Assembly: GCF_007856155.1 (NCBI RefSeq)
Contig: NZ_CP042266.1
Coordinates: 310,001-374,000, forward strand
Source: Streptomyces qinzhouensis
Lineage (GTDB): Bacteria > Actinomycetota > Actinomycetes > Streptomycetales > Streptomycetaceae
Reading direction: 5' to 3'
DNA length: 64,000 bases
Shown: positions 1 to 64,000 of the stretch, in pieces
How the letters are laid out: the number at the start of each line of letters is the position of its first letter
How positions within the stretch are numbered: the stretch's first letter is position 1
Program-made: the position numbers and the translations under genes
Notes under the pieces: generated by a model
Seen by the model: the letters and a program-made list of their open reading frames with translations, nothing else
The model's database searches: none
Told to the model about the DNA's origin: nothing

Positions 1-584
1 CTGCCGACGGCGATGCGCAGGCTGCCGACCACCGCGCGGGTCTTGCGCTGCCAGTCCGCGTACAGCTCCCGGCAGTGCGGGTCCAGGAAGAGCAACCGGC
101 TCATGTTCGGGCGTCGCGCGGGGTCGTCCGGGCCGAGGAAGTCCAGATGACCGGCGAGCAGGGCGTGCCCGAGGTGGTTCCAGGCCAGTACGTCCGCACG
201 GCGGCCGAGCACGATCGCCGGGACGCCGTCGACGGCGCGGAGGAGGTCGCGTGTTCCGTCGCTGAGTTTCTCGGGCCGCGGGCGGCGCGGCCGGGGCGCG
301 TGGCGGGCGGCGTCGGCGAGCCGGCCGAGGTGCTCGCGCTCGTGGTCGTCGAGCAGGAGAGCACGGGCGATCGCATCGAGCACCTCGGCCGAGGCTCCGC
401 GCGACTGCCCCTGTTCCAGCCGTGCGTAGTACGAGACGCTGACGCCCGCCAGCTGGGCCAGTTCCTCGCGCCGGAGCCCGATCACCCGCCTGCGGGGGCC
501 GAGTTCACGCAGGCCGACGTCCTCGGGGCGCAGCCGCGCCCGGCGGGCTTGGAGGAAGGCCCCGAGTGGGCCGGGTCCGTTCAT
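1..584 (-). CDS. MmyB-type helix-turn-helix regulator, 3' end cut by window
   Basis: The gene begins with ATG at 582-584 and runs leftward off the window. The N-terminus reads MNGPGPLGAFLQARRARL, followed by a Cro/C1-type HTH with the LRREELAQLAGVSVSYYARL signature typical of actinobacterial XRE regulators that carry a C-terminal MmyB-like ligand-binding domain. The start lies 138 bp from the divergent hydrolase at 723, so it may control that gene. This family often sits divergent from the oxidoreductase or efflux gene it regulates, and a second such pair occurs at 12.8-15.2 kb. The ligand is unknown. The C-terminal domain is only partly visible. Confidence 0.85.
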   Translation of the reverse strand, partial: MNGPGPLGAFLQARRARLRPEDVGLRELGPRRRVIGLRREELAQLAGVSVSYYARLEQGQSRGASAEVLDAIARALLLDDHEREHLGRLADAARHAPRPRRPRPEKLSDGTRDLLRAVDGVPAIVLGRRADVLAWNHLGHALLAGHLDFLGPDDPARRPNMSRLLFLDPHCRELYADWQRKTRAVVGSLRIAVG

Positions 585-722
585 CACCCCAGTATTCGGT
601 GCGCGGTCCGCTCCCAGCCACACCCTGCGCGGGGTAGGAAAGCCCGGGAGTGGTACGGGTCCGTCCGGATGTCCAGACTCGGTCTCATGCGGCGAGTCGC
701 CCCGGACCAGAGGACGGACCAT

Positions 723-1640
723 ATGGATCAGAGCCCCGAGCAGATCATCCTCGGTGATGTCACGGTCACCCGTATCAAGGAGTTTTACGGCCCGTCAGGG
801 TTGTCTCCGGGCCAGTTCTTCCCGGACAGCCCCCAAGGCTCGTGGGAAGAGCACCGCGAGTGGCTGGCACCCGAGTTCTGGAACCCGCGGACGGACGAGT
901 GCATGACGGCGATCCAGTCCTGGCTGTTGCGCAGCGAGGGGCGCACGATCCTCGTGGACACCGGTGTGGGCAACCACAAGGACCGGCCCTACATGCCGGC
1001 GTGGAGCCGGATGGACACGGACTTTCTCGACCAACTCGCCGCCGCCGGGGTGCGGCCCGAGGACATCGACATCGTGGTCAACACCCACCTGCACCTGGAC
1101 CACGTCGGCTGGAACACCCGCCTGGACGGCCGGACCTGGGTCCCGACCTTCCCGAACGCCACCTATCTGATGCCCCGGCCGGACTTCGACTTCTGGGACC
1201 CGGCCAACGAGAACAAGACCGTGCTCGGCCGGGCGAACCAGAACGTCTTCGAGGACAGCGTCACGCCGGTCCACCGGGCGGGACTCACCTACCTGTGGGA
1301 CGGAACGTACCGGATCGACAGGAACCTGCGTCTCGATCTCGCTCCCGGGCACACCCCCGGCTCGTCCGTACTCACCCTGGAATCCGGCGGCGATCGTGCC
1401 GTGTTCGTCGGGGACCTGATACACACCGGGCTGCAGATCGCCGAGCCGGCCATCAATTCCTGCTTCTGCGAGGACCCGGCGGAGTCCCGCGCCACCCGGC
1501 ACAAGGTCCTCGGCCGGGCCGCCGAGAACAACGCACTGGTCTTCCCGGCGCACTTCGGCGGCCGGAGCGCCGTGGAGGTCGCGCGCAACGGCTCGAAGTT
1601 CATGATCAAGGAGTGGGCGGACCTCTCCCCCATCTCCTGA
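723..1640 (+). CDS. MBL-fold metallohydrolase
   Basis: This 305-residue protein of the metallo-beta-lactamase superfamily carries the zinc signature THLHLDHVGW (HxHxDH). Further metal-site histidines are visible in APGHTPGS and in the C-terminal PAHFGG segment. ATG at 723 was chosen because a GAGGA-type ribosome site lies about 8 bases upstream; the frame is open further upstream but that part is antisense to the divergent regulator gene. No signal peptide is seen, so it is probably cytosolic. Substrates in this subfamily include lactones, thioesters and other esters, and none can be assigned here. Its closest functional link is the divergent MmyB-type regulator. Confidence 0.85.
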   Translation: MDQSPEQIILGDVTVTRIKEFYGPSGLSPGQFFPDSPQGSWEEHREWLAPEFWNPRTDECMTAIQSWLLRSEGRTILVDTGVGNHKDRPYMPAWSRMDTDFLDQLAAAGVRPEDIDIVVNTHLHLDHVGWNTRLDGRTWVPTFPNATYLMPRPDFDFWDPANENKTVLGRANQNVFEDSVTPVHRAGLTYLWDGTYRIDRNLRLDLAPGHTPGSSVLTLESGGDRAVFVGDLIHTGLQIAEPAINSCFCEDPAESRATRHKVLGRAAENNALVFPAHFGGRSAVEVARNGSKFMIKEWADLSPIS

Positions 1641-1813
1641 GTGACCCTCCGGCCAGGAAGCGAGCCCTCGCCCCGGCCGTCGGACCCGGTCGTCGAAACC
1701 CCGGCGGGCGCCGGGCGCCATCCGTGACGGGTCCGGCGAGCAGTACCGCGCCCTGCCCTGCCCGCCGGGGACCCGGGCCCGCCGTCGTGATGTGCGCGGT
1801 TCTTCCGCGTGGG

Positions 1814-3007
1814 TCAGTACTTGACGCCGCTGATCTCGTTGGGCGCCGCGGGCAGGGTGGCGGAGGCGAGTTCCTTACCCGTCTCGATGTCGATGGCGTG
1901 GATCTTCTTGGTGGTGGGATCGGTGACGTAGGCGGTGTGCTCGCGGACGAAGAGGGCGGGGCGCGGCTGCTGCCACTCCAGAGGTTCCCGCCAGGCGCCG
2001 GTGACCGGGATCGTCCTGATGACCTCGCCTGCCTCGGGGTCGATCACATGGATTTTGCCGTCGGTACCCAGGACGAGTCCTTCGCCGTGCGGGCCTCGGG
2101 CCAGGGAGCGGAAGGTGTAGCTGGTGTTGAGGTCGACCAGTTTCATCTTCCCGGTCGTGGTGTCGATCAGCGAGATCTGTTGGGGACGTTCGAGTTCGGC
2201 GTCCTTGTCCTTCTTGAAGTCACCGAGGACGATCGGGGACCGGTCGGATCCGGCCTGGTTGCCGATCCGGCCGTAGACCGTGGGGCTCTTCACCTTGGTG
2301 ATGGCGCCGTTCTTGTAGACGAGGGCGCCGTCCTCGCAGCCGACGACGACCGTTTCGTCCTTGGCGGTGGCCTCTCCGTGGACACCGGGGCAGTCTTCGT
2401 TGCGGGTGACTTCCTTGCGGTCCTTGTCGAGGACGACGATGCCGGTGCGCTTTTCCTCGGTACCCAGGGTGCTGACCAGTTGGCCGTTCTTCAGTTGGAC
2501 GGCGACGCCGTGGTGAGGGGCCGCGGAGGTGTAGGTGGTGGTGGCGGGCTTGCCCTTGGCGAGATCGTGGGGGTCGAAGACGGTGACCTGTCCGGTGCCG
2601 TCGGTGAACAGGACGGTCTTGTCCGCGTGCCGTACGACGTGGCCGGGCTTGGGGCCCTTGAACTCGATGTCGGTGAGTTGCTGCTTGACGGCGTCCACGA
2701 CACGGAAGCCCGCCGGGGTGGAGAGCATGATGTGGCGGTCGTCGCCGGCGGGGTTGACGCGGTTGAAGCCGGCCAGGGGTATGTCCTTGGCGACCTTGAG
2801 GGTCCGGCCGTCGAGGATGTAGAGGCCGCCGTCGTAGGTGGTGACGAGCGGGTCGGCGACCGGCTTCGCCGAGGCGCCGGGCTTGCTCCGGTCCTGCTCG
2901 GTCGCGGCTTGGCCGGCGGTGTTGGTGCCGCAGGCGGTCAGGGCAAGGGAGGTGGCGATCAGGAGAGTGATGCCTGCCGCGGTACGGCGGCGTGCGGTGA
3001 TGGTCAT
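1814..3007 (-). CDS. aztD: AztD-like zinc metallochaperone lipoprotein, copy 1
   Basis: The 397-residue protein has a signal peptide with lipobox LTAC (Cys about 26) and a beta-propeller-like repeat architecture resembling AztD. AztD is the extracytoplasmic chaperone that hands zinc to the binding protein AztC in AztABCD systems. ATG at 3007 overlaps the aztC stop by 4 bases (ATGA), so translation is coupled and the longer upstream reading is aztC antisense-frame DNA. Candidate metal-ligand histidines appear in PGHVVRHADK and PHHGVAV. It is the last gene of the leftward aztB-aztD-aztC-aztD run. It is only distantly similar to the other AztD copy, so the two may have different partners or zinc affinities. 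Confidence 0.8.
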   Translation of the reverse strand: MTITARRRTAAGITLLIATSLALTACGTNTAGQAATEQDRSKPGASAKPVADPLVTTYDGGLYILDGRTLKVAKDIPLAGFNRVNPAGDDRHIMLSTPAGFRVVDAVKQQLTDIEFKGPKPGHVVRHADKTVLFTDGTGQVTVFDPHDLAKGKPATTTYTSAAPHHGVAVQLKNGQLVSTLGTEEKRTGIVVLDKDRKEVTRNEDCPGVHGEATAKDETVVVGCEDGALVYKNGAITKVKSPTVYGRIGNQAGSDRSPIVLGDFKKDKDAELERPQQISLIDTTTGKMKLVDLNTSYTFRSLARGPHGEGLVLGTDGKIHVIDPEAGEVIRTIPVTGAWREPLEWQQPRPALFVREHTAYVTDPTTKKIHAIDIETGKELASATLPAAPNEISGVKY

Positions 3008-4020
3008 GGGGTTTCCCTTTCGGTGCCCGCCATCGGGCGGGCGGTGCTGGGGGTGGGGGTGGGGGTGGGGGTGGGGGCGCCGAGGCCGTCGGCTATGGCC
3101 GCGGTGTTGGCGCGCATCATTTCCAGGTAGGTGGCGGCGCCCTTGCCCCGTTCGGTCAGGGATTCGGAGAACAGGGGCAGGACGCGCACGTCCACGTCGC
3201 TTTCGCGTTTGAGGACCTGGGCGAGACGGTCGGGCTGGGAGGAGTCGGCGAAGATCGCCGTCACCCCCGCCTTCTCGATCGCCGTGGCCAAGGATGTGAG
3301 GTCGGAAGCGCTGGGTGAGGCGAGGGTGGTCCCGCTGGGGATGACTGCTCCGATGACGTGGAATCCGAAGCGCTGCGCGAGGTAGCCGAAGACATGGTGG
3401 TTGGTCACCAGGTTGCGCTTGTTCGCCGGTATCGCGGCGAACCGGCTGCTCATCCAATGGGCAAGGTCCGCGAGCCGGGTGTCGTACCGGGCGGCGTTGG
3501 CACGGACGGTGGAGGCGTCGACACCATCGACATGCTCGACCAGCTGGTCGGCGATGAGCCGGGCCGCGGTGCGTACGCGTGTGGGATCGGTCCAGAAGTG
3601 CGGATCGGGCCTCCCGGCCATATCGTCCGAGGCGTACGGGAGAGGGTCGACGCCTTCACCGACGGCGAGCGTGGCCACGCCCGACTCCCGGGCGGCTTCG
3701 ACATGGCGCAGGACGTTCTCCTCCAGTCCGAGCCCGTTGTGGACGATCAGGTCGGCCTGTTCGAACCTCGCTGCCTGCGGAGCGGAGACACCGAAGGAGT
3801 GCGGGTCGGCGCCGGGCTTCATCAGGACGGTGACCTCGGCCTGGTCACCGACGATCTCCCGGGTGATGTCACCGAGGATGTTGGTGGTGACCACGACGCT
3901 GGAACGCTCCCCGTCGGTGGCGGTGGCGCAGGCCGTGAGGCCGAGGAGCAGCGCGCTGACCAGGGCGAGGACGGTGGCCGGAGTGAGGGGGTGCGACCGG
4001 GCTTCGGTGTGGTGGGTCAT
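3004..4020 (-). CDS. aztC: AztC zinc-binding lipoprotein of ABC importer
   Basis: This 338-residue cluster A-I solute-binding protein (ZnuA/AztC family) has lipobox LTAC at residues 28-31. Metal ligands fit H74 (ADPHSFGVS), H141 (PDPHFWTDP), H208 or H209 (TNHHVFGYL) and D259 (FADSSQP). The long His-rich loop of classical ZnuA is absent, as expected for AztC, which receives zinc from AztD. The tail is a low-complexity Pro-Thr repeat. The start overlaps the stop of aztD2 (ATGA) and the stop overlaps the start of aztD1. The AztB, AztD and AztA context supports zinc over manganese. Confidence 0.9.
   Translation of the reverse strand: MTHHTEARSHPLTPATVLALVSALLLGLTACATATDGERSSVVVTTNILGDITREIVGDQAEVTVLMKPGADPHSFGVSAPQAARFEQADLIVHNGLGLEENVLRHVEAARESGVATLAVGEGVDPLPYASDDMAGRPDPHFWTDPTRVRTAARLIADQLVEHVDGVDASTVRANAARYDTRLADLAHWMSSRFAAIPANKRNLVTNHHVFGYLAQRFGFHVIGAVIPSGTTLASPSASDLTSLATAIEKAGVTAIFADSSQPDRLAQVLKRESDVDVRVLPLFSESLTERGKGAATYLEMMRANTAAIADGLGAPTPTPTPTPSTARPMAGTERETP
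3049..3077. repeat. GGGGGT hexanucleotide tandem repeat inside aztC
   Basis: About five perfect GGGGGT units on the + strand encode a Pro-Thr tract near the AztC C-terminus. The unit length is a multiple of three, so copy-number change would alter tail length and not the frame. The G-runs could form a quadruplex on the + strand, which is the non-coding strand here. Confidence 0.8.
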
Positions 4021-5219
4021 CGTCCGGTCTCCACCATGTACGCCGGGGTGAAATCGAGGGAGAAGGTGCGGGCCCGGCGCAGCCGGTCGTTGAAGTCGAT
4101 CTCGTGAACCTTCCGTCCGGCCGGGTCGTTGACATAGGCGCGGCTGGTGTTCACCTCGATGACCGGCGCCGGACCGTCGGCGATCGGTGGCAGCAGCGGG
4201 GTGCGGGCCGTCCGCTTGCCGGTGGCCAGGTCGTAGGCGTTCAGGCTTCCGTCGGTGCCGAGGGCGAGCAGCGGGGTTCCTTCGCCGGCCGTGTTCACGG
4301 CGGCCACCGGGCCGGTCTCGATCCGCTTCCAGGTCCGCTTGGCCACGTCGAGGACCCAGGCCGCCGCCGGCCCGGCCTCAGCTGTGAGGGTGGTGCTCCC
4401 GGGCCGGTGGCGGAATTCGGCGGCCCGCTCCGCCGGTGCCACCGGCGCACCGTAGGGGATCTTCCGCGCGCTGAACGTGCCGCCGCTCTCGCCGACCAGC
4501 AGGGCGCCGTCGGCGCAGCCCAGGACCACGCCGCGGCGGGTGAGCGCCGTACCGCGCGGTTCGGGGCAGGTCTCACCCGGCGAGGCGACCAGGCCACCGG
4601 CCCGGTCGCGGATCTCGATGCGGTCGCGGGCGGCGCCACCGGATACGACGAGGTGCTCCTTGTAGGGCACTACGGGGCCGGTGATGCCGGGCAGCGCCCG
4701 GCCCGGGCCGGGGTGTGCCTTCTCCAGCGCCTCGCGGTCGAACAGGCGGACCGAGCCGTCGCCGAAGGACAGGGCGGTGATCCCGGGGTCGGCGTGGGCG
4801 CGAACCGGTCCGGGGCCGCTGACCGCACCGGCCGGGCGGATCGGCGCACGGTAGTAGTGCACGTGGTCGCCGTGGTCCACCATCCACACACCGCTGTCGA
4901 CGATCTCGGCTCCGGTGCCGGTGGTCAGGTAGGCGAAGCGGCCATCGGTGGTGATGCCCTTCACGGGCCCGACCCGCCGCAGGGGCGTGACAGCCCGGGT
5001 GGTCAGGTCCAGCACGCGTACCGTGCCGGTGGCCGCGTCGGCCATGACCAGACGGGGCTGCTGCTCGGCGGCCTCCTGCGCGCCTTCGACATAACCGTGC
5101 GGTACCGGTTCCTTCGTCTGCTCCCCGGCCGGCTTCGGCTTCTTGCCGCCGGAGCATCCTGAGGCGAGCAGGCAGGCGGCGACGATCGCCGCGGTGGACG
5201 TCTTCCTGAGGTCGATCAC
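4017..5219 (-). CDS. aztD: AztD-like zinc metallochaperone lipoprotein, copy 2
   Basis: The 400-residue lipoprotein has lipobox LASGC at residues 18-22. A histidine cluster, WMVDHGDHVHYYRAP, matches the metal-binding loop typical of AztD chaperones. GTG at 5219 was chosen because it overlaps the aztB stop (GTGA) and gives a clean signal peptide; upstream extension would run through aztB. It is inserted between permease and binding-protein genes. It has the HxxHxH motif that copy 1 lacks at the same place. This suggests the two copies are diverged paralogues and not a recent tandem duplication. Confidence 0.82.
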   Translation of the reverse strand: MIDLRKTSTAAIVAACLLASGCSGGKKPKPAGEQTKEPVPHGYVEGAQEAAEQQPRLVMADAATGTVRVLDLTTRAVTPLRRVGPVKGITTDGRFAYLTTGTGAEIVDSGVWMVDHGDHVHYYRAPIRPAGAVSGPGPVRAHADPGITALSFGDGSVRLFDREALEKAHPGPGRALPGITGPVVPYKEHLVVSGGAARDRIEIRDRAGGLVASPGETCPEPRGTALTRRGVVLGCADGALLVGESGGTFSARKIPYGAPVAPAERAAEFRHRPGSTTLTAEAGPAAAWVLDVAKRTWKRIETGPVAAVNTAGEGTPLLALGTDGSLNAYDLATGKRTARTPLLPPIADGPAPVIEVNTSRAYVNDPAGRKVHEIDFNDRLRRARTFSLDFTPAYMVETGR

Positions 5220-6103
5220 GAGGGCACCTTGTCCGTGCGCGGCCTCTGCCGCGCTATGAGGGTGAATACGGGCCGGGACGGCCGCGGGCGGCTGTTGACG
5301 TATCCGGCGGCGAGATGGGAGAGAAGGAACTGCAGGACAGCGATGGCGGAGATGGTCGCTCCGGCCGCGGTCCCGGCGTGCCAGGACACCAGCAGCCCCA
5401 GGAACACCGCGGCGGAGCCGAGCACCGCCGCACCGATCATGATCACGGGGATTCGGCGCGCCCACGGCAGTACCGTCGCCGGCGGCGCGATGAGCAGACC
5501 GAAGACCAGCAGGGTGCCCACGATGTGGAAGGAGGCGACGATCGCGAGCGTCAGCAGGCCCAGCAGGGCAGCGTGTGCCGCCTTCGGGTGCAGGCCCAGC
5601 GTGTGCGCCTTCCGCTCGTCGAACGCCAGGGCGGCAAAGGGCCGGTAGCCCAGGACCGAGACCGCCAGGGCAAGGGCGAGAGCGGCCCCGAGGAGGACGA
5701 GGTCCCCCTGGCGTACGGCGAGCACATCGCCGAACAGAAACCCGGTCAGGTCCACCGCGAAGGACTGCGAACGGGACACGATGATCACTCCCATCGACAG
5801 CATCCCGACGAACAGCAGCCCGATACTGGTGTCCTGGGACAGCCGGGGCGATCTGCCGACCATCGTCACGCCCATGGCCATGACGACCGCGCTCACCGCC
5901 GCTCCGGCCAGCGGATTGGCCCCCAGCAGGGAGGCGAGGGCGATGCCGGGCAGCATCCCGTGCGACATCGCGTCACCGAGAAACGCCATCCCTCGCAAAA
6001 CCACCCAGGTGCCGGCAAGAGCGCAGATCAACGACACCAGTACGCCGCCCCACAGGGCACGCTGCACAAAGGTCACCTCGAAGGGCCCCATCAACCATTC
6101 CAT
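5216..6103 (-). CDS. aztB: AztB zinc ABC transporter permease
   Basis: This is a hydrophobic ABC-3 family permease of 295 residues with about eight or nine membrane spans. It carries the family segments RGMAFLGDAMSHGMLPGIALA and GTLLVFGLLIAPPATVLPWARR. ATG at 6103 (MEWLMGPF) was chosen because the longer reading would cross the Zur-type palindrome and the aztA ribosome site; MGPF at 6091 is an alternative. It forms the membrane channel for zinc delivered by AztC and is powered by the divergent AztA. The next gene starts within its stop codon. Confidence 0.9.
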   Translation of the reverse strand: MEWLMGPFEVTFVQRALWGGVLVSLICALAGTWVVLRGMAFLGDAMSHGMLPGIALASLLGANPLAGAAVSAVVMAMGVTMVGRSPRLSQDTSIGLLFVGMLSMGVIIVSRSQSFAVDLTGFLFGDVLAVRQGDLVLLGAALALALAVSVLGYRPFAALAFDERKAHTLGLHPKAAHAALLGLLTLAIVASFHIVGTLLVFGLLIAPPATVLPWARRIPVIMIGAAVLGSAAVFLGLLVSWHAGTAAGATISAIAVLQFLLSHLAAGYVNSRPRPSRPVFTLIARQRPRTDKVPS

Positions 6104-6120
6104 GAAGCGGGACCCTATAA

Positions 6121-6140
6121 TGAAAATGATTATCATTACA
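6121..6140. promoter_or_regulatory. Zur-type operator in the aztB/aztA divergent promoter
   Basis: TGAAAATGATTATCATTACA has a perfect 13-bp palindromic core (AATGAT-T-ATCATT, 6125-6137) and matches the Fur-family/Zur box style of Streptomyces. It overlaps a TATAAT hexamer (6116-6121) that could be the -10 of aztA, and sits 18 bases before the aztB start on the other strand. One bound dimer could therefore repress both directions when zinc is sufficient. The aztA ribosome site AAGGAGG lies immediately after it at 6141-6147. Fur-family members share this palindrome; Zur is inferred from the zinc genes. Confidence 0.85.
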
Positions 6141-6153
6141 AAGGAGGTTCGCC

Positions 6154-6870
6154 ATGACGGGTCCGGAGCAGGTGCCGCAGGTCTCACTCAGGGGTGTCTC
6201 GGCGGGGTACGCGCGCACCGTCGTCCTGTCCCAACTCGACCTCGACATACCGCCCTTGACGGTTACCGCGGTGATGGGGCCGAACGGGTCGGGCAAGTCG
6301 ACCCTGCTGGGGCTCCTCGCCGGCGTGATTCCGGCGACATCAGGGACGGTGGTCCACCGCACCGGCGTGCGGCCCGCGTTCGTCGTTCAGCGCAGTGCGG
6401 TGACCGACGCCCTGCCGCTCACGGCTCGGGAGGCCGTGGCCATGGGACGCTGGGGCCGGCTCGGCCCCTTCCGGCGCCCTTCCTCGGAGGACCGCAGGGC
6501 GGTGGAGTCGAGCATGGAGCGGCTGGATGTCGCCGACCTCGCGGAACGACAGCTCGGTGAGCTGTCGGGGGGACAGCGCCAGCGCGTCCTGGTCGCACAA
6601 GGCCTGGCGCAGGGCGCCGATCTCCTGCTGCTCGACGAGCCGGCCGGCGCTCTCGACAACTCGGCCCGCGAGACGATCACGCGGATCCTCGACGAGGTGG
6701 CGGCCGAGGGGGTCACGGTCGTTCAGGCCACACACGACATCACCGCGGCCCGCCGGGCGGGACACTGCCTGCTCCTGGACGGCGGCCGCGTTGTGGCCGC
6801 GGGCCCACCTCCCGAGATACTGGAAGGGACGGAGCGGGAGCGCCTTCCACAGCCCTTCGCCCGGCGGTAA
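6154..6870 (+). CDS. aztA: AztA zinc ABC transporter ATPase
   Basis: The 238-residue ABC ATPase has Walker A GPNGSGKST, signature LSGGQRQR and Walker B LLLLDEPAGALD, and an H-loop histidine in ATHDI. It energises the AztB permease. It is divergent from the rest of the operon and shares the Zur-type operator. The start is fixed by AAGGAGG 6 bases upstream. The organisation (ATPase alone on one strand, B-D-C-D on the other) gives co-regulation from one operator. Confidence 0.92.
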   Translation: MTGPEQVPQVSLRGVSAGYARTVVLSQLDLDIPPLTVTAVMGPNGSGKSTLLGLLAGVIPATSGTVVHRTGVRPAFVVQRSAVTDALPLTAREAVAMGRWGRLGPFRRPSSEDRRAVESSMERLDVADLAERQLGELSGGQRQRVLVAQGLAQGADLLLLDEPAGALDNSARETITRILDEVAAEGVTVVQATHDITAARRAGHCLLLDGGRVVAAGPPPEILEGTERERLPQPFARR

Positions 6871-7187
6871 AGGGACAGGCGGCCGCCACGGACGGTTCGG
6901 CGGCGGGCGCGGCGGGCACGCCCGCCCCTGCTGGGTCCGGGCTCGTCACGCGAGGGCGCGGATCGCCTCGATGGTCCGGTCCACGCCGGTTCCTCGCGGC
7001 TGCCGGCGATCCGCTCGGAGACACCGGCGACCGCGGCCATCGCACCGCCGCCGACTCGGCTCATCGGTTCCGCACGTGCGACCCCAGGACGCCAACAAGC
7101 CAAGCCCATCGCACGTCAGGCCGAGCGCCGCGCTCGGTGCCAGCAGTCCCGCGTTGATGCCAACCGAAGAGCCTCGTCACCACGAGG
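6871..7187. other. Gap with possible degenerate gene end
   Basis: No intact gene is seen. On the minus strand, before about 6948, a short frame ends GVDRTIEAIRALA-stop. An adjacent frame reads RVGGGAMAAVAGVSERIAG, which looks like the tail of a decayed enzyme gene broken by a frameshift. The fragment is too short to name. Confidence 0.3.
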
Positions 7188-8378
7188 TCAGCGGCGGACC
7201 CGGGGCATGCCGAGGCCCAGCCAGGAGATGATCTCGCGCTGGATCTCGTTGTTTCCGCCGCCGAAGGTGAAGATGACGGCGGCCCGGTAGCCGCGTTCCA
7301 GATCGCCTTGGAGTACGGCTCCGGCCGAGCCGTCCTTGAGCGGTCCCGCCGCGGCGACGACCTCCATCAGCCAGGCGTAGGCGTCGCGGCGGGCCTCGGA
7401 GCCGTACACCTTGACCGCGGAGGCGTCCTGCGGGGTGAGGCTGCCGTCCTCGACGGCTCCGACCATCCGCCAATTGAGGATCTTGAGGGCGTCCAGCTTG
7501 ATGTGGGTGCGGGCGAGCCGGCCGCGGACCCAGCCGAGGTCGATCACCCGCCGTCCGTCGGTGAGCTTCGTGGCCGCCGCCCAGCGCTGGACGTCGTGCA
7601 GGGCGCGGATCGCCATGACGCCATGGGCGGCCAGGGTGACGCGTTCATGGTTGAGCTGGTTGGTGATCAGCCGCCAGCCGCCGTTCTCCGGGCCGACGCG
7701 GCGGCTCGCGGGGACCCGTACGTCCTCGTAGAAACTGGCGCTGGTGTCATGGGAGGCCAGAGTGGTGATGGGGGTGCACGAGTACCCGGGGTCCGTGGTC
7801 GGGACCAGCAGCATCGTGATGCCCCGGTGCGGGGGCGCCTGCGGATCGGTGCGGACCGCGAGCCATACCCAGTCGGCGGTGTCGCCGTTCGTGGTCCAGA
7901 TCTTCCGGCCGTTGACGGTGTACGTGCCGGTCTCCTCGTCGCCCTCCCGTACGGCACGGGTCTTCAGCGCGGCCAGATCGGTCCCGGCGTCCGGTTCGCT
8001 GTAGCCGATGGCGAAGTCGATCTCACCGGAGAGGATCCTCGGCAGGAAGTACGTCTTCTGTTCGTCGGTCCCGTACCGCATCAGGGTCGGCCCGACGGTG
8101 TTGAGCGCCATCAGCGGCAGGGGTACGCCCGCCTGCGCGGCCTCGTCGAAGAAGATGAACTGCGCGAAGGCGCTCAGCCCCCGGCCGCCGTACTCCTCGG
8201 GCCAGCCGACGCCGAGCCACCCGTCGGCGCCGAGCCTGCGGATGGTCTGCCGGTAGTACCGCTTCTGCTCGGCGGGGTCCGCGAACCGGGCGCGCGCGCC
8301 GCGCGGTACCAGGGTGCGGAAGTACGTACGCAGCTCGTCGCGCAACTGCTGCTGCTCGGGCGTGTGGTCGAGGTGCAC
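7188..8378 (-). CDS. Acyl-CoA dehydrogenase family protein
   Basis: This 396-residue protein is of standard acyl-CoA dehydrogenase length. The N-terminal helical domain is followed by the FAD/substrate segment IGYSEPDAGTDLAALKTRA and then the KIWTTNGDTADWVWLAVRTDP strand region. The C-terminal helical bundle ends with the FGGGNNEIQREIISWLGLGMPR stretch, where family members bind FAD of the partner subunit. GTG at 8378 was chosen for the GGAGGGG ribosome site just upstream. It oxidises an acyl-CoA thioester; chain specificity cannot be read. It diverges from a 3-hydroxyisobutyryl-CoA hydrolase gene, which suggests a role in branched-chain or short-chain acyl-CoA catabolism. Confidence 0.88.
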   Translation of the reverse strand: MHLDHTPEQQQLRDELRTYFRTLVPRGARARFADPAEQKRYYRQTIRRLGADGWLGVGWPEEYGGRGLSAFAQFIFFDEAAQAGVPLPLMALNTVGPTLMRYGTDEQKTYFLPRILSGEIDFAIGYSEPDAGTDLAALKTRAVREGDEETGTYTVNGRKIWTTNGDTADWVWLAVRTDPQAPPHRGITMLLVPTTDPGYSCTPITTLASHDTSASFYEDVRVPASRRVGPENGGWRLITNQLNHERVTLAAHGVMAIRALHDVQRWAAATKLTDGRRVIDLGWVRGRLARTHIKLDALKILNWRMVGAVEDGSLTPQDASAVKVYGSEARRDAYAWLMEVVAAAGPLKDGSAGAVLQGDLERGYRAAVIFTFGGGNNEIQREIISWLGLGMPRVRR

Positions 8379-8573
8379 GGCCCCTCCAGTGGCTGATACG
8401 GCCCGCCGGGCGGCGCCGGGCGCGGCGCATACGGTAGAACGTGTTGCAGTAATGGGGAAGGGGTGCGCGGCTCGGACCGGGCCGGGGATTGACGTCCGGC
8501 CTGTGACCGGAAGGATGGCGGCAAGATCCGTACTCCACGGTCCCCGGTCCCCGGGATGGAAGGACACCGCCGT

Positions 8574-9656
8574 ATGGCCCACGACGAGGTGGCCCCCGCG
8601 CCCGTACTGCTGCGCACCGAGGGCCGCGCCGCGTACCTCACCCTGAACCGGCCGCGGGCCATCAACGCCCTCACCCATGGCATGGTCCGGGACCTCGCCG
8701 CCGCGCTCGACCGCTTCGAGGACGACCCTTCGGTAGCGGTGATCGTCCTGACGGGCGCCGGGGAGCGGGGCCTGTGCGCGGGCGGCGACATCCGCGCGAT
8801 CCACGCGGACGCGGTCGCGGGCGGCCGGGATTCCTTCGCGTTCTGGCGCGACGAGTACCGGCTGAACGCCCGGATCGCGCGGCTGCGGACGCCGTACGTG
8901 GCGGTGATGGACGGCATCGTGATGGGCGGCGGGGTCGGGGTGTCGGCCCATGGCTCGGTTCGGATCGTCACCGAACGGTCGTTGGTGGGGATGCCGGAGA
9001 CGGGCATCGGCTTCGTCCCCGACGTCGGCGGTACGCATCTACTGGCGCGGGCACCGGGCGAGACGGGCACCCATCTCGCACTGACCGGCCTGCCGGTGGG
9101 CGCGGCGGACGCGATCCTGTGCGGGCTCGCGGACCACTGCCTCCCGTCGGACGAGTTGGCGGCGTTCACGGCGGAGCTGGCCGAAGCGGACGTCCAGGAT
9201 GCCGTACGGCGCTATGCGCGCCCGGCTCCGGAGGGCGAACTCGCGGCGCGGCGGGAGTGGATCGACACCTGTTATGCGGCGGGTTCGGTGGAGGAGATCG
9301 TGCACCATCTGCTGACGCACGGCGCGCGGGAGGCGAAGGAGGCGGCGGAGACGATCCTTACCCGGTCGCCGACGTCCTTGAAGGTGACGCTGGCGTCCTT
9401 GCGCCGGGCCCGCGCGCTGGGATCCCTGGAGCCGGTGCTGGAACAGGAGTACCGGGTGTCGTGCGCGACGTTCAGGTCCCCGGACTTGGTGGAGGGCATC
9501 CGCGCCCAGGTGATCGACAAGGACCGCCGCCCGAGGTGGTCCCCGGCGAGACTGGAGGACGTGGCGGAGGGGGCGGTGGCGGGATTCTTCGGGGTGGGGG
9601 GTGGAGGTGGCCTGGGACTGCTGGGGCCGGGTGGGGAGTACGGATCGTCGGGGTGA
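8574..9656 (+). CDS. 3-hydroxyisobutyryl-CoA hydrolase / enoyl-CoA hydratase family
   Basis: The 360-residue crotonase-fold protein has the oxyanion-hole segments RGLCAGGDIRAIHAD and DGIVMGGGVGVSAHG, then MPETGIGFVPDVGGTHLLAR, a pattern typical of 3-hydroxyisobutyryl-CoA hydrolases of valine degradation. Length and the two-part C-terminal helical region (EYRVSCATFRSPDLVEGIRAQVIDK) also match that subfamily. ATG at 8574 was chosen because GGAAGGA lies 9 bases upstream; ATG at 8556 is in frame but overlaps that site. The glycine-rich tail (GVGGGGGLGLL) is low-complexity. It is divergent from the acyl-CoA dehydrogenase gene, giving two steps of one degradative pathway. Confidence 0.88.
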   Translation: MAHDEVAPAPVLLRTEGRAAYLTLNRPRAINALTHGMVRDLAAALDRFEDDPSVAVIVLTGAGERGLCAGGDIRAIHADAVAGGRDSFAFWRDEYRLNARIARLRTPYVAVMDGIVMGGGVGVSAHGSVRIVTERSLVGMPETGIGFVPDVGGTHLLARAPGETGTHLALTGLPVGAADAILCGLADHCLPSDELAAFTAELAEADVQDAVRRYARPAPEGELAARREWIDTCYAAGSVEEIVHHLLTHGAREAKEAAETILTRSPTSLKVTLASLRRARALGSLEPVLEQEYRVSCATFRSPDLVEGIRAQVIDKDRRPRWSPARLEDVAEGAVAGFFGVGGGGGLGLLGPGGEYGSSG

Positions 9657-9803
9657 CTCCGGGTCCGCCCCTGCGGGCGCGGGGAGCACCGGATGCGCTG
9701 GTCCGGGGACGGGAGGAACATGATCGGCTTCCACGGCCCGCCTCGGGTGGCGGACGCGCGAGCCGTCGAGCGCTGGGACGTCATGGTCCTGTGGTGAGCG
9801 GCA

Positions 9804-10844
9804 CTACGGGCCGTCCGGGCGCATGGCGCGGAGCGGTGTGGTCACGACCGGTGGCCTGCCAGGATCAGCGGGTCTACGACTTCTCCCGGCGGCGGAGTTG
9901 AATGTCTCGCGGTAAGTGCGTGGCGGTACGCCGACGTGTGCCTTGAACAGGGTCCGGAAGTTGGCGGGCGTGCCCAGGCCACAGCGGCGTGCGACGGCTT
10001 CGACCGTCAGGTCGCTCGATTCCAGGAGTTCCCGTGCGAGACCGAGCCTTGCGTCGAGCAGCCAACGCATGGGCGGCCGGCCGGTGTCGGAGTGGAAGCG
10101 GCGGATGAGCGTGCGGCGGGACACGCCGGCCTCGCGCGCCAACTGGTCGACGGTGAGCGGCTGGTGCAGATGACGCAGAGCCCACTCGCACACCGGCATC
10201 GTTGCGCCGGAGATGTCCGGGCTCACGGGCGGGTCGGCGAACTGGGCCTGACCTCCGGTGCGGTGCGGGGCGGTGACCAGCAGGCGGGCCCGCTGGTTCG
10301 CCAGGCGGGCGCCGTAGTCGCGGCGGATGAGATGCAAGGACAGGTCGAGGCCCGCGGCGACTCCGCCTGAGGTCAGCACCTGGCCCTCATCGATGTACAG
10401 CTCCTGCGGCTGCACCGTCACCTGCGGGTACTGGCGGGCCAGCGCCGCGGCGTAGCGCCAGTGCGTGGTGGCCCGGCGGCCGTCGAGCAGGCCGGCGGCT
10501 GCCAGGGCGAACGCCCCCGAGCAGATGGACACCATCCGGGTGTCGCGGGCCGCCGCCTGTGCGAGCGCGGCGGTGACCGCGGCGGAGGGTGGGTCGGGCT
10601 CCAGGTACCCGGGGACGATCACGGTGTCCGCGGATTGAAGGGCGTCCAGCCCGTCGGCGACGGACAACGCCGGGCCGCCGTGCATGGGCACGAGGCCGGG
10701 CCGTTCCGTGCACACCGCCATCGAGTACGGCCCGTCCTGCCAGCTTCCGAAGACCTGCAGCGGAATCCCGATGTCGAGGGCGAGGACGTTCTCCAGCACC
10801 ACCACGACCACGTGGTGACTGCCGCCGGAGGTGTGCACTCCCAT
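9804..10844 (-). CDS. GlxA-family AraC-type regulator with DJ-1/PfpI domain
   Basis: The 346-residue regulator has an N-terminal DJ-1/PfpI-like domain (nucleophile-elbow-like segment MVSICSGAFALAAAGLLDGRRATTHW, residues about 110-135). A C-terminal AraC HTH pair follows (LAREAGVSRRTLIRRF; VEAVARRCGLGTPANFRTLFKAHVGVPPRTYRETF). It resembles FtrA/GlxA-type activators. The next gene on the right is divergent and encodes a GlcG/HbpS-like fragment, a plausible former target. ATG at 10844 is the first start after the divergent intergenic region. Confidence 0.88.
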   Translation of the reverse strand: MGVHTSGGSHHVVVVVLENVLALDIGIPLQVFGSWQDGPYSMAVCTERPGLVPMHGGPALSVADGLDALQSADTVIVPGYLEPDPPSAAVTAALAQAAARDTRMVSICSGAFALAAAGLLDGRRATTHWRYAAALARQYPQVTVQPQELYIDEGQVLTSGGVAAGLDLSLHLIRRDYGARLANQRARLLVTAPHRTGGQAQFADPPVSPDISGATMPVCEWALRHLHQPLTVDQLAREAGVSRRTLIRRFHSDTGRPPMRWLLDARLGLARELLESSDLTVEAVARRCGLGTPANFRTLFKAHVGVPPRTYRETFNSAAGRSRRPADPGRPPVVTTPLRAMRPDGP

Positions 10845-11078
10845 GGCACGATTCTAGCCCTGTATGGCACTCGTGCCACTTCCTCCCTCGCGCTGTACGC
10901 GCCTACGGTCGTTTCATGGCCATGAGAGGCGCTCTCCTGCCGTCACTGCCGGGCGTGGTGGTTGTGCACAGGTCCGGCGAGGACGCCTCACCGGTGCGGT
11001 CTACCGCCTCACCGCCGCCCCGGCCACCTCGACGGACCTCAAGCCGAACGCGCACCGCTACCGACAGGGGCGAATGCC

Positions 11079-11375
11079 ATGACTATCAAGCTGGATGCGG
11101 CTCAAACCGCGATCGAGAGAGCTCGCGCCCACGCCGTGGCGATCGGCGTCCCGATGAGCATCGCCGTCGTCGACGGCGGCGGACACCTGGTCGCGTTCGC
11201 CCGCATGGACGGGGCGATCCTCGGATCGATCGAGATCGCGCCGGCCAAGGCGAAGACATCGGTCCTGTTCAACGGCCCGAGCGAGAGCCTGTGGGAGTTC
11301 TGCAAACCCGGCGGCCCGGCTCCTACGACCGAGTACACCAGGGTCCAGGAGACCGCCTGGACCCGCACCGTGTGA
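11079..11375 (+). pseudogene. Truncated GlcG/HbpS-like (DUF336) protein
   Basis: The 98-residue product begins as a normal GlcG/HbpS family member: AIERARAHAVAIGVPMSIAVVDGGGHLVAFARMDGA, then SIEIAPAKAKTSVLFN and the partly preserved KPGGP. It stops at ETAWTRTV, about 40 residues before the family's usual end. The missing part is the C-terminal glycine-rich strand region that closes the domain. It could be a stable short variant, but the non-family tail points to truncation by frameshift or deletion. It lies divergent from the GlxA-type regulator. Confidence 0.65.
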
Positions 11376-11580
11376 GTCGGCGCCGGCCAACGCGAGCCAG
11401 GCCCGCCGCATCGGCACCACCCGGCCGGCACGACGGACCCCCGTAACCGCTCCACAGCCGCAACGCTCACCCTCCGCGGCCCGCCCGGCCGCCGGCCGTC
11501 ACGCCGCTCCGCCCGGAGCCGCGCACCGCCACGTACCACCGCGCACCGCCGCGCACCGCCGCGCACGAAAGAGAGATGCC

Positions 11581-12627
11581 GTGACCAACGACGCACTCCT
11601 GCCCGTCTTCGAGCGGCTCGGTCTCCCGGACACGGGCCTGTCCCAGGAGGCCTACGCCTACGCGGAGCGGGCGACGCCTGACTTCGTCTTCTTCCACAGC
11701 GTCCGCAGCTACGTCTTCGCCCGCGCCCATGCCCGGCACGAGGGTCTGCGCGCGGGTACCGACTACGACGACGAACTGCTGTTCCTCAGCTGCGTCCTGC
11801 ACGACATCGGGCTGAGCGAGGAGGGCAACGGCGACCAGCGTTTCGAGGTCGACGGTGCCGACACCGCGGCGGCGTTCCTGCGCGAACGCGGTGTCGAGGA
11901 ACGGCGTATCGTCATCGCCTGGGACGCCATCGCGCTGCACACCTCGGACGGCATCGCCGGGCGCAAGGGCCCAGAGGTGCGGCTGGCGCAGGCGGGCATC
12001 GGCACCGACATCCTCGGCATCCGGCGCGAGAGCCTTCCGGCCGGCCTCGCCGACGAGGTGCATGCCTTGCTCCCCCGCATGGACCTGGCCTACGCGCTGA
12101 GCGACGCGATCGTCGCCCAGGCCGACTCCAAGCCGCAGAAGGCATCTCCCATGACCTTCCCGGGAGCACTGCTGCGCCACCATCTGCCCCATGGCGCCCA
12201 GCCCACGTGGTACGACCTGATTGCCGTGGCGGGCTGGGGCGACCGGCCCGTCGGTGCCGTCGCCCGGCGCCGTGCCCGGACGCCCGAGCAGGTGGGGGCC
12301 ATGTTCATGGAGTATCTGGAGGCGGGTGACGTCGAGGGTCTGGTGTCGCTGTACGAGCCGTACGCCCACTTCGTCCCCACCTCCGGAACCCATCTGGTGG
12401 GCACCGGGGCCATCCGGAAGGCCCTGCAACAGCTGATCGACAGCGGCGTCCGGCTGAAGCTCGAGCTGCGCGAGATCCGGCAGGTGGACAACCTCGCCTT
12501 GGTGTCGAACACCGCCACTCTGACGGGTGTCGACCCCGAGCCGGTGATCTCCACGACCACAGAGGTCCTCCGACGCGGGCCGGACGGCGGCTGGGTCCAC
12601 GTCGTGGACGATCGGTTCTTCGGCTGA
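11581..12627 (+). CDS. HD-domain phosphohydrolase fused to SnoaL-like domain
   Basis: The 348-residue protein carries an HD domain in residues about 35-170: H39 (FFHSVRSYVFA), the pair in LHDIGLSEEG, and H121 in ALHTSDGIAGRKGPEVRLAQAG. It resembles cyanamide-hydratase-type or Zn/Fe HD hydrolases. A linker leads to a SnoaL/NTF2-like domain from about residue 240 (GAMFMEYLEAGDVEGLVSLYEPYAHFVP through WVHVVDDRFFG). The start is GTG at 11581 after AAAGAGAG. HD and SnoaL domains are usually separate proteins, so the fusion is uncommon. The substrate is unknown. Confidence 0.8.
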   Translation: MTNDALLPVFERLGLPDTGLSQEAYAYAERATPDFVFFHSVRSYVFARAHARHEGLRAGTDYDDELLFLSCVLHDIGLSEEGNGDQRFEVDGADTAAAFLRERGVEERRIVIAWDAIALHTSDGIAGRKGPEVRLAQAGIGTDILGIRRESLPAGLADEVHALLPRMDLAYALSDAIVAQADSKPQKASPMTFPGALLRHHLPHGAQPTWYDLIAVAGWGDRPVGAVARRRARTPEQVGAMFMEYLEAGDVEGLVSLYEPYAHFVPTSGTHLVGTGAIRKALQQLIDSGVRLKLELREIRQVDNLALVSNTATLTGVDPEPVISTTTEVLRRGPDGGWVHVVDDRFFG

Positions 12628-12751
12628 CCGCCCGCGGGCCGCGCCCTCAGATTCTCGTGCTCGGTCAGAGCACCGCCAACACGCTCACCGGCGAACTCGG
12701 CGACCGGCTGACACCCTCACTCGCCCCGAACACCCCGATGGACGGGGTCTG

Positions 12752-13603
12752 CTACCGACCGGTGACCTGGCCGGACAGCAGGCGCAGCGCGTCCGCCGAG
12801 GCGCTGTCGTTGGGTGTGTAGACCTCCAGCCGGTGGTCGGGGCTGTCGGGCTGGAGCCACACCTGGTAGTCGACGCTCACCCCGCCGACGGTCGGGTGTC
12901 GCAGCCGCATGGTTCCCACGGTGCAGTCCGCGACGTCGCCCGCGGCCCACAGCGCGGCGAAGTCACGGCTGCGCATGGCGAGTTCCCCGACCAGTTCGGC
13001 CAGGAGCGCGTCGGTGGGATGCCGTCCCGCGGTGAGCCGCAGGTAGGCGACATGGATACGGGCCAGCTCAGCCCAGTTCCGATGAAGATCGCGGTTGAGG
13101 GGATCGAGGAAGAACATACGAGGCATGGACGGTCGCCGCGCCGGATCCCGGGGCGCGTCGAAGTCGACATGCTCCGCGACGAGGGCGTGTCCGGTGCGAT
13201 TCCAGGCCAGCACATCGCCGCGGCGGCCGAGCAGAACCGTCGGCGTGCTCTCTCCCAGGGAATCCAGGAGGGCCAGCACTCGTGCGTGCGGATGCTCCGC
13301 CGGGGGCCGGACCAGCCGTGATGTGACCGGCCTGCGGGCGAGATTGTGGAGGTGGGCCGTCTCGGTCGGATCAAGCCGGAGTACGCGGGCGAGCGAGTCC
13401 AGGACCTGTTGGGAGGCAGTGCCGGCCTGCCCCTGCTCCAACCGGATGTAGTAGCCGACACTCACGCCTGCCAGTTGGGCGAGTTCCTCGCGGCGCAGCC
13501 CCGACACCCGGCGGGCGGTGCCGTAGGTACGCAGTCCGACATCAGCGGGTGTGACCCGGTCGCGGCGGGTCCTGAGATACGCGCCGAGGCTCTCCGGTTC
13601 CAT
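12752..13603 (-). CDS. MmyB-type XRE regulator of the adjacent MFS gene
   Basis: The 283-residue protein has an N-terminal HTH (LRREELAQLAGVSVGYYIRLEQG) and a C-terminal MmyB-like PAS-type ligand-binding domain (VLLGRRGDVLAWNRTGHALVAEH, LRLTAGRHPTDALLAELVGEL, HPTVGGVSVDYQVWLQPDSPDH). ATG at 13603 is 103 bp from the divergent MFS transporter start, so auto- and cross-regulation from one operator region is likely. MmyB-family domains bind fatty acids or other small molecules; the ligand here is unknown. Confidence 0.88.
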   Translation of the reverse strand: MEPESLGAYLRTRRDRVTPADVGLRTYGTARRVSGLRREELAQLAGVSVGYYIRLEQGQAGTASQQVLDSLARVLRLDPTETAHLHNLARRPVTSRLVRPPAEHPHARVLALLDSLGESTPTVLLGRRGDVLAWNRTGHALVAEHVDFDAPRDPARRPSMPRMFFLDPLNRDLHRNWAELARIHVAYLRLTAGRHPTDALLAELVGELAMRSRDFAALWAAGDVADCTVGTMRLRHPTVGGVSVDYQVWLQPDSPDHRLEVYTPNDSASADALRLLSGQVTGR

Positions 13604-13706
13604 GACCCCGAGCGTAGGCGAGGCCGTCCGTCTCCGGGTGTCCCTGCCGGGTGTACCCATGACACGGGTCTGGTCGGGGAGTGCCCGGCGCCGCACCGTC
13701 GGGGGC

Positions 13707-15221
13707 ATGAACGAACAGCGTGTTTCCCAACCGCCCGGCCTGCGGGCGTGGCTCGGCCTGCTGGCCACGCTCGGCCCGGTACTGCTCGTGGCCATGGACG
13801 GCTCGGTCCTCTTCCTCGCGATGCCCCGGGTCACCGACGCCTTGTCGCCGTCGGCCGATCAAGCCCTGTGGATCATGGACATCTATGGATTCGCGGTCGG
13901 GTCGCTGCTCGTCGCCTTCGGCAACATCGGTGACCGTTACGGCCGGCTGAAGCTGTTGATGATCGGCGTGGCCGGGTTCGGTGTCGCCTCGGCCGGAGCG
14001 GCGTTCGCACCCAACCCGGAACTGCTGATCGCCTTCCGAGCGCTGATGGGTGTGTCGGGGGCCACGCTGCTGCCGTCGGCCCTGGCAGTGCTCAGTGAGC
14101 TGTTCACCGACCCTCTTCGACGAGCGCGGGCGATCGGCGTCTTCGCCGCCACCTTCGCCGCCGGGTTCGCGATCGGCCCGTTCGTCGGCGGACAACTGCT
14201 GAGCAGGTTCTGGTGGGGATCGGTCTTCCTGATCAATCTCCCCGTTGTCCTGCTGTTCCTGCTGCTGGCTCCGATCCTGCTCCGTGAGGTACGTGCCACC
14301 CGGCCCGGGCGCGTCGACACCTTGAGCGTCCTGCTGTCCGCCGCGGGCCTGCTGCTGACCATCTACGCGATCAAACACACCGCCACGGAGGGGCCGGCGG
14401 CCGGCACACTGGCCGTCGGGATCGTCGGTGTGGTCGCCCTGGGCCGGTTCGTCCGGCGGCAAGGCCGCCTCGAACACCCGCTGATCGATTTCGTCCTGTT
14501 CCGGGACCGGGTGTTCACGGTAGCGATCATCACCGGGCTGCTGCCGCTGGCCGCCTGGTCGGCCGTCGCCTACCTCGCGAGCGGCTATCTCCAGTCCGTC
14601 CTCGCCCTGCCGGTTCTGCACACGGCTCTCCTCACGCTCCCCGGCGCCGCTGTACTGACCGCCACCTGCGTCCTCGCGCCGGCCCTGGTCGGGCGTACCG
14701 GGAAACGCTCAGCGCTCCTCAGCTGTCACTTCTGTATCGCCGCGGGACTGCTTCTGCTGCTGCCCGCGGGCGTATCCGGCGGGACCGGCTGGTACATCGC
14801 GTCCACCGTCGTCGCCGGTATCGGCTACGGCATCTCCTTCAGTGTCGTCGCCGACACCGCCGTCGCCGCGGTTCCCACGGAACGCGCCGGGTCCGCGGCG
14901 GCGCTCGCGGAAACCAGTAACGAGATCGGCAACGCCCTCGGCATCGCGCTTCTGGGCTCGCTCGCCACGCTCCTCTTCCGGCTCCAGGGACCGGACCTCG
15001 CCGGCACCCTCGACGAGACACTCCGGATCCCCGGCCTCGCCCCCGCGGTGATCAGCGACGCGAAGGCCGCCTTCGTCACCGGGCTGCACGTTGTCGCCGT
15101 GATCGCCGCCGTTCTGCACGCCGCGCTGGGCTTCCTCACCCTGCGCTGGATCCCGAAACCCCGCCGCGGAACGGGTCCTCACGCGGTGGCCGCCGAGGAG
15201 GAACGCGGCGGCGTCCGGTGA
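13707..15221 (+). CDS. MFS drug efflux transporter, DHA2/14-TMS family
   Basis: The 504-residue membrane protein has about 14 predicted spans. Motif D1-like VAMDGSVLFLAMPRVTDAL comes first, followed by motif A-like GNIGDRYGRLKLLMIG and the antiporter motif C-like FAAGFAIGPFVGGQLLSRFWWGSVFLINLPV. This is the SmvA/QacA-type proton-driven exporter family. ATG at 13707 was chosen because upstream extension enters the divergent regulator's promoter. Likely role: export of an amphipathic or cationic compound sensed by the regulator. Confidence 0.9.
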   Translation: MNEQRVSQPPGLRAWLGLLATLGPVLLVAMDGSVLFLAMPRVTDALSPSADQALWIMDIYGFAVGSLLVAFGNIGDRYGRLKLLMIGVAGFGVASAGAAFAPNPELLIAFRALMGVSGATLLPSALAVLSELFTDPLRRARAIGVFAATFAAGFAIGPFVGGQLLSRFWWGSVFLINLPVVLLFLLLAPILLREVRATRPGRVDTLSVLLSAAGLLLTIYAIKHTATEGPAAGTLAVGIVGVVALGRFVRRQGRLEHPLIDFVLFRDRVFTVAIITGLLPLAAWSAVAYLASGYLQSVLALPVLHTALLTLPGAAVLTATCVLAPALVGRTGKRSALLSCHFCIAAGLLLLLPAGVSGGTGWYIASTVVAGIGYGISFSVVADTAVAAVPTERAGSAAALAETSNEIGNALGIALLGSLATLLFRLQGPDLAGTLDETLRIPGLAPAVISDAKAAFVTGLHVVAVIAAVLHAALGFLTLRWIPKPRRGTGPHAVAAEEERGGVR

Positions 15222-15324
15222 ATCCGGTCACGGGTCGGCTTCGGGGATCCACCTCAGTACGAGGAGGACCGGTCGCGCTCGCGATGCCGGAGGTCCTGGT
15301 GCGTCATGGACCGTGGGCGGTCCC

Positions 15325-15894
15325 TCAGCGGCCGGCGGTCGCGAGGAGGCGTCGCAGGGCGGTTTGGGCGGGCGGGCCCCAGGTGGCCTTGCCGCCGGGG
15401 CGCCCGTGAACGCCGGCGTCTCCGATGAGGATCCCGGAGAGGGCGCGCATCACCGCCCAGCCGCGGGCCCGGCGCAGGGTCGCGGCGTCCGGGGCGGGCC
15501 GGTGAAGAGCCGTCAGAAACGCGGCCAGGCGGTCGGCCGCGTTCGCGCCACGGGTAACGGGCGCACGGTCGGCGGGCTCGCCCTGGACCCAGGTGGTGAC
15601 GGTCCAGGGCCGCGGAAACCGCTCGGATGGCTCACCGATGCGCTGCGGCACGGGCACCGGCAGAGGGAGGCGCGGGGCGAGGGCGGGCAGCCAGGCGCGT
15701 TCCTTGCGCAGCAGTTCGTCCGCGGACTCCGTCGCCCAGGGCAGCCGGACGGCGAGATCGTCCCCGAGCCGCCACAACTGATTGTCCCAACCGCGCGCAC
15801 CGAGCGCGATGGGCCGGTCGGCCAGGTCGGGATGCTGATCGCGCAGGAGATCCCGGACCAGATCCGCGGTGATCATCATCTGGGTGTGGGTCAT
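15325..15894 (-). pseudogene. Aminoglycoside phosphotransferase-family gene with internal deletion
   Basis: The 189-residue frame starts as an APH-family kinase: ALGARGWDNQLWRLGDDLAVRLP (nucleotide-binding strands), the lysine-bearing LLRKERAWLPALAPRLPLPVPVP, then WTVTTWVQGEPA and LAAFLTALHRP. It then jumps straight to a family C-terminal segment (ARGWAVMRALSGILIGDAGVHGRPGGKATWGPPA). The catalytic loop (HGDLHPGN-type) and the metal-binding IDW/D segment, about 100 residues, are absent. The frame is kept, so a shortened protein could be made, but it cannot be a kinase. It ends next to CRISPR array 1. Confidence 0.75.
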
Positions 15895-15975
15895 GCGGTT
15901 CGAGCCTAGCGGAGCGGCGACGCCGCGTGGCGGGGAGTATGTGGTGATGGTGAGCACGGGGCGGCGCTGACGTAG

Positions 15976-16183
15976 GGACCATCCCCGCGCCTGCGGGGAG
16001 CGCTACGTCGACGAGGCGACGCTACTTCCCGAAGCGGGACCATCCCCGCGCCTGCGGGGCACGAACACCGTCCCCCTCAGCCACCGCACCGAGTTCGGAC
16101 CATCCCCGCACCTGCGGGGAGCACTTGTCCGCCAGGTTGATACGGCGGGCCTGGTCGGGACCATCCCCGCACCGCGGGGTGCA
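15976..16183 (-). CRISPR. CRISPR array 1 (type I-E-like, 4 repeats)
   Basis: Repeats start at 15976, 16037, 16097 and 16158, spaced 60-61 bp (28-bp repeat plus about 33-bp spacers). On the + strand the repeat begins GGACCATCCCCGC and ends GCGGGGAGCAC. Its reverse complement, GTGCTCCCCGC...GCGGGGATGGTCC, has the same layout as the E. coli type I-E repeat, so transcription is leftward from the leader at right. The second and fourth copies have lost two bases. No cas gene is nearby. Confidence 0.9.
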
Positions 16184-16315
16184 TACTCCCTGACCTGGCC
16201 CTTCCTCAGCCGCCACGCGCCCTCTGACGCAACCTCACCGACTCCGGCACATCGCAGCACATGCCGCAATCGCCTGACCATCCCGGTCTCCAGAACGTGC
16301 CGATCATACAAAGCC
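16184..16315 (-). promoter_or_regulatory. CRISPR leader 1
   Basis: The sequence between the last repeat and the rph-like stop codon is shared with the leaders at arrays 3 and 4: CTCCCTGACCTGG at the repeat edge, AACCTCACCGACTCCGGCA in the middle and CGATCATACAAAG at the far end. Read on the minus strand, the last block contains a TATGAT -10-like hexamer (16303-16308), about 120 bp before the first repeat. Confidence 0.75.
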
Positions 16316-16323
16316 TCTCCTCC

Positions 16324-18867
16324 TCACTCCTCCGGCCCCGGGGCCACCGTCACCACTCCCGTGCTTCCGTCCACCGTGACGACGTCGCCCGTCGTCACGG
16401 CCTCCAGTGCGCCGCGTACTCCGACCACCGCGGGGATTCCGTACTCCCTCGCCACCACCGCACCGTGCGAGTTGGCCCCGCCCATCTCCATGACCAGGCC
16501 GCCCGCGGTGAGGAAGAGGGGCGTCCAGCCGGGGTCGGTGGAGGGTGCCACCAGGATTTCGCCCGGTTCCAGGCGGGCGCCGGCCGGGTCCGTGACGACA
16601 CGGGCCGGGGCGGTCGCCGTGCCCGCCGACGCGGGGGTGCCCGTCAGGGCGCCGGGGGCGGCCGGTGCGCGGTGGGGCTCCGGGGCCGTACCGTCCGAGA
16701 GCAGGATCCTCGGGACCGGGCGGCGGCGCAGTTCGCGGGCGTAGCTGTCCTTGCGTTCGGTGATCCGCTGCCGGAGGTCTCCGCGTTCCGTGTCCATCTC
16801 CTCGAAGTCGAGGAAGAAGACGTCGGCGGGCGCGTCGATCCGGCCCTGTTCATACAGCTGTGCACCGCGTTCGGAGATGCGTTCGCGCACCACGGCGAGC
16901 ACCCGGACGCCCAGGTACTTCGGGTACTCGCGCAGGCCGGCGAGGAGCCGGGTGCGGCGCAGTGCGAACCGTACGAGCCGGCCCCGTGCCCCGGCCCTGC
17001 GGGCGAGGTGTTCGATCGCGGCTTCGGCGTCGGCGCGGGCGCGGGCGAAGACCGCTGCCGGGCGGGCCGCCGGGTCGTCGGTGCGCAGGAGGTTGCTGAT
17101 AACAGCGATGACCTGGGACGGGTCCTCGGACCAGCGGGGCACACCGATGTCGATCTCGGCGACGGCCCGATGGCCCCAGCGGTCCAGGAATTCGGCGAGG
17201 CCGCGCTGCGCGGCCGGGGAGAGCTCGCCGTTCCGATAGGCGCGGGCGAGCTCCGTGGGTCCTTGCCGCGGATCGCGGAACGCCCGGGCCGCGGCGGGGT
17301 CCGCGCGGATCTCGTCCGCGAGGTCGCCCAGGGCCAGGTCCATCTCGGTGGTGACGTTGTTCGGCAGCCCGCGCAGTACGGTCTGGAGTTCACCCGGTTC
17401 CGTACGGACGATGCGGCCGGTGAGCGCCAGCATCAGGTATCCGGTGAGCGCGGCCGGGGCGGCCGTCGGCAGGACGGGGACGATGAGGTCGCGCAGGGCG
17501 TCCTGCACGGTCGTGGCCGCCCTGGCCCGGGCGACGATCTCGGGTTCCCGTCCTTGTGCCGCGCGGACGGCGGCCGCAGGTCGGACGAGCGCGCGGACGG
17601 CGGTGGCCGGGGCGTGGTAGCGGCGGGCGAGGCTCAGGCCGTGGCGGACGGCGGGCAGGACCGGGGAGCGGACAGGAGTCAGGCGCGGTTCCCGGGCGCA
17701 GAGTTCGGTGAGGATCTCGGCGGACCGTGCCTCCATGAGGCCGAGAAGCCGCAGGGCGAGCGTCCGGCCGGTCTTGTCGCGCAGCAGGTTGGTGAGATCG
17801 AAGAAGATCCGTTCGCCGGCTTCCGTGTAGCCGGTCGACTTCGGGTCGCCGATGACGATCTCGTTCGCGGACCGGGCGATCTCACGGAACGCGGCGCGTC
17901 CGGCCGGGGTGATCGGGCGTTCCAGGCCCTGGGCGAGGCTGAAGCAGAAGTAGACGTGGAATCCGTCCCGGTCCGGCAGGGGGAAGAGGGTGGTGATCGG
18001 CCGGGACTGGGTGAGGTGGAGCGTGCCCTCGGTGTCGATGGCCCATTCGATGTCCTGGGGGCTTCCGAAGTGGTTCCGGACCGCGGCCCCGAGGGCGGTG
18101 AGCCGGTGGATCTGGTCGTCGGTCAGACAGGGCTCCTCGGCGGCCCGGACCGTGATCTGTTCGGTACCGCCGCCGGGGAGGGACCGTACGGCCACCCGTT
18201 TGTCACCCGGGCGGCGTTCGACGATCGCGTCGCCTTCGACGACGAAATGGTCGGGATTCACAGCACCCGAGACGACGGCCTCGCCGAGGCCGGGCGCGGC
18301 GTCGAGCACGGTCTGACGGCGGTTGCCGGTCACCGGGTTCGCGGTGAACAGCACGCCGGAGACCGCCGACCGGACCATGGTCTGGACGACGACGGCGAGG
18401 TAAACCGAGTCCTGGGCGATCCCGTTGGTGTCGCGGTAGGCGACCGCCCGGTCGGTCCACAGCGACGCCCAGCAGCGCCGTACCGCGTCGACGACGGCGT
18501 CCGCGCCGACCACATTGAGCAGGGTGTCCTGCTGTCCGGCGAAGCTCGCGGACGGCAGGTCCTCCGCGGTGGCGCTGGACCGCACCGCGACGGGCACATC
18601 GTCGCCGAGTCCGCGGTAGGCGGTGACGATCGCGTCGTACACCTCCGGCGGCACGGGTGCGTCGAGCAGCGCCCGCCGGGCCGCTTCGGGAGCGAGGGCC
18701 GGTAGTTCGCGGGTGGCGGACACCGTCCGATAGGCGTCCGTGGTCACCGCGAATCCCGGCGGTACGGGCAGTCCCGCGCGCAGCATCTCGCCGAGGTTCG
18801 CGGCCTTTCCCCCGACGAGGGCCGTCATCGTGGCATGGACGGCGTGCAGATCGACGACGAACGGCAT
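16324..18867 (-). CDS. Rifampin phosphotransferase-like PEP-utilising enzyme
   Basis: The 847-residue protein matches the length and order of rifampin phosphotransferases (RPH). An N-terminal ATP-grasp pair comes first (LVGGKAANLGEMLRAGLPVPPGFAVTTDAY; VAVRSSATAEDLPSASFAGQQDTLLNV; RSAVSGVLFTANPVTGNR; QDIEWAID). A central substrate-binding region follows, and a C-terminal PEP-mobile His domain with catalytic His in GGANSHGAVVAREYGIPAVVG. Such enzymes transfer the beta-phosphate of ATP to the ansa bridge of rifamycins. ATG at 18867 (MPFVVDLHAVHATM) gives the family N-terminus. No rifamycin-associated inverted repeat was noticed upstream. It could also be a related PEP-synthase-like enzyme of unknown substrate. 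Confidence 0.8.
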   Translation of the reverse strand: MPFVVDLHAVHATMTALVGGKAANLGEMLRAGLPVPPGFAVTTDAYRTVSATRELPALAPEAARRALLDAPVPPEVYDAIVTAYRGLGDDVPVAVRSSATAEDLPSASFAGQQDTLLNVVGADAVVDAVRRCWASLWTDRAVAYRDTNGIAQDSVYLAVVVQTMVRSAVSGVLFTANPVTGNRRQTVLDAAPGLGEAVVSGAVNPDHFVVEGDAIVERRPGDKRVAVRSLPGGGTEQITVRAAEEPCLTDDQIHRLTALGAAVRNHFGSPQDIEWAIDTEGTLHLTQSRPITTLFPLPDRDGFHVYFCFSLAQGLERPITPAGRAAFREIARSANEIVIGDPKSTGYTEAGERIFFDLTNLLRDKTGRTLALRLLGLMEARSAEILTELCAREPRLTPVRSPVLPAVRHGLSLARRYHAPATAVRALVRPAAAVRAAQGREPEIVARARAATTVQDALRDLIVPVLPTAAPAALTGYLMLALTGRIVRTEPGELQTVLRGLPNNVTTEMDLALGDLADEIRADPAAARAFRDPRQGPTELARAYRNGELSPAAQRGLAEFLDRWGHRAVAEIDIGVPRWSEDPSQVIAVISNLLRTDDPAARPAAVFARARADAEAAIEHLARRAGARGRLVRFALRRTRLLAGLREYPKYLGVRVLAVVRERISERGAQLYEQGRIDAPADVFFLDFEEMDTERGDLRQRITERKDSYARELRRRPVPRILLSDGTAPEPHRAPAAPGALTGTPASAGTATAPARVVTDPAGARLEPGEILVAPSTDPGWTPLFLTAGGLVMEMGGANSHGAVVAREYGIPAVVGVRGALEAVTTGDVVTVDGSTGVVTVAPGPEE

Positions 18868-19145
18868 ACGGGCCTCCAGGGGACGATTCCGGTCCGGTCG
18901 TACGGTTCCCGGGTACGGCGCGATGCGCTGCGGGGGCGCGGCTGGGGTCAGGGGCTGCCCGCGCCACCTCCTGTCGCCGTGTGGCCGTGTCTCCGTGTGC
19001 CGTCGACGGTACGGGTCCACCAGAAGCCCTACCTCCGCCAGGGAGCGTTCATACCCGTATCCCTCCAAACCACCACCGCCGGTCTGCCCCGCAGCCCGTG
19101 CGGCCGATGCCGCCCACCGATTTCACCGGGCCGTCGCGAGCCTGG

Positions 19146-20855
19146 TCATCGGCAGGGGGCGAACAGCGCCGTATCGCAGCCGAACTCCACCCGCAGCCGC
19201 CCGTCCGGGGTGATGGCCACCGCGGAAACCATCGCGGGAAAGACGAGCTCCGATCCGATCGGTTCGCCGGTGGCCGGGTTCCGGATTCGCACTTCGTTCC
19301 CACTGGCGGTGGCGACGACCGGGCGGTCGTTCACCATCCCGGTCGCCACCGCGCCGCCCCCGTCGTCCCCGTCGTCCCCGTCGTTCCCGGCGCCCCCGTC
19401 GTCCCCGCCGGGGTGGCCGGTGAGCGGTTGGTACAGCGGCCGGCCGTCGAGCAGCGCCGGCGTCACCGTGTTCACCTCATGGGCGTGGCCTTCCAGGGGC
19501 TCGCCCACCGGTGGAGCCTCCGTCACATCCCATACCTCCATCGCGCCGTCGGCGCCGCCCGTGACGATGAGGAGACGGCCGTCCAGTTCCGCGGTGTCCA
19601 CCGTCTCCACCGGGCCGGTGCGACCGACCACCGGGACGCCGACCGGCATCCGGGTGGCCAGATCCACCACCCGTACCGTCCCGTCCTCACCGCCCGTGAC
19701 AACGACCGGACGGCTGCCCGCATGGCCGATCGTCAGCGCCGTCACGGCACCGGAGTGGCCGGCCATCAGCTCGGCCACCGGCTCGTCCGCGCCGAGGTTC
19801 CACACCCGTACCGACCCGTCCTCACCGCCCGCGGCGACAGCCACCAGGTACCCGTCGACGAGTGCGACCGCCACTGCACCGCCGCAGTCGTCAGGCAGGG
19901 GCACCGGTTCGCCGACCTGTTCGCCGGTGGTCGCGTCCCAGACCCGAAGCGCCCCGTCGTGGCCGGCGTCGTCCCCCTCGCTCCTGCCCCCGTAGCCGGA
20001 GGTGACGGCGATGGCGTGCCCGTCCAGCACGACCGTCGCCACCGCCGCGATCGGCCCGGTGTGGCCGGTCAGCGGCTGACCGATCTGTTGGCCGGTGGTC
20101 AGATCCCAGACCCGTACCGTCGTGTCATCGCTCCCGGTGACGGCAACGGGCCGGTTGCCGATCACCGTCGTCGCCACCGCGTTCACCGCGCCGGTGTGGC
20201 CGGTCAGCGATTCGCCCACCTGACGGCCCGTGGTGAGATCCCACATCCGTACCGTCGTGTCAGCGCTGCCGGTGACGGCTACGGGCCAGCCGCGGGCCAC
20301 CGTCGTCGCCACCGCGTTCACCGCGCCGGTGTGGCCGGTCAGGGGCTCACCCGTCTGATGGCCGGTGGTCAGATCCCATATCCGCACCGCCCTGTCACTC
20401 CCGCAACTGACGACGACGGCGGGGACCATCATGACCGCCGACGCCACCGCGTGCAGGCGATCGCCGGAGCGGGTCGTGTGCCGGCCGGTCATCGTGTGCC
20501 GGTACCGGGAGTCGAGGCCGGTTCCCGTGGCCCATTGCACCCCCCACGCGGGAGCGGCGGCGTCCGGCACCGGCACGGCCGTGATCCGCGCCGCCAGCTC
20601 CCGGTCCCCGTAGCGGGCGGCATCCAGCGCGAGCAGTTGCCGCCGTACCGCGGGTCCGGCATCCCGGTGGAGGTGCGCGGAGGCCCGGTACACCCTCGCC
20701 GCCGGGGCCTGCTGCTCCCCCGCAGAATGCAGCAGGCCCCAGACCTCTTCGGGATCCCCGTTGACGAGGCGTTCCGGATCCGTCCAGGGCGCTCCTGCCC
20801 CGGCCGATCCGGTTTCCGCGCTACCCCCACTACCCGCACTCGCATCAGCAGTCAT
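19146..20855 (-). CDS. WD40-repeat protein
   Basis: This 569-residue protein has about 7-8 WD40 blades. Repeating units of the form LTGHTGAVNAVATTV...VAVTGSADTTVRMWDLTTGRQVGE occur from about residue 130 onward, the last one degenerate. The N-terminal 120 residues are a non-propeller region of alanine-rich helices (DPERLVNGDPEEVWGLLHSAGEQQAPAARVYRASAHLH). Two low-complexity Asp/Gly-rich insertions (GGRSEGDDAGHDG; PGGDDGGAGNDGDDGDDGG) sit in loops. No kinase or signal peptide is seen, so it is probably a cytosolic scaffold. ATG at 20855 (MTADASAG) is the likeliest start. Confidence 0.8.
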   Translation of the reverse strand: MTADASAGSGGSAETGSAGAGAPWTDPERLVNGDPEEVWGLLHSAGEQQAPAARVYRASAHLHRDAGPAVRRQLLALDAARYGDRELAARITAVPVPDAAAPAWGVQWATGTGLDSRYRHTMTGRHTTRSGDRLHAVASAVMMVPAVVVSCGSDRAVRIWDLTTGHQTGEPLTGHTGAVNAVATTVARGWPVAVTGSADTTVRMWDLTTGRQVGESLTGHTGAVNAVATTVIGNRPVAVTGSDDTTVRVWDLTTGQQIGQPLTGHTGPIAAVATVVLDGHAIAVTSGYGGRSEGDDAGHDGALRVWDATTGEQVGEPVPLPDDCGGAVAVALVDGYLVAVAAGGEDGSVRVWNLGADEPVAELMAGHSGAVTALTIGHAGSRPVVVTGGEDGTVRVVDLATRMPVGVPVVGRTGPVETVDTAELDGRLLIVTGGADGAMEVWDVTEAPPVGEPLEGHAHEVNTVTPALLDGRPLYQPLTGHPGGDDGGAGNDGDDGDDGGGAVATGMVNDRPVVATASGNEVRIRNPATGEPIGSELVFPAMVSAVAITPDGRLRVEFGCDTALFAPCR

Positions 20856-21047
20856 GACCGGTACCGTAAGCACCCCCACCGACACCCTCTGCCCCCGCAG
20901 GTCCGGCTGTCCGCTCCCCCGAGCACGGCGGTGGCCGTCCACAGTCTCCGCAACCGTCTGCCGTGACCTCGGTACGCGTCGCACCCGAGGCCGTCGGGCC
21001 GGTACCGCCCTACGCGGACGGCGACTGGAACTGCCGCCGGGTCCGCT

Positions 21048-21776
21048 TCACCCGGAAGGCCGACTGCCGGACAGAGTGCGGTGCGACAGCTGATGCACGG
21101 TGATACCGACCCCGGGCGCGGCGGTCGTCTTCGTGCCCGGCCCACCGATGGGCTTCGGCTGGAGCTGCGCAGCCGTGGCCCGGGGGCCGTCCGGGCCACC
21201 GATGCGTACCTCACCCCGCTTGACGGCCTCGGCCGCGCTGATCCTCGGCTCCTTCTGCGGCGCGGCGCCGGCCCGCCCGGCCCAGGGCACCCAGTGATTG
21301 CCGGAGGCGACCCAGCCCCCGAGCCAGCTCACCCCGCCCCAGGCGTACGCGGCCGTGTGGGTCGCGTACCAGACATCGCCGCCGCAGGCCCGGTGGGTGT
21401 TGCGAGAGAGCCCTATGCTGAAGGCGGGAACACCATTGCGGTACGGGCCCATTTTGTCGCCACAGACGTACCAGATGCCCTTGGGCATGTTGAAGGCCAG
21501 CAGATGGCTTTCCAGGGAGATCCACCCCGCCGGCTTGTTCGGCATGATGGAGCAGTTGACGGAGTTGTCGCGCTGGTACGTGTACGTGGCGCTCTTGGAG
21601 AAGCCTCCGCCCCCGACTCCGGCGCTGATCTCCGAGTAACCCGAGACGCACAGGCTGCCCGAACGGTAGGTCCACAGGAACTGTGTGGCGGCGGATGCCT
21701 GTCCCGAGGTGCCCAGCGTCAGGCCGAAGGCCGCGGCCAGGGCGCCAATGCCGCGTGTGATGGTGTGTCGGTTCAA
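21048..21776 (-). CDS. Secreted protein of unknown function
   Basis: The 242-residue protein has a typical Sec signal peptide (MNRHTITRGIGALAAAFGLTLGTSGQASA, cleavage before ATQFLW). The mature part is aromatic and glycine rich (TQFLWTYRSGSLCVSGYSEISAGVGGGGF, WYATHTAAYAWGGVSWLGGW) with about four cysteines (CVSG, NCSIM, YVCGDK, RACGG) that could form two disulfides. The last 80 residues are a Pro/Gly/Ala-rich probably unstructured tail. I do not recognise the family. It is an extracellular protein of roughly 22 kDa after processing. Confidence 0.7.
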   Translation of the reverse strand: MNRHTITRGIGALAAAFGLTLGTSGQASAATQFLWTYRSGSLCVSGYSEISAGVGGGGFSKSATYTYQRDNSVNCSIMPNKPAGWISLESHLLAFNMPKGIWYVCGDKMGPYRNGVPAFSIGLSRNTHRACGGDVWYATHTAAYAWGGVSWLGGWVASGNHWVPWAGRAGAAPQKEPRISAAEAVKRGEVRIGGPDGPRATAAQLQPKPIGGPGTKTTAAPGVGITVHQLSHRTLSGSRPSG

Positions 21777-22028
21777 CTCCGGCTCTCCTTGTTGCTCGAT
21801 CCGTCGTCCGGCGGTTGCCTCGTCCTCACTCTGCTGGACCGAGGCATCCGCCGTCGTTGGCGGAGAGCGCGGGGTTCGTTGACAACGCGCGCGCCCGGCG
21901 ACCGGTTTCGGCGGCGCTCGAAGGTGCGGGCCACACCCATCGGCGCGGTTGCGCCGGAATCGCCGGGGCCGGATCCTCGGTCTCTCCGGGACGGTCCACG
22001 TCCCGTCGGCCGGTAGAGGTGATCAGCG

Positions 22029-23024
22029 ATGCGGACGTTCTCATCGGAGGATGTGCTTCCAGCGGAGCGCTTCGAGTGGTGGGCGCAGTTCATGTCACGC
22101 GAGTCGGTGGCGGCCCACTACGCCACCGATCACCTCGGCGACTTCCCCGCCGAGTTCGGTGTGCTCGACCTGGGCTCGGCCCGGCTCGTGCGCATGGCCC
22201 ACCCGGCCTTCCGGGCCAGGCGTCCGCTCCGGCTGATCCGGCAGAGCGACCGGGAGATGTTCCATCTGATCGTCGCCGGGGAGCGCCCGCTCCGCATGTC
22301 TCAGCGGCGCACCGAGTCCGGTGTGTTCAACCGTTCCCTGCTGCTGTTCGACACCTCGTACGCGGGCGAGATGGAGGTGACCGGCGAGCAGGTACGGTCG
22401 CTGAGTATCCAGTTACCCAAGGCCGCGCTGAGCCTCCCGGCCGACAAGGTGTCGGGACTCGTCGCGCGGCCGCTGTCGTACGACGCCGGGATGAGCACGG
22501 TACTGGTCAGGTTTCTGACCACGCTCGCGGACGAGAGCGTGGGACTGACCCCGCCCGAGACGGCCGCTCTGGAACGCGTCGTGGTGGACTTGGTGTCGGC
22601 GACGGTGGCGCAGCACCTCGACGTGTACGCCGACCTCCCCGTCGAGACGCGCCGCCAGGCGCTGCTGGCCCGCATCGACGCCTTTGTCGACGCCAACCTC
22701 CGCGATCCGCAGCTCACGCCCGCCGTCATCGCCTCCCACCACCATGTGTCCCTGAGGACGCTGCACGAACTCTTCCGCGAGCGGCGACGGACCGTCGCGG
22801 CGACGATCCGTCACCGCCGTCTGGAACGCTGCCGGGAGGCCCTGGCGGACCCCCGTCACGAACGGGTTCCCGTCCATGTCGTCGGCGCCCGATACGGCTT
22901 CACCAGCGCGGCCTCCTTCAGCCGTGCCTTCCGCAGCGCGTACGGGATCACCGCGGTGGAGTTCCGGCAGCGGTCCCGGGAGACGGGCACGCCGACAGGA
23001 CCGGTGCGTGCGGGGAGAGTGTGA
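22029..23024 (+). CDS. AraC-family transcriptional regulator
   Basis: The 331-residue regulator has an N-terminal AraC-binding-like cupin region (residues about 10-190: WWAQFMSRESVAAHYATDHLGDFPAEFGVL...SLLLFDTSYAGEME). A C-terminal HTH_18 domain follows (VIASHHHVSLRTLHELFRERRRTVAATIRHRRLERCREALADPR and VVGARYGFTSAASFSRAFRSAYGITAVEFRQ). This architecture (AraC_binding_2 plus HTH_18) is common in Streptomyces. The target is unknown; neighbours give no clear clue. Confidence 0.88.
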   Translation: MRTFSSEDVLPAERFEWWAQFMSRESVAAHYATDHLGDFPAEFGVLDLGSARLVRMAHPAFRARRPLRLIRQSDREMFHLIVAGERPLRMSQRRTESGVFNRSLLLFDTSYAGEMEVTGEQVRSLSIQLPKAALSLPADKVSGLVARPLSYDAGMSTVLVRFLTTLADESVGLTPPETAALERVVVDLVSATVAQHLDVYADLPVETRRQALLARIDAFVDANLRDPQLTPAVIASHHHVSLRTLHELFRERRRTVAATIRHRRLERCREALADPRHERVPVHVVGARYGFTSAASFSRAFRSAYGITAVEFRQRSRETGTPTGPVRAGRV

Positions 23025-23318
23025 CGCCTGGGCGATCATCTCGGTGGCCACGGGACGATCCCCGCGCCTTCGAGGGCTCGGAAACCGTCGCCGTGCTCGC
23101 CGAGTCCCTACGCGCCGGCGGGCATCGACCCGGCGGGCGTCACGAGCGCCTGACCGCATATCGTGATGGAGGGCACACGCGGGCCGATTCGCTTCTCCCA
23201 CCCGCCGGGCATCGGCATCCGGCAGTGGGTCCGGCCATCGGTCCAAGTCGTGGACAGGAACCCGGAAGAGCCCGATCGCCCCCGGGTTGTGCGCACCGGC
23301 TGAGGGAGTGATCCGACC

Positions 23319-23663
23319 GTGGACGACATCTCGGACGAGGGTCCGGAGCCGGCTCCCGAGTGGCGGGACGCCCAGAACAATCTCTGCGGATCCGTGCGGG
23401 TGCGTGACGCCGCCGTTGTGGCCAAGCGCTTCGTCAGGGCCGGCTGGAGGTCGAGGTCGTCGTCCTCGCACGGGTACGAAGTCGAGACATCCTGGTGCAT
23501 GGTCGAACTCGATCCGCTCGGCAAGGGCGGCGTCCTGATGAACGGGGTGATCGACCCCGGCAGACTCGACCTCCTCGCGACACTGCTCACACGCCTCGGG
23601 ATGAGTTTCACTCTTGAGCTGTACGACGAGAACGACCGTCTGCTCCGCGAGGTCAGCGCCTGA
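23319..23663 (+). CDS. Small hypothetical protein
   Basis: This 114-residue acidic protein starts at GTG 23319, behind a GAGGGAG site. It reads as one alpha/beta domain with YEVETSWCMVELDPLGKGGVLMNGVIDPGRLDLLATLLTRLGMSFTLELYDENDRLL. The C-terminal half resembles small Streptomyces proteins of unknown role. No motif allows assignment. Confidence 0.6.
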   Translation: MDDISDEGPEPAPEWRDAQNNLCGSVRVRDAAVVAKRFVRAGWRSRSSSSHGYEVETSWCMVELDPLGKGGVLMNGVIDPGRLDLLATLLTRLGMSFTLELYDENDRLLREVSA

Positions 23664-23741
23664 GCGGCCACTTCCCGAACCCGCCTTCACCGGTTCCTAC
23701 GGACGTGCGTCCGACAGGCCAACGGCACGGGACGGCCTTCA

Positions 23742-24284
23742 TCATGCGGACCGGAAAATCACCAAGTTGACCAGGGCGACACGGTGGGACAGCTCACCGG
23801 CCGGGATATCGATCAGCCGGTAGCCGAAAGCACGGTAGCTCTCCTCGTGGACCTTCTCGAACACGAGCGACTCCTCAAAGCTGATCCGCCGGGCCGCGGT
23901 GGGCTCGCAGAAACCGAGATTCCGCACAAAGAGCACCTGGCGCTCGTAGATCCCCGAGGAGGTAATCCGCTCCAGCTCCTCGGCCAGGGCCGGGGTCACC
24001 GGCAGTCCCAGGTAGGTGGCGAGTGCGTGAGTACAGACCGGCGACCGGTCGAACACCTGCAAGGATTGCGTGGTGACGGTCTCCATCCGGCGCCGCCGCT
24101 GGAGGGCGACGATCTCGTCGATGAAGGACGCCCGCGCCCACGGTTCGTCCTCACCCCGCGCCTGCGCTCGCGCGATGACCTCCGTGGCCGCCTCCTCGAC
24201 GACCTGATGGCCGAGTCCGCCCAGGCGCCGCAGAATCGATGTCTTGCCCGAGCCAGGTGTACCGGTGAGAACGTACCGCCGCAT
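23742..24284 (-). CDS. P-loop AAA-type ATPase/kinase-like protein
   Basis: The 180-residue protein starts MRRYVLTGTPGSGKTSILRRL, a Walker A P-loop at residues 8-15. FDRSPVCTHALATYLGLPV (Walker B-like DRS) and a lid region with RRISFEESLVFEKVHEESYRAFGYRLIDIP follow. It resembles the AAA_28/NadR-type predicted nucleoside or nucleotide kinases. ATG at 24284 gives the P-loop its expected N-terminal position. The substrate is not predictable. Confidence 0.78.
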   Translation of the reverse strand: MRRYVLTGTPGSGKTSILRRLGGLGHQVVEEAATEVIARAQARGEDEPWARASFIDEIVALQRRRRMETVTTQSLQVFDRSPVCTHALATYLGLPVTPALAEELERITSSGIYERQVLFVRNLGFCEPTAARRISFEESLVFEKVHEESYRAFGYRLIDIPAGELSHRVALVNLVIFRSA

Positions 24285-24584
24285 GATCCGAAAACCTCTT
24301 CCGTGTCGGGACGGGACGCACCGGCTCCCGCAGCCCTGGGGGGTGGAGTGGTGGGGACAGAGGTTGATGCTCGAACGGCTCACAGGCCGGAGGTACCCCT
24401 GATGCCGCGGGTGTTGAGCGGGGCGATCACTGCCGGAAGTGCTCAACTCCGTGGCTGCCTCCAGTACAGCCTGCCGACGGGCGTCCCGGCAACCGGTTTC
24501 CGACCGCCGTACGGTACGAACAGCCCGCCCGGACCGCACCGGACGGGGCCTCCGCCCGCGCCACGGAGACCCCGGGGACTCGGT

Positions 24585-24660
24585 TCAGGTACGGACCCAG
24601 AGACAGAACGGGTGCCCGGCCGGGTCCAGATGAACCCGTACGTCGTCGTTGGCCGTCCTG
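24585..24660 (-). pseudogene. C-terminal relic of a VOC/glyoxalase-fold gene in a 530-bp gap
   Basis: The stretch 24285-24816 has no intact gene. Within it, the minus strand at 24585-24660 encodes NDDVRVHLDPAGHPFCLW followed by VRT-stop. This is the characteristic C-terminus of actinobacterial VOC-fold (glyoxalase/bleomycin-resistance-like) proteins, in which His and Glu/Cys flank the metal site. The upstream part is out of frame and not recognisable, so the gene has decayed. Confidence 0.55.
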
Positions 24661-24816
24661 TGCGTGTCGGGCGTACATCACGCCCCCGGGTTCCCGGACG
24701 ATGCCGTTGACGCCGGTACGACCCCGGGCTCGATGAGTAGGGCGGCATAGGCGCTGCGCCAGTCCACGTGTGCCGCGGAGCCGGCACGCGGCTTCTGGAG
24801 GGGTTGCGATCCCGGA

Positions 24817-25227
24817 TCAGGAGTTGAGTCCGAGGTAGTGGCGGACGGGTTCGTGTACGTCGGGGGCGTAGGTGTCGAGGAGGCGGGGCGGGATCCAGAC
24901 CGTGCGGATGATCTCGCGGGGCGCGGCGACACTTGCGGTTCCGGACAGGATGGTGCAGGCGATGTAGACGAGATGGCGGCCGGTCAGGGGGTGGACGCGG
25001 GCTCCGATCCGCGTCCGCCCGGTGACCGTCAGCCCCACCTCTTCCCGGGTCTCCCGGACCGCCGTCTCCTCCGGGGTCTCCCCCGGCTCCACCTTCCCGC
25101 CGGGGAACTGCCACACGATCCGCCCTTCGGGAATGCGGCGGCGCACCAGCAGAACCCGCGCGTCCACGGCGCGTGTGATCACCGCGATGGCAACCGGCGG
25201 TGGGTCGTGGTGCGGCGAAGAGCTCAT
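24817..25227 (-). CDS. Nudix hydrolase
   Basis: The 136-residue protein has the Nudix box GKVEPGETPEETAVRETREEVG at residues about 43-64, so it hydrolyses a nucleoside diphosphate linked to another group, with Mg2+. The WQFPGGKVEPGE context resembles 8-oxo-dGTP/NTP pyrophosphohydrolase-type members. Its start overlaps the stop of the methyltransferase gene (ATGA). It is the last gene of a small leftward unit with that methyltransferase and two hypothetical genes. Confidence 0.88.
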   Translation of the reverse strand: MSSSPHHDPPPVAIAVITRAVDARVLLVRRRIPEGRIVWQFPGGKVEPGETPEETAVRETREEVGLTVTGRTRIGARVHPLTGRHLVYIACTILSGTASVAAPREIIRTVWIPPRLLDTYAPDVHEPVRHYLGLNS

Positions 25228-26021
25228 GTGAGGCCGACCCCTCCGTAGGCATGGACCATAGGCTGGGCTTGGTCGTCGGCGTGGGTGGGGTGCCAGAGGC
25301 TGAGCGGCAGCAGCCCGGGCCCGATGGGGGTGAGTCCGTCGAAGAACCGGGCGATCTCCTCGAAGCCGCGCGGATGCAGGGGCAGTCCGGCCTCGCGTGA
25401 CACGGCCACGGCCCGGTGGACGAGTTGCGGATCCTGCTCGTGGGTGAGGTGGGAGACGATGAGCGCGCTCCTGGAGGGAAGAGCGTCCATGATTCGGCGC
25501 ACGCAGGCATGGGGATGGTCGTCATCCGCGATGTCCTGGAGTACGGCGGTGAGGACCACTGCGACCGGGCGCCGGAGGTCGAAGTGGGCCCGGGCCTCGG
25601 CGAGGATCATGTCCGGGTCGCACAGGTCCAGGACTTCCGCCCGGTGGCGGGCGCCGTCGGCCCACATGCGCCAGTGGGCGACCACCACCGGGTCCGCGTC
25701 CGCGTACAGGACACGGGAGCGGAAGTGGTGGTGTTCGTCGGCGATGGAGTGGGTGTCACGGGTGGAGTACGGCGGCAGCCCGGGCCCGATGTCCAGCACC
25801 TGGGCGATCCCCAACTCCCGGACCGCGCAGGTGACGGCGCGCAGATAGAATGCCCGGTTGGCGCGGGCCATTTCCCGTACGGGAACCCCGGCGGCGAGCA
25901 GCCGCCGCACGACGACTTCGTCGGCCTCGTAAGCGTCCCGGACCTCCGGGTCCCCGAGGGCGGCGTGGTGGACTCGGGCGCTGCTGACCGGGCGGAAGCT
26001 GCTCTCGGGGTACGAGGTCAC
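25224..26021 (-). CDS. SAM-dependent methyltransferase, DUF574 type
   Basis: The 265-residue protein belongs to the actinobacterial S-adenosyl methyltransferase family once called DUF574. Features are the N-terminal SSARVHHAALGD (family: ARVYDYLLGG), RANRAFYLRAVTCAVRELG, motif I QVLDIGPGLPPYS, YADADPVVVAHWRM and the C-terminal GFEEIARFFDGLTPIGPGLLPLSLW. GTG at 26021 overlaps the stop of the upstream gene (GTGA). The substrate is unknown for most members. They are typically encoded beside XRE-TPR regulators, as here. Confidence 0.88.
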   Translation of the reverse strand: MTSYPESSFRPVSSARVHHAALGDPEVRDAYEADEVVVRRLLAAGVPVREMARANRAFYLRAVTCAVRELGIAQVLDIGPGLPPYSTRDTHSIADEHHHFRSRVLYADADPVVVAHWRMWADGARHRAEVLDLCDPDMILAEARAHFDLRRPVAVVLTAVLQDIADDDHPHACVRRIMDALPSRSALIVSHLTHEQDPQLVHRAVAVSREAGLPLHPRGFEEIARFFDGLTPIGPGLLPLSLWHPTHADDQAQPMVHAYGGVGLT

Positions 26022-26668
26022 CGGGCACCCCCGGTCGCCGGGTCGACGGCGGCGCAACCCGTGAGCCGGGTGACGGTGAGATCGGCCAGCAGCCACGGGA
26101 GACGCGGATCCCCGTACGGCAGATGGACGGATTCACCGTTCCGCCGAACCGTACGGGGGTCGGCGGGGTCGGGTGCATGCAATACCCCCTGGTAGCCCCA
26201 GGGGCGGGGGTACCGCACCCACGCGGCGACATATCCGCGCGCCAGGGCCGGGCACTGCTCCACGGCCAGGACGGCGCAGGGTTCCGGGCAGACGGGCGGC
26301 GTGGTGGTCAGCGACCCTTCGAGTTCGCCCGCGGTGGCCATGAGCCACAGGTTCCCGTGCGGGGACCGCGGGGGCCGCCTACCGCAGACCTGGCAGAGCA
26401 GTTGGTCGGTGGCACGGCGCTGGCGGCGGGGGTCGAGCTGCTCGTACAGCGGTCGCCCGTCACCCTGGCCCGGGCGGCGACCCCGGCCGCGGGCGAGCAG
26501 CACCCCGTCGTACGTCCGGTCGTGGACGCCCTCGTCGGCGTACCCGATCCCCCTCCTCCCGTTGGGTGCGATGACGACGGGCTCGCGCAGGGCGGGCGCA
26601 CCGGACCAGGGCGTGACCCAGGGGACGACACGCCCCCGGAACCAGGAAAGGGAGTCCGCGTTACTCAT
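26018..26668 (-). CDS. Hypothetical protein with Cys pairs
   Basis: The 216-residue protein has a possible metal site: [16 protein letters not shown] and [18 protein letters not shown] give a CxxC...CxxxC pattern. The remainder is Trp- and Pro-rich ([33 protein letters not shown]). ATG at 26668 ([12 protein letters not shown]) overlaps the end of the upstream small gene. Similar proteins sit in these actinobacterial methyltransferase/Nudix units, but I know of no assigned function. Confidence 0.65.
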
Positions 26669-26876
26669 GTGCCCCTCCGCCACGACTCAACTCGTCCGGC
26701 ACGGGCCCCGGGGTGAGGGCGGTCGCGTGCTCGGGGCAGACGTACTGCACAAGCCCGGGACCGCTGGCGCGCTCGATGTAACCGACCTCGACGGGGGCGG
26801 TCGTGACGCGGGCACAGACACGGCAGACCGCGGTGAGGGGTAGTGGGGGCGGGACGAGAAGGCTCTCCATCGTCAT
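26661..26876 (-). CDS. Small zinc-ribbon-like protein
   Basis: The 71-residue protein has CRVCARV and, about 35 residues later, [10 protein letters not shown], giving a CxxC...CxxH zinc-ribbon layout. It begins with two near ATG codons (26876 and 26870). Its stop lies 8 bases inside the next gene, so the two are translationally coupled. It may regulate or assist the downstream hypothetical protein, which also has Cys pairs. Confidence 0.6.
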
Positions 26877-27335
26877 CACAGCGACCCCCTGCGGAACCCG
26901 CTGAGGGGCACGGACAAGAACTCTGTGACGTGCTCCCTCGGGAGCCCCTCGTACGAAATCGACGATACGGTCGCAGGCCGCTGGGGCCGACGCTGACACA
27001 TAACCGATAAGCCCACTACTCGGGCGAACCAGTGAACGATAAGGTCACTCATACGGCTGCTCAGCTCCTTGGAAAGCTGGTCGGTCGAGCCCCGGCGAAC
27101 CGTGTCGCGACGGCCGCTGGGGCGTTTTTGTGGGGTCAAAACGGCCGAGGTGGCCTGACGGGGCACGAAACGATGAGCGACCCTGTCAGCGCGCTTGCCA
27201 TGTGGCCGGCAGACGGAGGCAGGGGCTCTTCGCCACCTCCGAGGACTCAGCGGTCCGTTCGTCCCGGCGATAGGAACATGTGTCGGCATTGCGCTCAGGG
27301 CGCGTCCATCGCTCCCTTGTTCTGCGCGCGCAGTC
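26877..27335. other. 459-bp gap with the promoter of the leftward unit
   Basis: No convincing gene is seen. The DNA is less G+C-rich between 27000 and 27060 and contains a repeated CGATAAG (near 27005 and 27039). It probably holds the promoter for the 26876-24817 unit. Confidence 0.4.
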
Positions 27336-27650
27336 CTATTCCAGGGCCACCACGAAGTAGATGTGGCGCATCTCGGGCACGCTGAACACATTGCCCGCCT
27401 GGTCAGTGACAACTCCCTGGGCATCCGTGCCCTTCAGAAGCTCCTCGGCGTCACTCCATGACGACGCTTCGGCGGTAACGGTCCAGTCTCTTACTTCCGC
27501 GTACCTGCGCAGCCGGAGCACCGCGTCGTCCGACCCGCCGGGGCAATGCAGAACGACACCCACACGGTCGCACCCGAAGGGCGGGACAACACCCGCTGCT
27601 GCGTCCGCAAGACGGGCCCGGCGGTCTCGCTGCTGTCCGGTTCGAGGCAT
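27336..27650 (-). CDS. Small hypothetical protein
   Basis: The 104-residue protein has an alpha/beta pattern DRVGVVLHCPGGSDDAVLRLRRYAEVRDWTVTAEASSWSDAEELLKGTDAQGVVTD, vaguely like the N-terminal fold of a serine recombinase but with no catalytic serine motif. ATG at 27650 gives MPRTGQQRDRRARLADAA. It sits downstream of the XRE-TPR regulator on the same strand, an arrangement common in Streptomyces. Confidence 0.55.
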   Translation of the reverse strand: MPRTGQQRDRRARLADAAAGVVPPFGCDRVGVVLHCPGGSDDAVLRLRRYAEVRDWTVTAEASSWSDAEELLKGTDAQGVVTDQAGNVFSVPEMRHIYFVVALE

Positions 27651-27787
27651 GAAGCGACGATCCCGCACCTATGAGTACCTGTGAAGAAAGCCCTCGTACT
27701 ATCCGGATGATTCGTCAACTTGCCATGTGCACGGGCGATACGAGTGCATCGGACAGGAATCCGACGCACTCATACGCCACGTACGAG

Positions 27788-29029
27788 TCACAAAGCCGTC
27801 TTGGCAGTCGCCGCAGCGAATCCGTTTCCTTCCGGTCCTGTCGCAACCAGCTTGGAAACGCGCTGGAGCCGAGCGGTCGAGGCTCGGCCTACCTTCTCCA
27901 CGATGACGGAGGGAAGGGCCTGGTGCCGGGCCCAAACCGGGTGGTCGAGGAGCGCCCGCTCCAAAGTGTCCAGGGACGCGTCCCACATCTTCGCCTCGGC
28001 CTGCGCCATCGCCTTGTCCATGGCGTACCGGCTACGCGCGGCCCCGGAGAGTGCTGCCTCGTGGTGCGGATTAATGTCGGCAATGAGCCCGAGGGCCTCG
28101 CCAGTCCGGCCGAGAGCCACCTTGATTCCGACTGCCTGGGTACTCGCCGTCACCGGGCCGAAGACTGTGCCATGGGCCCGCTCCTCGCGCCCCATCCGAG
28201 CACCGGCGGCATGCGACTGGCTCAGGTAGTCCCCGACCAGCTCTTCGTCCCCAATGCGCGACGCGACAACGGCGGCGAAGTTGATGTGCGATCCGTAGGC
28301 GACCAACTCGCCCGTGGTAGCTCGGGAGAACCTGGGCTCGATATCGGTAGCTGCCTTCTCCGCGAGCGCCAGGGAATCCGCCAACCGAGCGTCCCTCAGG
28401 TAGATCCACGCCCGTCCGGACATCACGAGAGCGCTGCTCAGGCCATCATCAGCATGGGAGGCGGCGAATTGCGCATGCCCAATGGCAGCGTAGGCAAGAT
28501 CCCGTGACCCCATGAGATTCGCCACATAGGAAGCCAGTCGGTACGCGTCCGAGAGAAGCCTCCATGCCTCCGCACGCTCACCATCGGGCTGCTCCCGCAC
28601 CCGTGCTCCTGCTTCCGCAATGAGCTGACCGGCCACAGCTCCGGCAGCCACGTACTTCCCGTCCCAGTAGAGGTCCCAGCATTGCTTGGCGGTTGTTTCC
28701 AGCGTACGGAGCGGCGGCGCTGCAACGTTGTCGGGGAAGAGGCCGGCAGCGGTGTCGTGCACCGCCCGAGAGAGGGCCTTGATCGTTGCACGATCATCCT
28801 GCTCCATCCCCCGGTGGGGCCCCTGTTGGCCGAGGAGCACCGAGGTATCCGTCCCCAGGGCATTGGCAATCAGGAGAAGAGTGTGCAGAGTCAGGCGCTT
28901 GTCCTGTTCGGCCTGCTGCACTGTGGGCAGTGACAGCCCCGTCAACTCGGCGAGATCGGTCTGTCGGAGAGTCTTTCCTCGAAGGATCTTGATGCGCTGA
29001 CCGGTGGTGTACTCACTCCAACGCGCCAT
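27788..29029 (-). CDS. XRE-family regulator with TPR-like C-terminus
   Basis: The 413-residue protein has an HTH at residues about 8-60 (QRIKILRGKTLRQTDLAELTGLSLPTVQQAEQ), followed by about 330 residues of helical repeats (LLSDAYRLASYVANLMGSRDLAYAAIGHAQFAA; DARLADSLALAEKAATDIE). Such TPR-type regulators often respond to a signal molecule. ATG at 29029 follows AGGAGA. It is the first gene of the leftward group that includes the small protein, the zinc-ribbon protein, the methyltransferase and the Nudix hydrolase, and probably controls them. Confidence 0.82.
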   Translation of the reverse strand: MARWSEYTTGQRIKILRGKTLRQTDLAELTGLSLPTVQQAEQDKRLTLHTLLLIANALGTDTSVLLGQQGPHRGMEQDDRATIKALSRAVHDTAAGLFPDNVAAPPLRTLETTAKQCWDLYWDGKYVAAGAVAGQLIAEAGARVREQPDGERAEAWRLLSDAYRLASYVANLMGSRDLAYAAIGHAQFAASHADDGLSSALVMSGRAWIYLRDARLADSLALAEKAATDIEPRFSRATTGELVAYGSHINFAAVVASRIGDEELVGDYLSQSHAAGARMGREERAHGTVFGPVTASTQAVGIKVALGRTGEALGLIADINPHHEAALSGAARSRYAMDKAMAQAEAKMWDASLDTLERALLDHPVWARHQALPSVIVEKVGRASTARLQRVSKLVATGPEGNGFAAATAKTAL

Positions 29030-29130
29030 ACCAGTCTCCTGATTCTCAGTCGTCCCCCGGGAACGGTACCCGTGGTATCTGCGCCTGAGTACAAGAATGA
29101 CCCCGGTCCGGGGTTCCGGTGGAGGGCCCG

Positions 29131-29219
29131 GGCGGTAGTCCCCGCCTGCGGGGAGCACGCGAGGACGTACGCGAGGTCCTTGACCCGGACGGGACCATCC
29201 CCGCGCCTGCGGGGAGCAC
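29131..29219 (-). CRISPR. CRISPR array 2 (minimal, 2 repeats)
   Basis: One perfect repeat at 29192-29219 and one degenerate repeat at 29131-29158 (starting GGCGGTAGTCCCCGC) flank a 33-bp spacer. The spacing is 61 bp, as in the other arrays. The degenerate leader-distal copy and single spacer suggest a shrunken array. Confidence 0.8.
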
Positions 29220-29262
29220 ACTCCCTGACCTGGGTCTTTCCCAGCCGCCACACGCCAGCCTG
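29220..29262 (-). promoter_or_regulatory. Truncated CRISPR leader 2
   Basis: The sequence after the last repeat begins CTCCCTGACCTGGGTCTTTC and continues CAGCCGCCACACGCC, matching the repeat-proximal third of leader 1. The middle block and the TATGAT-type block found at leaders 1, 3 and 4 are absent; the next gene's stop is reached at 29282. The array may lack its own promoter. Confidence 0.65.
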
Positions 29263-29281
29263 CAGTGGAGGCCGCTCAGGT

Positions 29282-29650
29282 TCACTCGGCCGCCGACCGG
29301 GGGGCGAGTTGCGGGAAGGCGTTCTCCCACGCCTCGCGGGCGGCCCGCGGGATCAGAGTGCGCAGGACGGGCCACTGGGATGTGAGCAGGCCGGCGTCAA
29401 AGTAGGAGGTGAGATCGTCGCGCTGGCCCTCAGCCAGGACTGTGCGGTAGAGGCTCATACGCGAGCGGGGTCGGTCCAGGTCCCAGGTCCGCAGGCCCGA
29501 CCAGACGATGTGCAGGGGAAGGCTGATCTCGCCCTGCCGGGGGCCGTCGAGTTCCTCCAGTGTCCCGGGCAGCCGGGCCGCGTAGCGGGCACGGAGGACC
29601 TCGGCGGCGGGCGGAGTACCGGGTGCGGAGGGGACGGTCATACTCGCCAT
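29282..29650 (-). CDS. Small hypothetical protein at the end of the deazapurine cluster
   Basis: This is a 122-residue helical protein: [98 protein letters not shown]. It starts at ATG 29650. I do not recognise the family. Its strand and position, 105 bp after the exonuclease start-to-stop unit, suggest it belongs to the same leftward transcription unit. Its small size and position next to a nuclease gene leave open an accessory role. Confidence 0.6.
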   Translation of the reverse strand: MASMTVPSAPGTPPAAEVLRARYAARLPGTLEELDGPRQGEISLPLHIVWSGLRTWDLDRPRSRMSLYRTVLAEGQRDDLTSYFDAGLLTSQWPVLRTLIPRAAREAWENAFPQLAPRSAAE

Positions 29651-29754
29651 TATGGCTTCCGCATTGCGGACGGAGCCGAGGATACCTGGCCGCGACTGCC
29701 GGACGGACCGAGGCCGGTGGTACCGGCCGGGCGGTGCGCGGTGCGGGTCGGAGA

Positions 29755-30588
29755 TCACCACAGGTTCATAGCTTCGAGGACATCGGGCGCTTTCGGCAGG
29801 GGCGGGGTGGGCAGGCCGGCCAGGAGTTCGTCGGGGAGGTCCGTCTTGGTGTCGAGCCGGATCATCTCGCGCCAGCGCAGCACGGCCGGCCACCCGGTGG
29901 TCCAGGCGGGGCGGAGCTCGGCCACAGGGATGGCCCCCAGGTGCCGCCCGTCGGCGAGGAGGCGGGCGGCGGTCTTCGGACCCACCCCCCGCAGCCCGGC
30001 GATGTTGTCGGCCGGGTCGCCGGTCAGCGCCCGGTAGTCGGCCCACTGCGCGGGGTGGACACCATAGCGAGGGTAGATGTGCTCGGCGATGGTGTACCGG
30101 CGGTCCAAGCCGAGACCGGTGTTGAGGAGGCGGACGGCCGCCTCGCCTCCGCACAGGAGCTGGATGTAGTCCTTGTCCGCGCTCATGATGTCGACCGGCC
30201 GCCCGGCGGCGCGGGCGCGGGTGGTGAGGGTGGCGATCACGTCGTCGGCCTCGCAGCCATCCTGCTCGATCCACCGGACCCCGGCGTGGTCGAGGGCCGC
30301 CTTGACCAGCGGGAGGGAGTCCATCAGCCCCGGATCGGGGGCGGGGCGCTGCCCTTTGTAGGCGGGGTCCTGTTCCAGACGGGTCTGGGAGCCGTTCTCG
30401 GCGTCGAAGACGGTGAAGACCTCGAACCCGGTGGCGTGCTGGGCCTGGGCTTTGCGCAGGAGGGCGGCGAATCCGAACACCCCGGTCCGGTCGACCGTCT
30501 TGTCCCGGTTCCAGATGCGTGCGGCGAAGCCGAACCAGGCGCGGTGGAGGAGGTTGTGTCCGTCGACCAAGAGAAGGGGGACGGTCAT
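29755..30588 (-). CDS. FEN-type 5'-3' exonuclease
   Basis: The 277-residue stand-alone homologue of the N-terminal nuclease domain of DNA polymerase I and T5 exonuclease has all acidic clusters present: LLLVDGHNLLHRAW, VFDAENGSQTR, the YKGQRP arch region, EQDGCEADDVIATLTTRA, IMSADKDYIQLL and GDPADNIAGLRGVGPKTAARLL (helix-hairpin-helix). It should cut 5' flaps or degrade DNA or RNA-DNA from 5' ends with two metals. Housekeeping copies are normally encoded elsewhere in actinobacteria. Here it closes a cluster of preQ0 and glycosyltransferase genes, which is unusual. Confidence 0.88.
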   Translation of the reverse strand: MTVPLLLVDGHNLLHRAWFGFAARIWNRDKTVDRTGVFGFAALLRKAQAQHATGFEVFTVFDAENGSQTRLEQDPAYKGQRPAPDPGLMDSLPLVKAALDHAGVRWIEQDGCEADDVIATLTTRARAAGRPVDIMSADKDYIQLLCGGEAAVRLLNTGLGLDRRYTIAEHIYPRYGVHPAQWADYRALTGDPADNIAGLRGVGPKTAARLLADGRHLGAIPVAELRPAWTTGWPAVLRWREMIRLDTKTDLPDELLAGLPTPPLPKAPDVLEAMNLW

Positions 30589-30669
30589 GTGGGGCCTCCA
30601 GAGGGGTGCGTGCTGGTGGGGGCCTGTGACCGCGGCGGACGGGCATGCGGGGGCCGGACGGGGGCGATT

Positions 30670-31965
30670 CTATCGGCCCGGCCCCGGCGGGGAGGGCCAG
30701 ATGCTGGTCAGCAGCGTGGCGAGGTGCCGGGCGGCGTCCCGCTCGGCGGCCACCCGCCGGTGGGCGGCCTCACGGAGGGCGGACCGCTCGGTCTCGGTCA
30801 GGCCGAGGGCCCGGCGCAGCCCGGCGGTGAGCGCCCCGGGGCGGGTGGGGTGGTAGAGGAGGCCGTTGTGGCCGTCGGTGATCTGTTCGGGGAAGCCGTC
30901 GATCGCGGGGGCGAGAACGACCGAGCCGTGGCCGCGGGCCCACAGGCAGGTTTCGAAGACTATGTTCGCCAGGGTCTCGCCGAGGCTGGGAACCGCCATG
31001 ACCCGCGAGGTGGGGAGGGCGGCGAGCGCGCGGGGCAGCTCCGGGTCGAAGTGCCCGACCACGGTGGCGTCCAGCCGGAGTGCGGCGCAGCGCTCGCGGT
31101 AGACGTCGAGAAGGCGGGCGCGGTCGTCGTCGGTGGGGACGGCGATCATCGCCAGATGCGTCCGGTCGCGCAGAGGCGCTGCGGCTTCGATGAGGAGGTC
31201 GAGGCCCTTGGTGCGGTCGGTGCGGCCAACGGCGGTGATGAGCGGACGGTCGGTCGGGATGCCGTGATGGCGGGCGGTGTGTTCGGCCTCGGCGGGGGTG
31301 GGCGGACTCAGGCGGGGGTCGGTGAGGTGGAGACCGGACGGCCAGGGCCGCACCCGGTCGGAGCGCAGGCCGTAGGTGTCGTGGAGGTGGCGGGTGAGGA
31401 AGTCACCGATTCCGGCAGCCCACACGCGGGGGCGCTGGTTGACCGCGGTGATGGCGGCGGTCTCCCAGGTGAGGCGGCCGGGGTCGGGGTGGGGGCGTTC
31501 GGTGATGCGGGCGGTGGAGAACAGGGCGAGCACCGTGTCGACGCGCGGATTGGTGCCGGCGTGGTGGGCGAGTCCGGCGAAGGGTGTATCGACGCCGATC
31601 ACCAGGACCCGCTCATGCACGACTGCGAGCGTTGCGGCGGCCCGGGCGGCGCCGGCGGACAGGGCCTGCCAGTTCGCGGGGCGCCACATCGGCGCGCCCG
31701 CGTCCCAGCTCAGGGGGATGACCCGGCCGCCGAGTGCTTCGACGACCGTGCGGGCGTGGGCAAGGTCGGCCGGGTCGTAGCCCCACAGCGCCGGGCCCGG
31801 CTCGGGGACGGCGAGGTAGGGGGTGAACGCACCTACCTGGACGGTGAGGGCGGCGTGGTGCTGCTGGAGGGTGCCGAGGAATGTCTTGGTCTGGCGGCCG
31901 ACGCCGTTGGTGTTGTTGGCGATCCCGTTCACGGCGCAGTACAGCAGCGCCCGGTCGGTGCGCAC
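30670..31965 (-). CDS. Glycosyltransferase family 4-like protein
   Basis: The 431-residue GT-B protein has an N-terminal acceptor half (CAVNGIANNTNGVGRQTKTFLGTL) and a C-terminal nucleotide-sugar half with TAVGRTDRTKGLDLLIEAAAPL, the HxxP-like RVMAVPSLGETLANIVFETCLWARG (E-x7-E region) and GFPEQITDGHNGLLY. It starts with GTG at 31965. It probably transfers a sugar from an NDP donor; the acceptor is unknown. The next gene upstream is the RT-like protein, and a second GT-B enzyme lies beyond it. Confidence 0.85.
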   Translation of the reverse strand: MRTDRALLYCAVNGIANNTNGVGRQTKTFLGTLQQHHAALTVQVGAFTPYLAVPEPGPALWGYDPADLAHARTVVEALGGRVIPLSWDAGAPMWRPANWQALSAGAARAAATLAVVHERVLVIGVDTPFAGLAHHAGTNPRVDTVLALFSTARITERPHPDPGRLTWETAAITAVNQRPRVWAAGIGDFLTRHLHDTYGLRSDRVRPWPSGLHLTDPRLSPPTPAEAEHTARHHGIPTDRPLITAVGRTDRTKGLDLLIEAAAPLRDRTHLAMIAVPTDDDRARLLDVYRERCAALRLDATVVGHFDPELPRALAALPTSRVMAVPSLGETLANIVFETCLWARGHGSVVLAPAIDGFPEQITDGHNGLLYHPTRPGALTAGLRRALGLTETERSALREAAHRRVAAERDAARHLATLLTSIWPSPPGPGR

Positions 31966-31995
31966 GATGTGAGGGCCTTTCCTGGTGGTCGGGGG

Positions 31996-32793
31996 TTATC
32001 CGGCGGCGTAGAGGTCTTCCGCGTGGGGCCGCCAGATCTTCGACTTGGCCGTGGCGACGGTCATGCCGTGGGCGGTGAGCAGGCCGGTGAGGTGGGACCA
32101 CGCCTGGTCGGCGGCGGGCCGGGTGGGGCAGAAGATCGTGTAGTTGTCGGTCATCCGTACGACCCGGTGGCCGTCGAGCCGGTGGTCGACGGGGGTCATA
32201 CGGAGGTTGGTGAGCAGGGGGCTCAGGCCGCTGCCGGGGGCGAGCGGGTCCGGGAGGGCGGTGAGGATGCGCCGGACGACCTTCAGGAGGCTGCCGTCGT
32301 GGACGAAGCGGGCCACGGAGCCGATCGCGTCCTCCAGGGCGACGCCGGTGGAGGCGGCGGCGATGTCGATGTCGACGACCCACCGATGTCCGGCGGCGAG
32401 GTGGCGGGCTGCGGCGGCGACCGCGAGGGACCGCCCGGCCCTCGGCCGCCACCCGTACATCCACGGCGGGTACGCGCCGTGGGCGAGGACGGGCTCGATC
32501 GCGTTGCGGACGGCGCGGTGGACGATCCGGTCGGTCACGGTCGGGACGGTGACCGTGTGCCGCTTGCCCCAGGCGTCGAACATCACGGTGCGGTGCTGGC
32601 CCGGCTGCCACGTTCCGTGGGCCAGGGACGCGGCGAGGACGGCGAGGCGGTCGGGCATGTCCTGGCGGAACGCCCGCCAGGACATGCCGTCGCCGCCCGG
32701 GGCTCCCGTGCGGCCCATGCACTGGCGGGCGGCCCGCTTCAGCCCGCGCTCGCCCAGCTGCCCGATCAGGGAGTGCGCGGCCGGGCCGTTCAC
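31996..32793 (-). CDS. Divergent reverse-transcriptase-like protein
   Basis: The 265-residue protein aligns by eye with group II-intron-type and related prokaryotic RTs: GAPGGDGMSWRAFRQD (RT1), GKRHTVTVPTVTDRIVHRAV (RT2) and MYGWRPRAGRSLAVAAAARH. It continues with motif A RWVVDIDIAAAST (D141, D143), motif B GSGLSPLLTNLRM in place of PQGxxxSPLL, and motif C RMTDNYTIFC in place of RYADDFVIL. The second Asp of the catalytic pair is thus Asn217, and the aromatic before it is lost. No maturase, endonuclease or RNase H domain follows. GTG at 32793 overlaps the upstream stop (GTGA). It may be inactive, RNA-binding, or use altered chemistry. Confidence 0.75.
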   Translation of the reverse strand: MNGPAAHSLIGQLGERGLKRAARQCMGRTGAPGGDGMSWRAFRQDMPDRLAVLAASLAHGTWQPGQHRTVMFDAWGKRHTVTVPTVTDRIVHRAVRNAIEPVLAHGAYPPWMYGWRPRAGRSLAVAAAARHLAAGHRWVVDIDIAAASTGVALEDAIGSVARFVHDGSLLKVVRRILTALPDPLAPGSGLSPLLTNLRMTPVDHRLDGHRVVRMTDNYTIFCPTRPAADQAWSHLTGLLTAHGMTVATAKSKIWRPHAEDLYAAG

Positions 32794-33893
32794 CCGCGGG
32801 CCCGGGTGATCACGTCAAGGAACGCGGACGCCACCGCGGCCGAGGAGTGCCCCGTGACCCGGCGCGGCCCTTCGGTGGAGGCGGCGTGGTAGCCGGCCCG
32901 ATCAGCGAGGAGCCCGGCGGCGTCCGCCCACAACCGGCCGGGGCCGTCTTCGAGGTCGGTCATCCGCCCGGCCGTTCCGACGAGGTCGGGCAGGTTTCCC
33001 AGCCCGTAGCCGACGACCGGGGTGCCCACCGACAGGGCCTCGGCGGCGACGTTCCCGAACGTCTCCGGGCTCGTCGAGGAGACGATGGTGACCGCGGCCC
33101 CGGCCAGAAACGCCGGTATCTCCTGCCACGGCATCCCAGCCAGCAGCTGTACACCGGGGAGGCCGGCGGCGAGGGCCTGGCATCCGGCGATCACTTCGCG
33201 TTGCATCCCGGGCCAGTACTCGAACCCCGCCTCTGCCAGCACGATCTCCACCGCCCTGCCCAGGTCGGTGGGGACGGCGCGGAGGAGTTCCGCGATGCCC
33301 TTGTGCGGCTCCGCGCGGGCCACGATTCGCACCGGCCCGTGCCCGCGCTGCTCTTCCCGTTCGGCGGGGGACGGGGCTGTCACGTCGTGGAGGAGGGCGT
33401 TGGGCACTACCCGCCAGCCGGTGGTGTCCACGCCCTGTTCGGCCATATCCCGGACCATGAACGGGCTGACCGTCACGACCTCCTGGGCGTGCTCCAGACT
33501 CCGCAGCAGGGGCTCGTCGGTGCGCGGGACATGGACCATCAGCACGCTGGTGGTGCCCGCGGGGGCCGGGGCGAGGTAGCCGAGGCCCCATACGGCGTCC
33601 ACCCAGCACACGACGTCCACCCGCCGTTCGGCCAGGGTCCGGCGGACTTCGTCTTCGACCGGTCGGGGGTCGGCGAGGAGGACGGTGAGGTCGCCCTCCA
33701 CCGCGGGGCGCGGCAGGGACAGCGACCGAAGGCGTAGCACGTCGTCGCCGTCGTTCGGAGTGGGCGGGTCGGCGGCCAGGATGAACGCCTCGTGTCCGAG
33801 GCCGTGCAGACCTCGGGCGAGCGCGGCGACGCTGCGCTCGATGCCCGCGGGCTCGTCGGGGTTGTGGGTGAGCAGGACGAAGGCGATGTTCAC
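32790..33893 (-). CDS. Glycosyltransferase family 4 protein
   Basis: This 367-residue GT-B enzyme has NIAFVLLTHNPDEPAGIERSVAALARGLHGLGHEAFILA at the acceptor side. The donor side is the usual RIVARAEPHKGIAELLRAVP and STSPETFGNVAAEALSVGTPVVGYGLGNLPDLVG (the E-x7-E donor loop). It starts with GTG at 33893, overlapping the SUMF1-like gene's stop, and its stop overlaps the start of the RT-like gene, so all three are translationally coupled. The sugar is unknown. Confidence 0.88.
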   Translation of the reverse strand: MNIAFVLLTHNPDEPAGIERSVAALARGLHGLGHEAFILAADPPTPNDGDDVLRLRSLSLPRPAVEGDLTVLLADPRPVEDEVRRTLAERRVDVVCWVDAVWGLGYLAPAPAGTTSVLMVHVPRTDEPLLRSLEHAQEVVTVSPFMVRDMAEQGVDTTGWRVVPNALLHDVTAPSPAEREEQRGHGPVRIVARAEPHKGIAELLRAVPTDLGRAVEIVLAEAGFEYWPGMQREVIAGCQALAAGLPGVQLLAGMPWQEIPAFLAGAAVTIVSSTSPETFGNVAAEALSVGTPVVGYGLGNLPDLVGTAGRMTDLEDGPGRLWADAAGLLADRAGYHAASTEGPRRVTGHSSAAVASAFLDVITRARG

Positions 33894-34603
33894 GCGACTC
33901 CTCCAACGAGGCGGACGGGGCGGATGCCGATGCCGGGCGAGGACAGATGGCCGGGGACGTCGTTGGCGTGGGCGCAGCAGGCGTACTGGACCAGGGAGTG
34001 GTAGGAGCCGCCGCGCAGCAGGGCGATGCGGTCGCGGCGCCACGGAGCGGTCGTCCACTCCCACACGTTGCCGCCAACGTCCCACAGCCCTTCGGGGGTG
34101 CGGCCGGCCGGGTGGGCGGTGACCGGGGTGGCCCGGCAGGGACCGAAGCCGCGGAGGTTCGCGGTCCCCGGTACGGGTTCGGTATCGCCCCAGGGGAAAC
34201 GGCGGTGGCCACCCCGGGAGGCCATCCACTCCCACTCCGCCGAGGTCGGCAGCCGCCCGCCCATCTCGGCGGACAGCTGGGCGGCCTCCAGCAGGGCGAG
34301 CCCGGTGACGGGCATCCCTTCCCGGGCGAGCGGCGCCGCGGCCCACCACAGGTCCGGAACCGTCTGGGCGGGGTGCCACTCGCCGGCCGGTCCGGTGCCG
34401 CCGGATATCCGGATCCAGCCCACCGGGTCGAGCCCGGCCGCTACCGTGGAGAGGTCCCGGGCAGCAGGCACGTTCCCTCTTGGTGGAACCGGCCCGCTCA
34501 CCAGCACTCGCGGGCTCGCCGACGGTGAAAGACGGCCCTGCCCGGGCACCCCACCCACCCCCCGTCCGCTGGCGGGGGCGGTCGTCCGGTCATGACGTCC
34601 CAC
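33890..34603 (-). CDS. SUMF1/formylglycine-generating-enzyme-fold protein, catalytic Cys pattern altered
   Basis: The 237-residue protein has the C-type-lectin-like SUMF1 fold markers GGRLPTSAEWEWMASRGG, FPWGDTEPVPGTANL, GGNVWEWT and LLRGGSYHSL, then SSPGIGIRPVR at the end. In true FGE the segment is RGGSWLC-x4-YC with two catalytic cysteines. Here the first position is Ser and the second is shifted (YACC), so formylglycine synthesis is unlikely. SUMF1-fold C-termini are also a frequent target scaffold of diversity-generating retroelements, which is notable because an RT-like gene lies two genes downstream. GTG start at 34603, overlapping the HAD gene. Confidence 0.8.
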   Translation of the reverse strand: MGRHDRTTAPASGRGVGGVPGQGRLSPSASPRVLVSGPVPPRGNVPAARDLSTVAAGLDPVGWIRISGGTGPAGEWHPAQTVPDLWWAAAPLAREGMPVTGLALLEAAQLSAEMGGRLPTSAEWEWMASRGGHRRFPWGDTEPVPGTANLRGFGPCRATPVTAHPAGRTPEGLWDVGGNVWEWTTAPWRRDRIALLRGGSYHSLVQYACCAHANDVPGHLSSPGIGIRPVRLVGGVA

Positions 34604-35276
34604 CGCGCACCACCTCCGCCTGCGTCTCCAGGCCGGGGATGTGGGGGAGGAACTGTTGGAGCCGGGCGACCGTGACAGCGGGGGAGGTGGCGTGGACCGT
34701 GGTCATGCCCAGCGCCCGGGCGGGCGCCAGGTTCTCCTCGTTGTCGTCGACGAACACACACCCCGTTCCCGGGAGGCCAAGCAGGCGCAGGGTGAGCGCG
34801 TAGATCCCGGGCTCCGGTTTGCGCATCCCGTGCTGTTCGGACAGGACGACCAGGTCGTGGCACTCCTCCAGCTGCCACGGACCGTACGGGTTGTGCGGGA
34901 AGAGGCCCATGGAGTTCGACAGCACCGCCGTGCGCACCCCGCCCGCCCGGATCGCCGCCGCTGCGGCAACAACGGATTCCTCCGGGCTGAGGGTCGCCAG
35001 CGCTCGGCCCATCAGATTCGTGCCGTCGATCCCGAGCCGGACGCCCATCTCCGCGTTCCACCGCTCCTGGGTGATCTCGCCCCGCTCCAGGCGCGCGTAC
35101 AGTTCCCGCCCGGCCGGGTCGACGGCGACCGTCTGCCGGTACGCGTCCTCCGGAAGTCCGGTATCGCGGGCGAAGTTGCGGGCGGTGTCGTCCATGGGGG
35201 TCGTCAGCACCCCGCCGAATTCGAAGACCACCGTGGAGAACCGCCGCTCCGCCGGGGCATGTCGGGCCCGGGTCAT
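34590..35276 (-). CDS. HAD-superfamily protein with Asp-to-Glu at the nucleophile
   Basis: The 228-residue HAD subfamily IA-like protein has motif I VVFEFGGVLTT, motif II TAVLSNS, the motif III lysine in GMRKPEPGIY and motif IV VFVDDNEENL. The usual motif I is DFGG or DxDx; here the nucleophile position is Glu (GAA codon in EFGG). A phosphatase would normally need Asp, so activity may be lost or altered. The start overlaps folE's stop (ATGA). In deazapurine clusters a HAD phosphatase (ToyI type) removes the 5'-phosphate of the nucleotide; this could be its relative. Confidence 0.82.
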   Translation of the reverse strand: MTRARHAPAERRFSTVVFEFGGVLTTPMDDTARNFARDTGLPEDAYRQTVAVDPAGRELYARLERGEITQERWNAEMGVRLGIDGTNLMGRALATLSPEESVVAAAAAIRAGGVRTAVLSNSMGLFPHNPYGPWQLEECHDLVVLSEQHGMRKPEPGIYALTLRLLGLPGTGCVFVDDNEENLAPARALGMTTVHATSPAVTVARLQQFLPHIPGLETQAEVVRGGTS

Positions 35277-35881
35277 CGGGGGCCGCCGAGGGCGGTGGCG
35301 CGGAACCAGTCGGCCGGCGGGCCGGGCTGGGCGAAGACGCCGTGCAGGCTGGAAGAGGTGGTGAGGGCGCCGGTGGCGCGGATGCCGCGGGCGCTCATGC
35401 ACGCGTGGCTGCCGGTCGCGGCGACCGCCACATCGGGCGAGCCGGTCGCCTTCAGCAGGTCGGTGGCGATGCCGTTCACGATCCGCTCCTGCAACTGGAG
35501 CCGGTGGCCGCGCGCGACGGCGATCCGCGCGATCTTCGACAGCCCGATCACCTGCCCGCCCGGCCGGTACCCGGCGCTCACCGTGAGGGTCATGGGCTGC
35601 AGGTGGTGCTCGCACAGGGAGTCCACGGTGATCCCGGACACGACCACCAACTCGTCCCCGCCGGCCATGGCCGTCTCGTGGGTGAAGACGGTGTCGGTGC
35701 GGCCCGGGTTGTACTCCAGGAACTCCGCCCACCAGCGGGCCACCCGCTCCGGAGTGTCGGTGAGGCCGTCGCGGGCGGGGTCCTCGCCGAGCTCGGTCAG
35801 CAACTGGCGGTAGAGGTCGGCGACGCGCGACTGGTCGATCCGAGCCCGAGCCGGGCCGTCGGGGGGTGCGAAGGTCGTCAT
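35273..35881 (-). CDS. folE: GTP cyclohydrolase I
   Basis: The 202-residue enzyme has zinc ligands C90 and H93 (DSLCEHHLQPM) and C161 (SHACMSARGI), and the substrate segment QVIGLSKIARI. It converts GTP to dihydroneopterin triphosphate, the first step of preQ0 (7-deazaguanine) as well as folate. Its position between HAD and WbqC genes, within a unit that also carries QueC, QueD and QueE, argues for a dedicated pathway copy. The start at 35881 (MTTFAPP) is coupled by ATGA to the WbqC-family gene. Confidence 0.93.
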   Translation of the reverse strand: MTTFAPPDGPARARIDQSRVADLYRQLLTELGEDPARDGLTDTPERVARWWAEFLEYNPGRTDTVFTHETAMAGGDELVVVSGITVDSLCEHHLQPMTLTVSAGYRPGGQVIGLSKIARIAVARGHRLQLQERIVNGIATDLLKATGSPDVAVAATGSHACMSARGIRATGALTTSSSLHGVFAQPGPPADWFRATALGGPR

Positions 35882-36612
35882 GCCAGGGCCTTCCGGATAG
35901 TCGGGTTCCACAGGTGGGTGCGGGCGGCGGACTCAAGGACGGCGCGGGCGCGGGGGCCTTCGTGCATCAGGAGGTCCAGCACCGACAGACCGGCCGGACG
36001 CCGCCCGCCCGGCCCGTACGGGGGATGGGTGTAGGTGGCGACCTCGACCCGGATCCCCGCCCTGGCGAGCACGGCGGGGTCGAGGTAGCCCAGCGCGCCG
36101 GTGCCCACCCGCAACACCCCCATCCCGTACCGCCGGCACAGGTTGGTCAGCGCCGCCGTTCCCGAACCGGCCGGCGGACACGAGCTCGTCGCCTCCAGAC
36201 GGACGTCGATGCCGAGGGCGGCGAGGCAGAAGCGGATGGTCGCCTCGCTGAGCGGGACCAGGTGCGTCCAGCGTTGCGCGTACAGGGTCTGGAGTCCGTC
36301 GGCGTACCGATCCCAGTACGGCGCCCGCCTGTACACGGCTGTGAGGGTGCGCCAATGGCGTCCGGTGAACTCCTCGTCGGCGATCCGGACCTCGGTCAGC
36401 GGCTGGCCGAAGCGGCGCCGCACGGGGACGGTGAACCGGACCGGTGGTCCGTCGCGTCCGGCGATCGTGTTGCGGTGCTGGAAGCCCCGCTCGGAGAACT
36501 GGACATGGTCCAGCACCACCAGCTGTCCGGTATCGAGGAGCCGGGAGAAGTAGCCCGGCCAGGGCCAGTACGCGGGCTGATGCACCACCAGAACCGAACC
36601 TGCCGGGTTCAT
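35878..36612 (-). CDS. WbqC-family protein
   Basis: The 244-residue protein has the WbqC signature region VVHQPAYWPWPGYFSRLLDTGQLVVLDHVQFSERGFQHRNTIAG, then WRTLTAVYRRAPYWDRYADGLQTLY and the C-terminal GLSVLDLLMHEGP. WbqC-like proteins occur in O-antigen and other glycan clusters and are of poorly known chemistry. The gene is translationally coupled to folE and PIG-L neighbours. Together with the deacetylase and two GT-B enzymes it suggests that the end product carries an unusual sugar or amino-sugar. Confidence 0.85.
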   Translation of the reverse strand: MNPAGSVLVVHQPAYWPWPGYFSRLLDTGQLVVLDHVQFSERGFQHRNTIAGRDGPPVRFTVPVRRRFGQPLTEVRIADEEFTGRHWRTLTAVYRRAPYWDRYADGLQTLYAQRWTHLVPLSEATIRFCLAALGIDVRLEATSSCPPAGSGTAALTNLCRRYGMGVLRVGTGALGYLDPAVLARAGIRVEVATYTHPPYGPGGRRPAGLSVLDLLMHEGPRARAVLESAARTHLWNPTIRKALA

Positions 36613-37295
36613 CGGGCCACCAGCCGGTACGGGACGAACATCTCGGCCATGGCGGTGCCGGCCGACGCCCCGGCCGCCCGGTCCAGGGCGGCGATCGTCT
36701 CCACGCTCCGGGGGTGCGGATCGTCGCGCATCTGGGTGGTATAGGCGGCCAGGGCCTTCGCCTTCGTCTCCCACACCCCGCCGGTGTCCACCGCCACCGT
36801 CCCCCGCGCCGTGGGTCCGGCGGTCCAGAGGGTGTCCTCGGGACCGCGGTAGCCGAGCACCAGGGAGGGGGCGTGCCCGGAGGGACGGGCGGCGGCGAGA
36901 CCGGCGTCGTGGACGGCCCGGTGGTCCTGATGGAATGAACCTGCGGCCGGGATCAGCAGCCCGGCCGGGCGCAGCACGCGCAGGCTCGGCCCGGGGCCGG
37001 ACTCGATCAGGTGTACCACCTCGGCCATCCGGCTGCCCGGGTCGGTCGCCGCCTCGCCACCGGGGAAGGCGATGTGTTGGGAGGCGACGCCGAGCACGGT
37101 GCACGCCTGGTCGAGTTCGCCGGCGCGCACCACGGGGTCGCTGCCCGGGTGGCTGCGGCAGGCGATCACCAAGACATGGACCGTGACACCGGCCATCGTG
37201 AGGCGGGCGATCGTACCGCCCGCGCCGAGGGTCTCGTCGTCCGGATGCGGCGCGACGACCAGCACCGTACTGCCTGGCGGTAATCCGAAGATCAT
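36609..37295 (-). CDS. PIG-L family deacetylase
   Basis: The 228-residue zinc enzyme has the PHPDDETLGAGG motif at residues about 20-31 and the second metal/catalytic site FHQDHRAVHDAG. The C-terminal KAKALAAYTTQM is also typical. It removes an N-acetyl group from an amino-sugar-type substrate (LmbE/MshB/GlcNAc-PI deacetylase fold). ATG at 37295 follows GAGGAGA. The gene starts after a 60-bp gap below the DUF6884-PRTase gene, the only real break in the upper part of the unit. Confidence 0.88.
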   Translation of the reverse strand: MIFGLPPGSTVLVVAPHPDDETLGAGGTIARLTMAGVTVHVLVIACRSHPGSDPVVRAGELDQACTVLGVASQHIAFPGGEAATDPGSRMAEVVHLIESGPGPSLRVLRPAGLLIPAAGSFHQDHRAVHDAGLAAARPSGHAPSLVLGYRGPEDTLWTAGPTARGTVAVDTGGVWETKAKALAAYTTQMRDDPHPRSVETIAALDRAAGASAGTAMAEMFVPYRLVAR

Positions 37296-37356
37296 CGAAT
37301 GGTCTCCTCTTGCCGTGGGAGGGATACGGGCCGAACCGGGGCACGTGCGCCCCGTG

Positions 37357-38373
37357 TCACACCGGGAAGGACGGCGCGGCGGTGGAGGTGTGGACGCGCT
37401 GGGGGTGCGGGAGCAGCGTCGAGCCGTCCGGGGGCGGGGCCTCCCAGGGGAAGCAGGTCCAGTCCGCGACCGGCCACACCCACACATCCAGCGGAAAGCC
37501 GGCTGCGCCCTCGTTGCGGCATAGCACCGCTGTCCGGGCCTCGACGCCCGCGGCGGCGAGAAGCGTGGTGACGACCCGCAGCGTGGCGCCGGTGCCGCAG
37601 ATGTCGTCAGCGACCAGCACCCGGCGCGCCCCGGCGACCGCCGCCAGCAACCGCTCCTCGTCGACCTCGACCTCTCCGGTGGACTGGATGCCGATCAGAT
37701 CCGAGACGTTGTGCCGTGCCGAGACCTCGACAGCCGGAACATTGAGGATCCGGGCCGCCTCACGGGCGAGCGGGACCCCGCCGCGGGCCAGCCCGACGAC
37801 GAGTTCGGGGGCGAAGGGCCGCTCGTTCGCGGCGATGAGCGCCGCCGCCGCGCGGAAGGCGTCCTGGCTCATCCGCCAGATCCGCTTCCCCTCGAAGACC
37901 CGGCTCCCCGCACAGCCCGCCCGCGTGGCCGGTAAGGCGGTCCAGCCCCACCCGTCCAGCACCAGGGCCGCGGCCGGCCAGTGCCCGGCCGGGTCGCTCA
38001 CCGTGTGCACGACCGGCACCGGCATCCGTCCCAGCGCCCGTAAGTACAGGGGCTCCAGGAGCAGCAGCACTTCCTCGGCCGGGTGCCGGGCCAGGTGCTC
38101 GCGCAGCCCGGCCGATACCTCCCGCCGCAACTCCGCGACGCGCTCCGTGGTCAGCGGCTGCTCGTACGGTGCGACGGGGGTGTCTGCGGTGAGAAGCCCG
38201 TGTCGTGCGGACACGATCAGCGTTCGTGCTCGCAGTTCGGGGCGGTGGGCAATCCGTTCCCGCAGTTGCGGGAAGCACCACCCCCCGTACAGTTCCAGCG
38301 CGGGCCGGGTGGTGGGGGCTTTGCGGCGGGAGCAGCCGGTCACCACCAGGCCGCGCGGCGCGGGGGTGTTCAT
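37357..38373 (-). CDS. DUF6884 domain fused to a phosphoribosyltransferase
   Basis: The 338-residue two-domain protein has residues about 8-155 of DUF6884 type (VVTGCSRRKAPTTRPALELYGG...TLIVSARHGLLTADTPVAPYE). Residues about 185-310 are a type I PRTase fold with the PRPP loop VLVADDICGTGATLR and a hood region (LARGGVPLAREAARILNVP). PRPP-dependent attachment of ribose-5-phosphate to a base is the expected reaction. In a preQ0 cluster this could make the 7-deazaguanine ribonucleotide (compare ToyH). DUF6884/YaaA-like domains act on or near modified bases in some systems, but the activity here is inferred. Confidence 0.8.
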   Translation of the reverse strand: MNTPAPRGLVVTGCSRRKAPTTRPALELYGGWCFPQLRERIAHRPELRARTLIVSARHGLLTADTPVAPYEQPLTTERVAELRREVSAGLREHLARHPAEEVLLLLEPLYLRALGRMPVPVVHTVSDPAGHWPAAALVLDGWGWTALPATRAGCAGSRVFEGKRIWRMSQDAFRAAAALIAANERPFAPELVVGLARGGVPLAREAARILNVPAVEVSARHNVSDLIGIQSTGEVEVDEERLLAAVAGARRVLVADDICGTGATLRVVTTLLAAAGVEARTAVLCRNEGAAGFPLDVWVWPVADWTCFPWEAPPPDGSTLLPHPQRVHTSTAAPSFPV

Positions 38374-39113
38374 CAGCGCACCCCCAGGGTGAGGTGGAGC
38401 CGGCCGGAGAAGTGGAAGCCGTGTTCCATCACCCGCTCCACCACTGCCCGTCCGGCCGCCTCCCATGCCGGGGCGCTGTCGCCGAGCGGCATCACCCACA
38501 CCCGCCCCCGCGGAAGCTCGTGGGTCCGCACGAGCTCGGCGATCTCCTCGACCTCGTTCACATCGCCCGCGACGAACTTGAAGACCGCGCGGCCCTGTTC
38601 GGCGAGGCGGGCGAAGCCGTCGAGGACCTGAGGCCGGATCCGGCGCTTTACCGGGTCGGCCGCGCCCATGGCCCCGGTCTTCAGGGACACGCTGAAGTGC
38701 GCGACCTTCTCCCGGGTCAGGTCGGTGGGGAAGATGGTGCCGTTGGTCTCCATATGGACCTCGCCCGGCAATCCGGTGAGGAGCACCGACCATGCGGGGG
38801 TGCGCTGCCACAGCAGTGGCTCGCCCCCGCTGATCACCGTGAGGCAGTCGCCGCCCGCACCGAGCGTCACGGCGGCCGAGACGATCTCCTCGGCCGTGCG
38901 CGGCGGGCAGGTGGCCTCGAGGTCGTAAAGACTGGTGTCCCAGGTCCGCTTCGAGTCGCACGGCGGGCAGTGCAGATTGCACCGGCCCAGCCGCACGAAC
39001 ACTGCCGCCCGGCCGCTGTAGGGGCCCTCACCCTGGGGGACCGGACCGAAGATCTCCTGCACCGGAAGCATCTGCCCCCGGACCGGTATCGAAGGAACAG
39101 AGCTGCTGCTCAT
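38373..39113 (-). CDS. queE: 7-carboxy-7-deazaguanine synthase (radical SAM)
   Basis: The 246-residue radical SAM enzyme has the CX3CX2C cluster C45, C49 and C52 (GRCNLHCPPCDS), the QueE-like N-terminus (QEIFGPVPQGEGPYSGRAAVFVRLG) and the GGEPLLW loop. It contracts 6-carboxytetrahydropterin to 7-carboxy-7-deazaguanine, using SAM, Mg2+ and a 4Fe-4S cluster. ATG at 39113 overlaps the queD stop (ATGA); its stop shares one base with the next start. It is the third enzyme of the preQ0 route, after FolE and QueD. Confidence 0.93.
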   Translation of the reverse strand: MSSSSVPSIPVRGQMLPVQEIFGPVPQGEGPYSGRAAVFVRLGRCNLHCPPCDSKRTWDTSLYDLEATCPPRTAEEIVSAAVTLGAGGDCLTVISGGEPLLWQRTPAWSVLLTGLPGEVHMETNGTIFPTDLTREKVAHFSVSLKTGAMGAADPVKRRIRPQVLDGFARLAEQGRAVFKFVAGDVNEVEEIAELVRTHELPRGRVWVMPLGDSAPAWEAAGRAVVERVMEHGFHFSGRLHLTLGVR

Positions 39114-39790
39114 CGGGGACTCCGGGTGTACTCGGCCCAGCTCGTTTCCGTCTCCGACACCCGCACCGCGACCGGGCCGACCTTCGGGGCCGGGCCGAGC
39201 TGGGCGGCAAAGTGCTCGGCGAGGAGCTCTGAGGTGGGGTTGAAGGCGACCACGTCGTTGAGGACCGACCCGTCCAGCACCCCGGCGACGTACCTCCGCA
39301 ACCGCTGAGGGATGGGCGCAGGACTCTCCTGGTCCCCCGGGGTGCGGGGGACGGTGATGAGATAGGAGTGGCCGTGGAACCTTCCGCACGGGTGCCCGGC
39401 AGGCAGGCCGCGCAGCCGGTGCGCCGCCCCGAACTCCACCGTCGCGGCTCCGGGGCCCGGGCGGGCCCGGCCGGGCCGCACCCGCACGCCCTCCAGCACC
39501 GGGGCGACGTCCGGGGGCAGATGCTCCCGTGCCCAGGCGGTGAGATGCGCGGCGATCCCTGTGTCGGTGACATCCGGGACCTGGCCGTTGAGGACCTGGT
39601 GATCGAGGACCGCGTCGATGTATTTCTTCAGCGAGGCCAGCCGCCCGAAGTCGACGACGAACCCCACCTCATCCAGCCTGCTCGCGGACAGGACCGCCTC
39701 CGCGGTGAAGGAGTGCCCGTCCAGGCTCCCCCCGGTCTCGCGGGCCGCCTCGAAACGGAAGACCTTCCCGATCCGCCACACCCCGCTCAC
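39110..39790 (-). CDS. queD: Tandem two-domain 6-pyruvoyltetrahydropterin synthase-like QueD
   Basis: The 226-residue protein holds two T-fold domains where normal QueD (about 120 aa) has one. The N-terminal half keeps the Asp-His catalytic pair LDHQVLN (D63, H64) but has lost most zinc ligands (DGHSF, H26 only). The C-terminal half keeps the zinc and Cys set AAHRL (H124), C135, FHGHS (H139, H141) and the SETETSW glutamate, but the Asp-His pair is LDGSVLN. The two halves thus look complementary, as in a fused pseudo-dimer forming one composite active site. It makes 6-carboxytetrahydropterin. Confidence 0.85.
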   Translation of the reverse strand: MSGVWRIGKVFRFEAARETGGSLDGHSFTAEAVLSASRLDEVGFVVDFGRLASLKKYIDAVLDHQVLNGQVPDVTDTGIAAHLTAWAREHLPPDVAPVLEGVRVRPGRARPGPGAATVEFGAAHRLRGLPAGHPCGRFHGHSYLITVPRTPGDQESPAPIPQRLRRYVAGVLDGSVLNDVVAFNPTSELLAEHFAAQLGPAPKVGPVAVRVSETETSWAEYTRSPR

Positions 39791-40497
39791 CGGGCCACCA
39801 TTGCGCCGGCCGGGGCCGCGTAGCGCGTGGGGTCCACGATGCCGGCGAGGGCGAACGCCTCCTGGCGCTCACTGCACGTCCCGCACGTCCCGCAGTGCAC
39901 CGCCCCGCCCCGATAACAGGACCAGGTCAGCTCGAACGGCACGCCGAGCTGGTGCCCGCGGCGGACGATGTCCACCTTCGTCCCGTTCAGGAACGGCGCC
40001 TCCAGCCGGAACTCGTCCACGAGGAAACCCTCGTTTCCCGTCAGCAGGGCCCCGTTCAACCGCTCGAAGAACCCCGGGCGGCAGTCGGGGTAGATGACGT
40101 GGTCCCCGCCGTGCGCACCGAACGCCACGATCTCGGCCCCGCGGGCGACGGCCAGCCCCGCGGCGACCGACAGCATGATCATGTTGCGGTTGGCGACGAC
40201 CGTCGCCCTCATCGATACATCGCTGTAGCGGCCGTCCGGCACCTCGACCGAAGCGTCCGTGAGCGCGGACCCGGCCAGCAGCCGTCCAACGCCGGTCAGA
40301 TCGACGCGCTCGTGCGGCACGCCCATGCGTGCGGCGGTCTTCTCCAGGTACTCCAGTTCGACGCGGTGGCGCTGCCCGTAGTCGAAGGACAGCAGCGTCA
40401 CCCCGATCCCGCGGGCGGCGAGGTCGTAGGCGGTCACTGTGCTGTCCATGCCGCCGGAGGCGATGAGCACGGCCCGCGGGCCGCTGTTCTCGGTCAT
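39787..40497 (-). CDS. queC: 7-cyano-7-deazaguanine synthase
   Basis: The 236-residue PP-loop ATPase (SGGMDS, residues 14-19) has the QueC C-terminal cysteine cluster SCYRGGAVHCGTCGTCSERQEAF that binds zinc. It converts 7-carboxy-7-deazaguanine with ammonia and ATP to preQ0. ATG at 40497 follows AAGGAGA. It is the first gene of the leftward unit and overlaps queD by 4 bases. No QueF (preQ1 reductase) or TGT gene is in the window, so the route appears to stop at preQ0 or divert. Confidence 0.93.
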   Translation of the reverse strand: MTENSGPRAVLIASGGMDSTVTAYDLAARGIGVTLLSFDYGQRHRVELEYLEKTAARMGVPHERVDLTGVGRLLAGSALTDASVEVPDGRYSDVSMRATVVANRNMIMLSVAAGLAVARGAEIVAFGAHGGDHVIYPDCRPGFFERLNGALLTGNEGFLVDEFRLEAPFLNGTKVDIVRRGHQLGVPFELTWSCYRGGAVHCGTCGTCSERQEAFALAGIVDPTRYAAPAGAMVAR

Positions 40498-40801
40498 CCA
40501 GGTCTCCTTCACCGTGTCGGATGGTCCTGTCGGTCGTCAGCGCATGCCGGGGCCGCTGACGGCACCGTCAAGGTGTGTGTGAGGAAGGGGAGGTCCCGCT
40601 GCCGCACCCGGGCACAGGGTCCGGGCACGTGCGGGTAGGCCAGATGCGTGCGATCGGGCGGAGGCGTGTTCGAGCCCGTCCGGAGGAGTCGAGTGTGCGT
40701 TCAACTCGGGCCGACGGTCCATGAGTTGGCGGGGGTCCCGTCGGGGGTCCCGTCAGGCCGGAACCGTTCCCGGCCGCGTCCGCCGGTGGGACGATGCGAG
40801 C
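40498..40801. promoter_or_regulatory. Divergent promoter region between queC and the XRE-TPR gene
   Basis: The 304-bp intergenic region contains a tandem copy of GGGGGTCCCGTC (about 40729-40752) close to the regulator gene start. An inverted or direct repeat of this kind is a plausible operator for an XRE protein. No clear -10/-35 hexamers are assigned. Confidence 0.45.
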
Positions 40802-42109
40802 GTGGAGACCACCAGTCACCCGCTCGCGCTGGCCCGCCTCGCCGCCGGCATGACCCGGGTCGAATTCGCGGCCCGCGTCCGGGCCGCCGCCGCCCGGCGG
40901 GGCCTGCGCTCAGGCACCGACAAGCACCGGGTCCGCAAGTGGGAAGTCGCGGACGTCACCCCCGACGCGGAGGCCCAGCTGTACATCGCCGAAGTCCTCG
41001 GCATCCCGGCCCGCGCGGTCACCCCGGCCCAGTGGCCCAACTGGCTCCCGGCGGCCGTGGTCCCCCTCGGCCCGGCCAGTACCGTTCCCGCTCTGCGAGA
41101 GGCATTGAGAACTGTGGACCGCCGATCCTTCATCACCGCCGTCCCGGCCGCCGCCACCGTCGCCCTCGCCGCTGACTGGGCCCACGCCACGCCCAGCGCC
41201 CTGACCGCCGCTGCCCGTGACGGCAAACCCATCGGGGATGACGTTGTCGAACTGCTGGAGGACGGGGCTCGCCGCCTCACCGGTCTGGTCACCGAGCAGC
41301 GCCAGCACATGGCAGCCCTGCTGGACTCCCACCTCACCACCGTGACCGACCTCATCGCCCAGGGCCGATACCCCCACCGGCTCGGAATCCGCCTCCACCG
41401 GCTCGCCGCCTCCCTGGCGCAGACCGTCGGCTGGTGGCGCTTCGACCACGGCCGCCACCACGACGCCACCGTCTACTGGACCGCAGCCCTCCACAGCGCC
41501 CACGCCCTCGCGGATCCGGATCTCGGCGCCAACACGCTGGGCGACCTCGCCTACCAAGCGGCCTGGCGCCGCGACCACAGCACCGCCGCCACCCTCCTGC
41601 GCCACGCCCTCAGCCGCGCCGAACACCCCGCTGCCCAGGCACTGCTCCAGCTCCGGTACGCTCGCGCGCTGGCCGCCCAGGGAGAGAAGCGGGAAACCCT
41701 CCGGGCCCTGGACGCCGCCGAGTACCTCCTCGGCGTCTCAGCCTCCCGGCCCCGGCCCGCGTTCTGCACCTGGCTCTCCGAAGCCGACCTTGCGGTCGAT
41801 TCCGGCCAGGCACTCCTGCAACTCGGCGACACCCGCCGCGCGCACCGGCTCATCGCCGAAGGACAGCGCCTCCTGCCCGCCAGCCGCGCGAAAACCGCGG
41901 CCGTCTTCCGTACCTACCAGGCCGCATCCGACCTGGAACGCGGCGAACCGGAACGCGCCGCGGAAGCCGCCCTCGCATCCGTCCTCGTCGCCCGCCGGAT
42001 CGGCGCGCCGCGTTGCGAACAGCTCGTCAAGGACCTCGTCCCCCGCTTCCAGCGTTACCGCAGCGCCGAGGGTGTCCCCGAACTCCTCGACCTCGCCCGC
42101 GCTACCTGA
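40802..42109 (+). CDS. XRE-TPR regulator divergent from the preQ0 cluster
   Basis: The 435-residue protein starts at GTG 40802. An N-terminal HTH-like region (MTRVEFAARVRAAAARRGLRSGTDKHRVRKWEVADVTPDAEAQLYIAEVLG) is followed by about 330 residues of TPR-like helices (ALSRAEHPAAQALLQLRYARALAAQGEKRETLRALDAAEYLL). It resembles transcriptional regulators with TPR repeats found next to secondary-metabolite and unknown clusters in Streptomyces. The divergent arrangement with queC suggests it switches the leftward unit. Confidence 0.8.
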   Translation: METTSHPLALARLAAGMTRVEFAARVRAAAARRGLRSGTDKHRVRKWEVADVTPDAEAQLYIAEVLGIPARAVTPAQWPNWLPAAVVPLGPASTVPALREALRTVDRRSFITAVPAAATVALAADWAHATPSALTAAARDGKPIGDDVVELLEDGARRLTGLVTEQRQHMAALLDSHLTTVTDLIAQGRYPHRLGIRLHRLAASLAQTVGWWRFDHGRHHDATVYWTAALHSAHALADPDLGANTLGDLAYQAAWRRDHSTAATLLRHALSRAEHPAAQALLQLRYARALAAQGEKRETLRALDAAEYLLGVSASRPRPAFCTWLSEADLAVDSGQALLQLGDTRRAHRLIAEGQRLLPASRAKTAAVFRTYQAASDLERGEPERAAEAALASVLVARRIGAPRCEQLVKDLVPRFQRYRSAEGVPELLDLARAT

Positions 42110-42469
42110 CTCCACCGCCGTTCGCCGGCCCGTGCGGCGACGGGTGACCAGCTCGCACCTGTCGCGCCCGCGCCACGGGCCCGGGAGCCATGTCCGGGTG
42201 GTGTCCACAGATGGTCCTCCCTCTCGCGGCCGGGGACTCGGCGGTATGTGGCCGCCGCCGTCCAGCAAAGCCGTGCCGCAAACGCCCGGGGAGGCACACA
42301 GGGGGCACACAATCCGGCGACCGGCTGCGCGACGCCGGAGCCGGGCTCTACGCTCGGTGCCCGCCCCCTCGGTCCGCGCCGGGAGCAGGAGGGCGGGCAT
42401 CGGTCTGGGCCGCTCCATCCAGACTTCGGTGCGCGCGGATTGCCGCCCACTTCCGCCCTACCTGGGGCG
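42110..42469. other. 360-bp gap without a recognisable gene
   Basis: This G+C-rich intergenic DNA has no intact gene or clear repeat. Confidence 0.5.
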
Positions 42470-42711
42470 TCACGTCGATCGTTGCGGTGACGTGGCGTCC
42501 GGGACGGTCAGCAGGCTCTTGCCCACCCCAGCCAGCAGCGGCGCGAGATCACCGATGCCGGAATCCGGGTGCGTCGCCGCGTACAGCGCCCCCACCACCC
42601 ACGGCTCCCCGGCCTCCGGATGGAGAGGGCCGAGCGCGGCGGCCTGGACGGCGAGGACGGTGATCAGGTGGGTGCGCCGGTGGTCCGGATGCCCGGTTTC
42701 CCTGATGATTG
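42470..42711 (-). pseudogene. C-terminal gene fragment cut at the mobile element border
   Basis: The minus strand has a frame ending THLITVLAVQAAALGPLHPEAGEPWVVGALYAATHPDSGIGDLAPLLAGVGKSLLTVPDATSPQRST-stop, with normal Streptomyces codon use. It has no start and is interrupted at about 42711, where the recombinase gene begins. It looks like the tail of a chromosomal gene truncated by insertion. I cannot name the protein. Confidence 0.6.
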
Positions 42712-44271
42712 AGCGTGTTCAGGCACCAGGGGAGGCGCAGGTTGAGTACGTGGCATGTGGTGCGGGTACCGGATCCAGAGCGGTGGGGGACGCTCCCACT
42801 TGGTGGTGTGCTGGGGGTACAGGACCTGCCGACGGCGGTGTCCCAGATCCGGTTGATGCCGGGGGACCCTGTATTCGTTCGACCGGACGGCATAGTTGAT
42901 TCGGGCCTGCTGGATTTTGTCCGCTCCAAGGAATTCCGGAACCTGGAACGGGAATCCAAGCGAAATTACGCGACGGATATTCGCATTCTTCTTGACTTCC
43001 TGTCTTCGCGCGGGGTGTCGTGGCAGCGGGCGACCGAGCAGGATCTCGCGGACTTCCGTGACTGGCGGTGCCGAGCTCAGGAGAACCCCCAACGGGTCGG
43101 TGGTACGAAGTGGAACCGTGAGGCGGCGGCGTTCACCAAGCTGTTCAAGTGGGGCAAGGTCTATCCTCTGCCGGTAGACGTGTCTCGGCGAGAGGACCGG
43201 GCCGCAGACTCGGTCAGTGCGCGGGTGTCGTGGCTGACGCCGCGGACATGGGGCCTGTGGTCGGACGTCGGGCTGCGCGGCCACACCCGGGCTGGGGTGG
43301 CGGCGGCGGGGTGGGATTCGCGGACGGAGATCCGCAACACCAGTTTCGTGCAGCTTCTGCTGAGTTCGGGCCTGCGTCGGCAGGAGGGTGGTTCGCTGCT
43401 GACGTTCGAGTTGCCGACCCAGCATCTGCGGCACGGCCGCTACTTGCATGGCCGGATCGCGGGCGCGGTGACGAGGGCGAAGAACACCCGCACGTTCTAC
43501 GCATCCAGGGACGCTGTCGGCCAGGTCGAGGCGTATGTCCAGTCGGAGCGGGCCTGGGCCGTTCAGCGGGCCCAGGCTGCGGGCTGCTACGACCGGCTGA
43601 CGACGATGCGGCTGGTCACGAGCGTGACACGCGGGATCAAGCCGAAGGTGGAATGGGTGGACGCCAACGGCGTCGTCGGCGGGCAGGAGCTGAGCCTCTT
43701 GGGCTGGCGCGAGCGACGGTCGTTGTTTCTGGAAGGGCCGGACGGGCCGGAGCCGGCTTGGTTGTGGCTGACTGAGCAGGGCCTGCCCATGGAGCCGGAT
43801 CGCTGGAACGGCGTGTTCAGGAACGCGAACCTGCGCTGCGAGAGTGTCCTGCTCAACGAGGAGGAACGGAAGGTCGACCGGAACTTCCGGCTGTCGAACG
43901 TCCGCGGCAAGAGCCCGTACGGCACCCCACATGCCGCCAGGCATTCTATGGCGCTCTACATGCTGATCCTGCTGAACGAGCTGTTCGAGTCCCGGTACGG
44001 TCTGACGAAGGCGGACCTGCGTGACTTCGCCATGCTGTTCGGCGATCCGTGGTGGTTGGTGAAGACCCTCCTGGGGCACTCCGACGTGGAGACCACGAAG
44101 CGGCACTATCTCGCACCCGTTTCGCACCTGCAGCTGGAGTCCATCCTGGCGGCCGCGGAGACCACTGCCGACGGCCAAGACGTCGAAAGCCTGGACGACG
44201 TCTTCGCGCGCCTCGCTCGGGAGACGCAGGGCATCCAGGACATTGACAGCCTCCTCGATGTGGCTTCGTGA
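42709..44271 (+). CDS. Tyrosine recombinase of the trio (TnpA-like)
   Basis: The 520-residue protein has a tyrosine-recombinase catalytic domain: LLLSSGLRRQEGGSLL (first Arg), PHAARHSMALYML (His-x-x-Arg), LLGHSDVETTKRHYLAP (box II His and the Tyr nucleophile). An N-terminal SAM-like arm-binding domain contains KRNYATDIRILLDFLSSRGVSWQRATEQDLADFRDW. The start may be TTG 42709 or GTG 42715; upstream is the truncated gene. It cuts and joins the element ends. Confidence 0.82.
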   Translation: MSVFRHQGRRRLSTWHVVRVPDPERWGTLPLGGVLGVQDLPTAVSQIRLMPGDPVFVRPDGIVDSGLLDFVRSKEFRNLERESKRNYATDIRILLDFLSSRGVSWQRATEQDLADFRDWRCRAQENPQRVGGTKWNREAAAFTKLFKWGKVYPLPVDVSRREDRAADSVSARVSWLTPRTWGLWSDVGLRGHTRAGVAAAGWDSRTEIRNTSFVQLLLSSGLRRQEGGSLLTFELPTQHLRHGRYLHGRIAGAVTRAKNTRTFYASRDAVGQVEAYVQSERAWAVQRAQAAGCYDRLTTMRLVTSVTRGIKPKVEWVDANGVVGGQELSLLGWRERRSLFLEGPDGPEPAWLWLTEQGLPMEPDRWNGVFRNANLRCESVLLNEEERKVDRNFRLSNVRGKSPYGTPHAARHSMALYMLILLNELFESRYGLTKADLRDFAMLFGDPWWLVKTLLGHSDVETTKRHYLAPVSHLQLESILAAAETTADGQDVESLDDVFARLARETQGIQDIDSLLDVAS

Positions 44272-45997
44272 GCCCCCGCGGGCGTCGTGCTGCCCGGCCG
44301 CCATCTGGGCACCGCGCCGAGGCCCCGCTGGCTCAAGGCACACTTGTGGTGACCGTACTGAACAAAGCTGGCCACGCGAAGGAATTCGACTTTGCGCAGT
44401 TGGCCGTAGCCGCGCCGATGCAGCAGTCCCTGGCTGTCCTCTTCGCCGCCCAGTCCGCCCGGTGGACGAGTCACGGAACAGCGGAGAGTACGTGGAAGAA
44501 ACTGCACCTGTTCGCGCGGTTCCTGTCCGAGCTGGAGAGGCCGCCGCCGGACTTGGACGGCTTGACCGCGGCCATGCTCAAGCGTTGGCGCACGCGGCAC
44601 ATCGGTTCCAGCGCGGGGCGGAACACGCTGCAGCTCGTCCGTGCCCTGCTCTGGCGGGATCCGCGACTGGCTGACGGACCGGTGGCCGAGGAGCTCGCCC
44701 GGCGCATTCCCAGTTCCAGTCCGAGTAAGCAGTCGTACGACGAGGAGGAGCGAGAACGGGTGCGGCTGGCCGCGCAGAAGCAGTTCCGGGCGGCCCTGCT
44801 ACGGATTCGGGACAACTCTGAGCTGCTGCATCAGTGGCGGTCCGGCACGCTCGATGAGGGTAGCCGTGAGTGGCGGATTGGGCAGATCCTCGACGAGGTG
44901 GCCCGCACTGGTGACGTCCCTCGCAAGGTCGGCCCGCAGGGCAGAGTCTTCATGAGGAACCACCGTCTCCTGGGCGGGAGGAGTCCCGAGGTCACCTGGG
45001 GGCGGTTGTTCCTCACCCGCGGCGAGCTGACGGCGCTGGCCGTCCTCCTTACGGACAGGTTCGGATGGAATCTGTCCGTCTATGACCGCATGCCCACGCC
45101 CACCATTGCGCCCGCAGTGGCAGAGACAGCAGCCAAGACCTACCAGGTCCAGATCGAGAAGCGCCGCCGGGGTGGCGGACGTTGGTACTCAACGGAGAAC
45201 ATCACCGACTCCGGGGCCAGCTCTCGCGGGCGGCTGATCACTCAGGCCCTGGAAGCGACCGAGCACGGCCGCCATCTGGCCGCGCGCCTGGCTCCAGGCA
45301 CTGATCTGCTGATGGTCGCCCGCACAGGCCGGATCGGTCAGGAGCACCAGGACCTGGATCGTCCTATGCCGGTCGGTCCGCTCGCCTTCGGCGTCTCGGG
45401 CACCGACGGCAGGCGGTGGGCGCGGGCACACCAACTGGGCGGATCGCCGTTCCAGCGGACGCGCAGGACGACGGTGACTCGCGAAGGCCGCCCGTTGCAG
45501 CAGGCTCTGGGGACACACGAAAGCGTCTACGTCTTGCCGGACAAGCACGTCCAACGAGCCGCCCAGAGCGTCATCGCAGACGGAGCGGCCGAGGCCCTGG
45601 AACAGGCCCGGGACGTCGTGTTCAGGGGCAGCCTGAATCCAAGGCGAGTGCCCGGGCACCAAGAAACGGCAACGGCCGACTGCGAGGACGCGACGGCCAG
45701 TCCCTGGCTGGCCGCGGACGGCGACTGCAGGGCGGACTACCTACTCTGTTTGGCCTGCCCCAACGCTCACGTTCACCCTGGCCACCACCCTCGCCTGGCC
45801 CATCTGCACCAACGCCTCCTCAGTCTGCGATCCGCACTGCCCGAGGACCTCTGGAACAGGCACTGGCAAGATCACCTGCTCCGGCTGGACGACCTGCGCA
45901 GCAAGTTGGGCCCGGCGGCCTGGAGTGCCGCCCTGGGCCAGGTCGACGAGGGCGACCACCTCGTCATTGATCTCCTGCTGGAAGGGAACCTCGCTCC

Positions 45998-46001
<4 letters not shown>
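44268..46001 (+). CDS. Large partner protein of the recombinase trio
   Basis: The 577-residue protein starts with GTG inside the upstream stop. It has a SAM-like N-terminal region (TAESTWKKLHLFARFLSELERPPPDLDGLTAAMLKRWR) like phage-integrase arm domains. The C-terminal half lacks the Arg-His-Arg-Tyr set and instead has a Cys-His segment (DYLLCLACPNAHVHPGHHPRL) that could bind zinc. It matches the position of TnpB-type genes of Tn554-like elements. It is probably a recombinase relative that has lost catalysis and serves as DNA-binding partner. Confidence 0.6.
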
Positions 46002-48567
<2,566 letters not shown>

Positions 48568-48614
48568 GCTCCCCACAACTACGTAGCACGTGAGCGCAGG
48601 GCTGCCAGGTTGGC

Positions 48615-50072
48615 CTACGTCGCCGGGGGTGGGGCGTCAACCGAACCGACCCCTAGGTGCGTGTCAACAAGGCCAAGAACAAGAGGAAGCTCGCCGATCA
48701 GGTAGTACTCACGTCCTCGAACTGGCTGCTTCCCATGAGCTTTGAGTTCCCGTAGCAAGGTTTTCTCCAGGAGGGGTGCATCGTTCCCAGGGAGATCTGT
48801 GAGCAAGCGCACTAGTCGATCGAACCCGTCTGATTTGTGGAATCTCAAGCGCTGTCGTGGGTCACCGGAAGTAATGCCAAACTTTAGATGCCCATCGGAC
48901 TCATTAACGACCACGTAAAACACGTTCCATTCGTATCCTGCGCAGAACCTGCAGATTCCCTGCCCTTGCTGCACGCCGGCCGGCCTAACGGTGGTTGTGT
49001 GTCCATTCCTGCATTGCACGAGATGTGGGACCTGGCCACCCAGCCAAGATTTTTCCTTGACTCTACCTCCGAGTCCGGCTACCGTCTTCTTGAAATTCTC
49101 CCAAGCAGTCTTCGGGTCTTTACCTGCACAGCTGCGGCACATGGTATGACCTTGCTGTATATCGTTAGGCCTCGGCGAGGCTATGTGACCTTTAGGGCAC
49201 AAGACTTGGTGAGATTCATTAACCCCCTTCCATGCCTTGTAGATGGCGACCCCACCGAGCTCCTCTATGGCGTTTCGAAAATACGCCTCGGCAGTTTTTG
49301 TGTCCAGGCCGACGCAGATTCTACATATACCCCTACCTTTCCCTGCCCCGCTTGGCCAAACTGCTACTTCATGGCCGCCCTTACAGCGAACCTTGTGTGG
49401 CGTTCCAGATCCTAGCCACTTTTCCTCTAGGACCTCTGCCCCCAAAGCGGTAATTCTGCTTACGAAACTTTCCCATGCTCTTGCTGGGTCATTTCCAGAG
49501 CAGGTGAAACACATTCCCTGACCGCTCTTTATGGAGCATGGCCTAGGGCTGCACGTGTGCCCTTTTGGGCACAAGCATCGGTGAGGGGTCTGCGCCCCCA
49601 GCCAAGCCTCTTCGAGAACTTGACCACCCAAGGTGTCGACCAGTTCCTTGAATTCGCTCAACATCTCTTTTTCGCGTGCTGCCCTATTGCAGACTTTGCA
49701 GATCCCTTCCATCTTCAGGAGGTTGATTGGCTTGATTGATGACTCGTGCCCTTCTGCGCAGCGGACTGAATACAATACCTTAGTGCCTGCCCACGGATTC
49801 AGAACCTCTCCGCCATGGTCGTCGATCTTCTCTTCGAAGTCTTTTTTCATCTGACTTGAAGAGCCCCTGCAGGATGCACACGTGATGCGTCGCGCCTGCT
49901 GCACCGAATTTGGAACTAGAAACAGTTCATGCCCTTCCTTGCATTTCGCACGATGTTTTCCCTTGGATCCCAAATATTCTGATTCGATGACTTCGATGCC
50001 GCAGGTGGCAGCCTTGATTCTAAATTCCAGCCAAGAGCGCGCCCGGACTTCATTCATGTTCCCTGTGGGCAT
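48615..50072 (-). CDS. Six zinc-ribbon repeats plus GIY-YIG-like domain, horizontally acquired
   Basis: The 485-residue protein has six units of about 60 residues, each with C-x2-GH near the middle and C-x2-C at the end (CKEGHELFLVP...CASC; CAEGHESSIKP...CKVC; CPKGHTCSPRP...CFTC; CKGGHEVAVWP...CRIC; CPKGHIASPRP...CRSC; CRNGHTTTVRP...CRFC). A C-terminal GIY-YIG-like fold follows (FYVVVNESDGHLKFGITSGDP, RQRLRFH, the LLEKTLL glutamate). Base composition is visibly lower in G+C than its neighbours. ATG at 50072 has a GGGAGGGTGGGG site. It could bind nucleic acid through the ribbons and cut with the nuclease domain. Comparable proteins occur in phages. Confidence 0.75.
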   Translation of the reverse strand: MPTGNMNEVRARSWLEFRIKAATCGIEVIESEYLGSKGKHRAKCKEGHELFLVPNSVQQARRITCASCRGSSSQMKKDFEEKIDDHGGEVLNPWAGTKVLYSVRCAEGHESSIKPINLLKMEGICKVCNRAAREKEMLSEFKELVDTLGGQVLEEAWLGAQTPHRCLCPKGHTCSPRPCSIKSGQGMCFTCSGNDPARAWESFVSRITALGAEVLEEKWLGSGTPHKVRCKGGHEVAVWPSGAGKGRGICRICVGLDTKTAEAYFRNAIEELGGVAIYKAWKGVNESHQVLCPKGHIASPRPNDIQQGHTMCRSCAGKDPKTAWENFKKTVAGLGGRVKEKSWLGGQVPHLVQCRNGHTTTVRPAGVQQGQGICRFCAGYEWNVFYVVVNESDGHLKFGITSGDPRQRLRFHKSDGFDRLVRLLTDLPGNDAPLLEKTLLRELKAHGKQPVRGREYYLIGELPLVLGLVDTHLGVGSVDAPPPAT

Positions 50073-50094
50073 CAGCTACCCCACCCTCCCCTGT

Positions 50095-50133
50095 GGATCA
50101 CTTTCTAGGCGATTATCGCCTAGAAAGTGATCC
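50095..50133. repeat. 39-bp perfect palindrome upstream of the zinc-ribbon gene
   Basis: GGATCACTTTCTAGGCGAT, one central T, then its exact reverse complement ATCGCCTAGAAAGTGATCC: 19-bp arms with a single-base centre. It starts 23 bases upstream of the minus-strand ATG at 50072. It could be an operator, a hairpin in the 5' leader, or a recombination/terminal site. A rho-independent terminator is less likely because no T-tract follows. Confidence 0.9.
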
Positions 50134-50157
50134 ACGAGGGCCATTTCGTACTGAGCT

Positions 50158-50335
50158 TCAACTCGTGATGTCGGGGGGCGCCTCTATGTCTTGGTCCGAG
50201 ACCGTCGCGCCTTGGACCTGCTCGTGCCAGACCCGCCGCTCCATCGACCGCACGCTCACCCGCAGCACGTCAGTGATCTCGCCGTTCTTCTGCTTGCCTT
50301 CAAGTCGCTCGACGGCCGCCGTCGTAGTCGCTCCC
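50158..50335 (-). pseudogene. Transposase HTH relic (IS630-like)
   Basis: The minus strand has a frame with ERLEGKQKNGEITDVLRVSVRSMERRVWHEQ ending shortly after at a stop. It resembles the N-terminal HTH of IS630-type transposases. No catalytic domain is present. This is a remnant in mobile DNA next to the MITE. Confidence 0.45.
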
Positions 50336-50382
50336 GCATGGCTCTCTCAATGTCGGTCAGCCCGTCACCCTGCGCCTACCTA

Positions 50383-50544
50383 AGGGCTGTCCCGTAATCC
50401 CTGGTGGATCAGCGCGCGGCGTCAGATGCGGTGCATCGCAAGGCGGAGGGTCGCCCTCATACTGGATGTATTTGGGCGATTCGACAACGCAGCGAGGTGC
50501 CGTAGCTGTCGTCGTGCGCCCGCCGGGGATTACGGGACAGCCCT
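50383..50544. mobile_element. 162-bp MITE with 19-bp terminal inverted repeats
   Basis: AGGGCTGTCCCGTAATCCC at the left end (50383-50401) is matched perfectly by its reverse complement at the right end (50526-50544). A TA dinucleotide flanks both sides, as expected for a TA target duplication. There is no coding sequence. It is a non-autonomous element moved by a TA-targeting transposase; IS630- and some IS5-group elements use TA. Confidence 0.85.
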
Positions 50545-50724
50545 TAGCGCTCCTTGCCTACCGAACCCAAGCAGACGTAGCCAGGTGAACGTCCCTGATA
50601 TCACTCAGTCAAGTTCAGTAGCGAGGCCGCTGGAGCCATCACGCTGTGGCGGCCGCGCCTCGTCCCAGGGCCCTTTGAGGAGCCAAGAAATCTGAACACA
50701 AGAACTTGACAGGGAAGCGGGTCA

Positions 50725-50851
50725 TCTGCCCCAGCGCGTCATAGGTGATCACGATGTCCGGGCGGAGGACTCGGATCTCGGCCACGAGCCGGCCGACCGC
50801 CTCGCCCAGCGGCGCGTCGACCAGCCGGACCCGTCCGGGCGCGGCGTCCGG
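50725..50851 (-). pseudogene. PIG-L deacetylase-like fragment beside array 3
   Basis: The minus-strand frame reads GRVRLVDAPLGEAVGRLVAEIRVLRPDIVITYDALGQMT, which resembles the segment before the HPDH motif of mycothiol-type PIG-L deacetylases (LIRELRPDVVVTYD). It has no start, no PHPDDE motif and no downstream metal motif. The first CRISPR repeat begins immediately at its upper end. Confidence 0.5.
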
Positions 50852-50974
50852 GGACCATCCCCGCGCTCGCGGGGAGCACCCCGACCTCAGTTGACCCCGC
50901 CCGCGGGGAGCACTCTGACCACAGGGTGGCCTTGGCCGCAGTGCGGGGACCATCCCCGCGCCCGCGGGGAGCAC
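50852..50974 (-). CRISPR. CRISPR array 3 (3 repeats, one degenerate)
   Basis: Repeats lie at 50852-50879, about 50886-50913 (degenerate, missing its GGACCAT start) and 50947-50974. The last two are spaced 61 bp; the first two only 34 bp, so one spacer has been nearly deleted. The repeat halves are the same GGACCATCCCCGC and GCGGGGAGCAC as elsewhere. Confidence 0.85.
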
Positions 50975-51108
50975 ACTCTCTGGCCTGGGCCTTTATCAGG
51001 CGTCAGACGCCTCCTGATACAACTTCACCGACTCCGGCAAAAACTCACACAAGCCGCAATCAACCCGCCCTCTCCCACCCATCACATCGCGCCGATCATA
51101 CAAAGCCC
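50975..51108 (-). promoter_or_regulatory. CRISPR leader 3
   Basis: Homologous to leader 1 over its full length: CTCTCTGGCCTGGGCCTTT at the repeat edge, CAACTTCACCGACTCCGGCA in the middle, GCCGATCATACAAAGCC at the far end with TATGAT on the minus strand at 51095-51100. The leader runs directly into the stop codon of the PspAB gene. Distance from TATGAT to the first repeat is about 120 bp, as at array 1. Confidence 0.8.
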
Positions 51109-51114
51109 CGCCCC

Positions 51115-51678
51115 TCACCCCTCCAGCCCCGGCGCGCCCCACACCGGAAACCAGCGGTTCAGCTCCGGCTCCATCCGCAGGTCCTCCGACAGGAGCGAGC
51201 GGACCTCCAGTTCCAAGGCATTGTCGCGGCGCTCCCCCGCGCCCGGGTCGGGGGCGAACGGGTAGAACGTGCCCCTCTTGTACAGGTACACCAGCGCCAG
51301 CGAGCGGGGCGTTGAGCGGAAGGTGATCAGGGAGCACAGCAAGTGGGGGCCGAAGCCCGACTCCTCCAGGAGGGTGTTCACCGCGTGGAGGTCGTTCACC
51401 AGGGACGCCGTATCGTCCGGGGGGCTGCGCAGCAGGAGCCAGGTGTAGCCGTAGGCGTCCTCGCTGTACTCCGGCGCGTCCAGCAGTTCGCGGACCTCGT
51501 CCCGTACCCGGTGGAACGCGCCTCCCTCCACGCCCGCGAAGCACACCGACGCCGCGCCCGTCGGGAGGAATCCCGTCGCGGCCTCCAGGGTGATCGCGGC
51601 CGACGGGAGGGCGAAGAGGCGGTCCAGGTCCGGGGGGACCGGTCGGCTGCGGCCCAGGAGTTTGTCCAGGAAGCTCAC
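51115..51678 (-). CDS. PspAB-type PspA-associated protein
   Basis: The 187-residue protein starts MSFLDKLLGRSRPVPPDLDRLFALPSAAITLEAATGF, characteristic of the actinobacterial PspA-associated PspAB family encoded with htpX. The start is GTG at 51678, 11 bases from the htpX stop. It probably acts in envelope-stress protection at the membrane with HtpX. No metal or catalytic motif is visible. Confidence 0.82.
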   Translation of the reverse strand: MSFLDKLLGRSRPVPPDLDRLFALPSAAITLEAATGFLPTGAASVCFAGVEGGAFHRVRDEVRELLDAPEYSEDAYGYTWLLLRSPPDDTASLVNDLHAVNTLLEESGFGPHLLCSLITFRSTPRSLALVYLYKRGTFYPFAPDPGAGERRDNALELEVRSLLSEDLRMEPELNRWFPVWGAPGLEG

Positions 51679-51688
51679 GACGGCGCGC

Positions 51689-52600
51689 CTACCGCGCGAG
51701 CTGCGCGCTGATCGCCGAGAGCTGGTCCAGGCGCTGTTCCAGGGTCGGGTGCGACGAGAGCAGGCGGCTCAGGCTCTCCCGGGACGAGAACGCCGGGGCG
51801 AACCAGAACGCGTTGTACGGCTCCGCCTTCCGCAGGTCCTCCGTCGGGATACGGGACATCTGGCCCGTGACCTTGGTCAGGGCCGAGGCGAGCGCCGACG
51901 GACGGCCGGTCAGCAGGGCGGCCGCCCGGTCCGCCGAGAGTTCGCGGTAGCGCGAGAGCAGCCGGGTCAGCAGGAAGCTGATCGCGTAGACCGCCGCGCT
52001 GACCAGCGGGATCAGGGCCATCGCCAGTGCCGCGTTGCTGTTGCTGCGGCCCGCCCGGCTCAGGCCGCCGTACAGGCCGACCCTGGTCATGATCCCGGCC
52101 AGGACGCCGAGGAAGGACGCGATGGTCATCACGGCCACATCCCGGTGCGCCACATGCGACAGCTCATGGGCCAGCACCCCCTCCAGCTCCTCCGGCTCCA
52201 GTCTCCGCAGCAGTCCCGTCGTGGCGCACACCAGGGCGGTCTTCTCGTTGCGACCGGTCGCGAAGGCGTTCGGTACGTCGCTCTGCGCGATCGCGACCTT
52301 CGGTTTCGGCATATCGGCGAGCGCGCACACCCGGTCCACGGCACCGTGGAGCGCCGGAGCCTCCTCCGGGGTCACCTCGACCGCGCCCATGCTCCGCGCC
52401 GCGATCTTGTCGCTGAACCAGAACTGGGCGATGAACAGGCTTCCCGCGACCACGAGGATGATCGGCCACGCACCGCGCAGCAGTGCCAGCAGCACGCCGA
52501 CGAAGACGACGTACAACAGCCCGATCAGGAACATCGTCGTCACCATACGGGTCGTGAGTCCCTGGTCCGGTGCGTAGCGGGACCGGCGCTTTCTGGCCAT
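51689..52600 (-). CDS. htpX: HtpX-type M48 zinc metalloprotease
   Basis: The 303-residue membrane protease has the HELSHVAHRD zinc motif with the downstream glutamate in RYRELSADRAAALLTGRPSAL. Two N-terminal spans (residues about 20-60) and two after the zinc motif fit the HtpX topology. ATG at 52600 was chosen for GGAGGTGACC immediately upstream; a longer frame exists. It degrades misfolded membrane proteins and is cotranscribed with PspAB. Confidence 0.92.
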   Translation of the reverse strand: MARKRRSRYAPDQGLTTRMVTTMFLIGLLYVVFVGVLLALLRGAWPIILVVAGSLFIAQFWFSDKIAARSMGAVEVTPEEAPALHGAVDRVCALADMPKPKVAIAQSDVPNAFATGRNEKTALVCATTGLLRRLEPEELEGVLAHELSHVAHRDVAVMTIASFLGVLAGIMTRVGLYGGLSRAGRSNSNAALAMALIPLVSAAVYAISFLLTRLLSRYRELSADRAAALLTGRPSALASALTKVTGQMSRIPTEDLRKAEPYNAFWFAPAFSSRESLSRLLSSHPTLEQRLDQLSAISAQLAR

Positions 52601-52661
52601 GGTCACCTCCGGCGAGCAGCCGTTGCCGTTCATTGCTGTTCCTTCCTCGATTGTGCTCCTT

Positions 52662-54845
52662 TCAGCCGTCGCGCGGGCGGAGCAGCAGTAGTGCGGTGTC
52701 GTCGCCGCGCGCTTCCGTCCCCACCATGCCGATGAGCGCGTCGGCGATCTCCTCCAGCGGCCCGTCCCCGGCGCGGGCGAGCCGGCGGGCCAGCTCGGCC
52801 AGGCCCTCGTCCAGATCGGCCCCGGGGCGTTCGATCAGCCCGTCGGTGTAGAGGGCGAGTACGGAGCCCGGGACCAGCGGCACCTCGGTGACCGGGTACA
52901 CCGCCTTGGAGTCCACACCGAGCAGCGGCCCGCCGGGCAGTTCCAGGGCCCGGACCCGGCCGTCGGGCTCCCGCAGCAGCGGCAGCGGGTGGCCCGCGCG
53001 GGCGAGCAGCGCGCGGCGGGCGTCGAGGTCCAGATGGAGATAGGCGCAGCTCGCCAGCAGCTCCGCGTCGAGGTCGATCAGGAGCCGGTTCGTGCTCTCG
53101 ATGACCCCGCCGGGGCGCTGGCCGACCGCCGTAAAAGCCCGGACGGCGGTCCTGACCTGCCCCATCAGCCCGGCGGCGGTCGCATTGTGCCCCTGTACGT
53201 CCCCGATCACGGCCGCCGCGCCCCGGGCCGCCCCGGTGCCGTCGCCGAGCGGGATCAGATCGTAGAAGTCGCCGCCGATGTCCATGCCGTGGGTGCCGGG
53301 AAGATAGCGGGCCGCGGCCTCGAGGCCGGTGAGCACGGGCAGCGAATGCGGCAGCAGCGCGGACTGGAGTCCTTGGGCGAGGCGGTGCTTGGCGTCGTAC
53401 AGCCGGGCCCGCTCCAGGGCCTGGGCGACCAGTCCGCCGAGGCTGGTGAGGACCGCCCGCTCGTCGGTCGAGAACCGGTGCTCGCGGGCGTACCCGAGGA
53501 CACAGGCGCCGACGGGCCGGCCGGAGGCGATCAGCGGCAGATACGCCCATGCGGCCATCCCGTCCGGGGTGGCGAACCGCGCCGGGTAGACCCGCTCCAG
53601 CTCCTCCCTGGACTCGAAGAAGGACGGTACGCCGGTGCCGAGGATCTGCGCGCTGGGGATCTGCGCGCTCAGCGGGGTGCCGTCCCAGCGGTCCACGACA
53701 CCCGGGTCCGGGTAGCCGCGCTGTCCCAGGACCCGGAGCCGGTCGTTCTCGGCGGCCAGCATCACCAGGGCGTCGCTGCCGAGGGTCGGCATGATCTCGT
53801 CGGCGACGGTCTCGACGACGTCGTCGACACCCACCGCCTTGGTGAGGGCCCCGGCGAGGCTGAGGATGTGGGAGATCGAGATCAGGCTTCCGGCGCGGAC
53901 CGCCATCGCCCCCGGCAGGCTCTCGGCGCCCGGGGCGGACGCGACGGGGCTGATGTGGACGCTGATCCCGGTCCGGCCCGGGTGCAGCCGGAACATCAGC
54001 CACTGTTTCGGGGGCTTCAGCGCGGTGAACGATGTGGTCTGCTGGCTGAGCATGGCCGCACGGTAGCGGTCCTCGTACACCGGGTCGTCCAGCCAGGGCT
54101 GCACGGTCCACAGCCGTCTGCCGGTGAGCCGGGCCGCCGAGACGCCGAGCAGCCGGCCGGCGGCGGGGTTCGCGTAGACGACCCGGCCTTCGACGTCGAG
54201 GGAGCAGAGTCCGTCGGGCATCCGGGCGACCATCCGCACGGCCCGGGCGGCGGCGTCGGGGTCGCGACGGCCCGTGGGCTCGGCCTGGACGGGTTCCTCG
54301 TCGGCCGCGAGGACGACGCCGGTCGCCGTGGCCCGCCGCAGCAGCCGGGCCAGCTCGTCACCCGCGGTGATCAGCGCGGTCCGTTCGCGGGCGGAGAGAG
54401 TCGGCGGGTGGGAGCCGGGCCAGGTCAGATAGACCGCCCCGTAGGTGGTGTCACCGTCGGCGACGGGGAAGGCGGTGAGGGAGTACGGGTACGGGAGGAC
54501 GACCGCGATCCTCGGATAGCGGCGGGCCATCTCCTGCTCGCCCGACACCCACACCAAGGTCCCCTCGCGTACCGCTTCGGCGAGCGGCATCTCCGCGGTG
54601 AGCGGGACCCGCTCCCAGGGCGCGGAGAACGAGCGGGGCAGCCCCGCCTTGACCGCCATCTCCAGCACAAGACCGTCGGCGGAGAGGAGGTAGGCGGCCC
54701 CGGAGTGGGCGCGGACGGCCTCCATGAGGTCGGCGAGTACCCGTGACATCAGGGCCGTGGGGCCTTCCTCGCCCACGCCTTCGCCGTCGTCCGCCCGGCC
54801 GGTTCCCGGTGCGCGCGGACCGGCCACGCGCACCACCTCCTCCAT
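52662..54845 (-). CDS. SpoIIE-type PP2C phosphatase with GAF and PAS domains
   Basis: The 727-residue multidomain regulator has an N-terminal GAF (about 35-175), a PAS (about 200-310: DGLCSLDVEGRVVYANPAAGRLLGVS), a second GAF (about 335-490) and a C-terminal SpoIIE/PP2C phosphatase (about 505-725). The phosphatase carries the metal-binding MDIGGDFYDLIPL, AAVIGDVQGHNATAAGLMGQ, YLHLDLDARRALLARAGHPLPLL and LYTDGLIERPGADLDEGL. It should dephosphorylate anti-anti-sigma-factor-type partners in response to a ligand or light/redox signal. No kinase domain is seen. Confidence 0.9.
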   Translation of the reverse strand: MEEVVRVAGPRAPGTGRADDGEGVGEEGPTALMSRVLADLMEAVRAHSGAAYLLSADGLVLEMAVKAGLPRSFSAPWERVPLTAEMPLAEAVREGTLVWVSGEQEMARRYPRIAVVLPYPYSLTAFPVADGDTTYGAVYLTWPGSHPPTLSARERTALITAGDELARLLRRATATGVVLAADEEPVQAEPTGRRDPDAAARAVRMVARMPDGLCSLDVEGRVVYANPAAGRLLGVSAARLTGRRLWTVQPWLDDPVYEDRYRAAMLSQQTTSFTALKPPKQWLMFRLHPGRTGISVHISPVASAPGAESLPGAMAVRAGSLISISHILSLAGALTKAVGVDDVVETVADEIMPTLGSDALVMLAAENDRLRVLGQRGYPDPGVVDRWDGTPLSAQIPSAQILGTGVPSFFESREELERVYPARFATPDGMAAWAYLPLIASGRPVGACVLGYAREHRFSTDERAVLTSLGGLVAQALERARLYDAKHRLAQGLQSALLPHSLPVLTGLEAAARYLPGTHGMDIGGDFYDLIPLGDGTGAARGAAAVIGDVQGHNATAAGLMGQVRTAVRAFTAVGQRPGGVIESTNRLLIDLDAELLASCAYLHLDLDARRALLARAGHPLPLLREPDGRVRALELPGGPLLGVDSKAVYPVTEVPLVPGSVLALYTDGLIERPGADLDEGLAELARRLARAGDGPLEEIADALIGMVGTEARGDDTALLLLRPRDG

Positions 54846-55010
54846 GACGGGACGACCCTGCCGGCCTGCGGGCCGTTCGCCCTGTGCCGCTGTGCCGCGG
54901 TGCCGCTGTGCCGTGCTGCCCGGGCGTTCAGAACCACCCTGCCCGCGATCGGCGCACCCCGCATCGTGAGGCGTGGGACGGGTGAGGGTCCCTGATGCCC
55001 GGCGGGGTCT

Positions 55011-58000
55011 CTACCCGCGGCGGGCGTCCGCCGTGATCGTGATCGTCGTCCGCCGGGTCACCCCCGAGACCGTCACGGCGAGCGTGACCGTACCCGGCCG
55101 CAGCGCGGTCAGCAGGCCCGTCGCCGGGGTGAAGGCGGCGACAGGACGGTCCCGGCCGTCCGTGCCGCGCGCGTCGATGCGGACATTGTCGGACGCCGTC
55201 CAGTCCGTGCTCACGGGGTGTGCGGCGGGCACCGCGCGGGCGCCTTGGGCCACGGTCGCCCGGATCGTCGCGGTGCTCCCGGCCCGGAGCTCAGTGGGCG
55301 AAGTGAGGGTGAGTCCGTCCGTATGGGCCCTGGTCTGCACGGTCAGCCAGTCGGGGCCCGGCAGCCACGGCCGGCCGCGGGAAGCGAGTTGTTCGGCGGG
55401 CGGGATCCGGTCGACTCCGACGAGCGACCAGCCGGTGAAGCCGCCTTCCCCGGCCGGTCCCGCGGGGGCCTTTCCGGAGTTGCCGTTGACCAGATACGGC
55501 ACGCCGTCGACCCGGTCGGCGTGGAAGACCCCGGCATGGGCGCCGATGAAGCCGACACCCTTGCCCGTGGTGCGGCGGAAGTCCGCGAGCCAGGTCTCCA
55601 GCAGTGCCGCCTCCTTCCGGTCGCCGAGCCTGCTGCCCTGCTGCGGGGTGGGATCGCGCGGCGGTACGTGTTCGACGACGAGGACCGAGTCGATGTCCGG
55701 GTCCCGGGCCGCGTCGTCCAGGGCGGCCCGGGCCGCGGTGATCTGGGCGAGTCCGCCGCCGCGGAGGGAGAGGCTGGACGTGTCGAGGGTGACGATCCGG
55801 GTGCCGTGGTGGTCGAGGACGCGGCTCGCCGGGCCGAACTCGGCGGTGAAGTGGCCGATCCGGCCGCCCATCACCTCGTGGTTCCCCGGCACGTAGTACC
55901 AGGGCACCTCGCTGCCCAGCTCCTCCGTCAGCACCCGGCGGGCGAACGCCAGGTCCTGCGGCGACCCCTCGTCCACGAGGTCCCCGTTGACGACGAGGAA
56001 GTCGGGCCGGGCGGCCCGGATCTCCCGCAGGGTCCGCCGGGCCTGGCGGACGATCGCGCTGTCGGGGTCCCGGGCCACGAACTGCGCGTCGGACATCACC
56101 GCGAACCGCCGGTCCCGCGCCCCGGCCCGGGCGGCGGTCCCGATCAGCGGATCGGCGGTGCGCGGCGGCGCGGGCAGGTCCACGGCGGGCGGCACCCGGG
56201 CGGTGAGGGTGTCGATGGTGATCCGGCCGGTGTACTGGCGGTCCGCCGCGGTCTCGGCGAGGTAGAAGCGGTGGACGGTGAGCGGGCCGGCCACGCCGGG
56301 CGGCACGGCGAAGGTGATCTGCCGCCAGCCGGTCCAGGTGATGTAAGGACCGCGCAGCAGATGGTCGGAGCCCGCCGCGTCCTTCAGATGGAGGGTGGGC
56401 CAGGCGCCGCGGCCGTCGCCGTCGACCCGGAGGCCGAAGGACTGCGGCTGCCCGGGCACCGGGACGGCGCGGGGCGGGTTGGCGTACGCGGCGCGGGTCG
56501 CGGTCGAACGGGCGAAGTCGTAGCTCAGTTCGAGAGCGGTGCCGGGGTTGCCGGTGGGGGTGGCGGCGACGGAGCCGCCCGCGCGGGCGTGGCCGAAGGT
56601 CCAGGCGGCGGCGTCGTCGAAGGCGGCCGCCGTCTCCTCGGTCAGTCCGACGCCGACCGCGAGCACGGTGGTGACCCCGGCCGCGGTGGCCGTGATCCGC
56701 CCGGCGGCGCCCGGGCCCGCCGTGGGGCGGGCGGTGACCGTGAAGGAGCCGGTGCCGTCGTCCCGTACGGTGAACCGCTCGCGGTCGTAGTCGAGTCGTA
56801 CGTCCGCGGGTTCGACGGGCGCGCTGTTGCCATGGGCGTCGCGGCCCAGCAGTCCGAAGCCGCCGCGGGCGGCGGCGTCGGCGAGGGAGACGCGGCGGGT
56901 GGTGGGTTCGAGGGCGGTCAGGGGGCCGAGGACGGTGAGGTCGACGGCGCCGTGCGCGGTGCCGCGTTCGGCGCGTACGGAGGCGGTGCCGCCGCGCAGC
57001 GCCCGGAACACGCCCCGGGCGTCGACCCGGCCGACGGCGGGGGCGGTGGAGCGCCAGCGGGGGGTTCCGGCGGCGGGGCCGTACGTCTCGTCGTATCCGG
57101 TGGCGGTGAGCGTCCGGGTCAGCCCGGGGAACACCCGGTCGGGCCGGCCGCCGCGGACCGGGGACGCGGTGGGCGCGTCGGCGGGCGGGGTACGGGTCTC
57201 GACCCGGTAGCCGCGCAGCCGTCCGCTGCCGTCGGGGGCGGTGAACGCGAGCCCGTTGGGTACGGGACGCTGCGCGCCGTCGGAGGGGCTGTTCTCGATA
57301 CGGAGGGTGTCGCTGCCGGGTTCGCGGGCGGCGAGGGTGGTCGAGCCGCCGCCGTCGAGGTTGAGGGCGTTGTGGGCGCCCGCGTCGGCCATCATGCGGC
57401 CGAGTTCGGTGAGGGTGACACCGCCGCTGTCGGCCTGGCGTCCATCGACGGTGACGATGCGCATGGTCCGGCCGTCGGCGGAGAAACCGACGGCGGTACG
57501 GGGGGCGGGGGCGTTGTTGGGCTGCCCGTCGTGGCTCCGGGGGACGCCGTCGACGACCAGCAGTTCGCGCCCGCCGACGGCGGTGCGGGGCACCGGGCCA
57601 CGGTCGGTACGCGGGCGGAAGGAGAGGGAGACGGGGTCACCGGGGCGCAGGGCGAGGAGCCTCCCGGCCCCGGCCTCGCGGCCCACGAGCGCGGTGGCGC
57701 CCGCGGGGACGGGCCCGGTGCCGGTCCGGTCGGCGACGGAGAGGACCGTACCGTCGCGGACGAGTGCTTCGGCGACCCGGGTCGCGGGGCCGACGGTGAG
57801 GGCCCGGTCGGCGCTTCCCCAGGCGGGGGTGTAGGCGCCGACGCCGTCGAGGGGTACCCGGGCCGCGTTGTAGGCGGTCAGGGGGCCGGGGCCGGAGGGA
57901 AGGGTGAGGGTGCCGTCGAAGTAGAGGCGGAGGACGCGCCCGGCCCCGCCTGGCCCGATGCCGACGGCCTGGTGCGAGCCGGGTGCGGGCGAGTGGGTGG

Positions 58001-58517
58001 GCGCGCCGCCGCGGATGCCGGGGCCGAGGGGCGCGCCGGTCCGGTTGAGGTCGAAGAAGTCTCCGTTGACGGCGGCGACGGTACGGCGGCCGGGGCCGGG
58101 GTCGTGAGCGGCGGCGAGGGCGGTGACGGTGTCCCGGCCGGTGACGGTGGGGGCGGAGAGGTGGTCGACACCGGTCCCGTGTTCGTGGTCGAGCCCGACG
58201 GCGAGGCTGTCGACGCGGAGCCACTTGTCCGCTTCGAGGCGGTCGTACGAGGTGAGGGTGATACCGGGCGCGACGGGCCGGGAGGTACGGGCGGTCTCGA
58301 TACCGTCGCCGTCGGCGGTGGCGGGTGTGTTCGTGGTGGGGTTGCTCGCGGGCGGGGGTGTGACGGGCCGCAGGCTCTCGGCGGTGGTGGCGGGGGGCCG
58401 CCGGGGATCGGCGACGGCCGGGGAGAGGGTCCCGGCGGTGAGGACGGACAGGGCGGAGAGGGTGGCGATCAGTACGGGCGTGCGTCGGGCTCTGCGTCGG
58501 GCTCTGCCTCGGTCCAC
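55011..58517 (-). CDS. Secreted phosphodiester glycosidase-metallophosphoesterase fusion
   Basis: This 1,168-residue secreted protein has a signal peptide (RTPVLIATLSALSVLTAGTLSPAVA). An N-terminal phosphodiester glycosidase (NAGPA-like) domain follows in residues about 60-420 (VNGDFFDLNRTGAPLGPGI, NALNLDGGGSTTLAA). Ig-like/BIG2-type linkers come next, and a calcineurin-like metallophosphoesterase domain at about 840-1,090 (VMSDAQFVARD, VVNGDLVDEG, YVPGNHEVMGG, VVEHVPPRD, FIGAHAGVFHAD). The first metal motif is DAQ, not DxH. The C-terminal 80 residues are another Ig-like domain. GTG at 58517 was chosen for an AGGAGA site; GTG at 58541 is an alternative. It probably acts on cell-wall glycans. 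Confidence 0.85.
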   Translation of the reverse strand: MDRGRARRRARRTPVLIATLSALSVLTAGTLSPAVADPRRPPATTAESLRPVTPPPASNPTTNTPATADGDGIETARTSRPVAPGITLTSYDRLEADKWLRVDSLAVGLDHEHGTGVDHLSAPTVTGRDTVTALAAAHDPGPGRRTVAAVNGDFFDLNRTGAPLGPGIRGGAPTHSPAPGSHQAVGIGPGGAGRVLRLYFDGTLTLPSGPGPLTAYNAARVPLDGVGAYTPAWGSADRALTVGPATRVAEALVRDGTVLSVADRTGTGPVPAGATALVGREAGAGRLLALRPGDPVSLSFRPRTDRGPVPRTAVGGRELLVVDGVPRSHDGQPNNAPAPRTAVGFSADGRTMRIVTVDGRQADSGGVTLTELGRMMADAGAHNALNLDGGGSTTLAAREPGSDTLRIENSPSDGAQRPVPNGLAFTAPDGSGRLRGYRVETRTPPADAPTASPVRGGRPDRVFPGLTRTLTATGYDETYGPAAGTPRWRSTAPAVGRVDARGVFRALRGGTASVRAERGTAHGAVDLTVLGPLTALEPTTRRVSLADAAARGGFGLLGRDAHGNSAPVEPADVRLDYDRERFTVRDDGTGSFTVTARPTAGPGAAGRITATAAGVTTVLAVGVGLTEETAAAFDDAAAWTFGHARAGGSVAATPTGNPGTALELSYDFARSTATRAAYANPPRAVPVPGQPQSFGLRVDGDGRGAWPTLHLKDAAGSDHLLRGPYITWTGWRQITFAVPPGVAGPLTVHRFYLAETAADRQYTGRITIDTLTARVPPAVDLPAPPRTADPLIGTAARAGARDRRFAVMSDAQFVARDPDSAIVRQARRTLREIRAARPDFLVVNGDLVDEGSPQDLAFARRVLTEELGSEVPWYYVPGNHEVMGGRIGHFTAEFGPASRVLDHHGTRIVTLDTSSLSLRGGGLAQITAARAALDDAARDPDIDSVLVVEHVPPRDPTPQQGSRLGDRKEAALLETWLADFRRTTGKGVGFIGAHAGVFHADRVDGVPYLVNGNSGKAPAGPAGEGGFTGWSLVGVDRIPPAEQLASRGRPWLPGPDWLTVQTRAHTDGLTLTSPTELRAGSTATIRATVAQGARAVPAAHPVSTDWTASDNVRIDARGTDGRDRPVAAFTPATGLLTALRPGTVTLAVTVSGVTRRTTITITADARRG

Positions 58518-58655
58518 TGGGTCTCCTGCCTCGGGGATCACGGCGGATGCGGATTGAGCACGGGCGGGGCGGGCGAGGGATGCGGCGCCGCGGAGACGCT
58601 ACCGCTTGGGGGCGGGTGGGCGGGGTTGCCCGGTGGGGCGTTTTTTGGGGGGGCG

Positions 58656-59049
58656 GCGCGATCCCCGGGCGGGCGGGGAGCAGATCACGAAGCCCTGAGC
58701 CAGCGGCACCGCGACAGGACCATCCCCGCGCGGGCGGGGAGCATAGATTCCCGCCGACGATCGCGGAGGCCTGATCGGGACCATCCCCGCGCCTGCGGGG
58801 AGCACCTGTGCGAGGCCGAGGCTTCCCCCGCCTGTGTGGGACCATCCCCGCGTCCGCGGGGAGCACCACTTACCCGTAAGCGACTCCCGAACCATCTCGG
58901 GACCATCCCTGCGGGGGCCGGGAGCACAGGGTAACGGTTCCGCCGATGCCCTCGTACCCGGGACCATCCCCACGCATGCGGGGAGTACTCCATGGCGGAG
59001 CACGGCGCGTAGTACAGGTTCGGACCATCCCCACGCATGTGGGAAACAC
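58656..59049 (-). CRISPR. CRISPR array 4 (7 repeats)
   Basis: Repeats start at 58656 (degenerate), 58717, 58778, 58839, 58900, 58961 and 59022, exactly 61 bp apart (28 + 33). The leader-side copies read CCACGCATGC or CCACGCATGT in the loop where the others read CCGCGCCTGC. The distal first copy (58656) is decayed. This is the largest array in the window. Confidence 0.93.
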
Positions 59050-59195
59050 CCTCCCTGACCTGCCCCTCTGTCAATGCCAGGGTTCCTCCCGAGGCAACTT
59101 CGCCGACTCCGGCACAGGCGGCTGAAGGTGCATCAGTTCGCCCAAGTCGCCCTCCTCCTCCGGGCCGGATCGTGTCCCGGACGATCATACGAGTC
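59050..59195 (-). promoter_or_regulatory. CRISPR leader 4
   Basis: CTCCCTGACCTGCCCCTCTG at the repeat edge, CAACTTCGCCGACTCCGGCA in the middle and ACGATCATACGAG at 59181-59193 correspond to the three conserved blocks of leaders 1 and 3. TATGAT occurs on the minus strand at 59184-59189. Spacing to the first repeat is about 134 bp, slightly longer than at the other arrays. The remaining sequence to 59384 holds the promoter region of the esterase gene and nothing else recognisable. Confidence 0.75.
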
Positions 59196-59384
59196 CCCTC
59201 CCCGGCCGGGCGGAGAACTCCGGCCCCGGACCGGGTCCGGTTCGCGGCCCCGATGGGGCTCGGGGGTGAACTCCGGGGTCGGTCAGGGGTGTGACGGATC
59301 CGCAGGGACCCGGTGGGCCACGACACTCGGAAGTGAGCCGAATTCGCCCCAGGGATCCGTGGGCGTCCGAGACGAGGTGGACGT

Positions 59385-60425
59385 ATGGCTTCCCTTCTGT
59401 CGGGTCCGGCGCGGCGGCGTCTCCTGTTGCGGGGGATCCTGGCCGTAGCCGCGCCGGCCGGTGGGGCCGGGCGGGCTGTCGCGCTGCCCGGTGCGTCGCC
59501 GACCCGTGCGGCGGTCGTGACCGGCGAGACGTACTCCGGGCGGCGGATCGTCGACCTCGTCGTCGACTCGGCCGCGCTGGGGCGCCCGGCCCGGGTGCGG
59601 CTGCTCACGCCCGAGGGGTGGCACGCCCGGCGGCCCGTGCACCGGTGGCCGGTGCTGCTTCTGCTGCCCGGTGGGGACGGTGACCATCTGGTGTGGACGC
59701 GGGACTACGGGATCGAGGACCTTCCCGGGCTGCGGCACACGCTCGTGGTGATGCCGGAGATGCCGCTGTTCGGTTTCTGTACCGACTGGTGGAATCACGG
59801 CGCGGGCGGCCCGCCTGCCGTGGAAACGTTCCATCTCCGGGAGGTGCTGCCGCTGGTGGAGAAGGAGTACGGCGCGGGGACCCGCCGGGTGGTGGCCGGG
59901 CAGTCGCAGGGCGGGTTCGGCGCGCTGTCGTACACCGCGCGCCATCGGGGGATGTTCCGGGCCGCCGCGAGCTACAGCGGGTACGTTCACCCGTTGCTGC
60001 ATCCGCGCGCCGTACGGGCGGCCATGGACCATCTGGGTCTTGACCGGACGGCCCTGTGGGGCGATCCGGTGCGGCAGCGCGCGATCTGGGAGGCGCACGA
60101 TCCCGCGTATCTCGCCCACCGGCTCGCGGGTATCCCGGTCCGGCTGTCCTGCGGCGACGGGCGGCTCGGCCCGCTGGATCCGCCGGACACCCTTCCGGAC
60201 GAGCACGTTCCCGGCCTTGAGGACCCGGACCGCCCGCTCCCCGGCGACGTACTGTCACCGACCGAAGCGATCATGCGGGAGGAGGACGAGGCGCTGGCGC
60301 CGCTGCTGCGGGCGGCCGGTGCCCGGGTGACGACCCGGTTCCACCCGGGCACCCACGATCCGGCCTACTGGTCCCGCGAGTTCCGGGGCTCGCTGCGGAT
60401 GCTGCTGCCGGCCCTGCACACCTGA
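59385..60425 (+). CDS. Secreted alpha/beta-hydrolase esterase (Ag85/esterase D type)
   Basis: This 346-residue protein has an Arg-rich N-terminus and hydrophobic stretch (MASLLSGPARRRLLLRGILAVAAPAGGAGRAVALPG), which may be a Tat/Sec-type signal. The hydrolase fold has nucleophile elbow VVAGQSQGGFGALSYTARHRG (Ser in GQSQGG). LPGGDGDHLVWTRDYGIEDLPG gives the oxyanion region, and FHPGTHDPAYWSREF the catalytic His. It resembles putative mycolyltransferase/esterase D proteins of actinobacteria. The substrate is unknown. Confidence 0.83.
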   Translation: MASLLSGPARRRLLLRGILAVAAPAGGAGRAVALPGASPTRAAVVTGETYSGRRIVDLVVDSAALGRPARVRLLTPEGWHARRPVHRWPVLLLLPGGDGDHLVWTRDYGIEDLPGLRHTLVVMPEMPLFGFCTDWWNHGAGGPPAVETFHLREVLPLVEKEYGAGTRRVVAGQSQGGFGALSYTARHRGMFRAAASYSGYVHPLLHPRAVRAAMDHLGLDRTALWGDPVRQRAIWEAHDPAYLAHRLAGIPVRLSCGDGRLGPLDPPDTLPDEHVPGLEDPDRPLPGDVLSPTEAIMREEDEALAPLLRAAGARVTTRFHPGTHDPAYWSREFRGSLRMLLPALHT

Positions 60426-60448
60426 GCCGCCCGAGCCGCCCGAGGCGT

Positions 60449-60700
60449 TCAGTCGCGGTGTTCCCGGGCCCGGGCGCCCGCGCGGGTGCGGCCCGAGGCC
60501 GCCGGGCGGTCCGGGTGGCGGCGCAGATACTCCTCCTCCAGCTCGGCCATCCGGGTGGTGTGCACGGAGAGCGCGGCGGCGGACCCGTGGAGAAGGGTGT
60601 CGTGGCGGCTGCGGTGGATGTTCTCCAGCTCCCGGATCAGCTCGGCCTCCCCGAGGCGGTCCGCTGAGATGCCCCGGTGCCGGTCGTCGGCGTGCGTCAT
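60449..60700 (-). CDS. Small conserved protein, DUF6158-like
   Basis: The 83-residue protein MTHADDRHRGISADRLGEAELIRELENIHRSRHDTLLHGSAAALSVHTTRMAELEEEYLRRHPDR matches small Streptomyces proteins annotated DUF6158. It is helical and rich in Arg and Glu. ATG at 60700 has a GGAG-type site. No function is known. Confidence 0.75.
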   Translation of the reverse strand: MTHADDRHRGISADRLGEAELIRELENIHRSRHDTLLHGSAAALSVHTTRMAELEEEYLRRHPDRPAASGRTRAGARAREHRD

Positions 60701-61036
60701 GCGGCCGTGCTCCTTTCCGGTCCGCGGTCGTCACTACGAGCCTACGCGCGCCCCGTCCCGGCGACCGTGCCTGCGACCATCCCGCCCCCTGCGCGGCGCT
60801 CCCGCAACCCGGCCCGCCGTGCCGGTGGGTGAACGGCCGGCCACGCCCGGCGCATGCGACTCGCGCTCCGGGCGGCGGGAGAGCAGGATGGACAGGGACC
60901 GGGAGCCCGGCCCGAACGCTCCCCTGCCCGCGGTCGGGCCGTCAATCGCCACCGCGCGAACCTCGGGATCCCGCGGACCGCAGGGCATCGGCACGGCACA
61001 TCAGCCGCGTACAGCTATGTCAGGGGTACGAATGTC
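60701..61036. other. 336-bp gap before the VOC gene
   Basis: No gene is convincing. The frame open from 60854 to 61036 is best read as 5' untranslated or antisense DNA. Confidence 0.45.
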
Positions 61037-61834
61037 ATGAAGGACCACCACGCGTCCCCGACGACGACCAGCGCCCGGACGCCCGGCGCGCCGTGCTGGG
61101 TCAGCCTCATGGCCCGCGACCTCGGAGCGTCACAGGCGTTCTACGGCACGGTGCTCGGCTGGGAGTTCCACCGGGGCGGACTGGGCGAGGAGTTCAGTGT
61201 GGCGGTCCACGACGGCAACCCGGTCGCCGGGATCGGGGCGCTGGCGCCCCGGCTCCGGGTGGCCGTCGCGTGGACGCCGTACTTCGCGACCCCGGACGCC
61301 GATGTGGCGGCGGGCCGGATCCGGGAGCGCAGCGGCACGGTGGCCGTCGGACCACTGGCCTTCTCGCTGGGGCGCGGCGCCCTCGCCTCCGACCGCGACG
61401 GTGCGGTGTTCGGGATCTGGGAGGGCGTGCTGATCCCCGACTGGCAGTCCGGTCACAAGGACGCGCCCGCCTGGCTGCAGCTGCGGGCCCGTAACGCCTT
61501 CGACGCCGCGATCTTCTACGGTGAGGTGCTCGACTGGGCGTCGGCGGAGCCCGGCTGCTGCGAGGTCGGGTACGAGAACGACGAGGTCGTCCTGATCAGC
61601 CGGGGTCGTGTGCTGGCGCGGCTCAGTTCGGGAGCGTCGGGCACGGCGCCCGATCCGCTGCTCCGTCCGCGCTGGGACGTGCACTTCCCGGTGGACGATG
61701 TGGAGTCGACGGTGCGCGCGGCCGAGGACGCCGGGGGGACGCTGCTGGACCGGCGGACGACGTTCGAGGGGGCGGCGGAGGCGGTGCTGCGGGATCCGGA
61801 CGGGGCACTGTTCACCGTCACCGAGCGGATCTGA
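61037..61834 (+). CDS. Two-domain VOC/glyoxalase-fold protein
   Basis: The 265-residue protein has two VOC halves: residues about 20-130 (CWVSLMARDLGASQAFYGTVLGWEFHRGGLGEEFSVAVHDGNPVAGI) and 145-262 (WLQLRARNAFDAAIFYGEVLDWASAEPG...VHFPVDDVESTVRAAEDAGGTLLD). Each has the beta-alpha-beta-beta-beta pattern. The C-terminal glutamate of the second half (LFTVTERI) may be a metal ligand. Similar proteins include hydroxylases and resistance proteins; the substrate is unknown. ATG at 61037 was chosen over a long upstream reading without family features. Confidence 0.8.
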   Translation: MKDHHASPTTTSARTPGAPCWVSLMARDLGASQAFYGTVLGWEFHRGGLGEEFSVAVHDGNPVAGIGALAPRLRVAVAWTPYFATPDADVAAGRIRERSGTVAVGPLAFSLGRGALASDRDGAVFGIWEGVLIPDWQSGHKDAPAWLQLRARNAFDAAIFYGEVLDWASAEPGCCEVGYENDEVVLISRGRVLARLSSGASGTAPDPLLRPRWDVHFPVDDVESTVRAAEDAGGTLLDRRTTFEGAAEAVLRDPDGALFTVTERI

Positions 61835-61848
61835 CGGGTCCCGTCCCC

Positions 61849-63084
61849 TCAGCTCTTGCGTTCGCGGCCCCGCAGCCAGCGGCGCGCGGCCTTCGGGGCG
61901 GGGAACCGGACGCGTTCCTCGCGGGTGGTGCGGTCCAGTTCCTCCATCAGCCGCCGGGAGCGGTGCTCGGGGTCCAGTTCGGCGAGGACCCGGTCGATCT
62001 CGGCGAGCAGCGCGCCGTGCAACTGCCAGTGGGCCGGCTGGTCCCGTACGCCCGCGAGGAGCAGTGCCGCGGCCCGCTCCCGGGCGGCGGCGGCCGCTTC
62101 GAGGCCGGTCGCCAGCTTCCGTTCGGCGGTGGCCGCGTTCTCGCTGACCTGCGCGGTGACCAGTTCGGCGAAGCCGACGAGGGCTTCGGCGATATGGCGG
62201 AGGAGTTGTTCGAGGGCCCGGGCGGTGTCCGGCGGGAAGAGTTCCTCGTTACGGCGCTCGCGCGCCAGATCGGTCATGGTGCGGGCCAGGACCCGCAGGA
62301 CGACGGCGCAGATCTCCAGGGTGTCCAGGCCGGTGCGGAGGACGACCCGGCTGAGCGGCCCTTCCTTCACCCTCGGGTTGAGCTTGAGGCTGTCCTCCGC
62401 CTGCCGCAGGGCGGCGTCGACGTCGGCGACGTCGTTGTCGAGCCGCCGGGCCTCCCGGAGCCGGGCCGCCGCGGTTTCCACGGAGGCCGGGGTGGTCAGC
62501 TCCGCCCCGATGCCGAGGAGGAGCGTCCGCATCCGCCGGGAGAGGTCGTCGATGGACTCGCCCGCCGTGGTCACCCACACCGGCGGGACGAAGACCACGT
62601 TGAACAGCAGCCCGACGACCGCGCCGATGAGGGTTTCCAGCACCCGGTCCCAGGCGGTGTCGGCCACTCGGGTGACGCCGAGGACGAGCATGGCGCTGAT
62701 GGCGACCTCGGGTACGAACTCGCTGACCCGGACCATGTGTCCGACGATCAGCGAGGCCAGGATGATCAGTCCCAGGCTCCACCAGCTGAGGCCCACGAGC
62801 AGGCTGAACCCGCTGGCGATCAGTACCCCGGCGATGACGGCGTTCACCCGCCGGATGCCGGTGGTGAGGGTGGAGTAGAGGGTGACCTGGACGACGAGCA
62901 GGGCGGTCAGCGGCGCGGTGAGCGGCGCGGGCTCGCTGCTGAGCCAGAGGGCGGCGACATAGGCGATGGTGGCGGCCGCGGTGGAGCGCAGCGCCTGGAC
63001 GACGACGGGATCGCGGTAGAGGGCGTGGACGGCGCCCATGAGGGCCGCCACCGGACCACGGGCCGGCCGGCGCCCCTCAGTCAC
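61849..63084 (-). CDS. FUSC-like aromatic acid exporter family protein
   Basis: The membrane protein has about six spans in residues 30-180 (VQALRSTAAATIAYVAALWLS; LTALLVVQVTLYSTLTTGIRRVNAVIAGVLIASG; WSLGLIILASLIVGHMVRVSEFVPEVAISAMLVLGV). A long cytoplasmic coiled-coil tail follows (ARLREARRLDNDVADVDAALRQAEDSLKL). It matches FUSC/ArAE-type permeases. The start is uncertain: GTG at 63084 (VTEGRRPARG) is assumed, and ATG at 63039 (MGAVHALYRD) is possible. It may export an aromatic compound. Confidence 0.75.
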   Translation of the reverse strand: MTEGRRPARGPVAALMGAVHALYRDPVVVQALRSTAAATIAYVAALWLSSEPAPLTAPLTALLVVQVTLYSTLTTGIRRVNAVIAGVLIASGFSLLVGLSWWSLGLIILASLIVGHMVRVSEFVPEVAISAMLVLGVTRVADTAWDRVLETLIGAVVGLLFNVVFVPPVWVTTAGESIDDLSRRMRTLLLGIGAELTTPASVETAAARLREARRLDNDVADVDAALRQAEDSLKLNPRVKEGPLSRVVLRTGLDTLEICAVVLRVLARTMTDLARERRNEELFPPDTARALEQLLRHIAEALVGFAELVTAQVSENAATAERKLATGLEAAAAARERAAALLLAGVRDQPAHWQLHGALLAEIDRVLAELDPEHRSRRLMEELDRTTREERVRFPAPKAARRWLRGRERKS

Positions 63085-63372
63085 GGCCCGGGCCGGGGCG
63101 GAAGCGTCGGCGCATGCTTCTGGGTCTGCCCGCTGGGCCCGCTCCCCGCACGGCACCACCGAGAATTGTGGGTGATTTGCCGATATTTCATAGGAAGCTA
63201 CGAAACTTGGGTGGGGCCGGGCATCCCGGGTGCCGGGAGCGGTCCGCGGGAGGAGAGTGGGACCGACCACGGCACCGCCCGCCCGTACGGGCTCCAGGGC
63301 CGGACCTCACCGGACCTCACCGGCGGATGAAGACCGGACCTCACCTGCGGATGAGGCGGGGAGGAGCAGGCA
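63085..63372. promoter_or_regulatory. Divergent intergenic region with AT-rich stretch
   Basis: The 288-bp region between the FUSC-like and PHP genes contains an AT-rich stretch at about 63163-63208 (TATTTCATAGGAAGC) that may hold promoters. No operator was recognised. Short direct repeats of CGGACCTCAC occur at 63301-63345. Confidence 0.4.
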
Positions 63373-64000
63373 ATGGACCCCGTAGCGGCGCTGGACCGGA
63401 TCGCGTTCCTGCTGGAGCGCTCCCGGGCGGAGACGTATCGCGTACGGGCGTTCCGTACCGCCGCCGCCCTGCTCGCCGCGATGCCCCCGGACGAACTGGC
63501 CGCCCGGACCCACGGCCGGCGCTCCCTGGAGTCGGTCAAGGGCATCGGCCCCAAGAGCGCGGCCGTGATCATGGAGGCCCTCGCCGGTGACGTACCCGAG
63601 TATCTGCGGCGGCTGGAGACCGAGGCGTCGGCGCCGCTCGCGGAAGGCGGTCAGGACTTGCGGGCCCTGCTGCGCGGCGACTGCCATCTGCACTCGGACT
63701 GGTCGGACGGCGGCAGCCCGATCGGGGACATGGGACGTACGGCGATCGCCCTCGGCCACGAGTGGGCGGTCCTCACCGACCACTCCCCCACGCTGACCGT
63801 GGCCCGGGGGCTGACCGCCGAACGGCTGCGCGAGCAGTTGGCGGTGGTGGCGGAGCTGAACGAGCGCTGGGCGCCGTTCAGGCTGCTGACCGGTATCGAG
63901 TGCGACATCCTTCCCGACGGCCGGCTCGACCAGGATCCCGGTCTGCTGGACGAACTGGACGTGGTCGTCGCCTCGGTCCACTCCGAGCTGCGGATGGACC
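63373..64000 (+). CDS. PHP-domain protein with helix-hairpin-helix, 3' end cut by window
   Basis: The gene starts at ATG 63373 and runs to the window edge. It has an N-terminal HhH-like region (MDPVAALDRIAFLLERSRAETYRVRAFRTAAALL...LESVKGIGPKSAAVIMEALAG) like family X polymerases. A PHP domain follows with metal motif CHLHSDWSDGG, VLTDHSP and GIECDI. Such proteins hydrolyse phosphate esters or nucleic-acid ends. The C-terminal part is outside the window. Confidence 0.85.
   Translation, partial: MDPVAALDRIAFLLERSRAETYRVRAFRTAAALLAAMPPDELAARTHGRRSLESVKGIGPKSAAVIMEALAGDVPEYLRRLETEASAPLAEGGQDLRALLRGDCHLHSDWSDGGSPIGDMGRTAIALGHEWAVLTDHSPTLTVARGLTAERLREQLAVVAELNERWAPFRLLTGIECDILPDGRLDQDPGLLDELDVVVASVHSELRMD

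Follow-up and report, generated by a model that had tools for sequence, protein, structure and literature searches.

A preQ0-type gene cassette of Streptomyces qinzhouensis with a reverse transcriptase-like protein and a structured RNA element

FolE, QueD, QueE, and QueC together make preQ0, and the toyocamycin cluster also has a PRTase and a HAD protein. Huimycin requires seven genes, huiA to huiG, and in the available part of its description we found no mention of a reverse transcriptase (RT) or a radical SAM protein (PMC7439116). We analyzed a 64,000-nucleotide stretch of the S. qinzhouensis genome (the window), in which FolE, QueD, QueE, and QueC are encoded together, as in preQ0-derived nucleoside clusters. 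These four enzymes and a glycosyltransferase are shared with the toyocamycin and huimycin clusters. Unlike in those clusters, however, an RT-like protein, a FEN-type exonuclease, a SUMF1-fold protein, and a structured RNA are constant parts of the present cassette. As for the toyocamycin-type pair, 40 of the 42 related loci have the PRTase and 3 have a HAD of the window type.

The Dpd DNA-modification islands share the preQ0 genes and the DUF6884 domain with the cassette, DUF6884 being given as a domain of dpdC in the part of the report available (PMC11888242). In contrast to these islands, 31 of 32 cassette genomes lack TGT/DpdA (PF01702; controls positive in 14/14), which makes base exchange into tRNA or DNA unlikely, and a Dpd-like exchange was disfavored on this ground. 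A PADLOC scan of ten proteins of the window did not detect the remaining Dpd set.

RTs are known from introns, retrons, diversity-generating retroelements (DGRs), CRISPR adaptation, Abi/DRT defense, and DNA repair. The finger-palm part of the cassette RT resembles that of group II intron and domesticated G2L RTs in both fold and sequence, but the cassette protein has 265 residues, lacks the thumb/maturase region, and carries xxDN in place of YADD. No group II intron RNA was found beside it (no Rfam match at an E value of 5 across positions 29000 to 41000). In DGRs, too, an RT adjoins an FGE-fold (C-type-lectin-like) protein, and the structure of a DGR RT compares with that of the cassette RT at a TM score of 0.80. 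The DGR reading was nevertheless rejected, because template and variable repeats were not found; the 3' end of SUMF1 gave no nonself match of at least 40 nt in 37 loci and the window. Retrons and DRT systems resemble the cassette in their patchy spread and in the conserved RNA element that lies close to the RT, but here the family matches are weak, YxDD is missing, the RNA apparently lies opposite the operon, and the neighbors are biosynthetic. The combination of que genes, RT-like protein, nuclease, and structured RNA matches no system that we found. This agrees with an earlier note on this DNA, which knew of no described system with this gene set; none was recognized in the literature searched, which lay mostly outside subscription journals.

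Gene content and conservation

The cassette consists of 13 genes on a single strand (29755 to 40497, minus), running from queC to FEN in the order given in Table 1. Most neighboring genes overlap or nearly abut, and the same picture was seen in 38 related loci, which bears out the leftward, mostly overlapping run described in the earlier note. All domains named there were likewise recovered at their places. The gene caller, trained on the cassette's own codon statistics, cut the starts of SUMF1 and RT; these two starts were judged by eye.

Table 1. Features of the cassette in the S. qinzhouensis window
Feature	Position	Strand	Evidence and occurrence
queC (preQ0 synthase)	39787..40497	-	Pfam QueC, E 1.9e-59; 40/42 related loci
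queD, two-domain PTPS	39110..39790	-	Pfam PTPS, E 8e-27, two stretches; in-locus in 23/42
Radical SAM protein read as queE	38373..39113	-	Pfam Radical_SAM, E 1.1e-8; CxxxCxxC by sequence; 23/42 loci
DUF6884-PRTase fusion	37357..38373	-	Pfam; weak DpdC match, 20.7 bits; DUF6884 42/42, PRTase 40/42
PIG-L de-N-acetylase	36609..37295	-	Pfam PIG-L, E 1.2e-17; a PIG-L in 40/42 loci
WbqC family protein, type I cassettes	35878..36612	-	Pfam, E 5e-49; 10/42 loci
folE, GTP cyclohydrolase I	35273..35881	-	Pfam, E 8e-47; 16/42 loci
HAD phosphatase, accessory	34590..35276	-	Pfam; 3/42 loci
SUMF1/FGE-fold protein	33890..34603	-	Pfam FGE-sulfatase, E 1.8e-16; 42/42 loci
Structured RNA element, read as ncRNA	34455..34547	+	Model R2, 100.8 bits at 34436-34551; pair statistics
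TACCGT (TANNNT box, read as -10)	34442..34447	+	Same columns in 38/38 sequences
GT4 glycosyltransferase a	32790..33893	-	Pfam; 42/42 loci
RT-like protein, group II type, motif C MTDN	31996..32793	-	Pfam RVT_1, E 3e-13; homologues; structure model
GT4 glycosyltransferase b, type I cassettes	30670..31965	-	Pfam; 10/42 loci
FEN-type 5'-3' exonuclease	29755..30588	-	Pfam N domain 1e-33, C domain 3e-12; 39/42 loci
Small ORF ending the run	29282..29650	-	Not conserved with the cassette

The RT-like gene retrieved 42 other loci, in which a gene was counted as present if tblastn gave at least 45 bits anywhere within the locus. At this threshold, the PRTase went undetected in loci L034 and L110. GT2 counts were set aside since the GT2 query also matches type I loci. 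DUF6884 and the PRTase form one ORF in S. qinzhouensis but are encoded separately in those related loci whose gene order was compared, and type III loci mostly lack queD and queE in the block. The earlier note had proposed that its grouping would fall if the RT-like, exonuclease, and SUMF1 genes were not conserved with the que genes; across the 42 loci they are conserved together, across families, and interleaved with biosynthetic genes, so the grouping stands. FEN without RT was seen only in partial gene sets.

Two members of the proposed set fared less well. The small ORF, which the earlier note had counted in, had no Pfam or NCBIfam match and clustered with no group of two or more loci. The HAD gene is present where it had been placed but is accessory, and in four loci from Streptomyces FEN is followed by a HAD of a second family (c34). 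Some loci also carry variable accessory genes, which encode aminotransferases, oxidoreductases, and methyltransferases.

The RT-like protein and its partners

The RT-like protein is an altered short group II-type RT. Its structure model comprised the finger-palm part only, and both the fold and the sequence of this part were similar to those of group II RTs. In the alignment, the second aspartate of YADD is replaced by asparagine in 89 of 91 homologues; the homologue search was confined to 7999 scored candidates. The best PADLOC matches were the generic RT and RT-Cas1 models, the former at 121.1 bits versus 32.2 bits for RT_UG21, the best DRT-type model. Drt4 scored 21.2 bits, far below its cutoff of 450.

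Among the other proteins, FEN kept nine invariant acidic residues in 39 sequences (D9, D62, E113, D115, D116, D138, D140, D191, and D194), the PRTase motifs were invariant across the aligned sequences, and so were Cys194, Cys202, and Cys205 of QueC. The DUF6884 domain has an invariant Cys14 and a weak match to the PADLOC DpdC model (20.7 bits; E value, 5.6e-5), with no solved structural relative at an E value of 0.001. Catalysis by FGE and EgtB relies on a cysteine pair or on iron-binding histidines. By these catalytic residues, the SUMF1 protein does not qualify as such an enzyme: an invariant cysteine or histidine was found in neither the 22-sequence nor the 38-sequence alignment.

The structured RNA element

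An element of about 93 nt with compensatory pairs overlaps the 5' coding part of SUMF1 in S. qinzhouensis, while in other cassette types it overlaps the 5' coding part of RT instead; its start and end were inferred from the TANNNT box and the outer stem. Of the cells, 96.3% were paired, and the covariation score was 0.448 versus 0.197 in shuffled alignments (0/500 shuffles). Pairs were counted on the very alignments that had yielded the structures, which favors these structures over slid controls. The element was recovered in 42 of 44 sources and scored 91.2 bits in the held-out locus L110. It occurs in precisely the 11 of 394 Streptomycetaceae genomes that bear the cassette RT; stricter filters were applied in the family-wide and phylum-wide searches. 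Rfam gave no match at an E value of 5 across 29000 to 41000 and nothing beyond two chance-level matches on 34380 to 34620. The RNA region is absent from L033, which begins inside RT, and from the viral fragment L035, and both were omitted, as was L053, which duplicates L004. L027, L029 (each 2 bases from L026), and L032 were left out of alignment A6, and L007, L008, and L056 are absent from alignment A2 and from the frame count. The element, which is absent from the earlier reading, is the most unusual part of the cassette. It offers a direct experimental handle, and its covariance model can uncover further cassettes.

A coding-strand riboswitch or intergenic ncRNA, the first reading, was rejected, since the reading frame continues through the element in 37 of 37 sequences; the other two frames contain 36 and 34 stops. 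As the element is translated in frame, its conservation may in part reflect the protein sequence. A structure in the mRNA was adopted next and then replaced by an RNA on the opposite strand, on account of wobble pairs, folding, and a TANNNT box. Most of the pairs (91.3%) are possible on the sense strand as well, but in three helices its A.C mismatches outnumber its G.U pairs (46 versus 17). Of 35 sequences, 25 fold better as the opposite strand and 4 as the sense strand, and on the opposite strand a TANNNT box lies 7 nt upstream of the outer stem in 38 of 38 sequences. A -35 box is not conserved (8/35 sequences have four or more of its six letters), and a sigma-70 promoter scan of 29000 to 41000 found none. 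Single-sequence folding barely beats shuffles (z, -0.24 to -1.33 for the sense strand and -0.43 to -2.22 for the opposite one). The strand argument is a comparative one, since the two structures, sense and antisense, were built on mostly identical sets of loci but do not have the same pairs. The element is a candidate ncRNA on the strand opposite the operon.

Proposed pathway and competing readings

With moderate confidence, we read the locus as a self-contained cassette for making a 7-deazaguanine nucleotide (or nucleoside) that is glycosylated; an RT-derived ribonucleoprotein, which may be a scaffold, an enzyme, or a regulator, would be an integral part of it. This is supported by the core genes, which are co-directional and present in 39 to 42 of the 42 loci, and by the strict co-occurrence of the RNA element with the RT-like gene. 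The PRTase would couple preQ0 with PRPP, and the weakly DpdC-like DUF6884 domain, with its invariant Cys14, may act on the C7 nitrile. Amino sugars would be added by the glycosyltransferases and then de-acetylated by PIG-L, with type-specific tailoring probably provided by rSAM/GT2 or WbqC/GT4b. The changed group II-type RT is predicted to bind the structured RNA, SUMF1 could be a noncatalytic binding subunit, and FEN would act on nucleic acid within the same pathway. If true, an RT-derived protein with its own structured RNA in a nucleotide-biosynthesis operon would represent a new job for an RT, and 7-deazaguanine chemistry would gain a route other than base exchange by TGT or the making of simple nucleoside antibiotics. 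It is quite improbable, though conceivable, that the RNA is itself the pathway scaffold, on which the RT palm enzyme adds or holds the 7-deazaguanine nucleotide, the glycosyltransferases, PIG-L, and rSAM/WbqC tailor it, and FEN releases it; a natural product would then be assembled on a nucleic acid scaffold, and the core enzyme of the pathway would be an RT.

The earlier note had left the product between a nucleic acid modification or defense system and a glycosylated deazapurine with unusual self-protection. The lack of TGT speaks against base exchange, and the PRTase, glycosyltransferases, PIG-L, and accessory aminotransferase and oxidoreductase genes favor a nucleotide-derived glycoconjugate; the self-protection found no direct support. 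Somewhat unlikely is an ordinary preQ0-derived nucleoside antibiotic cluster, in which the RT-like protein and FEN would have a regulatory or self-protective role and the RNA would regulate the second block of the operon in cis, as an antisense RNA. The preQ0 genes, PRTase, and glycosyltransferases do resemble the toyocamycin and huimycin clusters, the accessories vary among some loci, and the RNA overlaps the beginning of a coding region. However, RT and SUMF1 are placed mid-operon, FEN recurs in 39 of 42 loci, and no transporter is among those recurring genes that could be identified; moreover, an antisense regulator needs complementarity rather than a conserved fold, and here the fold is conserved.

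It is unlikely that the element is a sense-strand mRNA structure with no separate RNA, e.g., a site where the maturase-like RT binds to control translation: the open frame and the pairs possible on the sense strand fit this, but the excess of A.C mismatches, the folding preference, and the TANNNT box ahead of the stem do not. An anti-phage or mobile-element defense system of RT and ncRNA, with the modified nucleotide as effector, would account for the RNA accompanying the RT, for the patchy spread, and for the near-identical copies and neighboring genes described below; yet motif C is changed, DRT and retron models match much more weakly than generic RT and RT-Cas1, and biosynthetic enzymes dominate the gene set, so that we regard it as distinctly unlikely. 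Least credible, and very improbable, is a system placing glycosylated 7-deazaguanine in RNA or DNA without TGT. Proteins of the FEN and RT-like types do act on nucleic acids, and DUF6884 is named as a DpdC domain in the part of the report available (PMC11888242), but TGT/DpdA is missing and no kinase or ligase was recognized among the cassette genes.

The cassette is a rare one of actinobacteria, and our preferred reading, with the same moderate confidence, has it spreading horizontally. A viral origin was rejected: viral contigs gave a single short match, at an edge (L035), and 50,697 phage records gave none. A plasmid search matched 1 of 72,556 records. Near-identical copies are present in three species. 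Phage tail or recombinase genes adjoin some copies of the cassette.

Conservation and layouts of the cassette

The host genome is a single contig of 8.15 Mb, with the window at 310001-374000. Every cassette gene, from queC to FEN, lies on the minus strand, mostly overlapping or near-abutting its neighbor. Scoring 7,999 candidates in a protein collection, we retrieved 91 matches to the RT-like protein, including the window's own, and wherever an organism is named, it is an actinobacterium. Scanning GTDB contigs with a profile yielded 32 loci from Streptomyces, Actinomadura, Nocardiopsis, and many Pseudonocardiales.

Window proteins were mapped onto the related loci (L numbers), followed by gene calling and clustering, which revealed a single syntenic cassette that comes in three layouts. 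Type I (the window, L003-L011, and L110, a plasmid locus of Embleya) carries an additional GT4 as well as WbqC. Type II (L030 and L054-L062) reads queC-queD-queE-RT-SUMF1-DUF6884-GT2-rSAM-PRTase-GT4-FEN-PIG-L, often followed by folE. Type III (the remainder of L012-L034) holds the block mostly without queD and queE, often with an extra protein of ~160 aa (c9) before queC. Sciscionella marina carries three copies (L014, L018, and L023), one truncated after PRTase.

Among the 42 loci outside the window, SUMF1, DUF6884, GT4a, and, by construction, RT are present in 42 each, queC, PRTase, and PIG-L in 40 each, and FEN in 39. Contig ends account for some absences, those of FEN in L005 and L032 and of queC in L033. 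The L023 cassette is truncated, and this count detected no PRTase in L034 or L110. The RT-like, exonuclease, and SUMF1 genes, which an earlier note had grouped with the que genes, are thus conserved with them (39 to 42 of 42 loci, and 40 of 42 for queC). Pfam bore out the domains named there; the small ORF placed in the same set has neither a family match nor conservation alongside the cassette.

At an E value of 1e-20, 16 of 394 Streptomycetaceae genomes have an RT match, and 11 hold the cassette RT. The six matches in the remaining five genomes are RTs of 333 to 445 aa, with YADD seen in four, and none of the cassette genes was found near them in the 3.7-kb loci read. Four of the 394 genomes have a cassette-type FEN but no RT, as GT4b plus FEN, as a set without the queC-RT-SUMF1 end, or as FEN alone. 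Since these are partial sets, every complete cassette seen among the 394 genomes includes RT. The RNA element is absent from these loci, the only two matches scoring 12.7 and 12.6 bits (E values of 0.84 and 0.88). L104, L105, L106, L107, and L108 are partial cassettes or lone cassette-type FENs, without RT or RNA element.

Features of the window and of related loci
Feature	Locus	Coordinates	Strand	Remark
Cassette, queC to FEN	window	29755-40497	-
Small ORF	window	29282-29650
TANNNT box	window	34442-34447	+
RNA element	window	34455-34547	+	~93 nt, overlaps 5' coding part of SUMF1
Phage-integrase-like gene, two long ORFs without Pfam match, 140-aa ORF	window	42808-48567		same direction
ARAGORN tRNA	window	44646-44734		within ORF; four-base anticodon, type undetermined by ARAGORN
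Low G+C	window	48001-50000		0.579 vs ~0.7 elsewhere
c9	L013	8618-9103		conserved, adjoins queC in many type III loci; no Pfam match
Helix-turn-helix/polypeptide deformylase fusion	L003	1335-2804	-	divergent, upstream of queC; by Pfam in L003 only; relatives in L005, L006, L007, L054, L055, L059
Phage tail genes (DUF6093, HK97-gp10-like, tail tube)	L061	15317-19661		directly after cassette

Placement and strand of the RNA element

Unlike most other neighboring cassette genes, which overlap, SUMF1 (type I) or RT (types II and III) is preceded by a gap of 50 to 410 nt as judged by codon statistics (38 loci). This gap contains one conserved element, and the same RNA element precedes two unrelated proteins. 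The downstream frame is open through it (37 sequences with 0 stops, versus 36 and 34 stops for the two alternative frames), with start codons upstream. Although a reading frame crosses it, the element evolves unlike coding sequence: differences per codon position are 0.12/0.16/0.20, compared to 0.16/0.11/0.38 downstream, and GC3 is 0.66 versus 0.86. No Rfam family matched.

Two covariance models of the element, R1 and R2, each recover 42 of 44 sources, missing L033, which begins inside RT, and L035, a viral fragment. L110, absent from both models, scores 91.2 bits. Across the 394 Streptomycetaceae genomes, R1 found the element once in each of the 11 that hold the cassette RT and in no other, and among 396 genomes drawn across the phylum it matched only the window's own.

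A structure on the sense strand pairs in 91.3% of cells (35 sequences), while the opposite-strand structure pairs in 96.3%, with 98.6% for its outer helix (38 sequences) and 38 to 45% in slid controls. The covariation score of the latter is 0.448 versus 0.197 when shuffled (0/500), and both sides changed in 137 cells versus 43.5. Alifold likewise gave -86.6 for the opposite strand and -78.8 for the sense strand; minimum-energy folds held 0.83 versus 0.59 of the consensus pairs, the opposite strand being better in 25 of 35 sequences and worse in 4. In three sense-strand helices, A.C mismatches (46) outnumber G.U pairs (17). TANNNT is the actinobacterial -10 box, and on the opposite strand it occupies the same columns in 38 of 38 sequences, lying 7 nt ahead of the stem, whose first letter can itself pair in 30 of 38. 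Against a transcript from this strand, a -35 box is not conserved (8/35), a sigma-70 scan found no site, and single-sequence folding z-scores were modest for both strands. On balance, from the comparisons across sequences, we take the structured RNA to belong to the strand opposite the operon, as a putative transcript.

Cassette proteins and the fate of preQ0

The confident model of the RT-like protein (pLDDT 88.9) adopts the finger-palm fold of group II intron RTs, and the protein lacks a thumb. In an alignment to 5hhj, D143 sits at the position of a motif A aspartate, the catalytic one. At the two YADD aspartates the protein has D216 and N217; of 91 sequences, 90 have the D and 89 the N. Motif A reads A-S-x instead of FFD, and motif B has P instead of Q. 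The protein is conserved, yet unlikely to act as an ordinary processive polymerase. FEN keeps nine acidic residues (39 sequences), PRTase keeps a DDxxGTGxT-like motif, and SUMF1 keeps structural residues with no invariant Cys or His. For DUF6884 (model pLDDT 93.1), the nearest structures were YaaA, SMUG1, and AF0587, none reaching an E value of 0.001. In two papers, the dpdC domain is DUF6884 (PMC11888242) and the DpdC reaction is termed amidohydrolase (PMC6884629).

Of 32 cassette genomes, 31 lack TGT, which was detected in 14 of 14 controls, and PTPS (QueD family) was present in 21 of 21 genomes searched, cassette copies counted. It is therefore unlikely that cassette-made preQ0 reaches tRNA or DNA through base exchange, which counts against the earlier proposal of a nucleic-acid modification using preQ0 as far as base exchange is concerned. 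PRTase offers an alternative route.

The biosynthetic half of the cassette combines 7-deazaguanine nucleotide chemistry with sugar tailoring. The other, unusual half consists of an RT-derived protein, the putative opposite-strand structured RNA, a FEN that looks intact, and a presumably non-catalytic SUMF1 fold. The RT-like protein and the RNA element would form a ribonucleoprotein belonging to the pathway, which may act as scaffold, enzyme, or regulator. In line with the earlier note, which knew of no system with such a gene set, we recognized no paper in our literature searches as describing the gene set or the RNA element.

Mobility and surroundings

L027 and L029 each differ from L026 by 2 bases over 20.8 kb, and the hosts are two Amycolatopsis species and Prauserella flavalba, that is, three species in two genera. 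This near-identity, flanks included, reflects either recent cassette transfer or contamination of the assemblies. Beside the window's cassette lies a tyrosine-recombinase-like gene, and the stretch beginning with position 42808 is possibly a recombinase trio. A T2SSE-type ATPase adjoins L016. The ARAGORN tRNA is probably a false positive.
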